Shown piece by piece: positions 1 to 64,000 of a stretch of 64,000 bases of DNA. The stretch spans positions 1-64,000 of the IMG/VR virus record IMGVR_UViG_3300025120_009952, one strand, 5' to 3'. How positions within the stretch are numbered: position 1 is the first letter of the stretch; each line of letters opens with the position of its first letter. A program made the position numbers and the translations under genes. Source of the stretch: a virus. Under the pieces are notes generated by a model that saw nothing but the letters and a program-made list of their open reading frames with translations, was not told the DNA's origin and searched no databases.

Positions 1-1
1 G

Positions 2-97
2 ACAACTGTGCTTAGAGGTGACTTCAAAGACATAGAAGGCACGAAAAAAGAATTCATGGACAATGTAAAATTGCAACAGGAATTCGCGAAAGATTAA
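2..97 (+). CDS. C-terminal end of an unknown protein (partial)
   Basis: An open frame enters from the left edge and ends at TAA 95-97, giving the last 31 residues of a protein. The tail is charged (KDIEGTKKEFMDN) and ends in FAKD. The other two plus-strand frames are not open through this stretch, and the next gene starts one base after the stop, as is usual in this tightly packed genome. I do not recognise the family from so short a tail. Confidence 0.55.
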   Translation, partial: TTVLRGDFKDIEGTKKEFMDNVKLQQEFAKD

Positions 98-98
98 G

Positions 99-449
99 AT
101 GGATCCAAAATCCAAACCACGCAAGGGTCAAACGCAAGAAGAGAATGAAACTGAGTTCGAACAAGTATTAGAACTGAAAGGATTCGACATCGACAGTCCA
201 GAGGACAATGGTGTTACCATAACTCATGGTTATCAAGGAACACCTTTGACAACCTCATATCAAGGCACTTCGACACATCATGCACCAACATTCATGGATT
301 TGGATGAGTCAGTTGTGGTTACTTTCCGACAGGGAGAAGTAGAACACACAGCACTCCGCGAAAGATATCCAGCACTACAAAAAGCATATGACCACTATTG
401 CACACTACTCGCTCTGGCCCAAAATGGGCCTGAAGATTTAGATAATTAA
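99..449 (+). CDS. Unknown phage protein, 116 aa
   Basis: An acidic, soluble protein with no signal peptide or membrane segment. The N-terminus is Lys/Glu rich (residues 1-25). The middle, about residues 40-65, is rich in Gly, Thr and His and repeats the motif YQGT (GYQGTPLTT, SYQGTSTHH). The C-terminal third looks helical. The ATG lies one base after the preceding stop, so translation is probably coupled to that gene. I do not recognise the family. Calling it a gene rests on length, coding character and position in the gene string. Confidence 0.6.
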   Translation: MDPKSKPRKGQTQEENETEFEQVLELKGFDIDSPEDNGVTITHGYQGTPLTTSYQGTSTHHAPTFMDLDESVVVTFRQGEVEHTALRERYPALQKAYDHYCTLLALAQNGPEDLDN

Positions 450-466
450 TATAAGGGGGATATACT

Positions 467-658
467 ATGCAGTTATACCGTATCACTTTAACCACTGACA
501 TCTATGCCACAGACTGGGAAGATGTTAAAGACAAATTGGTAATGGCCTATCAAAACGAAGAAGGCGAAGTAAGCACTAACTTACCAGGCATCTTTGAGGC
601 AATTAAAAAAATTGAAATTACCAACGATAATACCAATACCAACGTTGACAAAACCTAA
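467..658 (+). CDS. Small unknown phage protein, 63 aa
   Basis: A small acidic protein whose start is supported by a strong purine-rich ribosome site (AAGGGGG about 8 bases before ATG 467). It begins with a beta-like stretch (MQLYRITLTTDIYATDW) and ends in an Asn/Thr-rich tail (about residues 52-63). The size and pattern recall small conserved proteins of T4-like marine phages, but I cannot name a family. The promoter of the next gene lies inside its 3' end (645-672). Confidence 0.6.
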   Translation: MQLYRITLTTDIYATDWEDVKDKLVMAYQNEEGEVSTNLPGIFEAIKKIEITNDNTNTNVDKT

Positions 659-672
659 ATACAGCATATAAT
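645..672 (+). promoter_or_regulatory. Host-type sigma-70 promoter for queE-like gene
   Basis: TTGACA at 645-650 and TATAAT at 667-672, a 16-base spacer, both boxes matching the consensus fully. The -35 box lies within the end of the preceding gene. The -10 box ends six bases before ATG 679, so the predicted transcript would start at or next to the start codon. Confidence 0.75.
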
Positions 673-678
673 AAAAAC

Positions 679-1608
679 ATGTCAAATCTAGCACAGCATG
701 ATTTTAGTAAAACAATAGAAAAAAAGTTTTACTATTCAGAAATATTTTATAGTATTCAAGGTGAAGGGCACTACACAGGTGTTCCTACTGCCTGGATCAG
801 ATTCTTTTTATGCAACTTACAATGCAGTGGGTTTGGACAGATAGATCCAACCAATCCTGAAACATATGATTTACCATTTGAAGACTTTGATGTATCAAGT
901 GTAAAGAGAGTTGAAGACTTGCCTGTATGGGAAAAAGGCTGTGATTCAAGTTACACATGGGCCAAGAAGTTTAAACAACTAATGGGCCAAGAAACTCCAA
1001 GTGCAATGGCAAATAAGATTGTTAATTGTATGAGAAACGATAGCAATCCAGACGGAAAGTTTTTACATCCTGTAAGCAAACAACATCAACATCTTTGTTT
1101 CACAGGAGGCGAACCGTTAATGGTAACTGGACAACAAGCAGTGGTTGGCATATACAACACACTAAAAGAACAAGACAACTTGCCAGGCTCTATGACGTTT
1201 GAAACTAACGGCACACAGATATTGAGACAACCATTCATAGATTGGGTAAATGAAATAGACACAGAAGTTTTCTTTTCTTGTAGTCCTAAACTGTTTACAG
1301 TGTCAGGTGAACAAACAGCAAAAGCAATCAAACCAGAAATTGTTGCTGAGTATCACAAACTATCCAAAGCAGGACAACTAAAATTTGTAGTAGGTCCATT
1401 ACAACGTGAATGGGATGAGATGGAAGAAGCGATAGAAAAGTTTAGATCAGCGGGTGTTGAATGGCCGGTATGGGTTATGCCAACTGGTGCAAGAGAAGAA
1501 GAACAGACTGCGACAGCAGGTGACGTGGCACAGAAAGCATTTCAAAGAGGTTATAATGTTGCGGCAAGGGTGCATGTATATCTCTTTGGTAACAAGATAG
1601 GAACATAA
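679..1608 (+). CDS. queE: QueE-like radical SAM enzyme (7-carboxy-7-deazaguanine synthase family)
   Basis: QueE converts carboxytetrahydropterin to 7-carboxy-7-deazaguanine, the ring-forming step of queuosine and of 7-deazaguanine DNA modification. The family signature is clear: YSIQGEG at residues 24-30, a Thr-Ala-rich strand leading to Cys45, then CNLQC (Cys45, Cys49), and the SAM-binding TGGEP at about 142-146. The third cluster cysteine is not in the usual place: CNLQC is followed by SGFGQ, and the CDSSYTW motif with Cys88 appears 38 residues later, so the cluster loop carries an insertion. At 309 residues it is longer than typical bacterial QueE (about 210-240). No other queuosine gene is in the window, so partners (folE, queD, queC) would have to be elsewhere in the phage or in the host. 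It probably has a leaderless transcript (promoter 645-672). Its stop overlaps the next start. Confidence 0.85.
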   Translation: MSNLAQHDFSKTIEKKFYYSEIFYSIQGEGHYTGVPTAWIRFFLCNLQCSGFGQIDPTNPETYDLPFEDFDVSSVKRVEDLPVWEKGCDSSYTWAKKFKQLMGQETPSAMANKIVNCMRNDSNPDGKFLHPVSKQHQHLCFTGGEPLMVTGQQAVVGIYNTLKEQDNLPGSMTFETNGTQILRQPFIDWVNEIDTEVFFSCSPKLFTVSGEQTAKAIKPEIVAEYHKLSKAGQLKFVVGPLQREWDEMEEAIEKFRSAGVEWPVWVMPTGAREEEQTATAGDVAQKAFQRGYNVAARVHVYLFGNKIGT

Positions 1609-1937
1609 TGCAAAAAATTATAAACGTGTGGTTCGAAGCAGAAGACATTGCTTTGCAATTTTCACAAACACGCATGTACGATATTGGTGCAAGAATTATG
1701 AAAACTATAGTATTGTTTTCAGTATGTGTCATCGGACTACTGTATGTGCTGGTAGGCAAGGTCACAGGTTATGCAATGAATAGACTCCGCGACGTTGAAA
1801 CAAAACCAACACCAATAATACCAAAAACTATCACAGCAGATTCAAATTACACAGAAAACGGATTACCAGAAGAACTTAGTAGAAAAGGCGAAGGTATGTC
1901 AGAAAACGACTATGAAAATCTTAGAAAGGTGTTATAA
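1608..1937 (+). CDS. Unknown single-span membrane protein, 109 aa
   Basis: The ATG overlaps the last base of the queE-like stop (TAATG), which implies coupled translation. An amphipathic N-terminal part (residues 1-35) precedes one hydrophobic segment at about residues 38-56 (IVLFSVCVIGLLYVLVG). The C-terminal half is polar and charged, rich in Pro/Thr near residues 68-80. With Arg and Lys on both sides the orientation is not obvious. No family is recognised. It may be an inner-membrane protein made early in infection. Confidence 0.6.
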   Translation: MQKIINVWFEAEDIALQFSQTRMYDIGARIMKTIVLFSVCVIGLLYVLVGKVTGYAMNRLRDVETKPTPIIPKTITADSNYTENGLPEELSRKGEGMSENDYENLRKVL

Positions 1938-1943
1938 TAAAGT

Positions 1944-2297
1944 ATGCTTGAAAAAATGAAGAACATGTTTAAAGGCAAAGACAAAAAAGAATCCGCGCCT
2001 GAGAACAAAGAAAAAACAAAAGCAACTAAGAACAAGGAACCTTGGATAAGTGTGTTGACCACACATGTTGATAAAACAAATCCTAAGAATGGTTTCTTTG
2101 AATTAGATTGGAATGAGTACTTTGTACAATCATTGAAGTTGAATGGGTACAGAGGTGCGACAGACGAAGAAGTAGTAGATAAATGGTTTCAAGACTTATG
2201 TAGAAATGTTGCCAGTGACACTGGTACAGACGATGTCGGTGGATCTGGTTATGTAAACAAAGTTTTGAGAGATGATGGCAAAACGGAGGTTTCGTGA
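1944..2297 (+). CDS. Unknown phage protein with Lys-rich N-terminus, 117 aa
   Basis: The first 30 or so residues are almost all Lys, Glu and Ala (for example KGKDKKESAPENKEKTK), probably a disordered basic tail. Residues 34-117 look like a compact domain with aromatic positions (FFELDWNEYFVQSLKLNGY and VDKWFQDLCRNV). It overlaps the next gene by four bases (GTGA). This block next to the RNase H-like gene resembles conserved small proteins of T4-like marine phages, but I cannot assign a function. Confidence 0.6.
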   Translation: MLEKMKNMFKGKDKKESAPENKEKTKATKNKEPWISVLTTHVDKTNPKNGFFELDWNEYFVQSLKLNGYRGATDEEVVDKWFQDLCRNVASDTGTDDVGGSGYVNKVLRDDGKTEVS

Positions 2298-3265
2298 CTT
2301 ATATAATTGTTGATACAGCAAACACTTTTTTTAGAGCAAGACACATAGTAAAAGACAACAATCCAGACACTAAAGTTGGATTGGCTATGCATATCATATT
2401 AAATTCTGTTAAGAAAGCATGGACTGATTTTGATGGTGCCCATGTAGTATTTTGTCTGGAAGGACGTTCTTGGCGTAAGGATCACTACACAAAATACAAG
2501 GCAAACAGAGCATTGGCCCGTGCGGCACTGACAGAACGAGAGCAAGAAGCAGATCAAATATTTTGGGAATCATATGATACATTCTGTGACTTTGTGAAAG
2601 ACAAAACAAATTGCACTGTGCTACAACACAAACAACTAGAAGCAGACGATTTAATTGCTGGTTGGATACAACAACATCCACAGGATCAGCATGTGATCAT
2701 ATCTTCCGATTCAGATTTCGCACAGTTGATCTCTCCAAACGTAAGACAGTATAATGGCATATCAAACACACTTACAACCACAGAAGGATACTTTACTGAC
2801 AAAGGTACTGCTATTGTGGATAAGAAGACAGGAGAACCAAAGAAGGCACCCAACCCAGAATGGTTGTTATTTGAAAAATGTATGCGTGGTGATCCTACAG
2901 ACAACGTATTTTCAGCATTTCCTAAGGTGCGTAAGAACAAGTTACTAGAAGCATTCGAAGACAGAAGCAATCAAGGATTTGTGTGGAATAACATCATGCT
3001 GAGCAGATGGGTAGACCATGAAGGCAACGAACATAGAGTGAAAGAGGATTACGAGCGAAATAAGGAACTAATCGACCTTACTCGCCAGCCAGATCACATA
3101 AAACAGATAATTATAGATACTATAAAAGAAGCGACATCGACTCCTAAGAGTTCGCCACAGGTAGGCATATATTTGATGAAGTTTTGTCATTTATTTGATC
3201 TACAAAAGATACAAGATCTTGCTGGGCAGTATGCCGCTCCACTCAACGGGAGATATGGAACGTGA
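2294..3265 (+). CDS. rnh: T4 RNase H-like 5'-3' exonuclease (FEN-1 type)
   Basis: A 5' nuclease of the FEN-1/T4 RNase H type, which removes RNA primers and flaps during lagging-strand synthesis. Visible metal-binding acidic residues: Asp7 in IIVDTANTFFRAR, the LEADDLIAGW motif at about 115-124, and SSDSDFAQL at about 136-144. The helical-arch side contains the basic stretch WRKDHYTKYKANR, and the later region CMRGDPTDNV resembles the helix-hairpin-helix DNA-contact segment. The length of 323 aa is near T4 RNase H (305). The start is GTG 2294, overlapping the previous stop as GTGA and preceded by GGAGG at 2285-2289. The stop overlaps the next GTG in the same way. Confidence 0.85.
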   Translation: MTYIIVDTANTFFRARHIVKDNNPDTKVGLAMHIILNSVKKAWTDFDGAHVVFCLEGRSWRKDHYTKYKANRALARAALTEREQEADQIFWESYDTFCDFVKDKTNCTVLQHKQLEADDLIAGWIQQHPQDQHVIISSDSDFAQLISPNVRQYNGISNTLTTTEGYFTDKGTAIVDKKTGEPKKAPNPEWLLFEKCMRGDPTDNVFSAFPKVRKNKLLEAFEDRSNQGFVWNNIMLSRWVDHEGNEHRVKEDYERNKELIDLTRQPDHIKQIIIDTIKEATSTPKSSPQVGIYLMKFCHLFDLQKIQDLAGQYAAPLNGRYGT

Positions 3266-3729
3266 GTCAGATAAAAACAGTAAAGGACAACGCAAGTTGG
3301 ATCATCACAGACACTACAGATAATAGTAAGGTGGGGTCTATAGTTAAGACACCGAACGACAAATATGAAGTAAGAATTAAAGGCACAGGAAAAATATTTT
3401 CCAAACACGATATTGTTAAAAGTTTTGGTTCAGAATTATTTAGAGAACGTCTACCATACTTAACAGAAAAAGATGACGCTAATGTTGTATATGATTACGA
3501 CAGTTGTTGTGAGCCTTATAACAAAATGTGGTATGTAAAATTTAAACTTCCTTTATACACAAAAGAAAAAAAGTCAAAAAGTTATTATTGTGCAGGAAAT
3601 TATCTAATAAACAAAAAAGGTTGGCAAGAAGAATTTTGTCCAAAACTTATCACACTAGAAAAATATAAATTTCATGGGCCTTTCACTAATGTGTACCAAA
3701 TGAAAGCATTCCAGAAAAAGTATTTGTAA
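3262..3729 (+). CDS. Unknown phage protein, 155 aa
   Basis: Begins with GTG overlapping the end of the RNase H-like gene (GTGA), so it is probably translated by re-initiation. The protein is basic, with a beta-rich N-terminal part (WIITDTTDNSKVGSIV) and several cysteines (the CCEPYNKMWY motif near residue 80, plus single Cys near residues 112 and 125). These might bind metal, but the spacing is not a standard finger. No membrane segment or signal is seen. No known family is recognised. Confidence 0.6.
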   Translation: MSQIKTVKDNASWIITDTTDNSKVGSIVKTPNDKYEVRIKGTGKIFSKHDIVKSFGSELFRERLPYLTEKDDANVVYDYDSCCEPYNKMWYVKFKLPLYTKEKKSKSYYCAGNYLINKKGWQEEFCPKLITLEKYKFHGPFTNVYQMKAFQKKYL

Positions 3730-3730
3730 G

Positions 3731-3955
3731 ATGAACACTGTACAAATTGAAAAATTCATTAGTCTTGTGAACGCAAACGAGCAAACCCGACAGCCTGAAT
3801 TGAGAATGAAGATGCATGATGCAAAACAACTACGTGATGCTATCAGTAGCATGTTGACCTATGTTGTTAAAAAACAAGACGAATTGATAGATACACAAAA
3901 GAAACTGAATGATGCACAGACCATCACAGTTGAGATGAACGGAGAAAAATTTTAA
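3731..3955 (+). CDS. Small coiled-coil protein, 74 aa
   Basis: A short, mostly helical protein. Residues 30-66 form a likely coiled coil (heptad-like Leu/Met/Val in DAKQLRDAISSMLTYVVKK), followed by a short strand ending TVEMNGEKF. Its TAA overlaps the glutaredoxin start by one base (TAATG), so the two are translationally coupled. The function is unknown. Confidence 0.55.
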   Translation: MNTVQIEKFISLVNANEQTRQPELRMKMHDAKQLRDAISSMLTYVVKKQDELIDTQKKLNDAQTITVEMNGEKF

Positions 3956-4176
3956 TGGAAGTAATTGTTTACAGCAAACCAGCATGTGGCTATTGTGTAA
4001 TGGCCAAAAACTTACTAAACTCAAAGGGTATCGAGTTCGAAGAAAAATATCTTGATAACCCAACAGCGATAAAAGAATTTATTGCAGAACACCCAACAAA
4101 ACGCACTATGCCACAGATTTGGATGGATGGCGAGCATGTTGGCGGCTTTCGAGAACTAAAAGCAAAATTATCATAA
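3955..4176 (+). CDS. grx: Glutaredoxin
   Basis: A thiol-disulfide oxidoreductase of the thioredoxin fold, 73 residues, the compact size typical of phage and bacterial glutaredoxins. The dithiol active site is CGYC (Cys11, Cys14) after the first strand IVYSKPA. The cis-proline motif TMPQIW and the glutathione-binding end DGEHVGGFRELKA are both present. In T4-like phages glutaredoxin usually serves as electron donor to phage ribonucleotide reductase, whose genes are not in this window. Start ATG 3955 overlaps the previous stop. Confidence 0.92.
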   Translation: MEVIVYSKPACGYCVMAKNLLNSKGIEFEEKYLDNPTAIKEFIAEHPTKRTMPQIWMDGEHVGGFRELKAKLS

Positions 4177-4213
4177 ACTACTCATATTACTATGGTAAAT
4201 ATAGTAGCACATT

Positions 4214-4501
4214 ATGAGCAGACCAAAACCAAAAGTACTGCTGTCCAAGACAGACAGAAACACATACAAGACTGAAGAAGTCTTAGAATCAACGGCCATA
4301 TGGGCAGTATTCTTTGACGGCAAACCTATCAACTTAAAAACTTCAACCATGGCCTCTGCACATCCTGGACCAAAATATAAAAAAGTTTCTTTTTCAAATC
4401 CTGGACACGCACTTAACCTTTCTAAAAAATTGAATCAAACATTCGGCTCAGACAAGTTTCAAGTTTACCAACTAAGCACTGGCAAGAAGATACATGGCTG
4501 A
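4214..4501 (+). CDS. Unknown phage protein, 95 aa
   Basis: A basic soluble protein. Residues 25-38 (STAIWAVFFDGKPINLKT) look like two strands. The rest (KKVSFSNPGHALNLSKKLNQTF) ends in a helix and strand, a small alpha-beta domain of unknown function. It overlaps the next gene by eight bases. Upstream, 4177-4213 has no consensus promoter. Confidence 0.55.
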   Translation: MSRPKPKVLLSKTDRNTYKTEEVLESTAIWAVFFDGKPINLKTSTMASAHPGPKYKKVSFSNPGHALNLSKKLNQTFGSDKFQVYQLSTGKKIHG

Positions 4502-4727
4502 TGCAAGTTACAACATAGAGTACGATCGCCTTAGACTAATTAATACAATCGAAGTGTTAGAAGATACCATAGAATGGTTCAAGCCACAAATCGAACCTCA
4601 TGACTGTGGGTGGATGCACGACACCATCAGCGGAATCAAACACAGGATATATGAAGCAAGGAAGGAATTGAAACAACTTGATAAGCCGGAAAAAACAACT
4701 AAGCATAGCCTTCCTAAAAAGTCATAA
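4494..4727 (+). CDS. Small helical protein, 77 aa
   Basis: Almost wholly helical, with Leu/Ile heptads from residue 10 to 30 (LRLINTIEVLEDTIEWF) and a second helix at 42-65. HDCGWMHD in the turn holds two His and one Cys and could bind a metal, but that is only a possibility. The C-terminal tail is Lys/Pro rich. It overlaps the preceding gene by eight bases and the following one by about 50. The family is not recognised. Confidence 0.5.
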   Translation: MADASYNIEYDRLRLINTIEVLEDTIEWFKPQIEPHDCGWMHDTISGIKHRIYEARKELKQLDKPEKTTKHSLPKKS

Positions 4728-5043
4728 AGCAGATTACTCACAAAAAGACTTTGACAAGATGTGGAAAATGGTGTGGAGAAACATCAGAGAAGAAAATCCC
4801 TCCATGCGTCTTACCAAGGGTGGATATCAATTTCTAAAAAACTCCCTAGAACTTAAAGACTATATGGTCAAACTCAAACGAGAATGCAAACTTAAACCTG
4901 AGATATTGCTAGGATTAGACAAGTTCATAACATGTCCATACTACATCACCAACAAGGAGATATACGTTTTTGAGGAGAAATTGGCATCAGAATTGGTGCT
5001 AAGAGCGGGTGATCTTGATATTTTAATTGTGAGCAGACGTTAA
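4678..5043 (+). CDS. Unknown phage protein, about 121 aa (TTG start uncertain)
   Basis: The frame is open from TTG 4678, inside the previous gene. The next start in frame is an ATG near residue 28. I keep TTG because the residues before that ATG (FLKSHKADYSQKDFDKMW) read as part of the same domain. The protein is basic and helical, with KMVWRNIREENPSMRL and a second half ending in a hydrophobic strand LDILIVSRR. It is the last gene before the promoter region at 5083-5118. No function can be assigned. Confidence 0.5.
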   Translation: MISRKKQLSIAFLKSHKADYSQKDFDKMWKMVWRNIREENPSMRLTKGGYQFLKNSLELKDYMVKLKRECKLKPEILLGLDKFITCPYYITNKEIYVFEEKLASELVLRAGDLDILIVSRR

Positions 5044-5082
5044 GTCATTGATATTACAGCATTTTTTATTTGCCAGATCGTA

Positions 5083-5118
5083 TTGACATTTTGACGGTTG
5101 ATAGTATTATATTACTAT
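5083..5118 (+). promoter_or_regulatory. Tandem host-type promoters before the MoxR-like gene
   Basis: Two overlapping sigma-70-like pairs: TTGACA 5083-5088 with TATTAT 5105-5110 (spacer 16), and TTGACG 5091-5096 with TACTAT 5113-5118 (spacer 16). Both would give a leader of about 20-30 bases, with an AGGAG ribosome site about 10 bases before ATG 5145. The 101-base intergenic region 5044-5144 holds nothing else I can identify. Confidence 0.6.
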
Positions 5119-5144
5119 AACAACTAAACAAAGGAGTCAGTGAG

Positions 5145-6236
5145 ATGGCAAAAGACATAAGTCAAACTAGAACAGTAAGTCCACAAGAGGCTAAAACTGC
5201 AATCACACATTGTTTAGGTTTACAGAGACCAATTATGGTATGGGGTGCACCAGGTATTGGTAAATCCGATGTTGTAAAACAGATTGGTACTGAATCTAAA
5301 CGTGAAGTAATCGATATTAGATTACCATTATGGGAACCTACAGATATTAAAGGTATTCCTTTTTTCAATCAAAAATTAAACACTATGGAATGGGCGCCTC
5401 CGGCAGAACTTCCAAGTGATCCTAAAAGTACAGCGATATTATTCTTAGACGAATTGAATGCCGCTCCTCCAAGTGTACAGGCGGCGGCTTATCAACTTAT
5501 TCTTAACAGAAGAGTTGGTACTTACCAACTACCAGAAGGCGTTTCGATAGTGGCCGCTGGTAACCGTGAAACAGACAAAGGTGTTACTTACAGAATGCCT
5601 GCTCCGTTGGCAAACAGATTTGTCCACTTAGAGATGAGAGTCGACTTTGAGGACTGGGCAATGTGGGCCACAGAAAATCATATCAATCCACAAGTGGTTG
5701 GTTATTGTTCGTTTGCGAAACAAGACTTATATGATTTCGATCCTAAGAGCGGTAGCAGATCGTTTGCAACACCAAGAAGTTGGGCCTTTGTGTCACAACT
5801 GTTAACAGATACCCTGTCAGATAATACTCTCACTGACCTTGTGGCAGGGGCAGTAGGTGAAGGTTTGGCAATGAAGTTTATGGCACATCGAAAGATTGCT
5901 TCTGACTTGCCAAACCCTACTGACATACTTTCTGGTAAAACTAAGAAGATGAGTTCCACAGAAGTAAGTGCCCAATATTCACTTACAATATCATTGTGTT
6001 ACGAACTGCAAGAAGCATATGATAAGATGAAAGAGAAGAAACTTGTAGACTGGCACAAGATGGCAGATTGTTTTTTCAGGTTTATGATGGACAACTTCCA
6101 AACTGAACTAGTTGTTATGGGTGCCAAGGTTGCACTTACAAATTACCAATTACCGTTCGATCCGAGCAAGTTGAAATCATTCGATGAGTTCCACGAAAAA
6201 TTCGGCAAGTATGTTCTTGCTAGTGTTGATCAGTAA
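5145..6236 (+). CDS. MoxR/CobS-like AAA+ ATPase
   Basis: An AAA+ ATPase of the MoxR type. Walker A is GAPGIGKS at residues 34-41, Walker B is ILFLDELNA at about 98-106, and a sensor-1 Asn lies in VAAGNRETDKG. The inserted loop and helical lid of the MoxR/CobS branch follow. These ATPases work with a VWA-domain partner, either as metal-insertion/assembly chaperones or as the CobS subunit of cobaltochelatase, and T4-like cyanophages often carry a CobS-like gene. The partner here is the next gene (6297-7529). It is expressed from the tandem promoters at 5083-5118 with a good AGGAG site, and a GC-rich hairpin follows at 6244-6261. The true substrate cannot be inferred from sequence alone. Confidence 0.85.
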   Translation: MAKDISQTRTVSPQEAKTAITHCLGLQRPIMVWGAPGIGKSDVVKQIGTESKREVIDIRLPLWEPTDIKGIPFFNQKLNTMEWAPPAELPSDPKSTAILFLDELNAAPPSVQAAAYQLILNRRVGTYQLPEGVSIVAAGNRETDKGVTYRMPAPLANRFVHLEMRVDFEDWAMWATENHINPQVVGYCSFAKQDLYDFDPKSGSRSFATPRSWAFVSQLLTDTLSDNTLTDLVAGAVGEGLAMKFMAHRKIASDLPNPTDILSGKTKKMSSTEVSAQYSLTISLCYELQEAYDKMKEKKLVDWHKMADCFFRFMMDNFQTELVVMGAKVALTNYQLPFDPSKLKSFDEFHEKFGKYVLASVDQ

Positions 6237-6243
6237 ACAAATA

Positions 6244-6261
6244 CGGGGGTTTTTACCCCCG
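6244..6261 (+). terminator. Perfect GC hairpin after the MoxR-like gene (possible terminator)
   Basis: A 7-base-pair perfect stem, CGGGGGT with ACCCCCG, around a TTTT loop. No U-run follows; the next bases are GTTGACA, which is the -35 box of the next promoter. It may weaken read-through between the ATPase and its partner gene, or protect the 3' end of the ATPase message. Confidence 0.5.
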
Positions 6262-6262
6262 G

Positions 6263-6290
6263 TTGACAAATACCAAACAGAAATTATAAT
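6263..6290 (+). promoter_or_regulatory. Consensus host-type promoter for the VWA gene
   Basis: TTGACA 6263-6268 and TATAAT 6285-6290 with a 16-base spacer, both perfect. The -35 starts two bases after the hairpin. The -10 ends six bases before ATG 6297 and there is no ribosome site between them, so the transcript is predicted to be leaderless, exactly as at 645-679. Confidence 0.78.
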
Positions 6291-6296
6291 AGTATT

Positions 6297-7529
6297 ATGA
6301 GCAAGGTAGCAGTGAAACAAAAACAAACTAAAGTAGATAAACAAAAAGTACTAGAAAAACTAACTGGGGCAAGAATTGCCCTTTTACTTAAACAACCATT
6401 CTTTGGTAACATGGCAACTAGAATGCAATTACAAGAAGCAGACTGGTGTCCAACAGCGGCCACAGATGGCAAACATTTTTATTACAATCCGGAATTTATA
6501 GATCAACTTAGTCCAAAGGAAACAGAATTTTTAATTGGACATGAGGTACTTCATATTGTGTTCGATCACTTCCTTAGACAGGACATGAGAGAAAAACAAC
6601 CATGGAACATATCGGCCGACTATGCAGTCAACATTGTGTTGCACGATGAGAACGTAGGCGAAATGCCACAAGGTGATAATAAAGGATTACTCGATAGCAA
6701 GTACAGAGGATGGAACGCAGAACGTATCTATGAAGACGTTATGGGAGATCCTCAGAAACAGAATCAACAAACAATGGACGTTCATATTGATTGGGAGAAT
6801 GGTAAGGCTACTATCAGAGATAAAGATGGTAAAGAAATACAAGTAGAACTAGAGATGGACAGAGATGAAATGAAAAAGATCAAAGATGATGTCCGTGCTG
6901 GTGTACTACAGTCGGCTCAGGTAGCAGGTAACAGCAAGACCCCGAAAGCAATTAGAAGTCTTATACAAGATCTGACAGAGCCTGTAATTGACTGGCGTGA
7001 ACTACTTAGACAGCAGGTACAAAGTGTGATTAAGAATGATTACTCGTTTACAAGAATAAACAGAAAAACACAACATTCAGGTATTGTGTTGCCAGGTCTA
7101 CTTAACGATGAAACAATAGATATTGCCATTGCAATTGATACAAGTGGTTCAATTGAAGAAGAGAAACTAAAAGACTTCATGTCAGAAGTTAAAGGCATTA
7201 TGGAAGAATACCAAGACTACAAAATGAAGGTTTGGTGTTTTGATACTGGTGTGCATAATCCACAAGACTTTGAAGCAAATGATGGTAACGACATTATGGA
7301 TTACGAACCTGCTGGATTTGGTGGTACCGACTTTATGGTCAACTGGGAATACATGAAACAAGAAAACTATGAACCTAAGAAACTGATAGTGTTCACAGAT
7401 GGTGAAACATGGAACGAGTGGGGTGATGAATCTTATTGCGACACTTGTTGGATCATACACAGTTTCTATTCCGAAAACAAACCTAAGCCACCGTTTGGTG
7501 CATATTCATATTATGATAAAAAGATTTAG
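6297..7529 (+). CDS. Zinc-motif (HExxH) plus VWA domain protein, DUF2201-like; partner of MoxR ATPase
   Basis: A two-part protein of 410 residues. The N-terminal half has a metallopeptidase-like motif HEVLH at residues 82-86 within FLIGHEVLHIVFDH, and later AERIYEDVM. The C-terminal half is a von Willebrand A domain with an intact metal-ion-dependent adhesion site: DTSGS at about 281-285, the Thr in FGGTDF at about 341, and VFTDGE at about 366-371. This architecture is the one seen next to MoxR ATPases in bacteria and in some large phages. Whether the HExxH half cuts proteins is not known to me; family members are often called putative peptidases. The gene has its own consensus promoter just after the hairpin, with no leader. 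Confidence 0.82.
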   Translation: MSKVAVKQKQTKVDKQKVLEKLTGARIALLLKQPFFGNMATRMQLQEADWCPTAATDGKHFYYNPEFIDQLSPKETEFLIGHEVLHIVFDHFLRQDMREKQPWNISADYAVNIVLHDENVGEMPQGDNKGLLDSKYRGWNAERIYEDVMGDPQKQNQQTMDVHIDWENGKATIRDKDGKEIQVELEMDRDEMKKIKDDVRAGVLQSAQVAGNSKTPKAIRSLIQDLTEPVIDWRELLRQQVQSVIKNDYSFTRINRKTQHSGIVLPGLLNDETIDIAIAIDTSGSIEEEKLKDFMSEVKGIMEEYQDYKMKVWCFDTGVHNPQDFEANDGNDIMDYEPAGFGGTDFMVNWEYMKQENYEPKKLIVFTDGETWNEWGDESYCDTCWIIHSFYSENKPKPPFGAYSYYDKKI

Positions 7530-7788
7530 TAAAAACGGTCTGCCTCTTAAGATCACAGCAGAGTGGACCAATGACGACTATTACGAAGAAAGATACTTTG
7601 GCAAAGATCATCCAATGGTGACCAATGTCCAAGGCTGGTTGGTAAGGATTAATGGAGTTAAATTTCCAAGACCACAAGTTGGTTTAGATGGTGATTTAGA
7701 TTATTCATATCGATGGACATTAAAGCCAACAGAAGAAGGCAAACTGGTAGCAGTTGAGAAAGCAGTGAGTGAATATGAACAAAATTAA
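7513..7788 (+). CDS. Unknown phage protein, 91 aa
   Basis: The open frame extends upstream to 7399, but those residues overlap the VWA gene in another frame and look like its shadow. I choose ATG 7513 (MIKRFSKNGLPLKI), which overlaps the VWA gene end by 17 bases. The protein is a small beta-rich domain (LKITAEWTNDDYYEERYFG, then GWLVRINGVKFPRPQVG) with a final helix. No family is recognised. It overlaps the start of the cell-wall hydrolase gene. Confidence 0.55.
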   Translation: MIKRFSKNGLPLKITAEWTNDDYYEERYFGKDHPMVTNVQGWLVRINGVKFPRPQVGLDGDLDYSYRWTLKPTEEGKLVAVEKAVSEYEQN

Positions 7789-8284
7789 ATTTATACTTTC
7801 AATATTTTTTGTGTTCGGGTGTGTAGGTGTTGCCCAAGGAAACTGGACATTAGACGCAGAAGACCAAGAATGCCTTGCAAAGAACATATACTTTGAAGCA
7901 AAGAATCAGCCATTAATGGGACAATTGGCAGTTGCCATTGTTGTAATGAACAGAGTAGAAGATAAAAGATTTCCAAACACAGTATGCGAAGTCGTGCAAC
8001 AAGGACCAACGTTGGCATGGACAGAAAACTTTCCTGTTAAAAACAGATGTCAATTCAGTTGGTACTGTGATGGTAAATCAGATAATCCTAAACATCAGGG
8101 CAAATGGGAGAATAGTTTATCGGTTGCGAGTCTTGTACTTGCATACAAAGAAAACATAAGAGACATTGCATTCCTGTTAGATGGTGCTACCCACTATCAC
8201 GCAGATTATGTTTTTCCCGAATGGCGTAAGTCGAAACAAAAGATTGTGCAGATAGGCAATCATATTTTTTACAAATGGACCTAG
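7775..8284 (+). CDS. SleB/CwlJ-like cell-wall hydrolase with signal peptide
   Basis: A secreted peptidoglycan hydrolase of the SleB/CwlJ (Hydrolase_2) family. I use ATG 7775 rather than the GTG six bases upstream, because it begins directly with the signal sequence: basic MNKIK, hydrophobic core FILSIFFVFGCVGV, then AQG before the mature Asn. The domain motif follows at about residues 35-60, with YFEAKNQPLMGQLAVAIVV matching the family's YFEAR...GQ.AVA pattern and Glu41 as the likely catalytic residue. The later WYCDGKSD and HYHADYVFPEW segments also fit. In a phage this is the probable endolysin, reaching the periplasm by its own signal peptide and so perhaps not needing a holin. Confidence 0.82.
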   Translation: MNKIKFILSIFFVFGCVGVAQGNWTLDAEDQECLAKNIYFEAKNQPLMGQLAVAIVVMNRVEDKRFPNTVCEVVQQGPTLAWTENFPVKNRCQFSWYCDGKSDNPKHQGKWENSLSVASLVLAYKENIRDIAFLLDGATHYHADYVFPEWRKSKQKIVQIGNHIFYKWT

Positions 8285-8649
8285 ACAAACACAAATTGAA
8301 CTTCTTACAACAAAACATCAGTCGTGCCAAGAACAGAGGCAAGAAGACTTGGGTGCATGAAGTATCCAAATTTGATGTTTATGAAGTCGGCGAAGCACAG
8401 AATTGGCTGTGTGCAATCACTGGTGAAGTATTGGAATTTGTAAGAGGTGGGTCCAATTGGCAGAACAAATGGTGCAATCCACAGTCATGTACTATAGATA
8501 GAATAGATCCTAGCAAAGGTTACGTTAAAGGCAACATTCAACTGTTGACGCATAGGGCAAACACCTGGAAAAGTAATTTCACTCATGAGGAGTTAGAAGA
8601 TATCAGCAGAAAGTTTTTAAATACAGTATGTTCAAATTCACAGTCATAA
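8275..8649 (+). CDS. HNH-type endonuclease-like protein
   Basis: A 124-residue protein with the HNH core: CAITG at about 46-50, a WCNPQSCTIDRID stretch at about 66-78, KGYVKGNIQLL at 81-91, then HRANTWKS at about 93-100. The pattern IDRID...KGY...N...N matches small free-standing phage HNH nucleases. A basic N-terminal helix (KNRGKKTW) could bind DNA. It overlaps the hydrolase end by ten bases. It could be a homing-type or packaging-type nuclease; nothing nearby suggests an intron or an interrupted gene. Confidence 0.7.
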   Translation: MDLDKHKLNFLQQNISRAKNRGKKTWVHEVSKFDVYEVGEAQNWLCAITGEVLEFVRGGSNWQNKWCNPQSCTIDRIDPSKGYVKGNIQLLTHRANTWKSNFTHEELEDISRKFLNTVCSNSQS

Positions 8650-8915
8650 TATTATTATTGTTTATACTTTTAAATGTTTGTTCAGGATGTGTGGCAGTGC
8701 CAGGCGTAGTGAGTGCAGTAGCAATTCCGGCCGCTGAAGGATACAGCACATTTAAAACTATAAGCACAACAAAAGCAGTAGTTGACCTTACACTGGCGGC
8801 ATCAGATAAGAAAACTACCAACGACATTGTGTTGAGTGAGTTAACCGGCAAAGATTGTAAACTACAAGACACATTCGAAAGAGGAACGATTTGTGAGAGC
8901 ATTAATAATAGGTAA
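8628..8915 (+). CDS. Small probable lipoprotein, 95 aa
   Basis: The N-terminus is a signal sequence (FKFTVIILLLFILLNV) followed by CSGC at about residues 18-21, a plausible though imperfect lipobox. The mature part runs AVPGVVSAVAIPAAEGYSTF, then a helix (KAVVDLTLAASDKK) and ends in LTGKDCKLQ...GTICE, a two-cysteine pattern I associate with small lipoproteins of alphaproteobacteria. It sits two genes after the cell-wall hydrolase, so an outer-membrane spanin-like role is possible. An origin from the host genome is equally possible. It overlaps both neighbours by about 22 bases. Confidence 0.6.
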   Translation: MFKFTVIILLLFILLNVCSGCVAVPGVVSAVAIPAAEGYSTFKTISTTKAVVDLTLAASDKKTTNDIVLSELTGKDCKLQDTFERGTICESINNR

Positions 8916-9441
8916 CTCAACATCTAGAGATATAGTTGATCTCACAGTGCCATGGATCGGTAAACAATTTTCAATATATGGTTGCAATGCCTTGTATCGT
9001 GACTTCCACCCCCATAGGTTAATTGTAACAGACAAACCTATGCTGAAAGAGATCATAGACTCTGGATATCACAAAGATCGAAAGGTTTACACACTGCCCA
9101 GTGTAAACGAACATTTTGAGAATAAGGTCATCACATTACCAAATCAGATCGAAGAAGTATGCCCAAGTGGCATCCGTGCAGTAAGATTAGCATTAGAAGA
9201 ACACAGAGAAATTTACATGATGGGCATGGACTTTACCAACGACAACCAGTATGCAGGTACTCCTACATACGCAGATCACTGGGATTTTGACAAGTATATA
9301 CCCATGTTTGAACACATTATACAACGGTATGACAACTGTATTTTCTACAGAATTGGTGCTCAAAAACGCAATATTACGCCTCACAGCAACTTTAAAGAGT
9401 TAACTGTACAACAATTCACCCAAAAATTTAAACCCAATTAA
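8893..9441 (+). CDS. Unknown Rossmann-like protein, 182 aa
   Basis: Starts with GTG 8893, preceded by a good GAGGA site, and overlaps the lipoprotein gene. The first strand and loop ALIIGNSTSRDIVDL resemble the N-terminus of DUF115/MptE-like and some glycosyltransferase-like proteins, where GNG.S binds a phosphate. Further motifs are GCNALYRDFHPHRLIVTDKP at about 30-49 and IYMMGMDF at about 111-118. No DxD sugar-nucleotide motif is obvious. It may modify sugars or nucleotides, but I do not assign a function. Confidence 0.5.
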   Translation: MRALIIGNSTSRDIVDLTVPWIGKQFSIYGCNALYRDFHPHRLIVTDKPMLKEIIDSGYHKDRKVYTLPSVNEHFENKVITLPNQIEEVCPSGIRAVRLALEEHREIYMMGMDFTNDNQYAGTPTYADHWDFDKYIPMFEHIIQRYDNCIFYRIGAQKRNITPHSNFKELTVQQFTQKFKPN

Positions 9442-9458
9442 GTACGCACATAATTACA

Positions 9459-9488
9459 TTGACATCGACGGGTGTCATTTGTTATAAT
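9459..9488 (+). promoter_or_regulatory. Host-type promoter for the 9515-12664 gene group
   Basis: TTGACA 9459-9464 and TATAAT 9483-9488, spacer 18. The spacer contains the inverted pair GACA...TGTC (9461-9464, 9473-9476), a possible operator. A leader of about 20 bases with TAGGAG precedes ATG 9515. Confidence 0.7.
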
Positions 9489-9514
9489 TTATAATAAACC
9501 TATAGGAGACAGAT

Positions 9515-9814
9515 ATGTCAGAAGACCAAAAACCAGCAGAAACACCTGCTGAACAACCAACACCAGATACTCCACCGACAGGATTGTCAGTTGGAGATTT
9601 ACAAAACATTGCAATGATATTTGATGTTGCATCTAGAAGAGGTGCTTTCAAGGCCGACGAGATGGCAACAGTTGGAACAGTATACAACAAACTGAAAGCC
9701 TTCCTAGATACACTACCAAAACCAGAAGGTGAACCAGCACCAACGCCACAGACACCAGCAACTGAAATGCCTGCTGATGCACCGGCTATCGAACCGCAAG
9801 GAGAAAACAAGTAA
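9515..9814 (+). CDS. Unknown phage protein with Pro-rich arms, 99 aa
   Basis: A central helical domain at about residues 24-67 (VGDLQNIAMIFDVASRRGAF and DEMATVGTVYNKLKAFLD) is flanked by Pro/Glu/Thr-rich arms (PAETPAEQPTPDTPPTG, and PEGEPAPTPQTPATEMPAD). The arms are probably disordered. I recall similar core sequences among T4-like marine phages, where they have no function assigned. It has its own consensus promoter and a clear TAGGAG site, so it heads a small operon. It overlaps the next gene by one base (TAATG). Confidence 0.65.
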   Translation: MSEDQKPAETPAEQPTPDTPPTGLSVGDLQNIAMIFDVASRRGAFKADEMATVGTVYNKLKAFLDTLPKPEGEPAPTPQTPATEMPADAPAIEPQGENK

Positions 9815-10356
9815 TGGCTATTACAAAACACATAGGCAAAATGAAAGACGCAGGTACAAGAGTGGCTGTAGTTTTTAGATCATTGCCAGAAGACCCAGAT
9901 AGTGCTTTGGTTGTCTCTACAGACAACTTACCTTCACTATACCACGATGCTATGATACAAACCATAGACAGTGCAGAAGGACAAGAAGTAAACGAACTAC
10001 ACGACGTCTTAAACCGTAGACAGTTTCCGGACGGCACCAACATGTTACAATCTTTGCACAAAGGTGGATATCTCATTAAAGTAAAAACAGAAGATGTCAA
10101 CATGATGCCAAGACCAAACTACACGTTACCACTGAACGAGTTGAACACAGAAATTGGCAAGATTGCAAAAGATGCCAATCCTGAACCTACTGTGGCACCA
10201 GAAAGTGGAGACATGAATTCTGTCGAAGCAAAAAATCTACTTGCCCAAGCAGAAACTTTGGAAGAACAAGTGAAGACAATGAGAGAAAATGCTTACTCAA
10301 TGGATGAAACACTGAGACCAAAACGTGGTCGACCAGTTGGTTCAACTAAAAAATAA
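9814..10356 (+). CDS. Unknown phage protein with AT-hook-like C-terminus, 180 aa
   Basis: An N-terminal alpha-beta domain of about 110 residues (GTRVAVVFRSLPEDPDSALVV, then LHDVLNRRQFPDG) is followed by a helical linker at about 130-160 and the tail PKRGRPVGSTKK. RGRP flanked by basic residues is the core of an AT-hook, which binds the minor groove of AT-rich DNA. The enzyme class of the first domain is not recognised. It overlaps its neighbours on both sides by one base (TAATG), so it is in one operon with 9515-9814 and 10356-10658. Confidence 0.6.
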   Translation: MAITKHIGKMKDAGTRVAVVFRSLPEDPDSALVVSTDNLPSLYHDAMIQTIDSAEGQEVNELHDVLNRRQFPDGTNMLQSLHKGGYLIKVKTEDVNMMPRPNYTLPLNELNTEIGKIAKDANPEPTVAPESGDMNSVEAKNLLAQAETLEEQVKTMRENAYSMDETLRPKRGRPVGSTKK

Positions 10357-10658
10357 TGGGCAGAGTTTTTCATGAAGACGCAGTGAAGCAGGGTGCAGAG
10401 CAAGGCATGGGACATTTTGAAGTAATTAAATTGTTGTCTCTTAGAGCAAGGCAAAAACAATTAGCAGTGCAAGGAGTCAAATACCTTTCAGAAGAACAAC
10501 AGGCATGGGCAAAAGACCAGAGTAAGTTTCCGATACAAGCATTGGAAGAACTTATAAATGATCAAATAAACTTGCCTGAGTTTTTGGAAACTTTAATCAC
10601 TCCAGTAGTAGAAGACGACACTCAACCAAAACCTGTAGCAGATAAACCTAAGGAATAG
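10356..10658 (+). CDS. Unknown helical phage protein, 100 aa
   Basis: A mostly helical acidic protein: HFEVIKLLSLRARQKQLAVQ at about 22-41, then WAKDQSKFPIQALEELIND. It ends in a Pro/Lys tail. Start ATG 10356 overlaps the previous stop. No family is recognised. Confidence 0.55.
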   Translation: MGRVFHEDAVKQGAEQGMGHFEVIKLLSLRARQKQLAVQGVKYLSEEQQAWAKDQSKFPIQALEELINDQINLPEFLETLITPVVEDDTQPKPVADKPKE

Positions 10659-10663
10659 TTGTC

Positions 10664-12664
10664 ATGGCATACGATGTCTTATTCGTAGATCATGGCAATC
10701 CTGGGTCAGATAAAAAATATCATAACCTTAAACAGCATATACCTTATGCTGTCGATAATATAAATCAAATCAAGACATCACCTTATTGGCAAGTAAGTTC
10801 ATATACCGACATAGATAAATTTAATTTTGATTGGGAACCAAACCAACATGAAAAACATTACAAGCACTGTGGGGTAAACAATTATGGATTAGCAGACAAT
10901 GGCATTAGTTTAGAACACAAAATGCCCGCTGAGTTGCATATAAATGAATTTTTAAAAATACACAGGACAGACAAACACGAAATTTTTTATGTAGACACTG
11001 GATCAAAAAAGAATTACTTACCTAACTTAGAAAACACACACGATGTTAAGAGAACGAGATTCTTCGATAGTTGGCAAAAAGTTGCCAAAAGATGTGCAAA
11101 CAAGATGACATCAGAATACTGTTGGATAGTACCGTCTGATGTTGATTCGACTTCAATTGACTTCACATGGTATCCAGACTTTTGGGAAACTAACTATCTG
11201 CATATTTTTGGAAGTAAATGGCAACGCAACAGCGGAGTCATGTTTGTGCATCGTAACTGGGTAGATGACGAATTCAAATACAGAAACGATTTTACTGTGA
11301 GAGGAGATCAAGATGCATATGATAAATTTTTCCTAGATTTTTTTGATGACAATAGTAAGATAAGTTTTTCTACTTTCAAAACTAACACGTCATTGATAAG
11401 GTTCTTTGACAATCATTTTGATACTATCAAAAGACTTACGACAAAAAGCACAACCAAATATTTTTGGGTCCTCTCCGGAAACTGTGATTATGAAAAGTTC
11501 GATTTTACGTGGTTACCAGACGAAGACACCTATGACCACTTGCACACATTTCCTAGCAATACACAAGTGTATGGCGATACATTTTTTATAGATAAACACT
11601 CATTCGATATCAAATCAAAAGAAGTATCAAATTTTAAACACTACGAAACAATAAACTTTAACAAACAACAATCTGCTAAACGTTTACCTTACGATTCTTT
11701 GGTCATAAGTCATTATGATTTTGCTAAAGCAATCAAAGACAGATATAAAGACACACCAACAAAATATTTTTGGATTACAAATAAACTTGCCGAACCTTTG
11801 CCACGTGAAGAATTCAAGTATGATTTTGCACCCGACTATTGGTCTCCTGCAACAATTTATACATTTGGTCCGGATAATGACGTGATGTTGGTACCAAAAG
11901 AATCAGGCACATGGATAAATGAACAAGTCTACGACTATCCTCATATACAAAAACGATCTAACAGGGCGACTGAAAGAACGCTGATGGATGTCATTTTTAT
12001 CAGTTATGACGAGCCTAATGCCGAAAAACATTGGCAGATGCTTAAACTAAAATGCCCCCGTGCAAAAAGGGTAGACAAAGTGAAAGGCCAAACAGAAGCA
12101 TATCATACAGCGGCAAACATGAGCAATACAGATTGGTTTTTTGCGGTGTTTGCCAAACATGAACCAATTGAAAGTTTCACTTATGACTGGCAGCCTGATA
12201 GGCTCAAATCACCATGTCATTATATTTTTAATGGCATCAATGAAATAAACAAATTAGAATATGGTCACAGTGGTGTGATAATGTATGAAAAAAATCTAGT
12301 ACTTGCAACGACAGATCCTGGCTTGGATTTTACCCTGTCTGCAAAACATGATGTCGTTCCGATAGTAACTGCTATCAATAGATTCGCCTACACACCTTTG
12401 ATGGCGTGGCGTACTGCCTTCAGAGAATGCATAAAACTAAAATATGATGTAGACACTACAGGTGACGTAGAACAAAAATACAGATTAAAAGTATGGTGCA
12501 CAGAAGGTGAAGGCACTAATGCAGAATGGTGTATGCGTGGAGCAAACGATGCCGTTGAATATATGGACTCAGTCAATTCAAACATGGATGACCTCAAAAA
12601 AAGTTATAACTTTGATTGGCTTATTAACTACTTTACAAACAAATATGGAGAAATAAATGATTAA
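10664..12664 (+). CDS. Repeat-built glycosyltransferase-like protein, 666 aa
   Basis: Built from repeated segments of about 90-110 residues. Each has an aromatic strand (EYCWIVPSDVD, KYFWVLSGNCD, KYFWITNKLAE, DWFFAVFAKHE), then a segment ending in aromatic-acidic FTW or YDW, a His/Phe position before a turn (YLHIFGSKW, HLHTFPSNT, TIYTFGPDN, HYIFNGINE), and a short strand (GVMFVHRN, DTFFIDKH, DVMLVPKE, GVIMYEKN). From about residue 441 the protein aligns by eye with the glycosyltransferase at 27372-28319: DVIFISYDEPNAEKHW against DVIYLSYDEPQCEEFW, and AWRTAFRECIKL against AWRAGFREGVKM. The catalytic DGD of that relative is replaced by AKHE, so this copy may bind glycan or scaffold rather than transfer. 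It heads the sugar operon and overlaps the aminotransferase by eight bases. Confidence 0.7.
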   Translation: MAYDVLFVDHGNPGSDKKYHNLKQHIPYAVDNINQIKTSPYWQVSSYTDIDKFNFDWEPNQHEKHYKHCGVNNYGLADNGISLEHKMPAELHINEFLKIHRTDKHEIFYVDTGSKKNYLPNLENTHDVKRTRFFDSWQKVAKRCANKMTSEYCWIVPSDVDSTSIDFTWYPDFWETNYLHIFGSKWQRNSGVMFVHRNWVDDEFKYRNDFTVRGDQDAYDKFFLDFFDDNSKISFSTFKTNTSLIRFFDNHFDTIKRLTTKSTTKYFWVLSGNCDYEKFDFTWLPDEDTYDHLHTFPSNTQVYGDTFFIDKHSFDIKSKEVSNFKHYETINFNKQQSAKRLPYDSLVISHYDFAKAIKDRYKDTPTKYFWITNKLAEPLPREEFKYDFAPDYWSPATIYTFGPDNDVMLVPKESGTWINEQVYDYPHIQKRSNRATERTLMDVIFISYDEPNAEKHWQMLKLKCPRAKRVDKVKGQTEAYHTAANMSNTDWFFAVFAKHEPIESFTYDWQPDRLKSPCHYIFNGINEINKLEYGHSGVIMYEKNLVLATTDPGLDFTLSAKHDVVPIVTAINRFAYTPLMAWRTAFRECIKLKYDVDTTGDVEQKYRLKVWCTEGEGTNAEWCMRGANDAVEYMDSVNSNMDDLKKSYNFDWLINYFTNKYGEIND

Positions 12665-13715
12665 TCTTTCAGCATTTGGGTATGAAAAAGGCATGCGGGT
12701 GCAAGACATCATACCGGAGACATGGAAACGAAAAGACTTTATACAAGGAGAAATGGTCAAACGATTTGAACAAGACTTCGCAAAATATGTACATGCCAAA
12801 CACTGTGTGGCAGTAAGTTCATGCACTTCAGCACTACAAATGAGTTTACTTGCATTGGGCATAGGTAACGGAGATGAAGTGATTACCACACCATTCACGT
12901 GGGTGTCATCTGCAGAATGCATTAAACAAGTGGGCGCCACTCCTGTGTTTGTTGATATAGATGAAAAGGATATGTGCATAGACGCATTAAAAGTAGGCAA
13001 AGCAATTACGGAAAAGACAAAGGCTATTATTGCTGTAGATCTATTTGGCAATGTGTGTGATATTGATGCATTGAAGCAACATGGACTACCTGTGATAGAA
13101 GATGCCGCTCAATCAACAGGAGCACTTTACAAAGGCATGGTCGTAGGTGGTGTAGCAGATATAACATGCTTTAGTTTTTACCCAACGAAAAATTTATCTT
13201 GTTGGGGAGACGCTGGTGCTGTGACTACGAACAACGATGAACTTGCAGAATCAATATCCGAAATGCGTAACCATGGACAAAGCAAAAGATTTCAAATCGA
13301 ACGTGTTGGTTGGAATTCACGCATGGACACAATTCATGCAGAAGTTTTGTGTAGAAAACTTATACATTTAGATAAATGGAATGCAAAAAGAAAACAAATA
13401 GCACAATGGTATAACAATGAATTTGCCGATTATGTCGACGTTCCTTACCCAAATGATCACAGTCTACATGTCTACCATCAATATGTAATTAGGAGTCCAC
13501 GGGTGTTAGCAATCAAAGATTATCTCAACAGGAACAATATACAAGCAAGAACATACTACCCTACTCCATTGCATCAGGTACCAACCTATAAACAAGATAC
13601 TTCCTTACCTAATGCTGAAATGTCTAGCACCACAGGATTGGCAATACCGGTACATCAATGGTTAACAGAAAAAGATATTGATGTTATAATAAAAACAACT
13701 AAAGAAATAATATGA
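12657..13715 (+). CDS. DegT/DnrJ/EryC1/StrS-family aminotransferase
   Basis: A PLP-dependent sugar aminotransferase, which turns a keto-sugar nucleotide into an amino sugar. Family marks: SSCTSALQMSL at about 54-64 (cofactor phosphate loop), VIEDAAQSTGA with Asp149 (pyridine contact), and SFYPTKNLSCWGDAG with Lys178 as the Schiff-base lysine. The length of 352 residues is within the normal range. The C-terminal part RTYYPTPLHQVPTY matches the substrate end of this family. It is followed by a Gfo/Idh/MocA dehydrogenase, the pairing used for 3-amino or 4-amino uronate-type sugars in bacterial glycan pathways. The stop overlaps the next ATG (ATGA). Confidence 0.9.
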   Translation: MINLSAFGYEKGMRVQDIIPETWKRKDFIQGEMVKRFEQDFAKYVHAKHCVAVSSCTSALQMSLLALGIGNGDEVITTPFTWVSSAECIKQVGATPVFVDIDEKDMCIDALKVGKAITEKTKAIIAVDLFGNVCDIDALKQHGLPVIEDAAQSTGALYKGMVVGGVADITCFSFYPTKNLSCWGDAGAVTTNNDELAESISEMRNHGQSKRFQIERVGWNSRMDTIHAEVLCRKLIHLDKWNAKRKQIAQWYNNEFADYVDVPYPNDHSLHVYHQYVIRSPRVLAIKDYLNRNNIQARTYYPTPLHQVPTYKQDTSLPNAEMSSTTGLAIPVHQWLTEKDIDVIIKTTKEII

Positions 13716-14614
13716 AAATAGCAGTGATAGGTGCAGGATACTGGGGTTCAAAATTAGTCAATAGCATCAAAGGACATGATGTGAAAGTCGTAGACGTCAA
13801 AGATGGAACCAAACTAGACGAAGCATTCGACTGTGAGGCAGCCATTGTTGCAACACCGGCCATGGATCATTATAAGACTGCCATGAAACTTTTAGAGCAA
13901 GGTGTCCATTGTTTGGTTGAAAAACCTATTGCCCTAAAATACAATGAAGTTGAGATGTTAAAAGTTACGGCACAAGAATACAATGTTAAACTTATGGCTG
14001 GTCATGTTTTGTGTTATACTGATTTAATCACTAAACTTAAAGAAACTATTGTTAACGAAAATGTTTTACATATAGAATCAAGAAGACTTGCTTGGGGTAG
14101 AATACAATATGACATATCACCCATTCCTCATTTGGCTCCACATGATGTGGCTGTTCTTGATCATGTGTTCGAAGGAGCCATGCCCAAACAAGTGTACAGC
14201 AGAGGTTACAGGTTTGATAGCAGAGAGTTTCCTGATTATGTAATAAGTGATTTAGACTATGGTGATTTTACTGTGCAATTACAGATGGGTTGGTACTATC
14301 CTAAAAAGACTAGAACTATTACCACAATTACAAACAAAGGTCATCATATATGGGATGACGCTGAAAACACATGGGAATTTAAAGCCAATTACATGAGCGG
14401 TAAATATCAAGAGCAAAATCCAAAAATGGACTATAAAATAGAATCACCGACAATATTCACTCCAGTAGAAAATGAAATACAACATTTTATAAATTGCATA
14501 GAACACAATCTCGAACCTATCACAGGCAGTAATCATGCCTTAAGAGTTACTCATATTGTAAACCATTTAGAACAAAGTTTGAAAATAAAGAAACCATGTA
14601 CAGTAATATATTAG
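13712..14614 (+). CDS. Gfo/Idh/MocA-family NAD(P)-dependent oxidoreductase
   Basis: The N-terminal Rossmann fold begins at once with KIAVIGAGYWGS (GxGxxG at 7-12), the EKP motif lies at residues 70-72 (Lys71 is the conserved catalytic-site lysine), and HDVAVLDHV at about 148-156 has the family's usual catalytic His region. In sugar-nucleotide clusters such enzymes oxidise a hydroxyl next to the position to be aminated, so this is a natural partner of the upstream aminotransferase (WlbA-like role as a model). The length of 300 is slightly short for the family (320-390). It overlaps the next gene by 19 bases. Confidence 0.88.
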   Translation: MKIAVIGAGYWGSKLVNSIKGHDVKVVDVKDGTKLDEAFDCEAAIVATPAMDHYKTAMKLLEQGVHCLVEKPIALKYNEVEMLKVTAQEYNVKLMAGHVLCYTDLITKLKETIVNENVLHIESRRLAWGRIQYDISPIPHLAPHDVAVLDHVFEGAMPKQVYSRGYRFDSREFPDYVISDLDYGDFTVQLQMGWYYPKKTRTITTITNKGHHIWDDAENTWEFKANYMSGKYQEQNPKMDYKIESPTIFTPVENEIQHFINCIEHNLEPITGSNHALRVTHIVNHLEQSLKIKKPCTVIY

Positions 14615-15237
14615 CCATAGGCGCTCATCCAGATGACGTCGAACTTGGATGTGCAGGTACCCTGCTGAAATTTAAACAGCAAGGAGCAAATGTAGATATC
14701 GTTGTATCAAGAGATGATAATGCTCCACGTCCGAGTGTTAGACGAAACAGAGATATAATGATAAAAGAATACAAATCTTCTGAAAAAGTCTTAGGTATAC
14801 CATTTCACATAATGAAAAATCCTGTAAGCGAAGATGGGCGTCCTATTCTAGAATGGAACAGTACCACAATATCTGACATGGACAAGATTGTAAATAGAAA
14901 AGAATATGATCTGATTATTACACATTCACCAGGAGACCATCATAACGATCACGTTAACACATTCAAAATAGTAAACAGTAGCCTCAGAAGGTATCATGGC
15001 GAGTTTTGGGTAATGGAAGAAGCACCATATAATAATAAAAACAGAGATTTCCAAGCAGACATATTTGTTGATATTACAAACACCATTGATAAAAAACTTG
15101 AATCTATTTCTTGCTATTCAAGTTATTTCGACGACACACTCTTACACAATATAAAAGGATTAGCCGCATACCGAGGGCAAATGCTAGGTGTCGAATATGC
15201 AGAATCATTTCAACTTCGTTGGCGGAACATCTATTAA
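14596..15237 (+). CDS. PIG-L/LmbE-family N-deacetylase
   Basis: A zinc-dependent deacetylase of N-acetylated sugars. The zinc motif AHPDDVELG is at residues 10-18 (His11, Asp14), and the second zinc/catalytic segment THSPGDHHNDHV lies at about 110-121. The length of 213 is typical. It is placed between a dehydrogenase and a second aminotransferase, which suggests an amino sugar is first N-acetylated and later freed, or a GlcNAc-type precursor is opened. It overlaps the next ATG by one base (TAATG). Confidence 0.88.
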   Translation: MYSNILAIGAHPDDVELGCAGTLLKFKQQGANVDIVVSRDDNAPRPSVRRNRDIMIKEYKSSEKVLGIPFHIMKNPVSEDGRPILEWNSTTISDMDKIVNRKEYDLIITHSPGDHHNDHVNTFKIVNSSLRRYHGEFWVMEEAPYNNKNRDFQADIFVDITNTIDKKLESISCYSSYFDDTLLHNIKGLAAYRGQMLGVEYAESFQLRWRNIY

Positions 15238-16283
15238 TGGTCAAATTCATATACCTAGATCGACATTGGGCAATGATAAAAAAACATTACATAAAAAACT
15301 TAGACCAAATTTGGTCGCAGGGTAAAGTAGTGTACGAAGATTTGCAAGTTGTTGATTTAATAAAACAACACACTAACAGAAAATATGTTACTCTCACTAA
15401 CAGTTGCACGGATGCAATCACAATGATGATACAAGCATCATTAGAACCTGGCAGTGAAATAATTTGTCCTGCATACAGTTTTTATGCAACTGCCCATGCC
15501 ATATCCAGAGCAGGCTGTAAACCTGTGTTCGTCGATGTGGACAAAAACTATCATTTGGATTTAGATAAAATTAAACTAACGTCAAAGACTAAGGCAATGT
15601 TATTTGTGTCATTGTTCGGCAATCCCATGAACTATCCCGAAGTTTTAAAGTATTGCAAAACAAATGACATCATTTGTTTAGAAGATGCCGCACAAAGTTT
15701 TGGTTCTTCTTATGGCAAACACAAAAGTGGTGCAGTTGGATTAGCAAGTGCTTTAAGTTTTTCACCATCTAAACCTTCACCAACTTTTGGTTTTTTAGGT
15801 GCAATGGCAACAGATGACAAAGTGGTATTCGACTATGTCCAGGATGCAAAAAAGCACAGTATGTCAAATGGCACAGTAGGACATAATTCTAATCCTGCAA
15901 GTGCGTTGGTCCTCCAACTTCAACACAGTTTAGAATTGAATGAGTTATGCCAACAACACAGAAACGATCATGCATCTACATATGACATGGCGCTGGCCAA
16001 TCATGTGGTGTTGCCGGAGAGACAAGAAAAAACAAATTGGTCAAAATATGTTATTCAAACTGATGATCGGGATGAACTTAAAACATTTTTAGACAAGCAG
16101 GGCATAGAAACTAAAATACACTACAACACATTATTACCAAAATACAAAATGTACAACAAACACACAATATATCCAAAAGCAGAATGGTTATCACATAGAA
16201 GTCTCAGCCTGCCTATAGACGCATGGATGTCGAACAAAGAATGTAATATGGTGTGCAAAGCAATAAAGGAATTCTTTTCATGA
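15237..16283 (+). CDS. Second DegT-family aminotransferase
   Basis: A PLP-dependent sugar aminotransferase, 348 residues from ATG 15237, which overlaps the deacetylase stop (TAATG). The open frame extends back to 15111 but that part is the deacetylase in another frame. Marks: LTNSCTDAITMM at about 53-64, CLEDAAQSFGSSYG at about 147-160, and the Schiff-base lysine Lys169 in SFSPSKPSPTFG. It is clearly related to the first copy (12657) but far diverged, with a shorter loop after the lysine, so the two probably act on different keto sugars. It overlaps the epimerase gene by four bases. Confidence 0.88.
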   Translation: MVKFIYLDRHWAMIKKHYIKNLDQIWSQGKVVYEDLQVVDLIKQHTNRKYVTLTNSCTDAITMMIQASLEPGSEIICPAYSFYATAHAISRAGCKPVFVDVDKNYHLDLDKIKLTSKTKAMLFVSLFGNPMNYPEVLKYCKTNDIICLEDAAQSFGSSYGKHKSGAVGLASALSFSPSKPSPTFGFLGAMATDDKVVFDYVQDAKKHSMSNGTVGHNSNPASALVLQLQHSLELNELCQQHRNDHASTYDMALANHVVLPERQEKTNWSKYVIQTDDRDELKTFLDKQGIETKIHYNTLLPKYKMYNKHTIYPKAEWLSHRSLSLPIDAWMSNKECNMVCKAIKEFFS

Positions 16284-17248
16284 ACGTACTGATACTAGGT
16301 GGGCATGGATTCATTGGTTCACATGTGAGCCACATCCTTAAAGCACAAGGACACACAGTTTCTGTGCTAGATTGCTATCATCAATACCATATATTTCCTG
16401 ACTGGGAGTATGAACCTGTGTTAGAACAAAGAAAGCAATGGGCAGGTGCTGACGAAATTCATATAGGAAAAATTGAAGATGCCTTTTTCTTAGAACATGT
16501 ATTCAAAAGTAGCAAGCCAGATATAGTAATTCATTTAGCAACATACCCGAATGCACATATGGTCAAACGTAACCCAGAAGATGCAACAGGAAATATGGTC
16601 ACAGCAAACATCAATATATTGAACGCCTGTGTAAAACATCACATTAAAAGGATAGTTTTCAGTTCAAGTTCTATGGTATATGGAGACTTCACTACAGAGG
16701 CTCCAGACGAAACCCACGCTACCAACCCACTTACATTGTATGGATCTTACAAATTGCAAGGTGAAAAGATGTGCGAAATTTGGAATAGAGAGCATGGATT
16801 AGAATACGTCATCATGCGTCCAAGTGCTTTGTATGGCACTAGAGACATGATTGTAAGAGTCATAAGTCAAATGACCAAAAGTGCTTTGGTCAATAAAAAG
16901 ATCACTGTCAATGGTCCGGACAACAAGTTAGATTTTAGTTTCGTGGAGGATGTTGCTGAATATTTTTGCAGAGTTGCATTTGAACCTACAGCGGCCAATC
17001 AAAAGTTTAACTGCACTAGAGGGCGTGGCAGGAAAATAATAGAAGCCGCGGACATGGTTCAGTCTTTGCTGGGTTCAAAGATATTGATAGAACTTAAACC
17101 ACATGATGCATTCTATCCAAACAGAGACACATTAAACAGCACAAAGATAGTCGAAACATTGAATTGGAAACCTACATATGATATAGAACAAGGTATTCCG
17201 AAATATATTGATTGGTTCTTAAAACAAGATTTTATTAGTAAACTTTAA
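16280..17248 (+). CDS. NAD-dependent epimerase/dehydratase (extended SDR)
   Basis: A sugar-nucleotide epimerase or dehydratase of the UDP-glucose 4-epimerase type. ATG 16280 overlaps the aminotransferase stop (ATGA) and gives MNVLILGGHGFIGSH, with the nucleotide motif GxxGxxG at residues 7-13. The catalytic triad is visible: FSSSSMVYGD (Ser/Thr) and LYGSYKLQGEK (YxxxK). The substrate-binding part follows with RPSALYG and FSFVEDVAEYF. The length of 322 is normal. It is the last gene of the plus-strand sugar operon; its last 14 bases overlap the end of the convergent carbamoyltransferase gene, and no terminator is visible between the two. Confidence 0.9.
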   Translation: MNVLILGGHGFIGSHVSHILKAQGHTVSVLDCYHQYHIFPDWEYEPVLEQRKQWAGADEIHIGKIEDAFFLEHVFKSSKPDIVIHLATYPNAHMVKRNPEDATGNMVTANINILNACVKHHIKRIVFSSSSMVYGDFTTEAPDETHATNPLTLYGSYKLQGEKMCEIWNREHGLEYVIMRPSALYGTRDMIVRVISQMTKSALVNKKITVNGPDNKLDFSFVEDVAEYFCRVAFEPTAANQKFNCTRGRGRKIIEAADMVQSLLGSKILIELKPHDAFYPNRDTLNSTKIVETLNWKPTYDIEQGIPKYIDWFLKQDFISKL

Positions 17249-18740
17249 CCCTGTATTCTTTTTCCCAGGCTTCTGCATCTTTTTCATCATTAACCATCGG
17301 CTTGCCTCTAATGTTAAGTGAAGTGTTTAGCAACATAGGACACCCAGTAACTCTGTACCATTCTTCTAATAATGCTCTGAATCCCGGAGAATCATCATTG
17401 CCTACAGTTTGTACTCTTGATGTACCATCTTTATGTACGATAGCAGGAAATAAATGTGGCTTCTTGCAAGGTGCTGTGAATTGCATATACGGAGATATCT
17501 CAATACCTTTAGGCATGTCAAAGTAATCATGTACATGTTCTTCTAGAATTGCTGGAGCAAAAGGTCTAAACTTTTGCCTTTTCTTAATTGTGTTGACTTG
17601 GTCCTTTATCGCTGAACCTCTAGGATCTGCTAACAAGGATCTATGTCCTAATGCTCGCGGACCAAACTCTGCTCTACCATTTGCTACACCACAAATTTTA
17701 CTTTTTGATAGTTCATATACAATGTCTTTTACTGGATATGGTCTGTCTATGTTGTAACCTAAAAACGGGTGTTTCCATTCTACCCATTCGTTGCGTTGAG
17801 CCAGTGCGGCACCTAATGCATTTCCTGAGTCTCCTGGTGACGGCATAACCCAAACATCTTCCCAAAGGTGTGATATAGTAGAGTTTGCTTTACAGTTCAA
17901 AGCACATCCACCCATATAAACTAAATTTTTACTTTTTGAAATGCGTTGTGCATATCTCATCACATTGAAAATTATATCTTCTGTCAGTGCTTGGATGCTA
18001 CAGGCAATGTCATATTCGGGAGGAAAGTCATCTTTAATTTTTGGTTTAAACGCTAGGCCTTTGTGTACATTGTGTTTCAACTTAAAGTCACCATTGCCCA
18101 TTTCTTGTATAAACTGATCTTTGATTTGCTCATAGTATATTGGCTCTCCATATGCCGCCATGCCCATTGTGATGTATTCTTCATGTAACGGTTTCAATCC
18201 AATATGATTTGTGAATGCTGTGTACAATAATCCTAGACTATGTGGATATCTTGTGCTGTGTAATTTGGTAATTTTTTGGTCTTTGGCTTCCCATATAGTA
18301 AGTGTGTCCCATTCTCCTATGGCATCTATTACCACTATTGTAGCGTCTCTAAACGGGCTCGTATAGTATCCTGCACATGCATGACTATAATGATGTTCAT
18401 GCGTTGACAGAGGTGGATTATGCTTTAATAAACCGTCAATTGATCCATTAAAGTACTGCTTCATGTACTTCTTAGGTGAGTTGCTTTGGAATGCTTGTTT
18501 CCATTCACCTGCATATATCTGTCGCTGTTTCTTTTTGAGTGGTTTTTCATACCAAGCAATTTCATCTGGTTTTCCGTGTTGTAAACAATCCTTCATCAAT
18601 TGAAGATTTATATGCTTGTCTAATTTGACTTTTGGTCCGTACCTTTCACTGTGCCCTGCGAATGCAATTTGATCATCGTCAATCAATGCAACCGCGGCAT
18701 CATGGAACAATGCACTTACACCTAAAATCTTTTTACCCAT
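17235..18740 (-). CDS. NodU/CmcH-type carbamoyltransferase
   Basis: Transfers a carbamoyl group from carbamoyl phosphate through carbamoyl-AMP to a hydroxyl, usually on a sugar. The N-terminal Kae1-like domain begins ILGVSALFHDAAVALI with a SERYGPKVKLD segment. The metal-binding HEHHYSHACAGYY lies at about residues 113-125. The C-terminal YrdC-like part has NGRAEFGPRALGHRSLLADP at about 360-379 and KFRPFAPAIL. At 501 residues it is shorter than NodU/CmcH (about 560-620). It is the last gene of the long minus-strand operon and carries an AAGGA ribosome site. The target is most likely the sugar made by the neighbouring genes. Confidence 0.9.
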   Translation of the reverse strand: MGKKILGVSALFHDAAVALIDDDQIAFAGHSERYGPKVKLDKHINLQLMKDCLQHGKPDEIAWYEKPLKKKQRQIYAGEWKQAFQSNSPKKYMKQYFNGSIDGLLKHNPPLSTHEHHYSHACAGYYTSPFRDATIVVIDAIGEWDTLTIWEAKDQKITKLHSTRYPHSLGLLYTAFTNHIGLKPLHEEYITMGMAAYGEPIYYEQIKDQFIQEMGNGDFKLKHNVHKGLAFKPKIKDDFPPEYDIACSIQALTEDIIFNVMRYAQRISKSKNLVYMGGCALNCKANSTISHLWEDVWVMPSPGDSGNALGAALAQRNEWVEWKHPFLGYNIDRPYPVKDIVYELSKSKICGVANGRAEFGPRALGHRSLLADPRGSAIKDQVNTIKKRQKFRPFAPAILEEHVHDYFDMPKGIEISPYMQFTAPCKKPHLFPAIVHKDGTSRVQTVGNDDSPGFRALLEEWYRVTGCPMLLNTSLNIRGKPMVNDEKDAEAWEKEYRVKVY

Positions 18741-19566
18741 ATAATTCCTTTAACTTGTTATTTAATATTACACTAAGATGGGTATGACTTGCAACACCTA
18801 AGTGTCCATCTGGTAATTTATCATCAGGGTCTTGCATATAACTCCAAACCGTGAAGTCTTCTTCGGGCCATCCCATGAATGTATCAAAGTTCATGCCATC
18901 CAGTATAGGATAAATCCTTCGATCATTAAAATTTTCTTTGTACAATTCTTTGTTGCCAAATGCATTAAAGAAAAGATACTTTACTTTTTTAGATTCTAAA
19001 AACTGCTGTAGGTCTACTACTTGCTCTAAATATCTTACAAACAAATCACTATCAGAGTGCTTCAGGTAAAAATCTTTTTGATAATCTCTGTCACCTTGAT
19101 AAAATGGATCTTTCGGAGAGTTCAATCCCGACTCCTGTATTTGCACATAGGTCGTATCTCCATCATTATCATAAGGACCTGTTCTGCCTTGAAATCTGTA
19201 TGGGACCACGTGATCTATTTCATTTTTTGGCCTAGCATATTCTACTCTTACTGCCGTGCTCCAACCTATTACAACATAGACATCTGCACAATCTTCGATA
19301 TCATTAATAAATTGCTTAGTACGCCTTATCATCCTGTCATTGGATCCGCCGGCCCATCCATCATTTATAAATTGACAATCCATTAATTTCCCTAACTTAC
19401 CGGGCCATGTGTCTATCAATCTCGCTTGTTCAAAGTGTTTCCAATGGAACTGCGGTTTAGCAGTCAAGTTGCCAATACCTGTGCCCCATGTAAAACTGTC
19501 ACCGTTTGCATAAATGACTGGTGTGTTAGGCTTCTCATGCCAAAATTTTCGGTAATCGTTAACCAT
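18733..19566 (-). CDS. SGNH/GDSL-type hydrolase or O-acyltransferase
   Basis: An SGNH hydrolase-like protein of 277 residues. Block I is NGDSFTWG with nucleophile Ser24. The GWAGGSNDRM segment at about 68-77 gives the oxyanion Gly and Asn74. Block V is PDGHLGVASHTHLS near 252-265, with Asp253 and His255 or His261 as the catalytic pair. There is no signal peptide, so it acts in the cytoplasm. Within a glycan cluster this class usually removes or adds an O-acetyl group. The gene starts in a TAATG overlap with the 36-residue gene upstream and overlaps the carbamoyltransferase by eight bases. Confidence 0.75.
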   Translation of the reverse strand: MVNDYRKFWHEKPNTPVIYANGDSFTWGTGIGNLTAKPQFHWKHFEQARLIDTWPGKLGKLMDCQFINDGWAGGSNDRMIRRTKQFINDIEDCADVYVVIGWSTAVRVEYARPKNEIDHVVPYRFQGRTGPYDNDGDTTYVQIQESGLNSPKDPFYQGDRDYQKDFYLKHSDSDLFVRYLEQVVDLQQFLESKKVKYLFFNAFGNKELYKENFNDRRIYPILDGMNFDTFMGWPEEDFTVWSYMQDPDDKLPDGHLGVASHTHLSVILNNKLKELYG

Positions 19567-19676
19567 TAATGGTAAATGAAAGGATCTCTCTTTTTAAGTT
19601 CTTTCAATCGTTTTTTGTATGCACGATTGGATTTCCATTTACGCCAAATGTTTTGTACCCATCTAATTATAAACAT
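19566..19676 (-). CDS. Tiny basic protein, 36 aa
   Basis: A short open frame on the minus strand, ATG at 19676 and TAA at 19566-19568. It codes for a very basic, aromatic peptide that starts MFIIRWVQNIWRKWK and ends DPFIYH. The middle is Lys/Arg-rich and helical. Its stop overlaps the next ATG as TAATG, which is exactly how real neighbours are joined in this genome. It also fills an otherwise empty 115-base gap in a fully packed operon. The function is unknown; an amphipathic membrane- or nucleic-acid-binding helix is possible. Confidence 0.6.
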   Translation of the reverse strand: MFIIRWVQNIWRKWKSNRAYKKRLKELKKRDPFIYH

Positions 19677-19683
19677 ACTCTAA

Positions 19684-21012
19684 TTATCCTATTGAATCCC
19701 ACCAATCTAATAAACGCTGGTCTTGTGAAAATATTTTTTCAAGAGTTAATTTTTTGTAATCGCGCCTAATGGCGCCTATTCTTTCTTGTTTCATCTTGCC
19801 ATCTAACCAACCCTTCTTATATTGATCAGGCCATGTCTCCTCAAACACAGGTCTGTTCTTTAATTGTTTTAGTACATCAACTAATGATTGCTGTTTTGAA
19901 TCCGCCAATGGTTCAATAAAATCTAACAGTTCGTCGACTATCTCGTTTAAAAGTTTACGTGGCAAAGCAATCGGTGATAAAACTATGTCCGGAGTGAATG
20001 CAAAGGTTACTTTGGTTAACATTTCTACATTCAACTGTTTGCTAAGCCTAAACATGTTTTTTAAATCTAACAAACCAGGGGTAGTGATTGTCAAATCTAA
20101 CCTCATTTGTCGTCCGTGACTTGCTATAGCACACCCACGTCTAAAGTTGTCCAACCATTTATTGTAGTCGAGTCCATCCCTTATCCATTCTCCTATCTTA
20201 CCTGTGCCATCTATAGATGCACATAGTTGCCAATCTCTAAAATGGACAAGCAAATCATCATACAGGTCAATACCTTTGTACTTTGTTCTACTTAAATTTG
20301 TATTGTATCTCACGTAAACCTTGTGAGCATCACCTTGATCTACAATCTGTTTCATGTATTTCCAGTGTTGTTCATACATCAACGGTTCACCACCTACCCA
20401 ATATATCTCTTCAACTAGATGATTATCAACTGCCGTTGCAAATTCTTTTTCAACTTCATCTTTTTGAAACTGTTTTATCTTTGATCTTGTAGGTTCAGCC
20501 ATCCATGCTTGGTCCTGTGGACTCCACATGTTGTTATTGCGTTGTTCTGATTCCCAACTAGAACTTAACATATCTCCACACATCCTACATTTAAAATTAC
20601 ATAGATTATTAAATCGATAATCAAAACTTACCACAGGCATTTCTGTTGACCCATCAGCAGAAGTTTTCGACCAAACGTCATCTTCTTTGTGTCCGAATAG
20701 ATGATTAAAGTAATCTCTATAAACATCTGTGTTCAGTAATTTGTTGTTACAAACCTGGCACTCTGGTAATTCTTCGCCTGCCATCATCCTACGTCTTACA
20801 CTTTTCATGTGCTCTGAATTCCAATGTTGTTGTAAAGTTTTTGGATTGTATTCTTTGTTGGCAGAGCCAGTGTCTATGTATTGTTCAAAACTTTCTGCTT
20901 TCTCTGTTGATGCACAACACATACGTCTTTCAGTCTGCGGAGACAAGTAGGTATGTGTCCATGGCGCCATGCACAAAGTTTTGTTGCCGTCTTTCTTTCT
21001 AAACTCCTGCAT
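19684..21012 (-). CDS. Radical SAM protein with N-terminal twitch-like module (copy 1)
   Basis: A radical SAM enzyme of 442 residues. The cluster motif CNFKCRMC has Cys138, Cys142 and Cys145, and YWVGGEPLMYEQ follows as the SAM-binding GGEP. Before it lies a second set of cysteines: Cys14 (LCMAPWTHTY), Cys32-Cys33 and Cys85/Cys88 (ECQVC), the pattern of a twitch domain that holds an auxiliary iron-sulfur cluster. Most SPASM/twitch enzymes have this module C-terminal, here it comes first. Twitch enzymes include sugar and aminocyclitol dehydrogenases and peptide-maturation enzymes; the substrate is unknown. It belongs to a run of five related genes and overlaps the next by 14 bases. Confidence 0.85.
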   Translation of the reverse strand: MQEFRKKDGNKTLCMAPWTHTYLSPQTERRMCCASTEKAESFEQYIDTGSANKEYNPKTLQQHWNSEHMKSVRRRMMAGEELPECQVCNNKLLNTDVYRDYFNHLFGHKEDDVWSKTSADGSTEMPVVSFDYRFNNLCNFKCRMCGDMLSSSWESEQRNNNMWSPQDQAWMAEPTRSKIKQFQKDEVEKEFATAVDNHLVEEIYWVGGEPLMYEQHWKYMKQIVDQGDAHKVYVRYNTNLSRTKYKGIDLYDDLLVHFRDWQLCASIDGTGKIGEWIRDGLDYNKWLDNFRRGCAIASHGRQMRLDLTITTPGLLDLKNMFRLSKQLNVEMLTKVTFAFTPDIVLSPIALPRKLLNEIVDELLDFIEPLADSKQQSLVDVLKQLKNRPVFEETWPDQYKKGWLDGKMKQERIGAIRRDYKKLTLEKIFSQDQRLLDWWDSIG

Positions 21013-22264
21013 CGATTAACATTTGATCAAGTTCTGGAAACGTCTTTGAAAAATTTTGATTCCTATACAAGTCAGTCCTATCTATCTCTGCTCTAAAATT
21101 TTTGAATGCTCTCATATCCATTACTGAATATTGGTCAATACGATTTACAGCAGTCTTAAGTTCTTGGTGCATTCGAGTAGGTAAATTATTGTTGTTAACT
21201 TTTTCTTTTATTCTTTCTTTAACTTCTTTTGGCAACGCCGTAATACTCATATGTCTTGGCTCATGTAGCATGTTGAAATACCAACTATCAAATTGTTTAG
21301 TTAATATCCATTGTCCCATGCCTACTAAGTTTAACACATTCAGCACATTTATTGTACAGCAAATTTGCGTTTCTATTGTGTTTACCTGTGATTTAATTTT
21401 ATCCCACTTATCAATGTTTGCATTAACTTCTCTCCATGTTGCTGGATATCTTTGATATTCAAATTGCTCCTCGACATCATCTATGCTGAAAGCAACATGA
21501 ACTTTCTTAAAATAAGGGAAAAGTTCTAGTATTTCTTTTTCTGGATATTGTGTACCATTTGTATTGTAATGAATCATCTGATCTTTGCTGTATCCTAGTT
21601 CTACAGATTTTCTAAGGACTTCAAAGTGTTCTTTGATCATCATAGGTTCACCGCCTGTGAATTCCCAATACTTTACTCCGGGAAGATAGTCTTCAAGTTC
21701 TTCCCAAAATACTTTTGTCTTACGTGGCCACTGCCCCATTTGTAGTTGCCTATAGTGCTCGGACTTTTTGAGATCTTCTTTGCTGGTGCCATCTGCTTTT
21801 AGGTAATCTAACGATTCTTGTGCCCACTTAGAACTGGACCAACTGCCACATATCCTACACTTTAAATTGCATATATTTCCTAGTTTAAGATCTAAGAATT
21901 GAATTGTTTTTGGATCAGTATCTTGATAATCTATCTTATCAAAGACCTTCGTGTACTCTAACATGTCGTAAGCAAGGATACGTTTACTTTTTCCTCCTGC
22001 TTGTTCGACACTCCAACATTTATTACAAGTGCTGGGTTTTTTCCCATCTAAGAATTCCTGTCTCAACTTTTTCATGTAATCGCTCTGGAATGCTTGTTGC
22101 AATGAATGTTCTTGCATGTTATATGGATGTCCATTAGGTTGTGTTATTAAATTGTCTGCAAGACAACATACTCTTGCCTCTCCATTTGGTGATGTTTCTA
22201 CCGATGTCCAAGGCAAAGAACAAATAGTGCGTGGTGGGGTATAAGATCTTTGTTTAAGCGCCAT
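20999..22264 (-). CDS. Radical SAM protein with N-terminal twitch-like module (copy 2)
   Basis: 421 residues. The radical SAM motif CNLKCRIC has Cys132, Cys136 and Cys139, then WEFTGGEPMMIKEH and later YNTNGTQYP. N-terminal cysteines: Cys15 (ICSLPWTSVE), Cys33-Cys34 (ARVCCLADN), Cys80 and Cys83 (CNKC). The same order and spacing as copies 1 and 3, so they arose by duplication. Residue identity by eye is low outside the motifs, so each copy probably has its own substrate. It overlaps copy 1 by 14 bases and copy 3 by 11. Confidence 0.85.
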   Translation of the reverse strand: MALKQRSYTPPRTICSLPWTSVETSPNGEARVCCLADNLITQPNGHPYNMQEHSLQQAFQSDYMKKLRQEFLDGKKPSTCNKCWSVEQAGGKSKRILAYDMLEYTKVFDKIDYQDTDPKTIQFLDLKLGNICNLKCRICGSWSSSKWAQESLDYLKADGTSKEDLKKSEHYRQLQMGQWPRKTKVFWEELEDYLPGVKYWEFTGGEPMMIKEHFEVLRKSVELGYSKDQMIHYNTNGTQYPEKEILELFPYFKKVHVAFSIDDVEEQFEYQRYPATWREVNANIDKWDKIKSQVNTIETQICCTINVLNVLNLVGMGQWILTKQFDSWYFNMLHEPRHMSITALPKEVKERIKEKVNNNNLPTRMHQELKTAVNRIDQYSVMDMRAFKNFRAEIDRTDLYRNQNFSKTFPELDQMLIDAGV

Positions 22265-23549
22265 TCAATATTGGCTCCAACTCGGGGAAAACATCTACAG
22301 TTTTCTCACTTCTTATCAGATCGAGTTGTTCAGTCTTTTTAACGAATGCAGGCAAGAACTTAGATTTGTCTCCCCCGTTCATAAAGTTCAGTGCAGATTC
22401 AAATCCATGCACTGCTCTTGTTAGTGGGTCTCTAGGACGTAACCATTCGATATGTTTCCTGTACTTCTCTTCGACCTGCCTTTTCATTTCTTGCGGCAAT
22501 AGATCGATTCTGTACCATAGAGGATCTTGTAAAATATTAATATTCAAATCAGCGGGTCTGATAAAACCTTTCATTACCCAATCTCTGTGAAAGTCAGGCA
22601 GATGAAACACATTAAAAATATTGAGTGTTGGAGAAATATAAAAATCGGCATGTGGAGCCACTTCCATCATACGTTCTCTGTTTGATTCTGTCTGTGCCCA
22701 GTCTGTGCCTTTACGCATTAGTTCTGCTCTTGGACCCATGGCATCCAAAGATGCACCTACACTGATGTCTGGAAAGTGTTTCCACATGTCTATGGCATCA
22801 TTCTTTTTGAATGCTGTTCTGCTGAAGTTGGTGTTATAAATCAATCTTACATTAGTTTTCTTTTGTTTGATAAGTTCTTCTAATATGACATAGTGCTCTT
22901 CCATAATGAGTGGTTCGCCGCCTGCGAAATAAACCTGTTCCAAGTAAGGTATATGTTCCAACAACTGCTCCATAGCATCAGTCTTAGTTTTGCCTGCATA
23001 CACTACTTTTGGTTGTGAAGGCTTGCCGTGTATCTTGACATGATCCTCGTACCAGTTTGAACTAAAAGGTATGCCACATGACCTACAACTAAAATTACAT
23101 AAATTTGAAAAACGTATATCCCAATATGTCATTTCAAATCTTTCAAACTCACCATCCTCTTTTGTTTCGTGTACTTTCTTTATGTTATGTCCAAAGTGTT
23201 GGTTGGCCGATTGACGCTGACTGAAGAAACCTGATTCTTCTTGTTCATAGCATTTTGTACATTCTTTCAAAGGTTTGTTATCCAGCATTGCTTTCCGCAT
23301 ACCTTTCATGGTATCATTGTTCCATACCTCTTTCATGCTTGTTTCTTTGATGTTGCCTACTGGGTATTCATATTTTGCAAGACAACAAGGATAGGCCCTT
23401 CCATCAGGATAAGCATGTAAATGGATCCATGGGTACATACAAAAATTATCTGACTCCATTAAAAGAAACTTTTCCTGTTCAGTCATTTCGTTCAATCCTA
23501 TTTTCAAAGGCTCTTTGGACCTATAAACTTTTGATTTGCTTAGTCTCAT
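22254..23549 (-). CDS. Radical SAM protein with N-terminal twitch-like module (copy 3)
   Basis: 431 residues. The core motif CNFSCRSC has Cys151, Cys155 and Cys158, followed by VYFAGGEPLIMEEH. The N-terminal module has Cys37 (FCMYPWIHLHAYPDG), Cys55-Cys56 (YPCCLAKY) and Cys97/Cys100 (CTKC). An extra 20 basic residues precede it compared with copies 1 and 2; a start at the internal Met in EMTEQEK is possible. The segment SVGASLDAMGPRAE corresponds to the barrel strand that follows the GGEP region. It overlaps copy 4 by four bases (ATGA type). Confidence 0.85.
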   Translation of the reverse strand: MRLSKSKVYRSKEPLKIGLNEMTEQEKFLLMESDNFCMYPWIHLHAYPDGRAYPCCLAKYEYPVGNIKETSMKEVWNNDTMKGMRKAMLDNKPLKECTKCYEQEESGFFSQRQSANQHFGHNIKKVHETKEDGEFERFEMTYWDIRFSNLCNFSCRSCGIPFSSNWYEDHVKIHGKPSQPKVVYAGKTKTDAMEQLLEHIPYLEQVYFAGGEPLIMEEHYVILEELIKQKKTNVRLIYNTNFSRTAFKKNDAIDMWKHFPDISVGASLDAMGPRAELMRKGTDWAQTESNRERMMEVAPHADFYISPTLNIFNVFHLPDFHRDWVMKGFIRPADLNINILQDPLWYRIDLLPQEMKRQVEEKYRKHIEWLRPRDPLTRAVHGFESALNFMNGGDKSKFLPAFVKKTEQLDLIRSEKTVDVFPELEPILNGA

Positions 23550-24904
23550 AATGTTTTATACCAATCTACTAGTTGTTTTGGGAAAGTATCTTCAAAGGAT
23601 TTATCTCTTCTTTGATCATACTGTGCCCAAAAATGTTTAAAATCGTGTTTTAATTTTGCCTGTTCAAATGCTTCTGCATGTGGCGTTTTGACCACATCAA
23701 GGTAGTCTATAAGTCGTTGTGTTTGATTTATTTCCATCTGATGCAATAGTTCACTATCCCTATTTTTGTCTAACCAACGTTGTAAATCTTCTTTGCGGTC
23801 TGTCCTAATATCTTCAGGCAAAACCAAAGGAGATTGAAAACTTGGAAAACGTAGAATATTTAACGTATATGTAGGAAAGTCCCTGCCATACTTGGCCTTA
23901 AGTTCTAACATATGATCTAAGAATTCAGTCAAACTAAAAAGGCACAAACTGTTTACTGTACACATCATATGGAAACCTTCTACATTGCCTTCTGAACATA
24001 GTCTATGTACGTTGCGTATCCACTGATCCCAATCCATTCCGTCCCTAATATACTCTGACTGTGCACCGACAGCCTCATTAGATGTGTAAACATGGAAATG
24101 ATCTATGAAGTGAGACTTTTCTATCATCCTGTCCATCAGTGCGTCCTTTGGACACAGATTAGAATTAATTGCTAGCCTAGTATCTGACTTTCCATGATTA
24201 TCTTTGAACCAATCAAATAACTTCCACATGTCTGCACTCATCATTGGTTCTCCACCGGTTACTCTTAGTTCTTGTAAAGTTCTGTGTAGATCGGCTTCCC
24301 ACCATTTCCAAAATGCTTCAATGTATGGATTATACTCTTGGTATCCAAACAACTGGTTCTCATCATGTTCGTGTGTGTAATGATTCCTACCATCTGATAT
24401 CAATCCTTTATAAGGCCCATCTTTTTTAAGATCCTTTACCCATGATGTTGAAAAAGCAGGATTGCAATAAGAACATGAAAAATTACAGGTCCTGTCAAAC
24501 GATATCTCTAATGTTTGTAAGTCCACATCTTCGGTATGTGGTGTGTCATATGCTGTCTGCAAATCATCATCTTGATAAATCACAGTCTTATAAACCCTGT
24601 CACTGATGTTGTTTCGGTCTATGTCTTCTATCTTCCAACAATACTCACAGCCTTTTGGTCTGTCTCCGCACTGCATCTGTTTGCGTTGTTCTTTTTTCTC
24701 TGGAGTGTTGTGGATTAGTTTGTAGTTTTTTTTAACTTCATTGATGTCTATCTTGTGTGGCAATGGATGATGGCATGATGTTGTCATTCCAGATCCTAAC
24801 CATATGGTTGCATTATACCATTTGGCCGCACAAAAACTGGCACTTTTAGGGTCGATCACTCTTTCTTTATATTGGTGATCTGTTTCATTTGGAAGTCTAG
24901 GCAT
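23546..24904 (-). CDS. Radical SAM protein, second subtype (copy 4)
   Basis: 452 residues. The core motif CNFSCSYC has Cys140, Cys144 and Cys147, with LRVTGGEPMMSAD as the SAM loop. The N-terminal module differs from copies 1-3: FCAAKWYNATIWLGSG with Cys25, then SCHHPLPHKID with Cys44 and its neighbouring histidines, and CEYCWKIED (Cys86, Cys89). The paralogue at 25940-27379 has the same SC.HP..HKID signature, so the five proteins fall into two subtypes of three and two. The substrate is unknown. It overlaps the unknown gene upstream by eight bases. Confidence 0.85.
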   Translation of the reverse strand: MPRLPNETDHQYKERVIDPKSASFCAAKWYNATIWLGSGMTTSCHHPLPHKIDINEVKKNYKLIHNTPEKKEQRKQMQCGDRPKGCEYCWKIEDIDRNNISDRVYKTVIYQDDDLQTAYDTPHTEDVDLQTLEISFDRTCNFSCSYCNPAFSTSWVKDLKKDGPYKGLISDGRNHYTHEHDENQLFGYQEYNPYIEAFWKWWEADLHRTLQELRVTGGEPMMSADMWKLFDWFKDNHGKSDTRLAINSNLCPKDALMDRMIEKSHFIDHFHVYTSNEAVGAQSEYIRDGMDWDQWIRNVHRLCSEGNVEGFHMMCTVNSLCLFSLTEFLDHMLELKAKYGRDFPTYTLNILRFPSFQSPLVLPEDIRTDRKEDLQRWLDKNRDSELLHQMEINQTQRLIDYLDVVKTPHAEAFEQAKLKHDFKHFWAQYDQRRDKSFEDTFPKQLVDWYKTL

Positions 24905-25946
24905 GTTGCTGTATATCTATCTCCTCTTCGCTCATAATCCACTCATACGTGGTTTTATGCTTATCTACAATTATAGCATAGATGTTGTTGTAACTGTTTA
25001 GTTTTTTGATAATATCCATCTGTACGGCAGATCCAAAAGGTTTGATGTTGATGTCACCGATCCATGGTTTGCCTACCCTAGTCAAGGCCGGTTCATGTTG
25101 ACGTATCCCGCGATCATACAACCATTTCCAATACCGTGTTTCCGTCATCTTTCTATCTTCTCGTGTCTGTGAACTCCCAAGGTATATTTGAAAGTCAGGA
25201 ATGATGTGTGTTGGAGCAAAAAGTTCTTCATTGTGGATGTGATCGTCATTATCATTGAATGCGTCCCAATATAATTTCCCCACAGTGCCGTCGGCAATGA
25301 AAACTTTGCCAAACTCATACCTGTCATTGAAACTTTTATCATCTTCTTGTGTATATTGTTCGTACAGATCAGTGTAATACTGTACATGTATTTCAGGGTT
25401 ATACCATTGTGCTCTGTGCCATCGTTTGTATTCTTCTCCCCAATGGAAGAGTTCGTGTGCAAGATTATTCAATTTGCTTATCTGCCAACGAATATTCGGA
25501 GGTGCTATGTCAAAATAAGGAGAAACACTTACTGTGTCATCAATTTTTTTAACACCCTCCAACTGGACAAATTTATCATGCAGTTGATTAACAACATCTA
25601 TGTTAAAACTTTTGCCATCTATCAAATTCTCTACTGTCAGATCCAAATCAACATTGAAGTCTGTTGTAATTCTGTTGTCCTGCAATTCCCAGGCCTTTTT
25701 AGCAAAGTTAAATTTGTTAATAGCATCTACCCTTGTGTGTAATTCATCTACAATGTGCCTAAGTGTCCTTGACTGGTCCATAATCCAACCATGATGTGAA
25801 ACATGTTTTTTAATTGGAGTTTTAGCATCCAGTGTGCGTTTTAAAAGATCTATCCATTTATTGGCAGTAGGAGTATCATACACATCAATCTCTATTTCGA
25901 TTTGATCTTTGATGTTGTTTTGTTTGCTTAAAATTACCCTTACCAT
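24897..25946 (-). CDS. Unknown protein with HExxH motif, 349 aa
   Basis: No family recognised. A soluble alpha-beta protein lying between the two subtype-2 radical SAM genes and overlapping both. The notable segment is KLNNLAHELFHWGEEYKRW at about 158-176, which contains HELFH (His164, Glu165, His168) followed by Glu171 and Glu172. HExxH is the zinc motif of many metallopeptidases, but it can also occur by chance in a conserved helix. The earlier segment VNQLHDKFVQLEG at about 119-131 has a similar N-x-L-H pattern and may be an internal duplicate. The second half is rich in Trp, Tyr and His. It is probably an accessory protein of the radical SAM enzymes. Confidence 0.6.
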   Translation of the reverse strand: MVRVILSKQNNIKDQIEIEIDVYDTPTANKWIDLLKRTLDAKTPIKKHVSHHGWIMDQSRTLRHIVDELHTRVDAINKFNFAKKAWELQDNRITTDFNVDLDLTVENLIDGKSFNIDVVNQLHDKFVQLEGVKKIDDTVSVSPYFDIAPPNIRWQISKLNNLAHELFHWGEEYKRWHRAQWYNPEIHVQYYTDLYEQYTQEDDKSFNDRYEFGKVFIADGTVGKLYWDAFNDNDDHIHNEELFAPTHIIPDFQIYLGSSQTREDRKMTETRYWKWLYDRGIRQHEPALTRVGKPWIGDINIKPFGSAVQMDIIKKLNSYNNIYAIIVDKHKTTYEWIMSEEEIDIQQHA

Positions 25947-27379
25947 CTATTTGATTCCATTTCGCATATGTCAAAAAACTGTTGCATCTCTGGAAATACT
26001 TCTCTGATGTTCAGATTGTGACGTGCATCATACTCTTTAAAAAATTTATGGAAATCGGCTCTCTTTCGACTCCTGTCATGAGATCCTTTTCTCATGTATG
26101 CTAGATCTCTTTCCATACGTTGTATTTCAAAATCTTTTATACAATGCAATCTATTATCTCTGGTTTCAATGTTTTCTTTCATCCATTCAATTGCTTCTTC
26201 GTGTACTGTCTGATATGACTCGGGAAGTATTTGTATGTTCTGCCAATCAGGTTCACGCAACAATGGTGTGTCGAACCATATGCGTTGATAATCATGAGAA
26301 TGTTTTTTGCGTAGTTCTAATATGCCTTGTAATAGTTTTTTAATACCTACAATGCTTAAATTGTTGTATGTTATAATAAACGTAATAGAATTGCGTCCTG
26401 GAATTTCTGTTAAAAATTGATCCACGTGATCCCACATACGATCAAAATCCAATCCACGTCTAATGTATTCTGCTTGTGTACCCCATGTGTCTATGCTTAC
26501 AAAGTTCATAAAATGTTCTACGTTGTCTTTTGCACATATACGTTTGACATAATCCAAATACTTGTCCCATAACTTTTCATTAGGTGGACAAAAGTTCGAA
26601 GTAACGTTGAGATGTAGATCAGGTTTGGGATTTGCCAAAACCCAATCAAATACTTTGTATGTGTTCTTGTCCATCATGGGTTCGCCACCAGTCATTCTAA
26701 AGTGTTTTAGATCTTTGTACATGTCTGGCCACCATTTCCAAAATGCATCTACATATGGATTTTCTTCTCTGGCTGGTACTGGCCTGTTTCTACCTGTGAA
26801 ATGTTCTGGCGCATTGTGTTCTTTTATTGTAGGATATGCTCCATGCTTGTCTATTTCTTGTCCCCAAGTAGTAGAAAACTGTGGGGAACAGTAAGTACAT
26901 GCAAAGTTACAAGCATGATTGAAGTTGACTTCAACGTATCTTGGATTGATGTTCTTTTCATACCCACCTTGTTCTATTTTATCAAAGTCCATCATTGCCC
27001 ATGGCTCGCCGGATCTATAATGTCTATCAGAATAGTTTCCTGTATCTTCTATGTTCCAACAATAAGAACATTCCGCAGGACGTTCTCCTTCTATCATTTT
27101 TTTACGTTGTTGTTTTTTGTGTGCTGTATTGTGTAAGGCCGCAGGATCTTTTGCAACTTCATCAGCATCTATCTTGTGTAGAGGCGGATGGTAACAGGAA
27201 TTATTAAGTCCTGTTGGTAGATGCAATGATACCTGCGACCATTTAGCCAAACACATGGAAGGTGATATACTGTCAAGTTTGTCTTTGGCTAATCTCGCTG
27301 AACGGAGGAAGTCAGACTCTAACTGTCCGTCTTGTTCGTGGACTGTATCGCCTTTGATGTTGTCTGCGACATCAGTCAT
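25940..27379 (-). CDS. Radical SAM protein, second subtype (copy 5)
   Basis: 479 residues, the longest of the five. The core motif CNFACTYC has Cys157, Cys161 and Cys164, then FRMTGGEPMMDKNT. The N-terminal module has MCLAKWSQVSLHLPTG with Cys43, SCYHPPLHKID (Cys62), and CSYCWNIED (Cys104, Cys107). It pairs with copy 4 in order and wording of motifs. A longer acidic N-terminus (residues 1-35) precedes the module. The gene overlaps the glycosyltransferase upstream by eight bases, so it follows directly on sugar-transfer genes in one transcript. Confidence 0.85.
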   Translation of the reverse strand: MTDVADNIKGDTVHEQDGQLESDFLRSARLAKDKLDSISPSMCLAKWSQVSLHLPTGLNNSCYHPPLHKIDADEVAKDPAALHNTAHKKQQRKKMIEGERPAECSYCWNIEDTGNYSDRHYRSGEPWAMMDFDKIEQGGYEKNINPRYVEVNFNHACNFACTYCSPQFSTTWGQEIDKHGAYPTIKEHNAPEHFTGRNRPVPAREENPYVDAFWKWWPDMYKDLKHFRMTGGEPMMDKNTYKVFDWVLANPKPDLHLNVTSNFCPPNEKLWDKYLDYVKRICAKDNVEHFMNFVSIDTWGTQAEYIRRGLDFDRMWDHVDQFLTEIPGRNSITFIITYNNLSIVGIKKLLQGILELRKKHSHDYQRIWFDTPLLREPDWQNIQILPESYQTVHEEAIEWMKENIETRDNRLHCIKDFEIQRMERDLAYMRKGSHDRSRKRADFHKFFKEYDARHNLNIREVFPEMQQFFDICEMESNRW

Positions 27380-28319
27380 TCATTCTCTTAAACACTTCTG
27401 TTTCTGTGGTCATTAACTTGAAAGTGTTTTCCCTTTTCATTTGTTTTTTGAAAAATTTACTTGCTTCGTCATCTAACAGTGTGATGTCCAAATCCAGTGT
27501 GTGTTTGATTTGATTGCCATACATTTGTACCTTGTCATACAACCAATCATCTGTTACATTGTCATAATCTTGTTCCTGCCAATACTTGTTGAGCCATTTA
27601 AAATCTCTAACATCGACAAAGTCCCAATCTGAGTGTGTTACTTTGTGGCAACCTTCTCTTGCACCCAGTATTGCCCACAATCCGTAATCAACATCTGCTC
27701 CTACACTCATCCAGACACAAAGGTTGTTTAGATTTTGTCTGTAAATTTTTTCTTTGAATTCAGGATTAGCAACTCTTTCACCCCTGTCCAAACTCATCTT
27801 TACACCTTCTCTGAACCCGGCACGCCATGCGTGTAGTTTAGATCCATTTGGGTGTGATGTTGAATAGACATTGTGCATTGGCATATATTTGCCATGAGCA
27901 CCTCCATAACAAAATTCTATTTTTGCTTCTGGATCTCCTTCTTCAGAGTTTTCATGACTGTTCATGTTTGCAACAAACTGTCTAGTCCAACTAGACAAGC
28001 CTCCATTGCCATACATTAATCCATTAATGATGTTGTATCCACGCCAACGGAAAGTGGCATGTTCTGTTTCATCTGTTATTGTTAATTGTTGATTAAAGAA
28101 ATTTGGGTCAACTGTGTTGTCACCGTCTACCAAAATAAATCTCTCTGTCTCTGACTGAAGGCCGGCGGCCCTGTGAGCATTGTCAGAACCATCCACACCG
28201 TGAACTCTTTTGGCCCATGGTACTTTGTTCAATAGATCTGCCCAGAACTCTTCGCACTGTGGCTCATCATAACTAAGATAGATTACATCTAGTTCCGCAA
28301 TATCTAAGATACTATTCAC
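27372..28319 (-). CDS. GT-A-type glycosyltransferase-like protein
   Basis: A 315-residue protein that reads like a GT-A sugar transferase: the first strand and loop DVIYLSYDEPQCEEFW at about 11-26, and the metal/nucleotide-sugar motif FILVDGDNTVD with Asp65 and Asp67. The second half has AWRAGFREGVKMSLDRG. It is homologous to the C-terminal part of the repeat protein at 10664-12664, which lacks the DGD. Start is GTG 28319, overlapping the stop of the upstream gene. The acceptor is unknown. Confidence 0.72.
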   Translation of the reverse strand: MNSILDIAELDVIYLSYDEPQCEEFWADLLNKVPWAKRVHGVDGSDNAHRAAGLQSETERFILVDGDNTVDPNFFNQQLTITDETEHATFRWRGYNIINGLMYGNGGLSSWTRQFVANMNSHENSEEGDPEAKIEFCYGGAHGKYMPMHNVYSTSHPNGSKLHAWRAGFREGVKMSLDRGERVANPEFKEKIYRQNLNNLCVWMSVGADVDYGLWAILGAREGCHKVTHSDWDFVDVRDFKWLNKYWQEQDYDNVTDDWLYDKVQMYGNQIKHTLDLDITLLDDEASKFFKKQMKRENTFKLMTTETEVFKRMND

Positions 28320-28770
28320 TGTCTTTGTAGACGTCGTTGTTTTCTAAATATTCTGTAAGTCTTTGTTTTTCTGCCTCGAAGTTTTCACTAGTGATTTCCA
28401 TAGTATCTATAACTAGATCTGGCTCACCTCTAACAGTTACAAAATAAACACCCGATACAATATCATCTGTGTGGGTAACTTGTCCTACTCGTGCGTCACT
28501 GGCTTTGTATATGTTATGTTCATTTAATTTCAATTCAAGTTTTTCGTTAATGACATGATATTCCCTTGTATATTTTTTGCCCTCTATGAATAACTTTCCA
28601 ACATTAGGCTGTACTTCTATATAAGGGTCGCTTGATGTTGTAGACGCTTCAGCGCCGATTTGTGTAATACTGCCATTGTTTGCTGGGTCATAGTGTATCC
28701 TCCATGCCTTACTTGGCTTAGAGTCATCCCAATTAAATCCTTTAATTGCTTCTAGTAGTTCATCGCTCAT
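28312..28770 (-). CDS. Unknown phage protein, 152 aa
   Basis: An acidic, soluble protein with a beta-rich middle (KLFIEGKKYTREYHVINEK, then VSGVYFVTVRGEPDLV) and a helical tail. Its start has the strongest ribosome site in the operon, AAGGAGATATACA before ATG 28770. No family or motif recognised. It lies between two glycosyltransferase-like genes and overlaps both by 8-11 bases. Confidence 0.6.
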   Translation of the reverse strand: MSDELLEAIKGFNWDDSKPSKAWRIHYDPANNGSITQIGAEASTTSSDPYIEVQPNVGKLFIEGKKYTREYHVINEKLELKLNEHNIYKASDARVGQVTHTDDIVSGVYFVTVRGEPDLVIDTMEITSENFEAEKQRLTEYLENNDVYKDSE

Positions 28771-29596
28771 TGTATATCTCCTTCAATGTATCTATCATCT
28801 TTTCTTTTAGAAATGATTTATTTTGGTAGTGAAAAGGCCCTGACTGGACAAAGCCACCAACATTAAGTCCCTTCTTGCTTAGATTCACAGGCAAACATCT
28901 CAGCCAGTTTGTATCAGGTGCTTCTACATCGTTCCAATCTTGTATTTTTGTTTTCATGTGTGTAAAATATGGTAGTGAATAAGTTTTATTATACACTACG
29001 TCGTCTAGATCGAGCAAGTATGCTGTGATACCAAATATCTCATCTGTGGTTGGGTGTTCTGGATACCAAGTGCCTGCAAAAAAATAATCAGCATAAAATT
29101 TATATCTTGCACTTACTTCTTTTGCTTTCTTAAAAAATTTATGTGCTAATTCTGAATATCTATAATAATAAATTCCGTTATACAACTTTGGCAAATCTTT
29201 CTTCTCGAAGTGCTTTCTATAAAAATCACTTGTTGCTATGTTACCTCTGTAGTCCTTGACATATGAAGTAAAGAATAATTCATGCTGTTGTAACTCATTC
29301 CACCACCAGTCAATATTGGATGTGAAAATCATGTCTGCTTCTACATGGATAGTTTCCTTGTATGGACTCAGATCCCATATTTGCCATTCGTTTTGCATAG
29401 GATGTGTCAATCCAACATTTTTTATTTCAACAACATGATCAAAAACTGGTGTGTAGTCTTCTGGTATAACATCTTTAGATGAAATCGCAATACACACTGA
29501 ATTGATTTCTTGCGTGTTCTTAATACTAAGAGCCAGTGCATAAGCATTCTTAATATATTCTTCACCAGACGCAAATATGAAATATCCCCTATTCAT
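28760..29596 (-). CDS. GT8-like glycosyltransferase-like protein
   Basis: 278 residues with the layout of a GT-A/family 8 transferase. The N-terminus YFIFASGEEYIKNAYALALS matches the start of that family, where a Ser-rich first helix follows the first strand. HVEADMIF has Glu86 and Asp88 in the place of the DxD motif. Later GIYYYRYSELAHKFF and HPTTDEIFGITAYLL fit the acceptor side. It is probably a cytoplasmic sugar transferase acting with the neighbouring two. It overlaps the next gene upstream by eight bases. Confidence 0.68.
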   Translation of the reverse strand: MNRGYFIFASGEEYIKNAYALALSIKNTQEINSVCIAISSKDVIPEDYTPVFDHVVEIKNVGLTHPMQNEWQIWDLSPYKETIHVEADMIFTSNIDWWWNELQQHELFFTSYVKDYRGNIATSDFYRKHFEKKDLPKLYNGIYYYRYSELAHKFFKKAKEVSARYKFYADYFFAGTWYPEHPTTDEIFGITAYLLDLDDVVYNKTYSLPYFTHMKTKIQDWNDVEAPDTNWLRCLPVNLSKKGLNVGGFVQSGPFHYQNKSFLKEKMIDTLKEIYNER

Positions 29597-30479
29597 CTAA
29601 AATTTCATCTGCAACCTTCATAGCAGATTCCTTATTCATGACATGGACGTTTTGTTTAGGAAATCCTGTGCCTGCCCAACCGGTGCCATATCTGTACACT
29701 ACCTTTTTAGAATTAAGCATTATGTTTTTATCTGCTAGGCATAAGATTTTAAAAGGCAAGTCGTATTCGGTGGTTTCTTTTTTGCCTTGCATCATGTGTA
29801 AAGCCACACTGACTGCAAAATCATTCCTGTATGTTCTTGATCCTTCAAATTTATAGAACTTAGAATAGTACAGCCAATTCTTCTTAACTGCTTTCATCAC
29901 ATCAAACATCATTTTTGATTCTGAACATTTTGTAAAATATAAAACTGTTGCCCAAAACATCCTAATGGTTTGATGGTGAAGTCTAGCATAATCAATTATG
30001 TTATCTTGATAAGATATTTCTTCTACATGTTTACCACACAAAATATTTTTTTCAGTTTGGAACAATTGATCCAAGGTATTGTCGAACACAAAATAATCAC
30101 AATCTATTAGAACTGTTTTATCAAATGGTGACAGTTTGTAGGCATCCGGACGAGACTGATTCTGCCATTGTATGGTTATGGTTTTTACGCCAACCAACAT
30201 CGACCTCCTGTTTACAAGTGCGTTAGTTTCGGGCCCTTTGCCTTTGTATTCAGGTTCTGTTACAATTATGTGATCAAAATACTGTGCTGTGGATGGAGTT
30301 GTTTCAATTTGTTTCTTACCTTTTGCATCAGTAATCACAGCAACCAAATTATTTTTCATGAATCGTTTTACATTTTTTGCATTGGCGATAGCCATGGTGA
30401 CATAATCTATTTTAATTTTATTCTTGTCGCTATCAAAAGCCTGCCCATTGAGAGCAAACATCAACACACCGTTAGTCAT
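29589..30479 (-). CDS. GT-A-type glycosyltransferase-like protein
   Basis: 296 residues. The central strand KTVLIDCDYFVFDN at about 121-134 gives a DCD motif (Asp126, Asp128) of the DxD type that binds metal and sugar nucleotide. The N-terminal strand YVTMAIANAKNVKRFMKNNL, and a segment reading NLVAVITDAKGKK, fit a transferase fold. The C-terminal half is helical with aromatic residues. Family membership is less clear than for 28760-29596. It overlaps both neighbours by eight bases. Confidence 0.62.
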   Translation of the reverse strand: MTNGVLMFALNGQAFDSDKNKIKIDYVTMAIANAKNVKRFMKNNLVAVITDAKGKKQIETTPSTAQYFDHIIVTEPEYKGKGPETNALVNRRSMLVGVKTITIQWQNQSRPDAYKLSPFDKTVLIDCDYFVFDNTLDQLFQTEKNILCGKHVEEISYQDNIIDYARLHHQTIRMFWATVLYFTKCSESKMMFDVMKAVKKNWLYYSKFYKFEGSRTYRNDFAVSVALHMMQGKKETTEYDLPFKILCLADKNIMLNSKKVVYRYGTGWAGTGFPKQNVHVMNKESAMKVADEILDE

Positions 30480-30819
30480 TGTTCATTATTTTCTCAACGG
30501 ATCTTTGTTTCTTGAGTTGCTCGTATAAGATATGATACTCGTTCATTGCGTCATAGTAGCACGACTCTGCTTTTGCTATAAATTTTTCAATGTCATTTAT
30601 CTTGATTGGAGTTTCATTTGTGTCCAGCATGATTAAGTCACGTGTGTTATCATGCATTTTTACAAATAAAATAGTGGCAGGATCGGCACAAAATAATCCG
30701 CCGTCACTAGCAAAGACCAATTTGTTCTTGGCTTTTTCTAAACCATTGCGTTTCTTAGTGTCTAATGCTGTTTTAAGATTTGAAAACTGTTCTACTTTCT
30801 TGAGAAATTCTGCGTCCAT
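30472..30819 (-). CDS. Unknown small protein heading the minus-strand operon, 115 aa
   Basis: The first gene of the 30819-17235 operon, directly after the promoter at 30828-30856, whose -10 box ends eight bases before the ATG. There is no clear ribosome site, so initiation from a near-leaderless message is likely. The protein has two helices around a beta segment (KLVFASDGGLFCADPATILF, then HDNTRDLIMLDTNETP) and a Lys/Glu-rich C-terminus with a Met-rich end. No family recognised. Confidence 0.55.
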   Translation of the reverse strand: MDAEFLKKVEQFSNLKTALDTKKRNGLEKAKNKLVFASDGGLFCADPATILFVKMHDNTRDLIMLDTNETPIKINDIEKFIAKAESCYYDAMNEYHILYEQLKKQRSVEKIMNND

Positions 30820-30827
30820 GTACAGTA

Positions 30828-30856
30828 ATTATACAGCCAAATGTTATGGATTGCAA
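30828..30856 (-). promoter_or_regulatory. Host-type promoter of the minus-strand glycan/radical SAM operon
   Basis: Read on the minus strand: TTGCAA (30851-30856), a 17-base spacer, TATAAT (30828-30833). The -10 is perfect and the -35 matches four of six positions. It lies in the 40-base gap before the first gene of the operon and after the tail-fibre gene 30860-31849. It is a host-type site, unlike the late promoters of the structural genes upstream. Confidence 0.6.
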
Positions 30857-30859
30857 ATA

Positions 30860-31849
30860 TTAAGATCCAGTAAAGGAAGTGTTGGAAACCGACACAGTGC
30901 CACATGCATCATTGTTGAGTTGAGTCTGATTTGGTTTGCCTATTGTGATCGGAGCCGCAATGTCTCCTGTAACACTTGTGGCTTGTGCGTTACTGTGATC
31001 ATCTTGAAAAATTTGTTTTATAGTAATAACCGAACCGTTGTTGCCTCTGCCGTCACCGTGGTCAGCACCTGGATTCATCTTGACTTCGTAATAGTTTGCA
31101 CGATAGTTACCGTAACCAAACGCATCATCAATCGTGTATTTGAACATGGATGTATCTGTTGAGTTGGAAAGATCATAATATCCAGTAGTTGATAAGTGCG
31201 TAGTTGGAGAGTTGTCTCCTCCTGCTCCGTATCCTGATGAGTTATTTGAAAAAGTTCTAGTGAAGGTAGATGATAATAATTTGAGATCGCCAACTTCTGT
31301 TAATAAGTGGGCCCATTGTGCATTCCTTCCTGTGGAATCTGACAGTGATGGGTTTAATTTAATGTATCCACCTGCGTTGAAAAAGTATCTTGCTTCGTCA
31401 CCACCAGCAAATGTAACTGTTGATGTTGCTGTGGCAGTGGCGGCCCATGTACTTGTATAGTTGTGTGCTGTGCTTGATTCTGTGATGTTTGCACTTGCGC
31501 CAGTTGTTCTTGCGTTGTAAAGTGTCGTAATATCTGTTGATAGATTAGCAATTACGGCAATTGCCTCACCTGCCGCTACGTTGAAATCTGAAATGTTAAT
31601 TGATGTACCTTGGTGTTGTCTAATTGAGTTTAACCTAGCAAGTAGTGTTGTCCACTGTGTTGCTGTTATTGAGTTGCCTGCGGCTACTGCCGCCACTACG
31701 TTTGATTGTCCGTAGCCAGCGTCTCCTGTGCCTACTCCCCAAATTGTGTTAATTGATGCCGCACTGGTGTCACCTGTTCCAGCGGCGTTGCCTGTGGCAA
31801 ATGTGTTGTATTCATCGTCTAGTATTACGTCGCCTGCTGAATAAGCCAT
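30860..31849 (-). CDS. Virion structural protein, tail-fibre-like, 329 aa
   Basis: A low-complexity protein rich in Ser, Thr, Ala, Gly and Asn, lacking Cys except near the end, typical of phage fibre or fibre-associated proteins. It begins MAYSAGDVILDDEYNTFATG, and has a helical part (QWTTLLARLNSIRQHQG) then a beta-rich remainder. It is in the late cluster with a late-type site (31878-31885), an AGGGAG ribosome site, and tail-fibre genes on one side. No specific family is assigned. The last residues SFTGS suggest a short C-terminal tail. Confidence 0.65.
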   Translation of the reverse strand: MAYSAGDVILDDEYNTFATGNAAGTGDTSAASINTIWGVGTGDAGYGQSNVVAAVAAGNSITATQWTTLLARLNSIRQHQGTSINISDFNVAAGEAIAVIANLSTDITTLYNARTTGASANITESSTAHNYTSTWAATATATSTVTFAGGDEARYFFNAGGYIKLNPSLSDSTGRNAQWAHLLTEVGDLKLLSSTFTRTFSNNSSGYGAGGDNSPTTHLSTTGYYDLSNSTDTSMFKYTIDDAFGYGNYRANYYEVKMNPGADHGDGRGNNGSVITIKQIFQDDHSNAQATSVTGDIAAPITIGKPNQTQLNNDACGTVSVSNTSFTGS

Positions 31850-31877
31850 TAGTTCACTCTCCCTAATATGTTTCTAA

Positions 31878-31885
31878 TATTTATC
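31878..31885 (-). promoter_or_regulatory. T4 late-type promoter (GATAAATA)
   Basis: Minus-strand GATAAATA, one mismatch to the T4 late consensus TATAAATA, 28 bases before ATG 31849. It overlaps the TGA stop of the 31884-33431 gene. A leader of about 20 bases contains AGGGAG. Confidence 0.6.
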
Positions 31886-33431
31886 ATTTGACCGTAATCT
31901 CTACTAGTCCAACATCTGCGTCAGTTTTTGATGCTAATGCTCGGCCTATTACATTGGTCATTGTTAAATCTTCTGTGTCTGCCCCTTTGGCAGTACCCGG
32001 AGTACCTCCAGGAATAAGTCTTTGTCCTTTAACAACTGTACCTTCTACTTTGCATGGTACTCTCCCTGACAGAGCCACGTATGGGTGTGTCGAGTCAAGT
32101 CCTGCGTCTGCATTCATTTTGAATGCTGGATCAGTTGATATAACACCAAAACAATCATCTTCGTTTGGTGTAGTTTTTCTAATTTCGTTGTCGCCACCTA
32201 TGTTAACGACATCACCAGGTTCAAGTCCTAAACCATGATAGCGTTCTGCTAGATCCGAATATTCTGCCGATGTTGCTGTTGCGTGTATTTTTGCATAAGT
32301 TGATATTGCAACATTACCTGCTGTAGTACCTGTTTCTGCTGTTGTGATACAAGCGAATTCATCTGCAGATTCATCCCAGATAAATGCCGCATTAGTTTCA
32401 ACACCTCTGTCAATTAATAAACCTTTGTCAGTTGCTGATGTGTTAGTTGACCCAGAACCTAGTACAATCAATGGATCTGAAACGTTCAAGTTAGTTACAT
32501 TGATGTTTTGTACAGTTCCCGATGTTGTCATTGTGCCGGTAACGTTTAAATTTGTGATGCTTGTAGTTGCTGTGGCACCATCGATAGTCATTGCTACAGT
32601 GTCTGCTCCACCATCGTTCACGTTGAATATGATGTCTCCATCTTCTGTTACACTTTTTAGTGTAGTGTTTGCACCGGATTGTGATATTTTAAAATCCGAA
32701 TCAACACCAATTGTTAAACCTGTGTCATTAAGTACACCTAATGTACCTGACGTTGTATCGTTAGTGTCTGCTCTCAAATACCCTGCCGCCGCAGTGCCAC
32801 CTAGTGCATCTGCATCTGTGGCAGTACCAACAAACTTATTAGAAGTGATTGCAGTCGAAAGATCAAATCCTTTCGATATTGTTGCAAATCCTGATATAGC
32901 AGTTTGTGGAGTAAATTCAACTGATGATAACATGCCAACGATTGTGTCAGCAATTTTAAATTGTAGTACAGTTCTATCAACACCCGAGTTATCTGTAATT
33001 GTTTGTGATACAGAACCTGTCACACCTGCTCCAGAAGTAGATATTGGACCTACTAAAACAAAAGATGATCCGCTGTAGACATATAATTGTCCATTTGTTG
33101 AATCATACCACAAGTCACCTTGTGCTGTGTTAGTTGGCTCTGATGCTGAAACGTTTGCTCCACTTACAGATTTGAATGACGAACCGTTGTAAACTTGTAA
33201 TTGGTTTGCTGTGGTGTTGTACCAAATTTGTCCTTGTAATGGACTAGTTGGTGTGTTAGATGATGTGTTTGCAAAGTTTTCTAAAATTTTAACTTGGTTT
33301 TCATTGAGAACTTCACCGTATCCTGCATAGTTTTTACCTATGAGTGATAATGAACTTGATGTTGTATCTAGAGTACCATCAGCAACTGTGGCTACTACTG
33401 TTCCGTCTGTTTTGTTGATTGCGTATGCCAT
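31884..33431 (-). CDS. Tail-fibre-like protein A, 515 aa
   Basis: A paralogue of the fibre gene 34446-36248. Both begin MAY.INKTDGT..ATV.DG.LDTTSS and share a core with SGTLGVLNDTGLT followed by a repeat of the form DFKISQSGANTTLK and NVNDGGADTVAMTIDGATAT. The C-terminal 150 residues differ from the other copy. They hold YSDLAERYHGLGLEPGDVV, then FGVISTDPAFKMN and GRVPCKVEGTV, a pattern I associate with C-terminal folding or cleavage domains of phage fibres. Start ATG 33431 lies six bases after a perfect TATAAATA late promoter. Confidence 0.75.
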   Translation of the reverse strand: MAYAINKTDGTVVATVADGTLDTTSSSLSLIGKNYAGYGEVLNENQVKILENFANTSSNTPTSPLQGQIWYNTTANQLQVYNGSSFKSVSGANVSASEPTNTAQGDLWYDSTNGQLYVYSGSSFVLVGPISTSGAGVTGSVSQTITDNSGVDRTVLQFKIADTIVGMLSSVEFTPQTAISGFATISKGFDLSTAITSNKFVGTATDADALGGTAAAGYLRADTNDTTSGTLGVLNDTGLTIGVDSDFKISQSGANTTLKSVTEDGDIIFNVNDGGADTVAMTIDGATATTSITNLNVTGTMTTSGTVQNINVTNLNVSDPLIVLGSGSTNTSATDKGLLIDRGVETNAAFIWDESADEFACITTAETGTTAGNVAISTYAKIHATATSAEYSDLAERYHGLGLEPGDVVNIGGDNEIRKTTPNEDDCFGVISTDPAFKMNADAGLDSTHPYVALSGRVPCKVEGTVVKGQRLIPGGTPGTAKGADTEDLTMTNVIGRALASKTDADVGLVEITVK

Positions 33432-33437
33432 ATGCTA

Positions 33438-33445
33438 TATTTATA
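33438..33445 (-). promoter_or_regulatory. T4 late promoter (perfect TATAAATA)
   Basis: Minus-strand TATAAATA, exact consensus. It ends six bases before ATG 33431 and includes the TAA stop of the upstream gene at 33441-33443. The expected transcript start falls at the ATG itself. Confidence 0.75.
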
Positions 33446-33920
33446 TGTCCCTTATTTTCTCTGCCACTTCCATTTCATCCGCGATAGTCACATAATCGTA
33501 ACCTGGATCTTCTGCGTAGACTTTCTTTTGTTCTTTTGTTTCTGCTTTCACTGTAGCAATATGATCTCTCAATGCTGTGAATTTCTCCGTGTTTGGTATG
33601 TCTGATTGGTCAAGCATGTCTATAATGATGTTTAATTGTTTGTGTATAGGAAATTCTTCTAATACTCTTATGTTTGCCGCATAATGTACTTCAGTTTCTT
33701 TAATTTTAACCTGTCCTTCCACCATCGATTTGACACTACCTGTTTCATAATCGCCCTGCCAGTAATGTGTTTCGTTGTCAAATTCAACTTCTTTGACAAC
33801 AAACTTAGTCATGTCAATTTGATCCATTATGGTTGGTGTTCTTTTTAATGAGTCAGTCAGGTTGACCATCATAACACCATTCTTTTTATTGAATAAAAAT
33901 GTTTTTGTTTCTACAGCCAT
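33441..33920 (-). CDS. Unknown late protein, 159 aa (possible fibre assembly factor)
   Basis: A soluble protein, beta-rich in its first 60 residues (KTFLFNKKNGVMMVNLTDS, then DNETHYWQGDYETG) and helical at the C-terminus with many Lys and Glu. It lies between the 2OG oxygenase-like gene and fibre gene A, and shares short spacing with both. Small proteins at this place in T4-like phages are often fibre chaperones, but I see no specific match. The start has a GAAGG site. Confidence 0.5.
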   Translation of the reverse strand: MAVETKTFLFNKKNGVMMVNLTDSLKRTPTIMDQIDMTKFVVKEVEFDNETHYWQGDYETGSVKSMVEGQVKIKETEVHYAANIRVLEEFPIHKQLNIIIDMLDQSDIPNTEKFTALRDHIATVKAETKEQKKVYAEDPGYDYVTIADEMEVAEKIRDI

Positions 33921-33921
33921 G

Positions 33922-34446
33922 TTATGCTACCTTCCTTTGTTTAACTAATCCGTTCATTTCTAAACCTTGCATGATGCACACACTGTACTTTGGTTGTTCA
34001 TCTGCCTCAATCTCGGTTACTGAGTGGGGAGTACTCATTTTCATTTCAAAAGTTGCCCCCGGTATCTCATGTACCAAATGTTCGTTATCGTCCTCATCCC
34101 AATACTTGAAATGCGGTTTGTCAGATTGTAAAAATATACATTTGAAAAACCAATACTTGCCTTGACTGTCTCTGTGTCTTGGTATGTGCATTCCTGGTTC
34201 ATATTTGTTAACACAGTATAACAGCCTATCACTCCATTGTACAGGAATTGTTTTAAAAATTGCGTCTGTTAAATCTTCCGGCATATCATATTGATGCAGT
34301 TGTTTAAGTTTTGCTGTGCCATAGTGTGTAGCAAATTCTCCGCTTAAAGAATCTTTGTCACGGACCTTTATTAGATGATCATACTTGCGTACCAAAGTCA
34401 TTACTTCGTCTACGTTTGTCATATAATTTTCTATCTGTTTAAACAT
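33922..34446 (-). CDS. 2-oxoglutarate/Fe(II)-dependent oxygenase-like protein (prolyl hydroxylase type)
   Basis: A double-stranded beta-helix oxygenase by motif: the iron ligands His91 and Asp93 (HIPRHRDSQG), His141 (MSTPHSVTEIE), and Lys153 (PKYSVCIMQG) in the place that binds the 2-oxoglutarate carboxylate. Start is ATG 34446, in a TAATG overlap with fibre gene B; the open frame reaches 34470 but those residues precede the natural start. Such oxygenases recur beside fibre genes in marine T4-like phages. They may hydroxylate a tail-fibre residue or a host target; which one is unknown. Length 174. Confidence 0.8.
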   Translation of the reverse strand: MFKQIENYMTNVDEVMTLVRKYDHLIKVRDKDSLSGEFATHYGTAKLKQLHQYDMPEDLTDAIFKTIPVQWSDRLLYCVNKYEPGMHIPRHRDSQGKYWFFKCIFLQSDKPHFKYWDEDDNEHLVHEIPGATFEMKMSTPHSVTEIEADEQPKYSVCIMQGLEMNGLVKQRKVA

Positions 34447-36248
34447 TATGCTCCTGACACATATTCCCAAGCCGTTGCGCCTGCGTTTACTCTGTAAATT
34501 AAATCGTTGTCTCTTGTTGGGTTTGCCACTGTGCTTGAAACTGCTGTGACAACACCACTTACTACATTACCTATGGAACCAACACTACCAACTGTTACAC
34601 TCAAAGTGTCTTTGGTGCTGGTTGTTGCCGCCACGTATGCTTTTGTTAGTCCCGCAAAATTCGCCACTGGAGCCAATGTTGTTAACAAGCCTTGTACTGT
34701 GCCTGCTCCTGTGCCTGTCTTTGCAAGTCCTGTGATATCAATCTGTAGATAAATGTCTGCGTTTCCGTCCACATATCTTTTCACTGCTTCTTCTGTGACT
34801 AATAATGAATTTGATGCGTTTGTGTAAACACCTGGTGCGTCTCCACCTAGTGCTCCGTCTGGTGAAATTCCTGTTACACTTGATGTTGAATCAGCAAATC
34901 CAAAACTGCTTACTCTAACCACTCCAGTACCAACTCCTGTTAACACAAGATCATCGTTGGTTCTTGCTGGTCTAATTTCGTTGTCTTCTAACACAATAGC
35001 GTCATTAATAATAACATTTCCTGTGCCTGCCGCACCCAGTTGTAATGAATCGTTTGAGTTGTTTGTTCTGATTTCGTTTTCTACAATACTAACACTTCCA
35101 ACTGTGAGTGTGTCACCTTCATAGTTTGCAACTATTGTTGCTTTGCTTGAATCTGTAACAGCAGTAACTGTCGCCGCTGAAGTTGATAATACTGCTTTGA
35201 ATTTGTCTTCACCCTCGTTCCAATATAGAATTGCAGAGTTTCCTGCTGATCCACGTTGGACATATATTCCTGAATCAACGTCTGCGCCTGAAGATGATCT
35301 GTTAAGTTCTAACAATGGATCTTCTATTGTCATGTTAGTTGTTTCAACTGACGTTGTAGTGCCTTTTACTTGTAGATTGCCGTTTACTATTACGTCTGCT
35401 GTTGCACCATCGATTAACAATGCTGTTGTATCAGAACCACCATCATTAATATTAAATTTAATATCTCCATCTGATGTTTGATTCTTAAATGTTACATCAG
35501 AACCTGAAACAGAGATGTTAACATCTGAGTCGATACCAACAGTAAGTCCTGTGTCGTTCAATACGCCAAGTGTACCGGAAGTTGTATCATTTGCATCTGA
35601 TCTTAAAAATGATGCACTATCAATATTATCCAGTGTATCAGCATTTGTTGCCGTGCCATGTATTTTATGTCCAGTTGCAAGTGTAAGTCCAAGTCCAACT
35701 GATGTCGAACCAAATCCACTTGGTGCTGTATTTGCCGTAAATGCATTAGTAGAGGCTATTGCCCATCTAGTGCCTTTGTTATAAACGCCTACAACTTTTT
35801 GAGTTGCAGATAAATTGTCTGTAATTGTGTCTTGTAGGAATCCTGCTTTGCCGTCTGCTGTGGAAAAGATTGGTCCTATCAAATCAAATGCTGTGCCGTC
35901 GTACATGTATAGTTGATCATTTGTAGTATCGTTCCATAACATGCCAGTTGATAATCCTGTGCTTGGCTCTGATGCGGAACTTTCAACTCCTACGTTGACC
36001 CACGCCGCCCCAGTGTAAACTTTTAGTCTGTCATTTGTCTTATCCCACCAAAGTTCACCTTCGATAGGTGCTGTTGGTTCACTTGCTGAAGACGAGTTCT
36101 CAAGTAGTTTGACTAAGTTTTCGTTGAATGCTTCACCATATGATTGATAGTTTCTTCCAATCAATGATAGTGAACTTGTTGTATCTAAAACACCGTCATT
36201 AACGGTTGCTAGTATTGTTCCATCTGTTTTGTTAATTGTGTATGCCAT
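34446..36248 (-). CDS. Tail-fibre-like protein B, 600 aa
   Basis: A paralogue of fibre A. It begins MAYTINKTDGTILATVNDG and shares the SGTLGVLNDTGLT core and the ISVSGSDVTFK and INDGGSDTTALLIDGATA repeat. It is longer because of a middle block with ELNRSSSGADVDSG and a different, Val/Thr-rich C-terminus (GLTKAYVAATTSTKDTLSV) that ends EYVSGA. The different ends suggest different receptors or domain exchange. It has its own late-type promoter (36259-36266). Confidence 0.75.
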   Translation of the reverse strand: MAYTINKTDGTILATVNDGVLDTTSSLSLIGRNYQSYGEAFNENLVKLLENSSSASEPTAPIEGELWWDKTNDRLKVYTGAAWVNVGVESSASEPSTGLSTGMLWNDTTNDQLYMYDGTAFDLIGPIFSTADGKAGFLQDTITDNLSATQKVVGVYNKGTRWAIASTNAFTANTAPSGFGSTSVGLGLTLATGHKIHGTATNADTLDNIDSASFLRSDANDTTSGTLGVLNDTGLTVGIDSDVNISVSGSDVTFKNQTSDGDIKFNINDGGSDTTALLIDGATADVIVNGNLQVKGTTTSVETTNMTIEDPLLELNRSSSGADVDSGIYVQRGSAGNSAILYWNEGEDKFKAVLSTSAATVTAVTDSSKATIVANYEGDTLTVGSVSIVENEIRTNNSNDSLQLGAAGTGNVIINDAIVLEDNEIRPARTNDDLVLTGVGTGVVRVSSFGFADSTSSVTGISPDGALGGDAPGVYTNASNSLLVTEEAVKRYVDGNADIYLQIDITGLAKTGTGAGTVQGLLTTLAPVANFAGLTKAYVAATTSTKDTLSVTVGSVGSIGNVVSGVVTAVSSTVANPTRDNDLIYRVNAGATAWEYVSGA

Positions 36249-36258
36249 ATCTGTACTC

Positions 36259-36266
36259 TATTTATC
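36259..36266 (-). promoter_or_regulatory. T4 late-type promoter (GATAAATA)
   Basis: Minus-strand GATAAATA (one mismatch), ending ten bases before ATG 36248 of fibre gene B. It lies in the 23-base gap after gene 36272-36913. Confidence 0.6.
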
Positions 36267-36271
36267 GCTCC

Positions 36272-36913
36272 TTAACTTTCAATGAAGTTGGTTAACGACT
36301 GCACTCTCACTGTGTAATCGATCTGTATCAACCTGTTTAACGACTTTTGCACAGGGTGAAATATAACATGTGTCAATAATTTGCCTTGCCCTGCACCCGA
36401 AGCCGAATAGCCATAAAGTGAAAGTTCGTCAAAAACGTATGAATCTGTAAATGTTGTGGTGTTGTCAAATGCTGATTGTCCTGCAGGCTCACCATAATCT
36501 AACAAGCAAGTACACACTATGTCAGAATATACATTGCCTGATGTGTGCCTAACTTCTATTTTGTTCCTTGTAGCGTCTGAATTTGCCGCTGATAAGTCGT
36601 TTATGGACTTGAAATATGTTTCGTTATACAATGCTGAATTTGACCCTGAATTGTTTGGCGTCAAATATGTTATAACTCCAGTAGAGTCAACTGATGTGCC
36701 TCCGTTCCCAAAGTGCATTTCTTCGATGTATCCATCGGCTCTGTTTGCTATGGATTTAGCCAGTGCTTCTGAGAAATTTTCATAGTGTATTGCATTGCGT
36801 TTATCTACAAACACTTCCTCAGATTGTGGGTCAAAGATCTTAATGTGACCTTCGATTAGCACGCCTGAATTCTCGTCTGCTGGCTTTTGGGTTTGTTCTG
36901 TGTTATCTGTCAT
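36272..36913 (-). CDS. Virion-associated protein, 213 aa
   Basis: A beta-rich protein with an acidic disordered start (TDNTEQTQKPADENSG) and a conserved-looking core: VDKRNAIHYENFSEALAKSI at about 36-55, EEMHFGNGGTSV, YVFDELSLYGY, then LLTHVIFHPVQKSLNR. The last part resembles tail-fibre connector or baseplate-associated proteins of T4-like marine phages. Position between the giant virion gene and the fibre genes, with its own late-type promoter, fits a structural role. The exact role is unknown. Confidence 0.6.
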   Translation of the reverse strand: MTDNTEQTQKPADENSGVLIEGHIKIFDPQSEEVFVDKRNAIHYENFSEALAKSIANRADGYIEEMHFGNGGTSVDSTGVITYLTPNNSGSNSALYNETYFKSINDLSAANSDATRNKIEVRHTSGNVYSDIVCTCLLDYGEPAGQSAFDNTTTFTDSYVFDELSLYGYSASGAGQGKLLTHVIFHPVQKSLNRLIQIDYTVRVQSLTNFIES

Positions 36914-36931
36914 TGTTTTAATGTGTCCATA

Positions 36932-36939
36932 TATTTATT
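36932..36939 (-). promoter_or_regulatory. T4 late-type promoter (AATAAATA)
   Basis: Minus-strand AATAAATA (one mismatch), 18 bases before ATG 36913. It overlaps the TAA stop of the giant gene by two bases. Confidence 0.55.
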
Positions 36940-39900
36940 AAGGTAGTTTTGTAGGGCTATTAAGCAAGAATGTCGCTTCGGGCCCTGTTGCTCCTTGTAA
37001 TCCTGTTCCGTCTCCTGCTGTGCTTGTTCCTTGGTCAACCCACACTCTACCAGTCTTACGGACTACTTCTACTCTGCGTCCATTTGCTGGTGCAGTTGTA
37101 AATGTTATTGTAGCACTCGAACCATTAAATGTAAAGCCTGATCTTTGTTTGACGCCACCAACAAATACAGTTACATCTGCTCCATCTGATCTTGGAATAA
37201 ATGCAGTCGAGTCTGCTCCATACAGTGCAAACGAATTAGTTGAACCATCTGCTGTATGTTTGCATGTGGTCACAGTATCTGAGTAACCTGGGATTGTTTG
37301 TGAATCACCTGCATCAGTTACAACTGTGCCCGATGGATGTGTGTCAACCGCACCAGTACCTAGTGTTCCACGCATAATTTGTCCTAGGCTGTTTTCTCCT
37401 AGATCTCTTGCAAAGTAAGTAATTCTTTCTTTGTTGATAAACACAATTCCTGGAATATTGCTGTCCAAATTTGGTATAGGCAATACAGAAGCATCAGCAA
37501 CAAATATTTCACTGTCAGTAATCGACAATGCCTTGCTCAGTGTAGTATTGTGAGCATCTGACAATCTCTTATAGTGTGTTCTATTAATCATGTCTTTAAA
37601 CAATCTGTATCCTATGGCTTCTTGTGTTTTTGTTGTTACAATCGATGTCACCACGACAGTATCTGTATTGGCATAACTTGCCCTTGGAATAAAAATTTTG
37701 TTATTTCTTAATTCGTAATCTGTGCCAGCAATCTGTATGTCTCCATTATAAGTTACCCAAAGATAATCTGTGTTGGTTGGAATTCTTGATAGTGTGTAAA
37801 ATCCACCCACGTTTGAATCTGTCTGCGCCGATGCAGTGTCGAAACCTAATTTGTAAATGTAAACTGTATTACCTGCAGATGATCCTGATGCATTCAATGA
37901 AACCGTTGTGCCTGAAATTGACACACTAAAGTCTGCAAGTTGGTTGTCGCTCACCTGTCCATATTGAACATGAGAAACATTACCGGATTTTGCGGCAACA
38001 TGTATAGTTGCAAATTCGTAATCTTCGTCTGTGCTATCATTAGCACTCTCAACTAAGATCTGATAGTATGCTCCATCAAAGTTTGCAGATGTTAAATCAA
38101 AACTATCCAGTGTTGTTGATGCAGTATCTAATGTTTGTGAACCTATAAACTCAATTCCAGTATCATTTTCTGTCACAGTAGCAGTGCCCAAGTTAGATGC
38201 TATACCAAAAACATTAACAGCACTTGATAATGAATTCGTTAAAGTCAACGTAAGCGTCGACCCTGAGTGCGACACAGCGAATGTGTTACGTGAAACTGAC
38301 CCGTCTGCTGGTAGAACATTGTAAGCAGTATGGAAAGCAGTGGTTCCATTGTATCCAATGTAAAGTTGTGATGTTTCGTTACTGGTTCCGTCGCTCACTG
38401 TAACAAATATCTCAGCGCCTCTGTAACTTGACGTATCTAATTCATACACAGTTGTTGCTGTGCCAGTAGATGTATATTGTTTTGTAAATGCCGATTGATT
38501 CGAGTTGATTGGTTGTATTGCGTTGATGTCCGATGACAACACTGCCATTCTATGTGCTTTAACTTTGGTTACATTATCAGTTGCAGTTGCCTTGACTGTT
38601 ACAACACCCGATGATATAGTTGCATCGTATGTAACAAAATCTGTTGTGCCTGTAGCATGTACCGTTGCAAGAACTGTATGTGAAACATTTGTACCATCTG
38701 TTGTCACAGTCAGCACCTCACTCTGTGTGTTGTCACTTCCGCTTGTTGCAACCACAAAGTATTTCACAGAAGTAACTGAATCTGTATTGAATGTGTCGAT
38801 TGTGACGCCACTAGTAGTGACAGGATCTTTTGTAATCAAACTTTGATATGTACCTAGAGCCGCATCAACAAGTCCTGATCCTTTAAAAATTTCTGTTCTG
38901 ATGCCAAGCAAGTCATGGTTTGTAAATGACGTGACCCTTAATTCATCATTCTCATCGCCCATGGATGTTGTGATTAAATTTGTACCTTCTATTATGTAAT
39001 CGTGTCCTATTTTTACAACAATCGCAACGCCATCTCCATCGTTTGGTCTAGTGTTGAAGAATACAACTCCTGTACCTGTCACTGCCGCCGAGTCAGCCGT
39101 TACATTGTTTTGATCTGCTGTGTCATCACTTTGATCTGCTGTGATGCCAATGTCGTTTAAGAACCAATCGACACCTGCTGTCTGTCTCTCACCGTTGAGG
39201 TAAACTTCTACATCTGCAACACTTGGAATTGCCGCCGCATTAATTGTGGTCGGCAAGTTGAATGCAAAGGTACTGCCATCTCCGGAATAGTATGCTGTGT
39301 CAGGTGGTGTTAATCTTTCTCCGTTGCGTTCTATAATCACTGTGTTGTGCAATGGTCCAAACTCTGCTGGTGTTTGTGATAATGCGTATGTTGTTGTTGA
39401 CCCATCGGATTTAATTGTTTGTGTGTTGACCTGTGAATATGTTTGTTCACCTGCATCGCCATCAAACAATGTTATTTGCACAGTCGATCCATTTGCTGGC
39501 GCTGTGCCAAAAGTTACATCAGTAGACGCACTGTCATCACCTTCTGATAATGTTGCTGTGGTTACTACACCATTCACTGTCACAAAAGCAGTTTTGCTTA
39601 AATTAATTGTGCTATCTGCAAGTGTAAATGGCACCGGCAAATTGAAAACTTTTTTACTGCCATTGCCTGTGAAATCTCTCTTGATACTAATTTTACTTCC
39701 ACTAATGCTGAAACTTTGTATTGTGATTAATCTTCCTGCCGCTGGAGCCGATGTGAACACCACTGTGTTGTTTGCACCTATCGAATAATCAGATGATGAA
39801 TCGTTCTTGACCCTTCTACGCAGGTTCCCTTCTACCCAAACAAACACTCCATCTTCGTCGGAAGGTGTCTGTCCTATTGCAAAAGTTGTTGTTGAACCAT

Positions 39901-42900
39901 CCCCTATGTGACTGTTGGTTCTCATTATTGGGGAACCTTGTGCAGGATTTGTATAAACTTGCATGTCAAGAGTGTCAAATGTTGTGCCTGGCACAACTTC
40001 TTCTGGTGCATGTGAACTGTATTCATCTATAAATTGGTTGCCTTCTGCAATTACATCACTTGGTTTTGTACCCGCCAAACTGTCTGTGAACCCAACGCCA
40101 TCTACATACTTGTCTAATCCAAGTTCATATGACGGAGTAGGAATACCATCTTCATCTATAAACTGTCCATCGTATGGTACAGCATCATAATTGGATGCAT
40201 CATAACTTGCTTCAGTGTCAAATTTTGGACCTATCACTTTGGTGCCTGGATATTCTAAACCTGACATCAACTGTCCATAAATCACTGTGCTTGAATCTTG
40301 CACTCCTGGCATACCAGCATCTGTTGAATAATACTTTTGAATGTAATCAACAGCACTCCATTCTTCCAAATATGCAGTTATGTCTGTTGTGGCAGTGCTG
40401 TCTGCTAATTCTACTGCATCTGTGAATAACTTGCCTGACTTGAATTGCTGTAAAACTTTGAATATCTGATTTTCAAATCTTATGTTGTCCGCAGTGTATG
40501 TTGTTTCTGCTTTCCATTCAGCAATGGTTGTGTTGATTAATATGTTTGTTCCGGTAGTCCTGTTAAATTGTAAAGTTGTGTTAATTTGTCTAACCTTATC
40601 GTTGTCAATTACAGCATACACCTTTGCCGCGATGCCTGTGGAATCTTCTCTGCCGCCACCTGTAAGTGTGACTGTAGGAGTAGTGGTGTATCCTGAACCT
40701 GCGTTAGTAACTGTAATTTTAGAAATAGCGCCATTAGAAACATAAGCAGTTGCAGTTGCACCTGTGCCTCCGCCTCCGGATATTGTCACTGTTGGTACCT
40801 CTGTGTAGTCAGCACCACCGTCCGCAACTATGATCGAACTTAGTCCAAGTTTGTAATTGTCCTTATAGATCTTACTTGGATTGATTGTGTATCTTGTGTC
40901 GTATTGTGAATTGTTCACATCTGGTGCTTGATATTTTTGTGCTGTTTTGTCCCAATATGCCGCATTGTCGAAGTCTGTCATGTCGGCACCAAAGGTTTCA
41001 GTCTTTGCATAATTTACTCTGTACTGTCTAACTTTTGTGTGGAATGGTTTGACTTCATCGATATAACTCAACAGTGCATCTTGTTGATCCGGTTTGTATG
41101 TTGGATCCGTGGATAAATTTTTAAGATCATTCTCAACTGTCAAGAAAGATGTTTTTATTGCCCAATCAACATACAGTTGTTCTGCTAATATCTGCTGGAT
41201 GCTGAAGAACCAAAGTTTGTTCCATTCTGCACCTAAGTCATCTATGTAAATGTCATCTATCACACCATCAATGATATTCCTTAATTCTATTATAGGTTGT
41301 TGATCAAAATTGTTTTGATCAAATGTATCACTGTCGTATCCTAGTGCATTGTCTTTGTAGGAATAAGCATTTTCTTTTATTTCTATAGTGCCATTGCCAA
41401 GTCCTATTTCATCATACTCTGCTGTGGCAGTTTTAACAAGCAATCTAAAATTACCGTCAAAGGATGTTTCAATTTTTACTGTGTCGCCTACATCAAATTT
41501 TGCGTCCGCTGGCAACAATAAATCTTCTGTTACTATAGTGTGATTGACAATAGTGTCCTTGCTATATCCTTTTGCATACCAATCTTTGTATGTCCAGTAC
41601 TGTGTAGTATCATACGATTGAACTCTTGTACGTTTCCATGTGTTGTCTGCTTCGTAAATGTATATTGACCAATAACCGTTTGATTCTGTGTCACTAGCAA
41701 CTAATACTTCCGTGCCTGTTGTAAGTGACGGTGTGTTTTGTTTGTTGAGGTATAAAAGTTCTGTGTAGTCTTGGACCTTAATATCCCATTCACCGGATAA
41801 TGCTGTAGGTTCTTGCTCTTTTAAATTAAATGTTGATAAATTTTTAGTCGAAACAATCTTATAATCTTTCAAGACTGCATTGATGTTTTCTACAAAGGCA
41901 GTAAGAACCACAGTTCTGTTTACAATCATAGATTGTCCATCTTCTATTCCGTAACGTTGCGTTTCACTTAAAGTGTTATTAGGCACTTGATTGTTGTTCT
42001 CATCTCTGCCTACTATTGAACTTATTAATTTCTTTCGTAATATGTTGTTTGGTTTTGATTGATCATCACCTTGTTTCACTATCAACCATTCATCATGTTT
42101 AGGTAATGCATCGTCCACAGTTGCCCATTCGATGTGATGTACAATGTTATCATCGTCTAGGAATGGTCCAATGTTTGCATAACTGATCGCATTGTCTTTC
42201 AAGAACGCATTGTAGGCATAACCAACAGCACCAGGATCTGCTATAAGTCTTGCCACTGTTGTTGCACTTATGCCCCTAGTAGGATTGTTTGGAACTATGC
42301 TTGGGTTAAGCACCCAGAAATAATATTTTGTTACAAATGTCTGTGTAGTAGTGTCAAAGAAAGACTTGGTGCTGAAATATCTTTCGACCATTGCAGTTCC
42401 GGACACTCCCACTTCGTTGCCTTCTTGACTGTTAGTAAGTTGATTCCAAGCACTAGGTGGCTTGTCGAACTCTACCCACTCCATGACATCTACAGTAGAA
42501 CCAGGAAATCTTGCTCCCCAGTTTTCGTTTCTGAATTCTGCAGTTCCTTGTTCATACCAAATGTAAACTAGACGCGAAGTGTTCAACCAAAGTTCTCCTA
42601 CATGTTCTCTGCCCCATGATCTGCTTTCATCTATTACCGGCGCCCTTTCAATCTGTCTCTGTAAACGTTCTGCATTGGTGCCTGTTAAGTTAACATCTGT
42701 GTAAACTGCTGGATCATGATCAGAAATAAATTTAAGTTCCGCATCAGCCGGTCCTGGAAATTTACCTTTGATCGGATCAATCCAATCAATGAATCCAACT
42801 GTCTTGTTGTTGTTTGTATCATACAAGTAATTTTGTTTGATCTTGTTTGGATCTATTAAGTCTTCTTGTTGCGAAATTATTTCCCAACCAGTTGCAGATG

Positions 42901-45900
42901 AAGTGCCTTTGTTATATTCTATCATCAACCCACTGTTTGATCCTTTTGTGTCATCTTTTGGTGCACCAGCAAAAACACCAAAGTTGAATACTGAGATACC
43001 TGTACCAAATCTATCTCCTTGGTCAACTTCACTGCTGACCAGTTGCTGATCTAAAGCATAATAATTTCCATATTGTCCATATATTCTAACAGTTCCTGCC
43101 TCAAGTTCTGGATCAACAAATTTTGTTGTTGCAAAATCGAAAGTTGTTTCATTTAAAACAGTTGACCCATCATTTTTAAATTTGTCAAATGTTACAATCT
43201 TGTTTGCAGTTGCATTTTGACTAGACACTGCCATTACAGATGTTGTAGCATCCATTGAAGTCGTATGTCCAAACCTATTAAACATGTCTGGTGCATTAGA
43301 ATCTATCACTTGTTGCTGTTGATATCTATAAACTTTAAACACTGTATTCATTTTTGGTGCTTGAGTAAATGTTAAACTGTATGATGATCCATCTACAGAA
43401 AAAGATCTACCAGAAGCAAGGTTATCTGCAGAATATAATATAGTATCTGTAGTTTCTTGTGTTGTATCTGCCTGGGCACCACCTATTGTGCTCCATGTTA
43501 CTGTGCTGTCCGGTGCTGTTTCGTACACACCAATATTGGTTTCGCTAGTAGGAGCAAAACTTAATGTGTATATTGTGCTCGATCCGTCTGCTGTAAATGA
43601 TTCCGACGACTGTTTGAAAGTGTACACCCTACCTGTCTCAGGAGCACCTGTTGGATTGTATCCTGGGGCGCCTACGACAATGTTACCTGCATCAGTGTCC
43701 ATCGACACAGAGTAACCAAACTCAAGTCCAACCTGTTTAGTTGTTGGCACAAGTTTTGCTACCTGTACATAAATGCCATTGCCATCGTCTGCATAAACAA
43801 ATACAGCACCGTTTGAACTTGTAGAATCAGAACCTTGTATTGCATGATATGGAGCACCAACTGCCACAAATTGTCCAGTCTTGTCAGTGGCTACACTCCA
43901 TCCAAATTTGTCACCAGTCATCAATTCCGAATCTTTTATAATTCCATATGCGTCATATCCTAATGTTGTTGCGTTGTATTTGTAAATTTCTACTCGGCCT
44001 GTGTTTGAATCGGATCCTGGCACACCAAAAACTGCATGATTGCCATCTCCAGACATAGCAACCGAGTGTCCAAAGTTTTCATTTGATGCCGGAGGATTGC
44101 CTGTAACTGTTTGTATTGTTCCCCATGTTCCTGATGCATCTTTGTTGAGTATTTCTGCATAACCTTCTCCTGATAATGTTGTCTCTGCTGACGCAACAAA
44201 TCCAATTATCTCAGTCTCACCATCTGTGCTGGTTCCAGTAACTTGATAATCTTCTGCTAGGATAGTGTCTGTCTCTATTGCCAACACATAAGTTGTAGAG
44301 TTCCATGATTTTACAGTGCCAGAACCAATCAACGAACTTGATGCATTATAAATTTTAACAGAATTGTTTACTTTAAAATCTAATGTAGAACTAAAGTCGC
44401 CACCGTCCAGCGTTACAACTTTTACAAATCCTGATGCAAATGGAGCCGACACAACCAATCTATTTTCTGTATCATGTGCAAGTGCAATAGCATGGCCATA
44501 TCTGTCAAATTCTGTTTTCTTTGTAGCACTACTGCTTTCTGCTGTTGCTGATTCTTCTATGGTAAGTGCAGTTGCACTCTCAATTGTTTGGACAGTATAT
44601 TTTTTGCTACTGGCTGTGATTATTCTATCACCCACTGTCAACTCTGTGTCAAATATTGTGTTGGTACCTGTGACTGATGAACTGCCGAGTGTAAACACAA
44701 AGGTTCCAGTCAAGTTTGTTGCACCAATGCTGACATGTGCAGGATTTATTGTGAATGTGTTCGAAAATGCTCCATAATCATTTCTAGTTTCAAGGTGCAG
44801 TTTCCCTCCTTGGTCTCCGGGGGCACCAACAAAAACGTTTTTGCCTGTTTTGTCGGATGCAATAGCATGTCCGTATTCACTAAACTGTTGCCTGTTGATG
44901 TCGTATTGTTTAATTTTTTCTACATAAGGCAGTGTGTTGATATAATTTACCCACTTGCCAGTGTAGTTTGTTTCATAACTGTTAGTGACTGTTACTATAT
45001 CATCTTTCCTCCAACCTCTTAATGGAGCAGATGTGTTAATGTCTGCTGTGGTTGATAGTTTGAGTGATACAAGTTTAAGCAAGTTGCCGTTTTTAGTCAT
45101 CGACGAGCCATCCTCACCAGGTAACTCATTCAATAGTTCGATCGAAAATTCGTTGTTGCCTTCGACGGTGCTGTCCATGGACCCTCTTTCAGGTATCTCA
45201 TATATGCCATCTATTGCCGCATCAACGTCTCTCAGCAATATAATATCGTCTTTGGCCAAATTGTGTGGTTTGTCTGTTGTTATTTTTATTTGATCTCCGC
45301 CCAACACAGTTGACCCATCACCTTCGAATTTATCAAAACGTGATACTTTGATATTTGTCTCAGTCACCCTGTATAAGTTCCATTGTCTGTCCTGTCCTCT
45401 TGCAATCCAAATTGTAGTGCCTACAGTATAAAATTGTGGACTTGGTTCAGTCAGTAAATCTGACATTTCTAATTTTGCAAAGTTTACATACTCAGGATTT
45501 ACAGGACCAGCATTGGCAAATTTGAACACATTCAAAGCACTGTTGAAGCCATTGTGATAGTTAGGATCGTAAGCAATAAATGGTTTGCCATTATAGTTGT
45601 TTGGCTCAATTCTAAGATTGGATTTTGCAACTTGGTATGAAGGATCATCTGCATTTACCTGTGATACACTTTCAACAAACTTTGCCAGTTTTGGATTTTC
45701 ACCAAAAGATTTTTCATCTATTGCAAACTCGATGTCTTCTTGTGTTCTTCTGCCACCATATGCACCTGTTCTAAACGCCCATTCCTCATAAACATTGTAT
45801 TTGTTCGAGTCGCTTGACCTAAATTGTGCATTAAGCAGTTTTGTAATAGAATTAATTGTGCCTTTTTCTCTTATGAAACCTTGATAGAACTTGTATTGTG

Positions 45901-48900
45901 CATTTTCATCCATGCCAAGATCTTCTAGGTACTGTCTTGGTTGGTAACCTATCAGGTGTCTTGCTAAATTCTGCTGTCCTTCATCAAAATTATCTGTGTC
46001 TAAGTTGTAGAAGTCCTCAAACTGTGCAGATCTATAATCAAAGTTTGGCAGTAACTTGCTCTCTGGTGCTTCGTTTTTCAAAGTCCAATTAATGTTAATA
46101 AAGTTTTCAGTGCCTGCATGTCTTTTCTTAGCAACATAAAATTTTGTTTGGTATTTTACTACATCACCTAAATTGTAATCAGTGAATGATGTCCAGTTTT
46201 CAATTTTTGCTTGATCAAATACAAATCCAGGTGCGTAAAGGTCTCCATTCCAATCAGCAGTTTTAAATCCTGTGATTTTTAATCTTTCTTGACGATAACC
46301 AAGTGCTGGATCATAGATTACATCTGAAAATACTGTTTTGTTATCAAACAATACCACATGTTCTTTTTGTATTACGTTAAATTTAGCAAAGTAAATGCCA
46401 TCTTGTGTTGGTGAAGTGGTTAAGACAGTGGTGTTTCCTTGTCTATCCATGTTTACATCAGGTAAAGGTATGCCAATACCTTCTTGTTGCATTAATAGGT
46501 ATCCTTCATATGGGTTCAATAATGAATCAACCACACCAGATGTGTTTTCATAAGTGATAGATTGTGATGCAGGAGACACAGCAATTACTGTACCAACTGC
46601 CCAATTTTGTGTTGACCAAAATAGGAATTCTTTTACACTGAGTGTCCAATCCGTGTTAGTGTCTAACTCTCTAGAGTACCCATCAAATACAAAACCTTGT
46701 GTTTTTAACCAGTGTTCATAACCTTGTATAAAGTTTGCAACTTCCTGTTTCGTTTTATATTCAGTCCCGTAAGGTACAGTTGTTATATTTGAAAAGAAAG
46801 AATTGTATTTTGCAACTGTCACTCCGCCTGTTAGAGGAAGGTTAGAACCAATTTCAGTAAGTTTGTCAGTTTCAAATGTTGCACTTGCTGTGAATGAACT
46901 GTTGACTCTGTAAAATTTGCCACTGTTCTTGATAATCGAACCAGCAACATAGAAGCCACCTATTTGCCATTCACTGAATTCTTCAGTTGTTTGTCCAATT
47001 GATATATTAGAACTTAATTGTGTTTCAATGGGTGCATAAATTTTGAAAGATCTTATTAAAGGATCATATCCTATCACCTTAAAACCTGTTGCGGTCTTTT
47101 GTACAATCACTCCACTGTAAGCAGAACTTTGTAAAGGCGAACTTTGATTTAAGAAAATTTTATAATTTTCCTGTGGAATGAACACGCTACTACTGGTTGA
47201 ACCTGGTGACACAGCATCTGCAATAGCCTTTAGATTTGTTTTATCACTAAATCCACCAATTTTGTAAGAAAGATTTACGTTAAGATTTACTACAGGATCA
47301 GTAAAGTTAGTTTTGACATCTAAATTTTTACCTTTCAGATACTCAACAATCAACGGATGGTATCCACTTGCATAATGTTCTTGGGTTTCGCCTGTAAAGT
47401 CTACATACGACCCGCCATAAAAAACAAAATCTTTTGGTTGTACTGCAACTCCTGTGCGATTGTACACATACTGTTCTGCAGGATTTTTAAATATTCTTGC
47501 AGTGTCCCACATAACTCCGAAATATCTTGCTGGTGAAGTTAATGCGTTTATAATCTGTACAGCAAAAGGATAATCTGACGAACGTCTCCATGCCGTCTCT
47601 GCCGGAGCATGGTCGCCTGCTACAAAGTCTGCACTCTGTTCATCTTCACTTGCAACAATTCTATCAACAATAAAATCATTAGGTGAGCGTAAGTTACCTT
47701 GTGCATCAACCGGAAGGTATGTGCTTAATCCTGTTCTGATATATCTATCATGTGTGCCTGCCCTGTCGCCTTCTTTAATAAATCCATTTTCTAGATCATT
47801 CCATAAAATATCATTGCCTGCTGTGTATGGTGCCGCTCCATATCTGCTTTCCCACCAAGTAGGTTGCTCTGCGAAGCCAACCATTTCCCATGGATGGGTG
47901 TGCGGACGATCAGTGTCAAATAAATCAACAAAAATTCCACGCCAAAATCCTTTGAGCAAGTTTCCTGTTTTCTTGTTTTTGACCTGTGAATAATTCCACG
48001 TGAACGGATCTTCTGCGTCATAATTTTTATGCGATGTATAGTCAACCTGATTGTCACCAGTCCAATCTAAGAATAACCTATTTTCAATTTCTTTCCATTC
48101 AGTCGGTGTCCATGCATCTGATCTAAAATCTCCTGGTCGTTTGCTTATGTCATGTAAGTTCTTTTCATCGTAACTAACTTTAATGTTGTTGTAAATCCTT
48201 TTTTCTAATTCTAAAACAAAGTCGTCTCTTATATCTCCATATGCTTTTGTTAGAGATCCATCATGCCCTTGGATTACCGTTATACTGGTCGAGTCATTGA
48301 ATTGTGTGCGGTATGTGTCATCTATGTACTTCTTGGGTTGGTATGCTGGATACAGTCCTAAAGCAGAAGGGGTAGGTGGTATGTGACTGCCGTCTGTGTT
48401 TGGATACTCTCTTATTTCAATCTTATCACCTATTGTAAAAGTAAATTCACTTGTGAATGTTAATGTTGAACTAGACGAATCAAAAGTATAATCTTTGCTG
48501 TGCGTTTTTTGTTCATTGTTCACCCATACATAAACTGCTTTGTCACTCAATTCTGTTTTGTCAAAAACAGCACTCAGTCCATAAGTTTTGTTTGTGTTGT
48601 CTGTAACATTGTATGAAATTTTTGTGTAGTTGTCACCGAACCCTACCATGTCACTGTGGAAGAATGCAAATTCTTCGGATTTGTTTGCGGACACTTTTTT
48701 AATAATTTCGTCCACTCTATCTCTTACTTCAGAAGAGATCTCTTCACTAGTTTGTGTAGCATCAATGCTGTCAATCTGCTTTATAAAATTATGTTTAAAT
48801 TTTGCATATTCTTTACCAACATACTTCAATGCTGAATAAAAATTTGCATTAGGGTGCGTTAACAAGAAAGTAGCCAATGGTATGGATCCTTCGTGCTGTG

Positions 48901-51349
48901 TAATTCTTCTCCCATATGCTTTTGTGTCTGGTAAGTCTTTTAGATTTGTGTACCCGGGTTGTGTACCAACAAAATCTGTTAAATCTTCTGTAATACTCAA
49001 CACATGATTGTTCAATTCGCCAAGTGTCAACGATTCAATAGAAGAGTTTAAACTGTTTCTTTCTAAGTTGTCGGGCATTTCGTAATACCCATTTACATTT
49101 TTTGTATTGTAAGGAGCATGTGTTTCCAAAACAATCTTATCTCCTATCGTTCTACTTTTTATAAATTTTATAAATTTGTGTTTGTCCTTTGTTTCTATTG
49201 TGTAATCTGTTGCCAAAGTTTTTTTAACATTGTTAACAAAAACATCTATTTCTAATCCTGTCACATCGGCCACGTTGTTATAGGTTTTGATCTTAAATGT
49301 TTTTAGTTCGTCTTTGACAACGATTACATCAATAACTCTTTGTTTTGTTAATCGTTTTTGTTTTGTCCAACTGTTACGCAACTGAAAGGACACTGTGGTA
49401 TTGTTGGTGCTGTCTACACCGACCTCAACATCAACTAAATTCTTCTTATAGTATGCAGAAGCAGTGTTGATAGTATTTTTTTGAGCGTTTTCGGCATCCA
49501 AATATGTAAGAGACTCTGTGCTAATTGTATTGTTAAAGACTATGTCTGCTACGGTACCAAAGTTTTCGTATTTTATTTTCACACCATACTCTGTATCTGT
49601 CACACCTGTATCTGCTTGTGCTACCTCAAACAATGTAGTGCCTACAAATGATGATGCAGGGTAACTTGTTGCATCAGTAAGTGCTGTGCCAGAACTGTTA
49701 AACAAGTCAAATAAAGGTGCTTGTTGCACTTTTGTCTTTTGTTGGCATTCTACCCATGCACTGCCATCGAACCTATATTGCTTGCCTTTGTTTGCTGTTC
49801 CGTTACTGACTACAACCGTACTGCCTTCTACTGGTTCTTCTTCGAGTGCGAGATCTAGATAAAGCACATTGGAACTATCGACACTCACAAACGTCACAGT
49901 GTATATGTTGCTTTTGACTGATGCATCAGTATCGTTTTGGAATATTATTCTGTCTCCTTGTTGCAATTCTACCGAATCGATGAAGTACCCAAGTTGTCCG
50001 TTAACAAAAGAAAATGCATCAGTAGAGGCAGTTTCGATTGCCGTTACAGGTTTCAACCCTATGTTCCCATAGTTGTAAAGTTGTATTCCTCCTTCGAACT
50101 GAATGATTGGTCTTTTTGCTCTTGCTGTTTGATCCAATAAAACTGTGTGTCCGTTGTATGTTGCTGTATTTTTTATAACTGATTCGTGGAACCATCTGTT
50201 TGATCTTGACCAAGAATTAAAATCCTTCGAATTTCTATTGATAGTAAAATAATCTTTTTCTACTGGTACATTGTCACCAGCATCCCATGGATTTTCATCA
50301 AAGTTTTGTGTGCCATCTTGATCCCAAACTACAGTGGATGTAGCAGAACTGAATCCTTCTGGTACGACCATTCTATCTGTGCCTAGTAAAACAATCTCAT
50401 TGCCTACTCCTTCGACATAGTATTCTTTATTTTTATAAGCCGCAGGTATCGATCCTGCAAATTTAATTTTAAGTCCGTTTTCAAAAACTACAGAGTTTGA
50501 ATCTGTGTAAGTTTTTTTGCCTAGTATTTCAGTTGTGATATCAACTGTTGTAAATCCGTCCTGTAAGTCTTCTATAATGATATTGCCTTGCATAGAACTA
50601 TGTCTACCACATGCATAAAAAAGTAAGTCAGGCAAGTCACCGCCTTGATCGGTAGCAGGCACTGTGAATGTAACTGTACCTACGTCTTGTCCTTGGTCAG
50701 TAGTTCCTGTGTCGTACTGGGAACCGGCTCCATCTATCTTTTGTGTTTTGATATAAAATGGATGTCCTTTGGCGTCAACTTCGAAATTGTATGTGTTTCC
50801 CCTGTACAGTGTAAGATTTGGATTGTCACCTGTGTATCCACTAAAGTTGTATGCTCCTGCGGCATTGTTTGTTACCTTGATTGTGCTAGTGCTACCTGGA
50901 GTAGAAATATTTACAGGTACTACACTAGGTCCTTGTGGTAACCAATAGTAATTTCTATAATTTACTAATGTGTCGACATCGACAGGAGGTGCCCATGAAT
51001 GAGATTGTTGTTTAAATAATCTATCATGGTTGGCCTTGTTGCCACCTAAGAATTCAAGTTGGTTAGCAAGGTCAATGTATGAAGAATAATAATCTACTGT
51101 GCCATCGTCTTTGACATAGTTGACACTAGGTTCTAACTGATAGTTTTTCCTGTCGTCATTTATTTCGTCAAGGTAATTGTCTGTGTTTTTAAAACTAGGA
51201 CCTTTTTGCGAACCAATGAATCCAGATATTTTTTCTAATTCACCTTTCTGTGTCCACTGATCCAGTGTGGCGTTTAAGAATTTCTTATTACGTTCTGTTT
51301 GAAAAACTTCAGGTAATAGCGTAGTGGTTGTTCTAGAAACCGTTGCCAT
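36938..51349 (-). CDS. Giant virion protein, 4803 aa, cupredoxin-like motif and FG-GAP repeats
   Basis: The largest gene of the window, directly after gp6, so most likely a baseplate or tail-periphery protein in the place of T4 gp7 and neighbours. From N to C: a segment shared with other marine-phage baseplate proteins ([20 protein letters not shown]); a cupredoxin-like motif with His196, Cys247, His250 and Met253; a long beta-rich region; seven FG-GAP repeats at about 2150-2815; a Gly-rich repeat ([16 protein letters not shown]) near 3520; and several related beta domains with a DGSTTTFAI...[11 protein letters not shown] pattern toward the C-terminus. No cleavage site is evident. Start ATG 51349 is three bases after gp6, which ends in TAG, with a second TAG between them in the same frame. 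A clear ribosome site is lacking, so it probably depends on re-initiation. Confidence 0.85.
42900..44890 (-). other. Seven FG-GAP repeats in the giant protein (probable beta-propeller)
   Basis: Residues about 2150-2815. Seven FG-GAP-like units are seen in order: [115 protein letters not shown], and [16 protein letters not shown]. Seven such units form the propeller of integrin-alpha-type proteins, which bind ligands at their face. The sixth unit is degenerate and longer spaced, as is the insert in unit five. Confidence 0.75.
50576..50812 (-). other. Cupredoxin-like metal motif in the giant protein
   Basis: Residues about 180-258. A segment reading GHPFYI (His196), then [10 protein letters not shown], then [16 protein letters not shown] (Cys247, His250, Met253). 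This is the H...C-x2-H-xn-M layout of type 1 copper proteins such as plastocyanin. The Cys-to-Met spacing is short (C-x2-H-x2-M), so copper binding is plausible but unproven. Confidence 0.65.
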
Positions 51350-51352
51350 CTA

Positions 51353-54300
51353 CTAGTACCCCGAACCTGAACCTGATGAACTTGATGATCCCGATGAACT
51401 TGATGATCCCGATGCACTTGATGAACTTGTAGTAGTTGTGTTAGTCGTTGTGGACACACTGCCTCCTGCTGTTGCTGATGCAGTCGAAGATGTTGTAGTT
51501 GCGGATGTAATAACTGTGCCGCTTGCCTTGATGTTTCCTTGTGATATAGAAGGTATAATTTCTACATCGTCCACTGTGGCTCCACTAACAAATATTTCAT
51601 CTGAATTAGATTCAATTTGGAAAAGTGATCCAAATGCAGTATCTTGTTTGTTAGGTACAATCACTATAGAACTAATTTTTGGTGCCAAAGCATTGTGGAT
51701 ATATGTTGAAAGTTCTGTGTAAAAGAAAGAATCACCAAATGTCCAGTTATTCAAACTGAAATAATTGTTAATTGCATTAATAACCGACGTTTTTATGTCG
51801 TTATCAGTGACTGTCAGTGCTGTATTTTTAACAACTTTAAAAGTAGCCTGTAATGTACCATCCGCATTAGGGCCAAACAGTAGTTTATATTTGACGGGTC
51901 TATAGACGATTTCATCTGATACGTTTTTGTATGTGCTAAGAGTAGGATCATAGGATGTTCTCAATGCCGCTGTAGACGGCGACGCAGGTGCTGTACCAAT
52001 TTGTCCATTGTATATCCATTGTCTAAATTCAGTATCGTATGCAGTAGTAAGAATATGTAAATCAATCAAGTTGCTAACAGATGGATCAATACGTCTATCA
52101 TATCTTGCCGCATGTTCGTAATTGTAATTTAAACTATCTCTACCTATGTCTGCTTTGTAATCATCTGACACATCTACTAATGCTCCTTTTGATGAATCAT
52201 ATTGTTGTATTGTGCTTGAGTTGTAAAAATGGAACAGTTGTCCGTTTGAATATTGTGTAAGATCAACACCAGTGCCACCAGATGATAGTACGAAGTCAGT
52301 ACTTGCTACCACATCATAATAATCAGACGCTTTGCTTACATCACGTTTGAAGTACACATACTTTGCTGATTCATTCTTGGTTGGATTGACCACACTAGAA
52401 AATAGATCTGGATTGTCAACAACACCGTCGTCATCTGAATCATTAAATGATACTGCAACTTCTCTAGTGTCATTAAATCCAGTAGATAAAACTCTATTGC
52501 CAACAATAGCAAATGCATAGTCTTCCGACAGTTGCACAGTGCTATCAGGCATTGTGTTAAATTTTAAAACTTTTACTTGATCTCTCACAACTTTACCTGT
52601 TGTTGCATTGAATATTTTTTGATCTTCGTCATAGAAGAATCTATTTTTGCTTGCCGATCTGAAAACATAATTTAAGTTTCTAGTTTTCATTGTGTAAACT
52701 TGATTAGTTGCTGTAAACTTTAACAACCAACTTGCATCTCTGTTTGCTCCGGATGTGTTTCCTTGGAATCCTAAATCAAACGTACCATCTGCATTTAAGT
52801 TTGTTTCTGATATGAACTCCCATGCATTCGTATCAATATCGAATGTTAATCCAAAATTTTCAAAATTCTTAATAGCATCAATCATTGTGCTTTCAATAAT
52901 ACTTGTGGTGTTGATTGCGAAAGCAGGGATAACTTCTTTTATTATCGCTGTGCTTGGCACCTTGTCTGATAAAATAATTGGACCTGTGCCGTCTGTGAAG
53001 TTTCCTTTTCCGTAGTTTGCACCATCTTGTTTTACACTTACAACTTTTGTCCATATCACTGATTGTGATCCTGCATGGCCAACAGCGCCTGACATCAGTG
53101 TACCGTTCGCCATAAAGTGTTTTCCTGCAGGTGCTTCAAATTTTATTAACGCACCAGGCTTAACGTACTTTAAATTATTAGTAGTATAGTCACCGACTGC
53201 TAATGGGCCTGTTTCACTAAAGTAACCTGAGTATGTGTTAGTTGCTTCGGTGCTGAGCGTCCATGTGTAATTTGATCCAGTGCTTTGTCTTGTATATTTG
53301 TCGTAATAAAAATCTCTCACGCCCACAGATTTTAAGGTAGGATTAATTGTGTTAGCAATGATCCCTTGTATCTCGCTGTTTGACTGGTATGAGAATGTTG
53401 TAGTTGGTTCAACAAATTCACGATATACCAAACCTTCATCTGCAAAAATATTTGTCGATGAATAAGCACCTGTTGGATCGATCAAGTCATAATATCTTGA
53501 AATTCCTGATGCTGTTCTGTTGACTGCTTTTGTTTTTGCAATGCCTTGGAACTGTGTCAAAGGTACAATCTGATAATCTTCTGCTGTGGTCATTCTGTTG
53601 TTAGAATAATATGCCTGTGGTGCTTTTGTTTTGATATCTAAGTTTGATTCAGTTGCTACTGCATTATCAACAGTAGTCTGCAAATCCATAGTAACTGTTA
53701 ATGTGTTCAGTTGTCCTTTGGCATTTCTATATTGCACTGATGCTGTTACGCCACGCATGTCTCTAGGTCTAATTGTGTAAGTTGCATTTATAGAACTACG
53801 ATAATAAGCACGGAATAGTCCGTTTGGATTTTCTCCAAACACTCCATCTGCAAAGACAAGGTCAACTGCATCGTTGGCTCTTGTGTTTACACTGAAAATT
53901 TTCCTTACTGATTCTGATAATGAATTGTAAATTGCATTGTTACCTGTGATAGCAGGAATCTTTGTCCATGCATTATCTATTGTGCCATTCTGTGTTAAAT
54001 CATACAGCCACACATCTGAATTGTTGATGTTGTTTTTATCTATAGACACTGTGGTGTTCGGAGATGGATTAGAAACAGTGAATTCTGAAAATCCTAGATC
54101 ACCTTGTTTGAACAACATGAAAAATCCTGTGTTCTCAGATGAGTTGCCTTTGCCGTCTGCTCTATACAACATACCTAATCTATTTCCTGGTATAGGTGAT
54201 TCTTCGTAAATGTAATTTTGATTTCTAAATGTTGCACTTACAATTTCAAATGGCATTGGTTGTGAATTTACATTTCTTGTAAATTTTAAAACAGGAACAT

Positions 54301-54883
54301 CGTTATTTGTAGTTGCGAATTTGTATTGGTGTGTCACTATACCGCCAATGTTGTCTTGAATTGCAGGTGAACCAAATTTTTGTGTGCCACTTAATGATGC
54401 GTTGAAGACTGCTATAAATTGTTCTAACCAATTCGAATTGGTAGGGTCGCTCCAACTGATGACTGAGTTAGATAGATCTGCTCCTGAGGAATCTGTAATT
54501 GATTCTGTTGTGCTTACACTTGTGACTTTTATAAGTCCACTGCCTGTTTGATTTCTTTTTGGCACATAACTTAATAGTCTTGCTAATCTTAAAATACTGT
54601 CACGTCTTTGTGCTGTATCGATGAAATTTTCTCTTGCGTTTAAATCAGTTCTGAATGATAAGTTTTGACCTAGATATGCAATTAAATCTATCAGTGCAAT
54701 ATACTCTGATGATTCAATATAATCATTGAAATCCTCTGGATAGTTATTTTGCAAATACTGTATCATAGTTCTACGAAGAGTGTCAAAATCGTAGGATGCA
54801 AAATCACTTTGCTGGAAAGATCTGTAGATCTTCTGCCAGTCTTGTGATACTAGTAAACTATTTTGTCTATCTGTTGTGGCCAT
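51353..54883 (-). CDS. 6: Baseplate wedge protein gp6
   Basis: Homologous by pattern to T4 gp6, the wedge subunit that forms the ring of the inner baseplate. The N-terminus RQNSLLVSQDWQKIYRSFQQ and the block EYIALIDLIAYLGQNLSFRT, then RDSILRLARLLSYVPKRNQ at about 90-108, are the signature of this family in marine T4-like phages. At 1176 residues it is nearly twice T4 gp6 (660). The C-terminal 60 residues are almost only Ser, Thr, Gly and Ala, coded partly by an 18-base repeat. It is preceded by an AATAAATA late-type site at 54894-54901. It lies in the order 25 then 6 as in T4. Confidence 0.85.
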   Translation of the reverse strand: MATTDRQNSLLVSQDWQKIYRSFQQSDFASYDFDTLRRTMIQYLQNNYPEDFNDYIESSEYIALIDLIAYLGQNLSFRTDLNARENFIDTAQRRDSILRLARLLSYVPKRNQTGSGLIKVTSVSTTESITDSSGADLSNSVISWSDPTNSNWLEQFIAVFNASLSGTQKFGSPAIQDNIGGIVTHQYKFATTNNDVPVLKFTRNVNSQPMPFEIVSATFRNQNYIYEESPIPGNRLGMLYRADGKGNSSENTGFFMLFKQGDLGFSEFTVSNPSPNTTVSIDKNNINNSDVWLYDLTQNGTIDNAWTKIPAITGNNAIYNSLSESVRKIFSVNTRANDAVDLVFADGVFGENPNGLFRAYYRSSINATYTIRPRDMRGVTASVQYRNAKGQLNTLTVTMDLQTTVDNAVATESNLDIKTKAPQAYYSNNRMTTAEDYQIVPLTQFQGIAKTKAVNRTASGISRYYDLIDPTGAYSSTNIFADEGLVYREFVEPTTTFSYQSNSEIQGIIANTINPTLKSVGVRDFYYDKYTRQSTGSNYTWTLSTEATNTYSGYFSETGPLAVGDYTTNNLKYVKPGALIKFEAPAGKHFMANGTLMSGAVGHAGSQSVIWTKVVSVKQDGANYGKGNFTDGTGPIILSDKVPSTAIIKEVIPAFAINTTSIIESTMIDAIKNFENFGLTFDIDTNAWEFISETNLNADGTFDLGFQGNTSGANRDASWLLKFTATNQVYTMKTRNLNYVFRSASKNRFFYDEDQKIFNATTGKVVRDQVKVLKFNTMPDSTVQLSEDYAFAIVGNRVLSTGFNDTREVAVSFNDSDDDGVVDNPDLFSSVVNPTKNESAKYVYFKRDVSKASDYYDVVASTDFVLSSGGTGVDLTQYSNGQLFHFYNSSTIQQYDSSKGALVDVSDDYKADIGRDSLNYNYEHAARYDRRIDPSVSNLIDLHILTTAYDTEFRQWIYNGQIGTAPASPSTAALRTSYDPTLSTYKNVSDEIVYRPVKYKLLFGPNADGTLQATFKVVKNTALTVTDNDIKTSVINAINNYFSLNNWTFGDSFFYTELSTYIHNALAPKISSIVIVPNKQDTAFGSLFQIESNSDEIFVSGATVDDVEIIPSISQGNIKASGTVITSATTTSSTASATAGGSVSTTTNTTTTSSSSASGSSSSSGSSSSSGSGSGY
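51375..51428 (-). repeat. Three 18-base tandem repeats in the gp6 C-terminus
   Basis: Two exact copies (51375-51392 and 51393-51410) and one diverged copy (51411-51428) of an 18-base unit that encodes GSSSSS. As a multiple of three, gain or loss of units would keep the frame and change tail length. Confidence 0.75.
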
Positions 54884-54893
54884 GTTATGTGTG

Positions 54894-54901
54894 TATTTAT
54901 T
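54894..54901 (-). promoter_or_regulatory. T4 late-type promoter (AATAAATA) for gp6 and giant gene
   Basis: Minus-strand AATAAATA (one mismatch), ending ten bases before ATG 54883, in the 40-base gap after gene 25. Confidence 0.6.
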
Positions 54902-54923
54902 TTAGGAATAATATGCGTACTTA

Positions 54924-55406
54924 TTAGTATGCCGATGGCACACTGGTATTGGCGCCTGCTTCTATTGGATTTGATGTCACATTCAGGCCTTGTTCTTGGT
55001 CAAATGCAAGTGATAGTGACTCTCCTATGTTGTATGGAATATATGTAATGTCTAGAGAAATGTTTAAGCCAAACTCTTGTTGTTGTATTCTTAGTGTGTC
55101 CAGACGCCATCTAGGGTCTCTGCCAACTACTTCTAACACATCTTCTTCAACAGATTTGCTTAGGTCTGATGTAAAAGGCTCAAACAGCAAATCCCACACA
55201 ATAGTACCATAATCAGGCAATTCTAACTTTTCACCTTTTTTGATGTAAAATGCGTTCAACAAGTCTGTCCTAGCAAGTTCATAATCATAAAGTGTGTTGG
55301 AATCAAAATCCCTATTCACAGTGCTAAAACCCACATAACTTTTAAGATTACGAGATTGTGCTAATGAGTCGCCTGTTGTAGTCTTTGTTAATTTTACTTT
55401 TGCCAT
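54924..55406 (-). CDS. 25: Baseplate wedge protein gp25
   Basis: Homologue of T4 gp25, the small wedge subunit that binds the sheath end and seeds contraction. Recognised by YELARTDLLNAFYIKKGEKL at about 42-61, the TIVWDLLFEPF block at about 68-78, and EVVGRDPRWRLDTLRIQQ at about 92-109. The open frame extends to 55469, but the natural start is ATG 55406 (MAKVKLTKT) with an AGGA site, one base after the PAAR stop; length 160, close to T4 gp25 (132). Confidence 0.88.
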   Translation of the reverse strand: MAKVKLTKTTTGDSLAQSRNLKSYVGFSTVNRDFDSNTLYDYELARTDLLNAFYIKKGEKLELPDYGTIVWDLLFEPFTSDLSKSVEEDVLEVVGRDPRWRLDTLRIQQQEFGLNISLDITYIPYNIGESLSLAFDQEQGLNVTSNPIEAGANTSVPSAY

Positions 55407-55407
55407 A

Positions 55408-55683
55408 TTATCCTGCGTTTGTATCTCCGGAACCTGCCACATGTGGATGTCCACAGTTGGCATTATCACCTTGTCTTATCACAAACTTGCCTCCTGCTTT
55501 GACAGTGCTTGAACTGTCCACAGTGCTCATCGGTGCCGCGTGTACGGCTATGCCGTGTCCAACATGTGGACCATCGCCTTTAACATTAATGGGTGCTCCG
55601 TTTACAATCACGTTGCTCACTTGCCCATTGGCCAGTGTGCCCCCTTGTATGTTGCTTACCCCTATTTTTGTTATTGCTGGCAT
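55408..55683 (-). CDS. PAAR-domain spike-tip protein
   Basis: A 91-residue PAAR protein, the conical tip that sits on the central spike and pierces the outer membrane. The motifs NGAPINVKGDGPHVGHGIA at about 28-46 and RQGDNANCGHPHVAGSG have the His and Cys residues (His at 40 and 43; Cys/His near 77-80) that bind a zinc or iron in this family. It follows gp5, to whose end it attaches. It is separated from gp25 by one base. Confidence 0.88.
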   Translation of the reverse strand: MPAITKIGVSNIQGGTLANGQVSNVIVNGAPINVKGDGPHVGHGIAVHAAPMSTVDSSSTVKAGGKFVIRQGDNANCGHPHVAGSGDTNAG

Positions 55684-55690
55684 ACTGTAT

Positions 55691-57577
55691 TTACGTCCTT
55701 GTGCTTAGGTCATTTGGTGACTTTTTATCTTTGAGTGGGTTTAAATACTCTCTGTCTGTCCTGTCTCTAGTTACGAGGCTTCTAACTTTATCCTCATGCA
55801 ACGACCATTCTTCATGCATAGGTATCCTTTTCATAATTGAAGTTAATTGCAACTTGTTGCCTTGTGCTGTAACTGATCTTGAATCTGTACGATAAGGAAA
55901 CACATACTGTGAATCTGTCGCGGGTCCAACGTGTACTCTTAGTGGTTCTATAGTGGCCTGCTCTGCTGTTGCTGATGCTCCTGCTGTGGTTATAGCAACT
56001 GTGCCTGAGTTCAAATTGATTGTACCGCCATCTATGTCCGTGCCTGCATTTGAAACTTGCAGTTTTGCAGTGCTTTTCAATGAAGTGTCGCCAACACTGT
56101 CCACGTTAACTTTGCCTGTTGTTTGCAAATTAAAATTGCCTGCCACACTGTCTGCGTCTGTAACTGCTTGTAGATTTATGTTTGATGTCAAACTGTCATC
56201 TTTGTTTGCAGTATTTCCTACCAACACATCAACATCACCTGTGGCATGTATCCTTACGTCTTTTCTTGGAATCACAACATCGTCCTCTTTTCGTCCTACT
56301 TGGGTGGCCCTTATATCCACATTGCCACGCAATGATTCCATTTTGAAATCTTGGTTGACTTCAATCCTGCCTTCACCATTTGCCTTGATGTGTGTTTCGC
56401 CTGCTGATTCTAATCTTATTGCACCTGTGCTGACGTTGTCTAGTTCCTTATCATGAAATGCGTTGACGTCGTTTCTTGTTGTGCCGTCCGCTTTCATGTT
56501 GATGTTCCTGCCTGCCTCTATGTTGACATCTCTGTCTGCCCTAAAGTTGAAATCTTGTTTGGTATGCACACTCACAGAGTCGCTCGCAAATATATCAATC
56601 TTGCCATCTTTAGTGAATTCCATCCATGAGTTGCCATCTGCAGAACCAATGTAAATTAATCCTTCTGTGTCGTGCATCACTATCTGATGTCCAGTGCGTG
56701 TCCTTAGTCTGATAAGTTCATTTGATTTTACACCAATTGTTTGGTTGTCAACGTTTGTTTGTGGTGTTCCGTCATCCATGACAAATGTGTGTCCACCTTG
56801 TCTTGAGTTGGCTCTTTTAATTACTCTGCCGTCCTTGTCTTGTATGGCACCATGAAGGTTACCTACATCTGGATTGTTAGATATCTGTCCAAACAAATCC
56901 ACTGGCCCTGGAGTCGAAATACCAAACACTTGTGATGGTGATTCTCTCCTTCCGGAAGATGATGTGTTGCCTCTTACATTGTCGTTGGCCAACCCTTGTT
57001 CAATCAGCCTGTCCACAAATGGATGCACTGGTTTCCTAGTGGTGTCCGGAGTGGTCCTGACAGATTCTGCCTTGTTGAATTCCGTTGTTGGCGTTGCACT
57101 TATTTTTTGTTGTATCAGTTCAGAGTCATAATCTGCACTGTCCTCGTCTACGTCTTTTAACCTAGTAGATGGGTTGCCAGGTAGCATGTTGTTCATGTAT
57201 AGGTCTACTGGGTATCCTATGATGTACCCTTTGCTGAGATCACCTTCTTCGAACATAACTGCACACTGTGTTTCGATGTCAGGTGGTGGCATCCACATAC
57301 CATATGACTTTTGTGAATCACTCCAATCCTTACTGCCGGGTTTTGTAAGATTACCCGGTGTGACCCCGTAGAATGGAGTCAAGTATCTCACTGTGATCCA
57401 TGTGTCAGGATTGGCTTCCTGTCCACCGAATGCCGAAACGAAGACTTTGATCCTTCCGTTGCGTTCCTGGTCTGTGGTGTTCTTCACTTTCGCTATGTAC
57501 AGTGCATGACTGGCCACACGATTGCTAGATGTTATAAAATCTCTATTTGGTTTATTGGTAAATTTTTCTGTTGCCAT
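55691..57577 (-). CDS. 5: Baseplate central spike gp5-like, without lysozyme domain
   Basis: The N-terminal OB-fold of gp5/VgrG: HALYIAKVKNTTDQERNGRI, then TWITVRYLTPFYG, WMPPPDIETQCAVMFEEGD and KGYIIGYPVDLYMNNML at about 110-126. After a linker of about 130 polar residues come repeated beta segments (INMKADGTTRNDV, IEVNQDFKMESLRGNVDIRA, VNVDSVGDTSLKST) that make the triple beta-helix needle. T4 gp5 has a lysozyme domain between these; nothing lysozyme-like is seen in 628 residues here. It overlaps the hub gene upstream at 57577 and ends just before the PAAR gene. Confidence 0.85.
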   Translation of the reverse strand: MATEKFTNKPNRDFITSSNRVASHALYIAKVKNTTDQERNGRIKVFVSAFGGQEANPDTWITVRYLTPFYGVTPGNLTKPGSKDWSDSQKSYGMWMPPPDIETQCAVMFEEGDLSKGYIIGYPVDLYMNNMLPGNPSTRLKDVDEDSADYDSELIQQKISATPTTEFNKAESVRTTPDTTRKPVHPFVDRLIEQGLANDNVRGNTSSSGRRESPSQVFGISTPGPVDLFGQISNNPDVGNLHGAIQDKDGRVIKRANSRQGGHTFVMDDGTPQTNVDNQTIGVKSNELIRLRTRTGHQIVMHDTEGLIYIGSADGNSWMEFTKDGKIDIFASDSVSVHTKQDFNFRADRDVNIEAGRNINMKADGTTRNDVNAFHDKELDNVSTGAIRLESAGETHIKANGEGRIEVNQDFKMESLRGNVDIRATQVGRKEDDVVIPRKDVRIHATGDVDVLVGNTANKDDSLTSNINLQAVTDADSVAGNFNLQTTGKVNVDSVGDTSLKSTAKLQVSNAGTDIDGGTINLNSGTVAITTAGASATAEQATIEPLRVHVGPATDSQYVFPYRTDSRSVTAQGNKLQLTSIMKRIPMHEEWSLHEDKVRSLVTRDRTDREYLNPLKDKKSPNDLSTRT

Positions 57578-60500
57578 TATCTTGCTTCTTTGGTCCTTTC
57601 ACCGACGTCAAATGCAGGCGTATAGACATCACGACCAACACTGCTTTTGCTCTTGGTATAGAATCCGTTTTCTACCTGCCATTCTCTTTTCTTCCTGTAA
57701 CATTCACTTTTGCCTCCTCCAGCATCTAGACAGGCATCTTCAACTCTTTTGCCTTGTCTGAATGACGCATCACCTGGGCTCACAGTAACGAATGTTACTC
57801 CAGTCGATTGATCGAACTCAGGATTTGATTTGCCCTCGTAGTATTCTTCCTTAGTTAGTCCGTCATATTTGTCGTAGCCGGCTTTTTTCTCCTCGGCAAT
57901 ATATTCTGTGACTTCTCCACCTGATACAGTTTCCTCTGTCACAGTCTTGGTCCTTTTGTCGCCCTCTATTGCTGTTGTTTCAGTAATAGTCCTGTTGCCC
58001 ACTTTCGTCACCGTGGTGCTAGTTGCCACACTTGCTCCTGCTGGACCGTATGTGTCGCCGACACCTTGATTAGGAGATAAAGGATTGTATATGTCTTTGA
58101 ATCCACCATCTGACTTGAGGCCAGATACTGTGCTGGTTTGCGTGTGTGTCTGATCGTTGTTCGATGCCAATACAGTGTCTGCATTGTTGCTGTAATTGTT
58201 TTGGTCAGATGCTGTGCCACCTGAATTCGTTGATGCTGTGTCACTTGTAGTACCACTCTCACCTGCACTGTTATTCAACATCCTAACGATGTTGTTAATG
58301 TAAAGGCCACTCCTGATGGTTGCTTCTGTCGGTGTTTCTACTTCTGTCTTACTGCCTGTTTCGAATGTGTCAGGGGATGCTGGTGCTATGCCTTGTCCTC
58401 CTGCGACTCCGTTCGTCATGCCAGTTTCTTGTGCTTTAGGTTGCTCAAGTTCTTGGTGTCTACATCTCACCATGCCTAGTTGCTGTGTGAATCTGCCTTC
58501 TTCGAAATTACTGTTCACTGATATCAGTCTGTAGAATCCACCAAAGAATGATGTATCATACTTTCCGCTACCTTGTAGACCTGCCATCAGTCCTGTCTCA
58601 TCATCGATGTCTGTTGGAGTCTTAAAATTAACCTTCACATAGACCTGCCCGTTGTTAGCGTCGATCGATCCATCTTCCAGTTCGTATGCGTTTGCCTCAC
58701 TGCGTGGAAGTACGTTTGGATTGAAGTCTTCTTGTGCCAAATAGTAAGGATCGCCCAATATGTCCATTTCTAAATTGATTAAATCTGCCTGTGGGTCTGA
58801 CAGTTGTTTCTTAATTATGGATGCTGTTTTGTATCCAGGAACTGCTCCTAGTTCACCACCTTGTGTTTCCGACCTAGTGTCAGTATCAGTGATCTTGGTT
58901 TCTACAACTGCAAGTCCTTTGTCAAGTGCCTTGTCTCCTGCTTCACTTTCACCATAGTTCTTTGTAAGCACCGACGTCTTTGTTATTTTGTCATTTGTAC
59001 TGCCAGGTGTCTTGTCTGGTTGTGCGGCAGTGGCGGCAAAGAAAGCAAAGTTGTATTGTAGATCAAAATTCAGGATGTCTCTATTCTTGCCTGTGTAGAT
59101 GTAATCATATTCTCTCCCAACTTCCTTGACATTTATTTTCACACTAGGATCTGAGTTGGGCAGGGCCACATATTGGTCAACCCAGTATGGGCGTACTATG
59201 AACTTGTTTGGTGTGGCACTGTCGTTAGCATCAATCCATTTGTAGTCGATCTTGTACCATGGCACTTCGCCATATGAGTTTACATCCACATTCATTGTCT
59301 CGTCAGTACTGAACTGACGCATGATGTAATTACTTGAATCTATAATGGCTTGTATTATGCTGAGTACTGGTGTACCCGCGTTATAGGTATAGACTCTAGT
59401 GCCGTAATTGTCATTAAATTTAACTTTGCTAAGATCACCGAACCCTTGATCATTGCTGACTTCAGTGTTAAGTTTTCCTTCAGCGTTGAGATCAAAACTT
59501 ACTTTGTTGGCAGAACTAGAAAATGCGTCATGGTTCATTGTTGATTTAAACAATTCTACTGCCAATTTGGAATCTGCGCCTCCACCTGTGAGCAGTATGT
59601 CTGAGAATGGCACTTGGCCTGTCACAGTATTTCCCTCATACAATCCAGTGTTGTATCCTTCTACATCGGAATCCTCTTTTCCTGGTGTAGTACCATACTT
59701 GAAAGGTTTGCCCACAATTTTCAGATCATAACCTTCCTTGTTGGTTTTGATCTTAGGTTGCTCATTCAATTGATCCTGTAGATTGTATATCAATTCTCCC
59801 ACTGTGGCTCCTTTGATGTTGATTGGTTGATCAATCTTTGCCCTGTTGTCTGATAATGTGTTGGCATTGTATGGCACTGCTGAGAAATTGTATTCAGTAC
59901 CTCCACCCGTGACGTTGAATTGGCAGTTTATAATCTTCATTGGAAAATATTTTTCCACACCAGAATCAGATGGTTTGCCTTCATCGTCCATGCCGTAAAA
60001 TTTTAGTTTCAGCAAGTATATCGCTTGTAGGTAATTCGCATGTCTTGCCTGCACAGCGGCATCATGCAAGTCGTCTAACAGCGATGCACCAAATGGTTCG
60101 AACACTGTGAATTCAATATTGTGTACGTTTGATGTCACAGTAGCAGAGTTCAACCCAATCACACTGCTGAGTTGCATATTTCTTACATGATAATTTAATT
60201 GTGAACCTGGTGCTAGTTGCGGACCTGCTTCTGGCAGTCCACTTGTCTTTATAATAATTCGTCTGTTGGACCATATGCTGAATTTACCTGATGCATACTG
60301 TCCTTTGGTCAGTACCGACAGTTGGAATTCATATGTTGAAGGTTCTAATCCATACAAAATGTTTTCACCTACATTTCTTGTGGACATCACTGTCTTTTGT
60401 TTTCTTTTCTTTTGTGCTGTTTTAGTGCCTTCGACCACATCTGATTCACCTGTTTCGCCGACTGAAACTTCTTTGTTGTCATCTATTTGTACAGGAGTTT

Positions 60501-61368
60501 CTAGGAACCCCGGTGGTGCCTGTGTGTTGCCATACTCAGGTGTGCCTGTGGCACTCTGTGCCACTCCGGCTTCTGCCACCCTGTTCTCTCCTGTGAATGT
60601 CTTGGTCGCCGGTGCGTCGAATGTTTTTACAGTAGGTGTTTGTCCGGCCGCTTGGTTGTTGGTCAAACTCTCTTTAACATTTGGTGCGTTGATGACTGGT
60701 TTTGTTTCTACCACTGGTGCAGTTTTTTGTGTAACACTGCCGGTACGCCTTTGTGTAACACTGCCGTTGTATGTGTTTGTATTCACTGCTGGTGCAGTTT
60801 TTTGAGTGATATCGATTGAGTTTGGTTTGACTGGTGTGTTCACCTGTCTGATGTGGTTTGCGATCTTCTGTTCTTTCTGTAATATTTGATTGTTGTATAC
60901 GTTCTTATTTTGTGTGGGCAGTTTGTCCCACTCTTTGTTCTTGATCATTGCTGTTTTCTGATTTTCCAATTTCACAAGATCGTTAAGTTGTGTCTTTACT
61001 TCGGGTGCCTCGAAAGTTTTTTGGTCCAGTTTAATCACTGGTTGATCCACAGGAATATTTTGCTCTCCTGTGAAAACATTTTGGTGATTGCTCTGCGTCT
61101 CTACATATTTTTTGTTTGCTTTGATGTCCGAGTTTGTCGCACTGCCATCAGTGTAATATGACTTGCTCCAATCTTTCTTTTCCGTTTTCTCGCCATAGCC
61201 TAATTCTTCCAGTGTGGTCAGTTCTGTCTCATTGCCTGTGATGTAATTGTATGCATCAGCGGCAGTGTCTTTGAGTTCACCACTTTTAATATATGCGTAG
61301 GCGGCCGCCAGTGAAGTGAAAGCAAATGCGCCTACATAATAGACTGGTACTGCAACTATGGGTGCCAT
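57577..61368 (-). CDS. Baseplate hub-like protein, 1263 aa
   Basis: Placed between gp53 and gp5, where T4-like marine phages carry a large hub protein. A hydrophobic segment lies at about residues 4-26 (VAVPVYYVGAFAFTSLAAAY), then a Lys/Asp-rich part and a disordered Asn/Gln/Thr-rich region to about 330 with repeats of the type TQKTAPAVNT and TQKTAPVVET. The folded core starts near 340 (NILYGLEPSTYEFQLSVLTK) and runs on through KYFPMKIINCQFNVTGGGTE to about 1020, ending in QQLGMVRCRHQEL. The rest is a Thr/Ser-rich tail. Its start has TAGGAG. I compare it with gp27-type hubs by position only. Confidence 0.7.
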   Translation of the reverse strand: MAPIVAVPVYYVGAFAFTSLAAAYAYIKSGELKDTAADAYNYITGNETELTTLEELGYGEKTEKKDWSKSYYTDGSATNSDIKANKKYVETQSNHQNVFTGEQNIPVDQPVIKLDQKTFEAPEVKTQLNDLVKLENQKTAMIKNKEWDKLPTQNKNVYNNQILQKEQKIANHIRQVNTPVKPNSIDITQKTAPAVNTNTYNGSVTQRRTGSVTQKTAPVVETKPVINAPNVKESLTNNQAAGQTPTVKTFDAPATKTFTGENRVAEAGVAQSATGTPEYGNTQAPPGFLETPVQIDDNKEVSVGETGESDVVEGTKTAQKKRKQKTVMSTRNVGENILYGLEPSTYEFQLSVLTKGQYASGKFSIWSNRRIIIKTSGLPEAGPQLAPGSQLNYHVRNMQLSSVIGLNSATVTSNVHNIEFTVFEPFGASLLDDLHDAAVQARHANYLQAIYLLKLKFYGMDDEGKPSDSGVEKYFPMKIINCQFNVTGGGTEYNFSAVPYNANTLSDNRAKIDQPINIKGATVGELIYNLQDQLNEQPKIKTNKEGYDLKIVGKPFKYGTTPGKEDSDVEGYNTGLYEGNTVTGQVPFSDILLTGGGADSKLAVELFKSTMNHDAFSSSANKVSFDLNAEGKLNTEVSNDQGFGDLSKVKFNDNYGTRVYTYNAGTPVLSIIQAIIDSSNYIMRQFSTDETMNVDVNSYGEVPWYKIDYKWIDANDSATPNKFIVRPYWVDQYVALPNSDPSVKINVKEVGREYDYIYTGKNRDILNFDLQYNFAFFAATAAQPDKTPGSTNDKITKTSVLTKNYGESEAGDKALDKGLAVVETKITDTDTRSETQGGELGAVPGYKTASIIKKQLSDPQADLINLEMDILGDPYYLAQEDFNPNVLPRSEANAYELEDGSIDANNGQVYVKVNFKTPTDIDDETGLMAGLQGSGKYDTSFFGGFYRLISVNSNFEEGRFTQQLGMVRCRHQELEQPKAQETGMTNGVAGGQGIAPASPDTFETGSKTEVETPTEATIRSGLYINNIVRMLNNSAGESGTTSDTASTNSGGTASDQNNYSNNADTVLASNNDQTHTQTSTVSGLKSDGGFKDIYNPLSPNQGVGDTYGPAGASVATSTTVTKVGNRTITETTAIEGDKRTKTVTEETVSGGEVTEYIAEEKKAGYDKYDGLTKEEYYEGKSNPEFDQSTGVTFVTVSPGDASFRQGKRVEDACLDAGGGKSECYRKKREWQVENGFYTKSKSSVGRDVYTPAFDVGERTKEAR

Positions 61369-61369
61369 G

Positions 61370-61669
61370 TTATGCTCCTAGGCCTGCGTCAATGTCATCC
61401 TGTCTTGGTATTCTTATGATGGTGCCCTCTACAAAGTCGTTAACAGGATCTTTGAGTGTGTCTGGATTTCTCTCAGTGAACACCCACCATAGTTTGGCGT
61501 TGCCGTATAAATCGTGTGCTAGAAGGTCTGGTCTTAGACTGTAAAATCTATCGATCTTGTATTCTATGTCGTCATTGTTGAAATCAAATGAGCGTGGTTG
61601 GTATATGCCCAAGTATCCACTGCCTTGTGGTGTGCGGGCATAGGGTGATGTTGATGCGTACTTGGCCAT
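61370..61669 (-). CDS. 53: Baseplate wedge protein gp53-like
   Basis: 99 residues, about half the length of T4 gp53, but with the family core: a first segment GYLGIYQPRSFDF, then DRFYSLRPDLLAHDLYGNAK, LWWVFTERNPDTLKDPVNDF and GTIIRIPRQDD. This LysM-like fold links the wedge to the hub. The gene sits between gp48 and the hub gene, as in T4-like marine phages. Start ATG 61669 overlaps the gp48 stop by one base. Confidence 0.85.
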   Translation of the reverse strand: MAKYASTSPYARTPQGSGYLGIYQPRSFDFNNDDIEYKIDRFYSLRPDLLAHDLYGNAKLWWVFTERNPDTLKDPVNDFVEGTIIRIPRQDDIDAGLGA

Positions 61670-62622
61670 TAAATAAATCCATCCTTGGCCAATGTGCCGT
61701 TTGCAAAATCTTTCAAGTTGAACTTTTCTTTTATTTTCTTGCGTGAATAAACTGGTTGTACCAATACTGTGAAAACTGAATCTGTCGGTACCCTGGTTAC
61801 CACGCCTCCACTGTTTGCACCAACAGGAGTCCTGTTGTTTGCTTGTTCTATTCCTGGTTGTCTGCTGGATCCTGATGATTTGGTTCGTTGTTGAGTGTTT
61901 GCATTGGTTTTAGGTCCACCTCCACTCTGTGACGTGACAGAGATGTAATCAACCGATTCTCTCAATTCAATGGTAACTTGTTCAATAATCACAGGCACAT
62001 CTTTGAATATGTGTTCTCCATAACCATTCAGTCTCAATATCTGTGGTGGATTACCTTGCGATTCTCCCGGACCGTAAAACATTTTTGATACGGAACGTAA
62101 AAAATGTAGAGCCGCTATCCAATAAGCACCATCCCTTGAATTCTGCACAGGCATATTACCTATAATACTCATTGCATCAACTCTGCTGTTGTTGTATGCG
62201 TAGTATGGATAATTTGCGTGGGTCACTTCTTGTGGCACATAGGTTGCACTCTGTTGTAGAATTATAGTTGGTGTCACAGGAAAACACAAACCATTTGTTG
62301 CCGCCAATGGTGCCATGATCGGAGATTCTTTGTAGAATCCATTTGCCGCTGGTGGCAGACTAAGTTTGACACGCCAGTCACTTTCGCCTGCGGCATCGCC
62401 ACTGATTATTTGTGGTTGGGTTGGTGTCCTACCTGTTTTGCCCATTATTCCGCCCAAAGGTAGATTAGCAAGATTTAATCTTGCTGAACTCTTGTTGCCC
62501 ATTGAGAATCCAGTGCCTGTTGCGGCCTTGAACCCTCCTAGTGCCTGACCTAAATCGGAACTGAACTTCCCGCCCTCATGGGCAAAGTGTTCTTTCATTC
62601 CTGCATTTTTTAATTCTGCCAT
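61669..62622 (-). CDS. 48: Baseplate tail-tube cap gp48-like
   Basis: The cap on which the tail tube is built. The signature segments are DWRVKLSLPP at about 82-91, RVDAMSIIGNMPVQNSRDGA at about 146-165, YWIAALHFLRSVSKMFYGPG and GNPPQILRLNGYGEHIFKDVP. The open frame reaches 62700, but ATG 62622 (MAELKNAGMKEHF) follows the late promoter and gives 317 residues, near the T4 gp48 length (364). The Gly/Ser/Thr-rich stretch at about 230-270 is a linker before the final beta segment. Confidence 0.85.
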   Translation of the reverse strand: MAELKNAGMKEHFAHEGGKFSSDLGQALGGFKAATGTGFSMGNKSSARLNLANLPLGGIMGKTGRTPTQPQIISGDAAGESDWRVKLSLPPAANGFYKESPIMAPLAATNGLCFPVTPTIILQQSATYVPQEVTHANYPYYAYNNSRVDAMSIIGNMPVQNSRDGAYWIAALHFLRSVSKMFYGPGESQGNPPQILRLNGYGEHIFKDVPVIIEQVTIELRESVDYISVTSQSGGGPKTNANTQQRTKSSGSSRQPGIEQANNRTPVGANSGGVVTRVPTDSVFTVLVQPVYSRKKIKEKFNLKDFANGTLAKDGFI

Positions 62623-62629
62623 AACAGTG

Positions 62630-62637
62630 TATTTATT
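62630..62637 (-). promoter_or_regulatory. T4 late-type promoter (AATAAATA) for the baseplate operon
   Basis: Minus-strand AATAAATA, one mismatch, ending seven bases before ATG 62622. It supports that start and implies an almost leaderless message. It drives gp48-53-hub-5-PAAR-25. Confidence 0.65.
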
Positions 62638-62707
62638 GCAATCAAAATGTGCGTATATTATTGATTTTTTGGTTGCAGAATTGTTGCAGATACCATACAC
62701 TTAATAC

Positions 62708-62715
62708 TATAAATA
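62708..62715 (+). promoter_or_regulatory. T4 late promoter (perfect TATAAATA) for gp55
   Basis: Plus-strand TATAAATA, an exact consensus, 15 bases before ATG 62731. It lies in the 108-base divergent region 62623-62730, which otherwise contains only the opposing late site. Confidence 0.7.
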
Positions 62716-62730
62716 TAGAAAGATACACTT

Positions 62731-63552
62731 ATGCCAGTCAACTATCTCAACAATAAAGACATACTAAAGCAGATACACAAGAGCAAAAACTCGTATTGTT
62801 CATTTGTACGAGAAGGATATGACAAATATGATATCATTGTGCCTTCTTTAGACAAGATCAACATAAGGACAGTGGCTCAAGCAAAACGTAACAAGGCATC
62901 CAAGATGCAAAAAGAAGCATACGAAGCCGCTAAACTAATAAACAAAAAAGTAAAACAAGCAGAATTTGAAGTCAAATGGCAAAAAATTATCAAAACTGAT
63001 TTAGTATTCCGTGTGATGACATATGATCACATACCACTAGAGCCTGGACGTAAAAGAAAACCAAAGACAGAAGCAGATCACAGAGTTAAGGTAAACTTTC
63101 CCCCGTTCCAACATTATAAATTTGACGCATCTGCAAAAATTAAATGCGTAGGCAAGTCGCATTGGGTAGGATCTATGAGCAACGGAAAATTTGTTGTGCC
63201 GTTAGAGCATCCAAAAGGTAAAATGACAACTGAATTGGCAAGGATGTTTTTAAAATTGTGCAAACGATATGCCACAAGAGCAAACTGGCGCGGATACACA
63301 GCAAATGACGAGATGCAATCACAGGCATTGCTACAACTAAGTCAAATTGGTTTACAATTCGACGAGTCAAAGTCAGACAATCCATTTGCATATTACACAG
63401 CGGCAATAACCAACTCGTTCACAAGGATCTTAAACATTGAAAAGAAAAATCAAAACATCAGAGATGACTTGTTAGAACTTGCACAGATGAAACCATCGTC
63501 AACTAGACAAAATCAAGACTTAACCAACACACCATACACACCAAAAAAGTAG
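62731..63552 (+). CDS. 55: Late-transcription sigma factor gp55-like
   Basis: T4 gp55 directs host RNA polymerase to TATAAATA promoters together with the sliding clamp. The C-terminal 90 residues show the family core: NWRGYTANDEMQSQALLQLS at about 185-204, then SDNPFAYYTAAITNSFTRIL and NIEKKNQNIRDDLLEL, like region 2 of sigma-70. At 273 residues it is longer than T4 gp55 (185) because of a long basic N-terminal part (KRNKASKMQKEAYEAAKLIN and KPKTEADHRVKVNFPPFQ). It is itself preceded by an exact late promoter, which predicts positive feedback; an earlier promoter for the first synthesis is not visible in the 108-base upstream region. Confidence 0.78.
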   Translation: MPVNYLNNKDILKQIHKSKNSYCSFVREGYDKYDIIVPSLDKINIRTVAQAKRNKASKMQKEAYEAAKLINKKVKQAEFEVKWQKIIKTDLVFRVMTYDHIPLEPGRKRKPKTEADHRVKVNFPPFQHYKFDASAKIKCVGKSHWVGSMSNGKFVVPLEHPKGKMTTELARMFLKLCKRYATRANWRGYTANDEMQSQALLQLSQIGLQFDESKSDNPFAYYTAAITNSFTRILNIEKKNQNIRDDLLELAQMKPSSTRQNQDLTNTPYTPKK

Positions 63553-63553
63553 A

Positions 63554-63583
63554 TTGACTTTTTGATTGGTTCTACCTTATACT
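63554..63583 (+). promoter_or_regulatory. Host-type promoter for gp47
   Basis: TTGACT 63554-63559 and TATACT 63578-63583, spacer 18, each one mismatch from consensus. An AAGGAA ribosome site (63590-63595) follows, before TTG 63605. Confidence 0.6.
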
Positions 63584-63604
63584 TGTATTAAGGAAAGCGA
63601 CACA

Positions 63605-64000
63605 TTGACACAATTATTTAAAAAGGCGGCTTGTTTTACTGACATTCACTTCGGTAATAAAAGTAATTCAAAGCAGTTCAATCAAGATGCAAACAGATTT
63701 GTTGATTGGTTTATTGGCCAAGCCAAGGAACACGATTGCGAAACTTGTATATTTTTAGGTGATTGGCATCATCAACGTGCGGCCATCAATGTAGACACCC
63801 TTTCCTATTCATTGGACAACTTGGAAAAGTTGTCTAAGAATTTCGACTCAACTTATTTCTTGCTAGGCAATCACGATTTGTACTATAAAGAAACTAGGGA
63901 AGTCAGTTCCATGGCGTTCGCAAGAAACATTGAACGTATAAAAATTATATCACAACCGACAGTCATCAATAATGTCGCATTTATCCCCTGGCTGGTTGGC
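63605..64000 (+). CDS. 47: Recombination nuclease subunit gp47 (SbcD/Mre11-like), partial
   Basis: The first 132 codons of a calcineurin-type phosphoesterase, running off the right edge. Visible metal motifs: CFTDIHFGN (Asp and His) near residues 10-18, IFLGDWHHQR at about 52-61, and FLLGNHDLYYKE at about 87-98. T4 gp47 forms the Mre11-Rad50-like complex with gp46, used in recombination-dependent replication and host DNA breakdown. The start appears to be TTG 63605, ten bases after AAGGAA; no nearer ATG precedes the first motif. Confidence 0.88.
   Translation, partial: MTQLFKKAACFTDIHFGNKSNSKQFNQDANRFVDWFIGQAKEHDCETCIFLGDWHHQRAAINVDTLSYSLDNLEKLSKNFDSTYFLLGNHDLYYKETREVSSMAFARNIERIKIISQPTVINNVAFIPWLVG

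Follow-up and report, generated by a model that had tools for sequence, protein, structure and literature searches.

In the accessible parts of two earlier descriptions, 12 radical SAM genes are reported for the marine T4-like virus TARA_ERS488813_N000010 (PMC5332604), and the host-recognition cluster of pelagimyophages is reported to combine radical SAM cassettes and glycosyltransferases within a tail-fibre-containing hypervariable island, with a role such as blocking superinfection proposed for the glycosyltransferases (PMC7029224). Here, five radical SAM genes (R1-R5) were analysed in the window, a 64,000-nucleotide stretch of the IMG/VR record IMGVR_UViG_3300025120_009952, where they lie in an overlapping operon behind the tail-fibre genes of a T4-like virus. 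SPASM/twitch enzymes act in peptide and protein modification during RiPP and sulfatase maturation, the classical members CteB and anSME carrying the auxiliary module C-terminal to the core, and radical chemistry on aminocyclitols or sugars is performed by BtrN, a twitch enzyme, and by DesII, a sugar enzyme. We know of no description of radical SAM chemistry as a modification of phage particles.

Open reading frames for the five genes were confirmed at exactly the coordinates given in the initial annotation, all on the minus strand: R1 (19684..21012), R2 (20999..22264), R3 (22254..23549), R4 (23546..24904), and R5 (25940..27379). Each contains the CxxxCxxC motif originally read there (CNFKCRMC, CNLKCRIC, CNFSCRSC, CNFSCSYC, and CNFACTYC from R1 to R5) as well as GGEP, and the two subtypes distinguished by C..PW...CC (R1-R3) and SC.HP..HKID (R4 and R5) are true clades, R4 and R5 versus R1, R2, and R3. 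The cysteine-rich module does precede the core, as detected by Pfam SPASM matches at residues 14-89 of R1, 15-84 of R2, and 37-101 of R3, before Radical_SAM; the Pfam Radical_SAM model itself scored R1-R3 over its cut-off and R4 and R5 under it. All five proteins exceed, over nearly their full length, the curated whole-protein cut-off of 170 bits for the NCBIfam family NF033640 (N_Twi_rSAM, twitch domain-containing radical SAM protein), with scores of 297.6, 362.6, 416, 305.7, and 326 bits for R1-R5, respectively. The N-terminal twitch module of R1-R5 is thus an architecture already catalogued under this accession, of which no mention was found in the literature searched.

Of 304 R1-R5 orthologues, 303 retain all seven cysteines, four N-terminal and three in the core (48/48 for R1, 57/58 for R2, 53/53 for R3, 74/74 for R4, and 71/71 for R5). 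The auxiliary residues follow the pattern C, C, and CxxC outside the radical SAM core: C14, C33, C85, and C88 in R1 (core C138/C142/C145); C15, C34, C80, and C83 in R2 (core C132/C136/C139); C37, C56, C97, and C100 in R3 (core C151/C155/C158); C25, C44, C86, and C89 in R4 (core C140/C144/C147); and C43, C62, C104, and C107 in R5 (core C157/C161/C164). Each enzyme probably carries, within its N-terminal twitch module, a second [4Fe-4S] cluster ligated entirely by cysteines. R3 gave a confident AlphaFold2 model (pLDDT 92.3, pTM 0.90) with a probable radical SAM fold, for which a partial TIM-barrel core is expected, and its 14 Foldseek matches in the PDB at E<=0.001 are all radical SAM proteins, albeit weak ones (TM 0.28-0.51). 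The nearest solved folds are peptide-modifying SPASM enzymes and viperin rather than sugar enzymes; a PDB profile search with R3 gave no informative match.

The proposal of a single transcript is well founded, because each of the ten genes from Z115 through R1 shares 4-14 bases with its neighbour in the chain. All features given coordinates in this paragraph are on the minus strand. The chain begins with the small protein Z115 (30472..30819), whose position is conserved in 69 loci. It follows T515 (31884..33431), tail-fibre-like by sequence and synteny, and T329 (30860..31849), a tail-fibre-region protein rich in Thr and Ser (19% Thr and 10% Ser across the family) that has no match among cultured phages and is, by position and composition, the candidate glycan acceptor. 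Three glycosyltransferase-like proteins had been annotated, and two of them, GT296 (29589..30479) and GT278 (28760..29596), are GT8-like: the GT278 profile matches glycogenin (E 6.9e-5), the two are homologous (hhalign 99.5%, E 7e-23), and their ExD and DxD positions are conserved, the PDB profile search with GT296 itself being uninformative. The third, GT315 (27372..28319), occurs in almost every locus and is a putative GT-A-type glycosyltransferase by a DxD-like motif (DGDN) recognised by eye; it matched nothing in Pfam, PHROGs, or PDB sequences, and profile comparison with GT278 and with a bacterial GT2 gave nothing reliable. For X371, profiles gave no support as a glycosyltransferase and the PDB profile search was uninformative. 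A small protein (28312..28770) occupies the slot of Y, which has about 115 residues in relatives. Between R4 and R5 lies X349 (24897..25946), a cassette protein usually placed after R1 in relatives; in a 25-member alignment it is 27% identical to the orthologue chosen for modelling. That orthologue model (pLDDT 88) had no PDB match below E=1 in Foldseek and only uncharacterised phage proteins in BFVD, and the X349 PDB profile search was likewise uninformative; one locus found by scanning with X349 (32%, E 3e-5) was treated as chance, the matched protein having no cassette around it. Beyond R1 are two accessory genes. The carbamoyltransferase call is supported for 17235..18740 as a NodU/TobZ-type O-carbamoyltransferase (PF02543 and PF16861; phrog_1601, E 1e-94), a relative of which is present in 34 loci, and the SGNH hydrolase call for 18733..19566 has behind it a DUF6071 match (PF19547, 55.9 bits), making it an SGNH-like protein. 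On its other strand, the window also holds a set of nucleotide-sugar-like genes.

Viral relatives were retrieved by a scan with an alignment of R4 and R5; R3 alone retrieved no relatives, its exact peptide patterns being too specific, and a mixed alignment of eight proteins proved too diverse to serve as a query. Cassette completeness was judged in viral loci of sufficient length (n=57, of which 48 are distinct at <95% R5 identity). In all 57, the five orthologue groups are consecutive, in the order R5-R4-R3-R2-R1 in 49, and 79% of cassette junctions overlap. Ahead of the cassette come a tail-region protein rich in Thr and Ser and three proteins resembling glycosyltransferases. Scattering of the five genes among related viruses would contradict the joint system initially proposed; instead, every long locus has them clustered behind the same glycosyltransferase-like genes. 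Mean pairwise identities of R1 (66%), R4 (65%), and R5 (67%) compare with 71% for a tail protein and are lower for GT278 (46%), GT296 (41%), T329 (45%), and the small proteins Z (44%) and Y (41%). An independent scan with a tail protein returned at least 587 relatives, and of 50 records tested, 36 carry N_Twi enzymes and 43 carry T329. Hundreds of uncultured T4-like viruses carry this arrangement behind their tail-fibre genes, glycosyltransferase genes first and the five related radical SAM genes after them. Two records, both fragments of viruses that may still carry the enzymes, have T329 and glycosyltransferases but no N_Twi enzymes, which shows the modules to be separable. A gene resembling ADI/amidinotransferases and a radical SAM gene of the B12 type accompany some cassettes.

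A phage-only set was rejected, because a Bacteriovoracaceae chromosome holds all five orthologue groups together. Housekeeping genes flank that locus on both sides, with no tail or glycosyltransferase gene recognised nearby, and therefore neither need be linked to R1-R5 in that organism; no homologue of T329, Z, or Y was found in the locus searched. Since the five always occur together and are also found in bacterial chromosomes, they probably form one portable pathway. Among 80 neighbours of N_Twi genes in Bdellovibrionota, Pfam matched 19 other radical SAM, 7 GT2, and 4 ABC proteins (counts without a background rate), and DegT and a dTDP-sugar epimerase once each. Only within this phylum are radical SAM and GT2 neighbours prominent, neighbours across phyla being mixed with no dominant partner. 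Polysaccharide-type ABC genes were seen by eye in two Bdellovibrionota loci (L266 and L273).

Among cultured phages the cassette is absent, and the sole matches are Vibrio phages K566 and K567, whose N_Twi proteins form a separate, long-branched clade; the single genes are not R1-R5 orthologues and do not follow the R1-R5 order. In K566, five N_Twi proteins lie within ~17 kb, interleaved with two GT8 genes and one GT4-like gene and adjoined by an LpxC-like gene and an annotated pagP. No reliable relationship emerged when GT278 and GT296 were compared by profile with the GT8 proteins of K566. The likeness of K566 protein 0311 to T329, noted by eye from composition and position, was discarded, as the T329 profile does not match 0311.

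As a whole, the best explanation, to which we assign a probability of roughly 0.45, is that R1-R5 constitute one pathway tailoring a glycan made by the glycosyltransferases, most likely on T329. The five would act as consecutive or cooperating radical SAM enzymes, co-translated with the GT8-like proteins from a gene chain that adjoins the tail-fibre genes. The glycosyltransferases would most likely build a short glycan, which the radical SAM enzymes would then alter by oxidation, epimerisation, dehydration, or a change of carbon skeleton, and accessory genes would add carbamoyl and other decorations. The most likely acceptor would be T329, whose gene immediately precedes the chain; the main alternative is the host envelope. 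The glycan reading of the initial annotation gains from the GT8-like relatives, the independent K566 cluster of N_Twi with GT8 and GT4 genes, and the GT2 neighbours in Bdellovibrionota; a glycan is the likely product, although it is itself something we infer, and its attachment to the virion is plausible. Points counting against this explanation are the Bacteriovoracaceae locus, the two records lacking N_Twi enzymes (G046 and G049), the fold neighbours of R3, and the lack of profile support for GT315 and X371. The fuller statement is doubtful: an obligate radical pathway of five enzymes, carried by the virus and exchanged with Bdellovibrionota, would tailor a glycan borne by a tail-region protein of the virion itself.

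The fold neighbours would fit an improbable alternative in which R1-R5 alter individual residues in a protein or peptide (T329, or the small Z or Y) and the glycosyltransferases act separately on the modified protein. CteB and anSME are the best structural neighbours of R3, the SPASM match denotes a peptide-maturase-like module, and T329, Z, and Y are fixed in position at the head of the gene chain. However, no RiPP precursor-like reading frame was recognised among those above 60-80 residues (shorter ones were not called), Z and Y are ordinary, moderately conserved proteins, and homologues of all three candidate substrates are absent from the searched Bacteriovoracaceae locus. Placement of the modified glycan on the LPS or capsule of the infected cell, for example against superinfection, would agree with the island described in PMC7029224, the LpxC-like and pagP genes of K566, the ABC genes seen by eye in L266 and L273, and the opposite-strand nucleotide-sugar-like set of the window. 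This too is unlikely, as the start of the cassette adjoins the tail genes in almost every locus, and R1, R4, and R5 come close to a tail protein in conservation, whereas host-to-host variation would be expected of a glycan directed at the host. Production of a diffusible compound, cofactor, or lipid, with the tail and glycosyltransferase linkage reflecting a shared hypervariable island only, would suit the portability of the set to a chromosome without recognised glycosyltransferase neighbours and the ADI/amidinotransferase-like and B12-type genes. It is improbable, the fixed order and overlapping frames over 35-48 distinct lineages exceeding mere shared location.

Radical SAM enzymes perform unusual carbon chemistry and are typically oxygen-sensitive and costly. 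Five such enzymes are kept together in every judgeable virus of a widespread uncultured group, and they are therefore probably important to infection. The cassette points to a function for NF033640, a catalogued family without an assigned one, and forms a minimal gene set fit for expression and assay, with cultured Vibrio phage K566 and bacterial genomes as accessible models. Should virions bear the product, any view of phage tails based solely on protein sequence would be incomplete for this group.

R1-R5 share a radical SAM core and a cysteine module with CteB (5wgg) and anSME (4k37), the best Foldseek matches of R3 at low TM-scores, and differ from these classical SPASM/twitch enzymes in having the module, with its four conserved cysteines, ahead of the core (SPASM match at residues 14-101). 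DesII is among the weak fold matches of R3 (E 0.01); domain order in BtrN and DesII differs from that of R1-R5, and a sequence relationship is not shown. NF033640 includes R1-R5 as members, under a name that carries no function and a definition without a five-paralogue set in fixed order. No description of the R1-R5 cassette was found in the literature searched. The viruses of PMC5332604 and PMC7029224 are, like this one, T4-like, with several radical SAM genes and a tail-fibre region with glycosyltransferases; compared by description only, the accessible parts of these sources give counts or cassettes, without orthologue groups, an obligate five-gene order, auxiliary-cluster analysis, or a bacterial counterpart. 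What is new here is the strictness of the five-gene set.

The five radical SAM genes (R1–R5) lie exactly where the initial annotation had placed them, from R1 at 19684–21012 to R5 at 25940–27379. Ten genes, from that of the small protein Z115 (30819) down to R1, form a chain with end-to-start overlaps of 4 to 14 bases; the gene for T329, a Thr/Ser-rich tail-region protein, is found 40 bases upstream of this chain and an SGNH gene 117 bases downstream. The virus record comprises 65,146 bases, of which the window covers 64 kb, and T4-like matches nearby include a baseplate wedge subunit (phrog_10646, 1028.8 bits), a second wedge subunit, the baseplate hub/tail lysozyme, and the late sigma factor. 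Facing the cassette is a nucleotide-sugar-like gene set (12657–17248, + strand) encoding two DegT aminotransferases, a Gfo/Idh/MocA oxidoreductase, a PIG-L deacetylase, and a protein resembling an epimerase by sequence. A sixth radical SAM gene, QueE-like (679–1608, + strand; phrog_2076, E 3.5e-52), lies outside the cassette, and a 4803-aa ORF (36938–51349, − strand) between the tail-fibre and baseplate genes perhaps occupies the position of VrlC-like proteins.

R1–R5 all score above the cut-off of NF033640, whose family name, N_Twi_rSAM, already places an N-terminal twitch on record. When each orthologue group was aligned, four N-terminal and three core cysteines were identical in 303 of 304 proteins, with an extra adjacent cysteine (CC) in R1–R3. 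The AlphaFold2 model of R3 (mean pLDDT 92.3, pTM 0.90) had as its top PDB matches the radical SAM proteins CteB, anSME, and viperin, with modest TM-scores. A second cluster in R1–R5 is predicted from the cysteine conservation together with a SPASM match.

An R4 and R5 alignment run against viral contigs gave 412 matching stretches; of the 346 that encode relatives, the best 80 were used. All loci are metagenomic, near-identical records are counted individually unless stated, and orthologues were labeled by BLAST clustering and profiles built for this analysis. Maps of these best 80 gave a common order of T213 (tail protein), T515 (tail-fibre-like), T329, the small protein Z, the GT8-like glycosyltransferases GT296 and GT278, the small protein Y, the putative GT-A-type glycosyltransferase GT315, and R5, followed, often after X371, by R4, R3, R2, and R1, and often by X349 and a carbamoyltransferase. 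Completeness was judged in the 57 loci, among them the window, that extend 8.5 kb or more past R5; 57 of 57 contained all five orthologue groups, 49 of them in the order R5-R4-R3-R2-R1. Distinct loci numbered 48 at <95% R5 identity and 35 at <85%, and 79% of 452 adjacent cassette gene pairs overlapped. Because R4 and R5 had served as bait, the search was repeated with T213, yielding at least 600 stretches and at least 587 relatives. When 50 of these records were searched whole, N_Twi proteins exceeding the cut-off turned up in 36 (the two richest records gave 14 and 13 matches) and T329 in 43. Of the 25 records that match T329 strongly and continue for 9 kb or more past it, 23 by our reading encode at least three N_Twi proteins; the exceptions are G046 and G049. 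As the records are fragments, absence is weak evidence.

X349 (window 24897–25946; L026:17538–18596) was modeled confidently (pLDDT 88.4), matched nothing in the PDB below E=1, and resembles only uncharacterised phage proteins, one from Agrobacterium phage Atu_ph07; it is possibly a new fold tied to the cassette. Many different SGNH/GDSL-like proteins are inserted in the cassette (L028, L030, L038, L053, L071, L079, and others); a simple motif search detected such a protein in 27 of the best 80 of 346 loci. A few viruses carry a B12-binding radical SAM protein (PF04055 and PF02310) between R5 and R4 (L056:8075–9577; also L049, L067, and L081), and some cassettes an arginine-deiminase/amidinotransferase-like protein (PF02274, just under cut-off; L035:8940–9971; also L037 and L043), which proteins near N_Twi genes at L266 and L273 resemble by eye.

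In a quick tree of 86 proteins, R1, R4, and R5 formed single groups (SH-aLRT 99%, 97%, and 100%), as did R3 (81); so did R2, leaving aside a single long-branch row and a single bacterial row. The Bacteriovoracaceae locus L101 has eight N_Twi genes and is chromosomal, since its flanks carry genes for Obg, ribosomal protein L27, and Lgt. It holds a relative of every viral group, so the five paralogues diverged before exchange between virus and bacterium, in either direction. A second Bacteriovoracaceae genome has R1-, R2-, and R3-like genes at L167 and R4 and R5 at L269. N_Twi proteins (E≤1e-40) occur in 30 of 114 Bdellovibrionota genomes, up to 12 per genome; among 80 neighbors, radical SAM proteins account for another 19 and GT2 matches for 7. 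A long bacterial contig has radical SAM genes, N_Twi among them, flanked by GT315 homologues (L268:933–1730 and 4284–5207, − strand; 155 and 272 bits). Adjoining R4/R5 relatives in several Bdellovibrionota loci is a ∼305–325 aa protein whose S-D-[IL]-D-[LIV] motif resembles that of nucleotidyltransferases (L101:15718–16680, L110:11151–12128, L269:10200–11117, L273:12174–13103); two such proteins tested had no Pfam match.

Among 50,697 cultured phage records, tblastn with R3 and R5 matched only Vibrio phages K566 and K567, and GT278, GT315, and T329 had no match. In K566, genes for five N_Twi proteins are interspersed with two GT8 genes and one weakly GT4-like gene, adjoining LpxC-like and annotated pagP genes. 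GT278 is related to glycogenin (GT8), and GT296 to GT278. These kinships, the K566 cluster, the radical SAM and GT2 neighbors in Bdellovibrionota, and the GT315 homologues at L268 favor a glycan product. T329 is a candidate O-glycosylation target by composition (19% Thr and 10% Ser across its family), a suggestive feature, although tail fibres rich in Thr and Ser are common. The strong conservation of R1, R4, R5, and GT315, as against the variability of GT278, GT296, and T329, would fit a chemistry that stays constant while the acceptor or sugar varies.

Earlier papers report that marine T4-like viruses carry radical SAM genes (PMC5332604), that the tail-fibre island contains radical SAM cassettes and glycosyltransferases (PMC7029224), and that radical SAM and glycosyltransferase genes are prevalent in Tasman Sea phages (PMC7150976). 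A literature search, with most subscription journals outside it, found no paper naming NF033640 and no description of an obligate five-paralogue set. We rate the enzyme family and the genomic island as known, and the strict multi-enzyme organisation with its bacterial counterpart as new.
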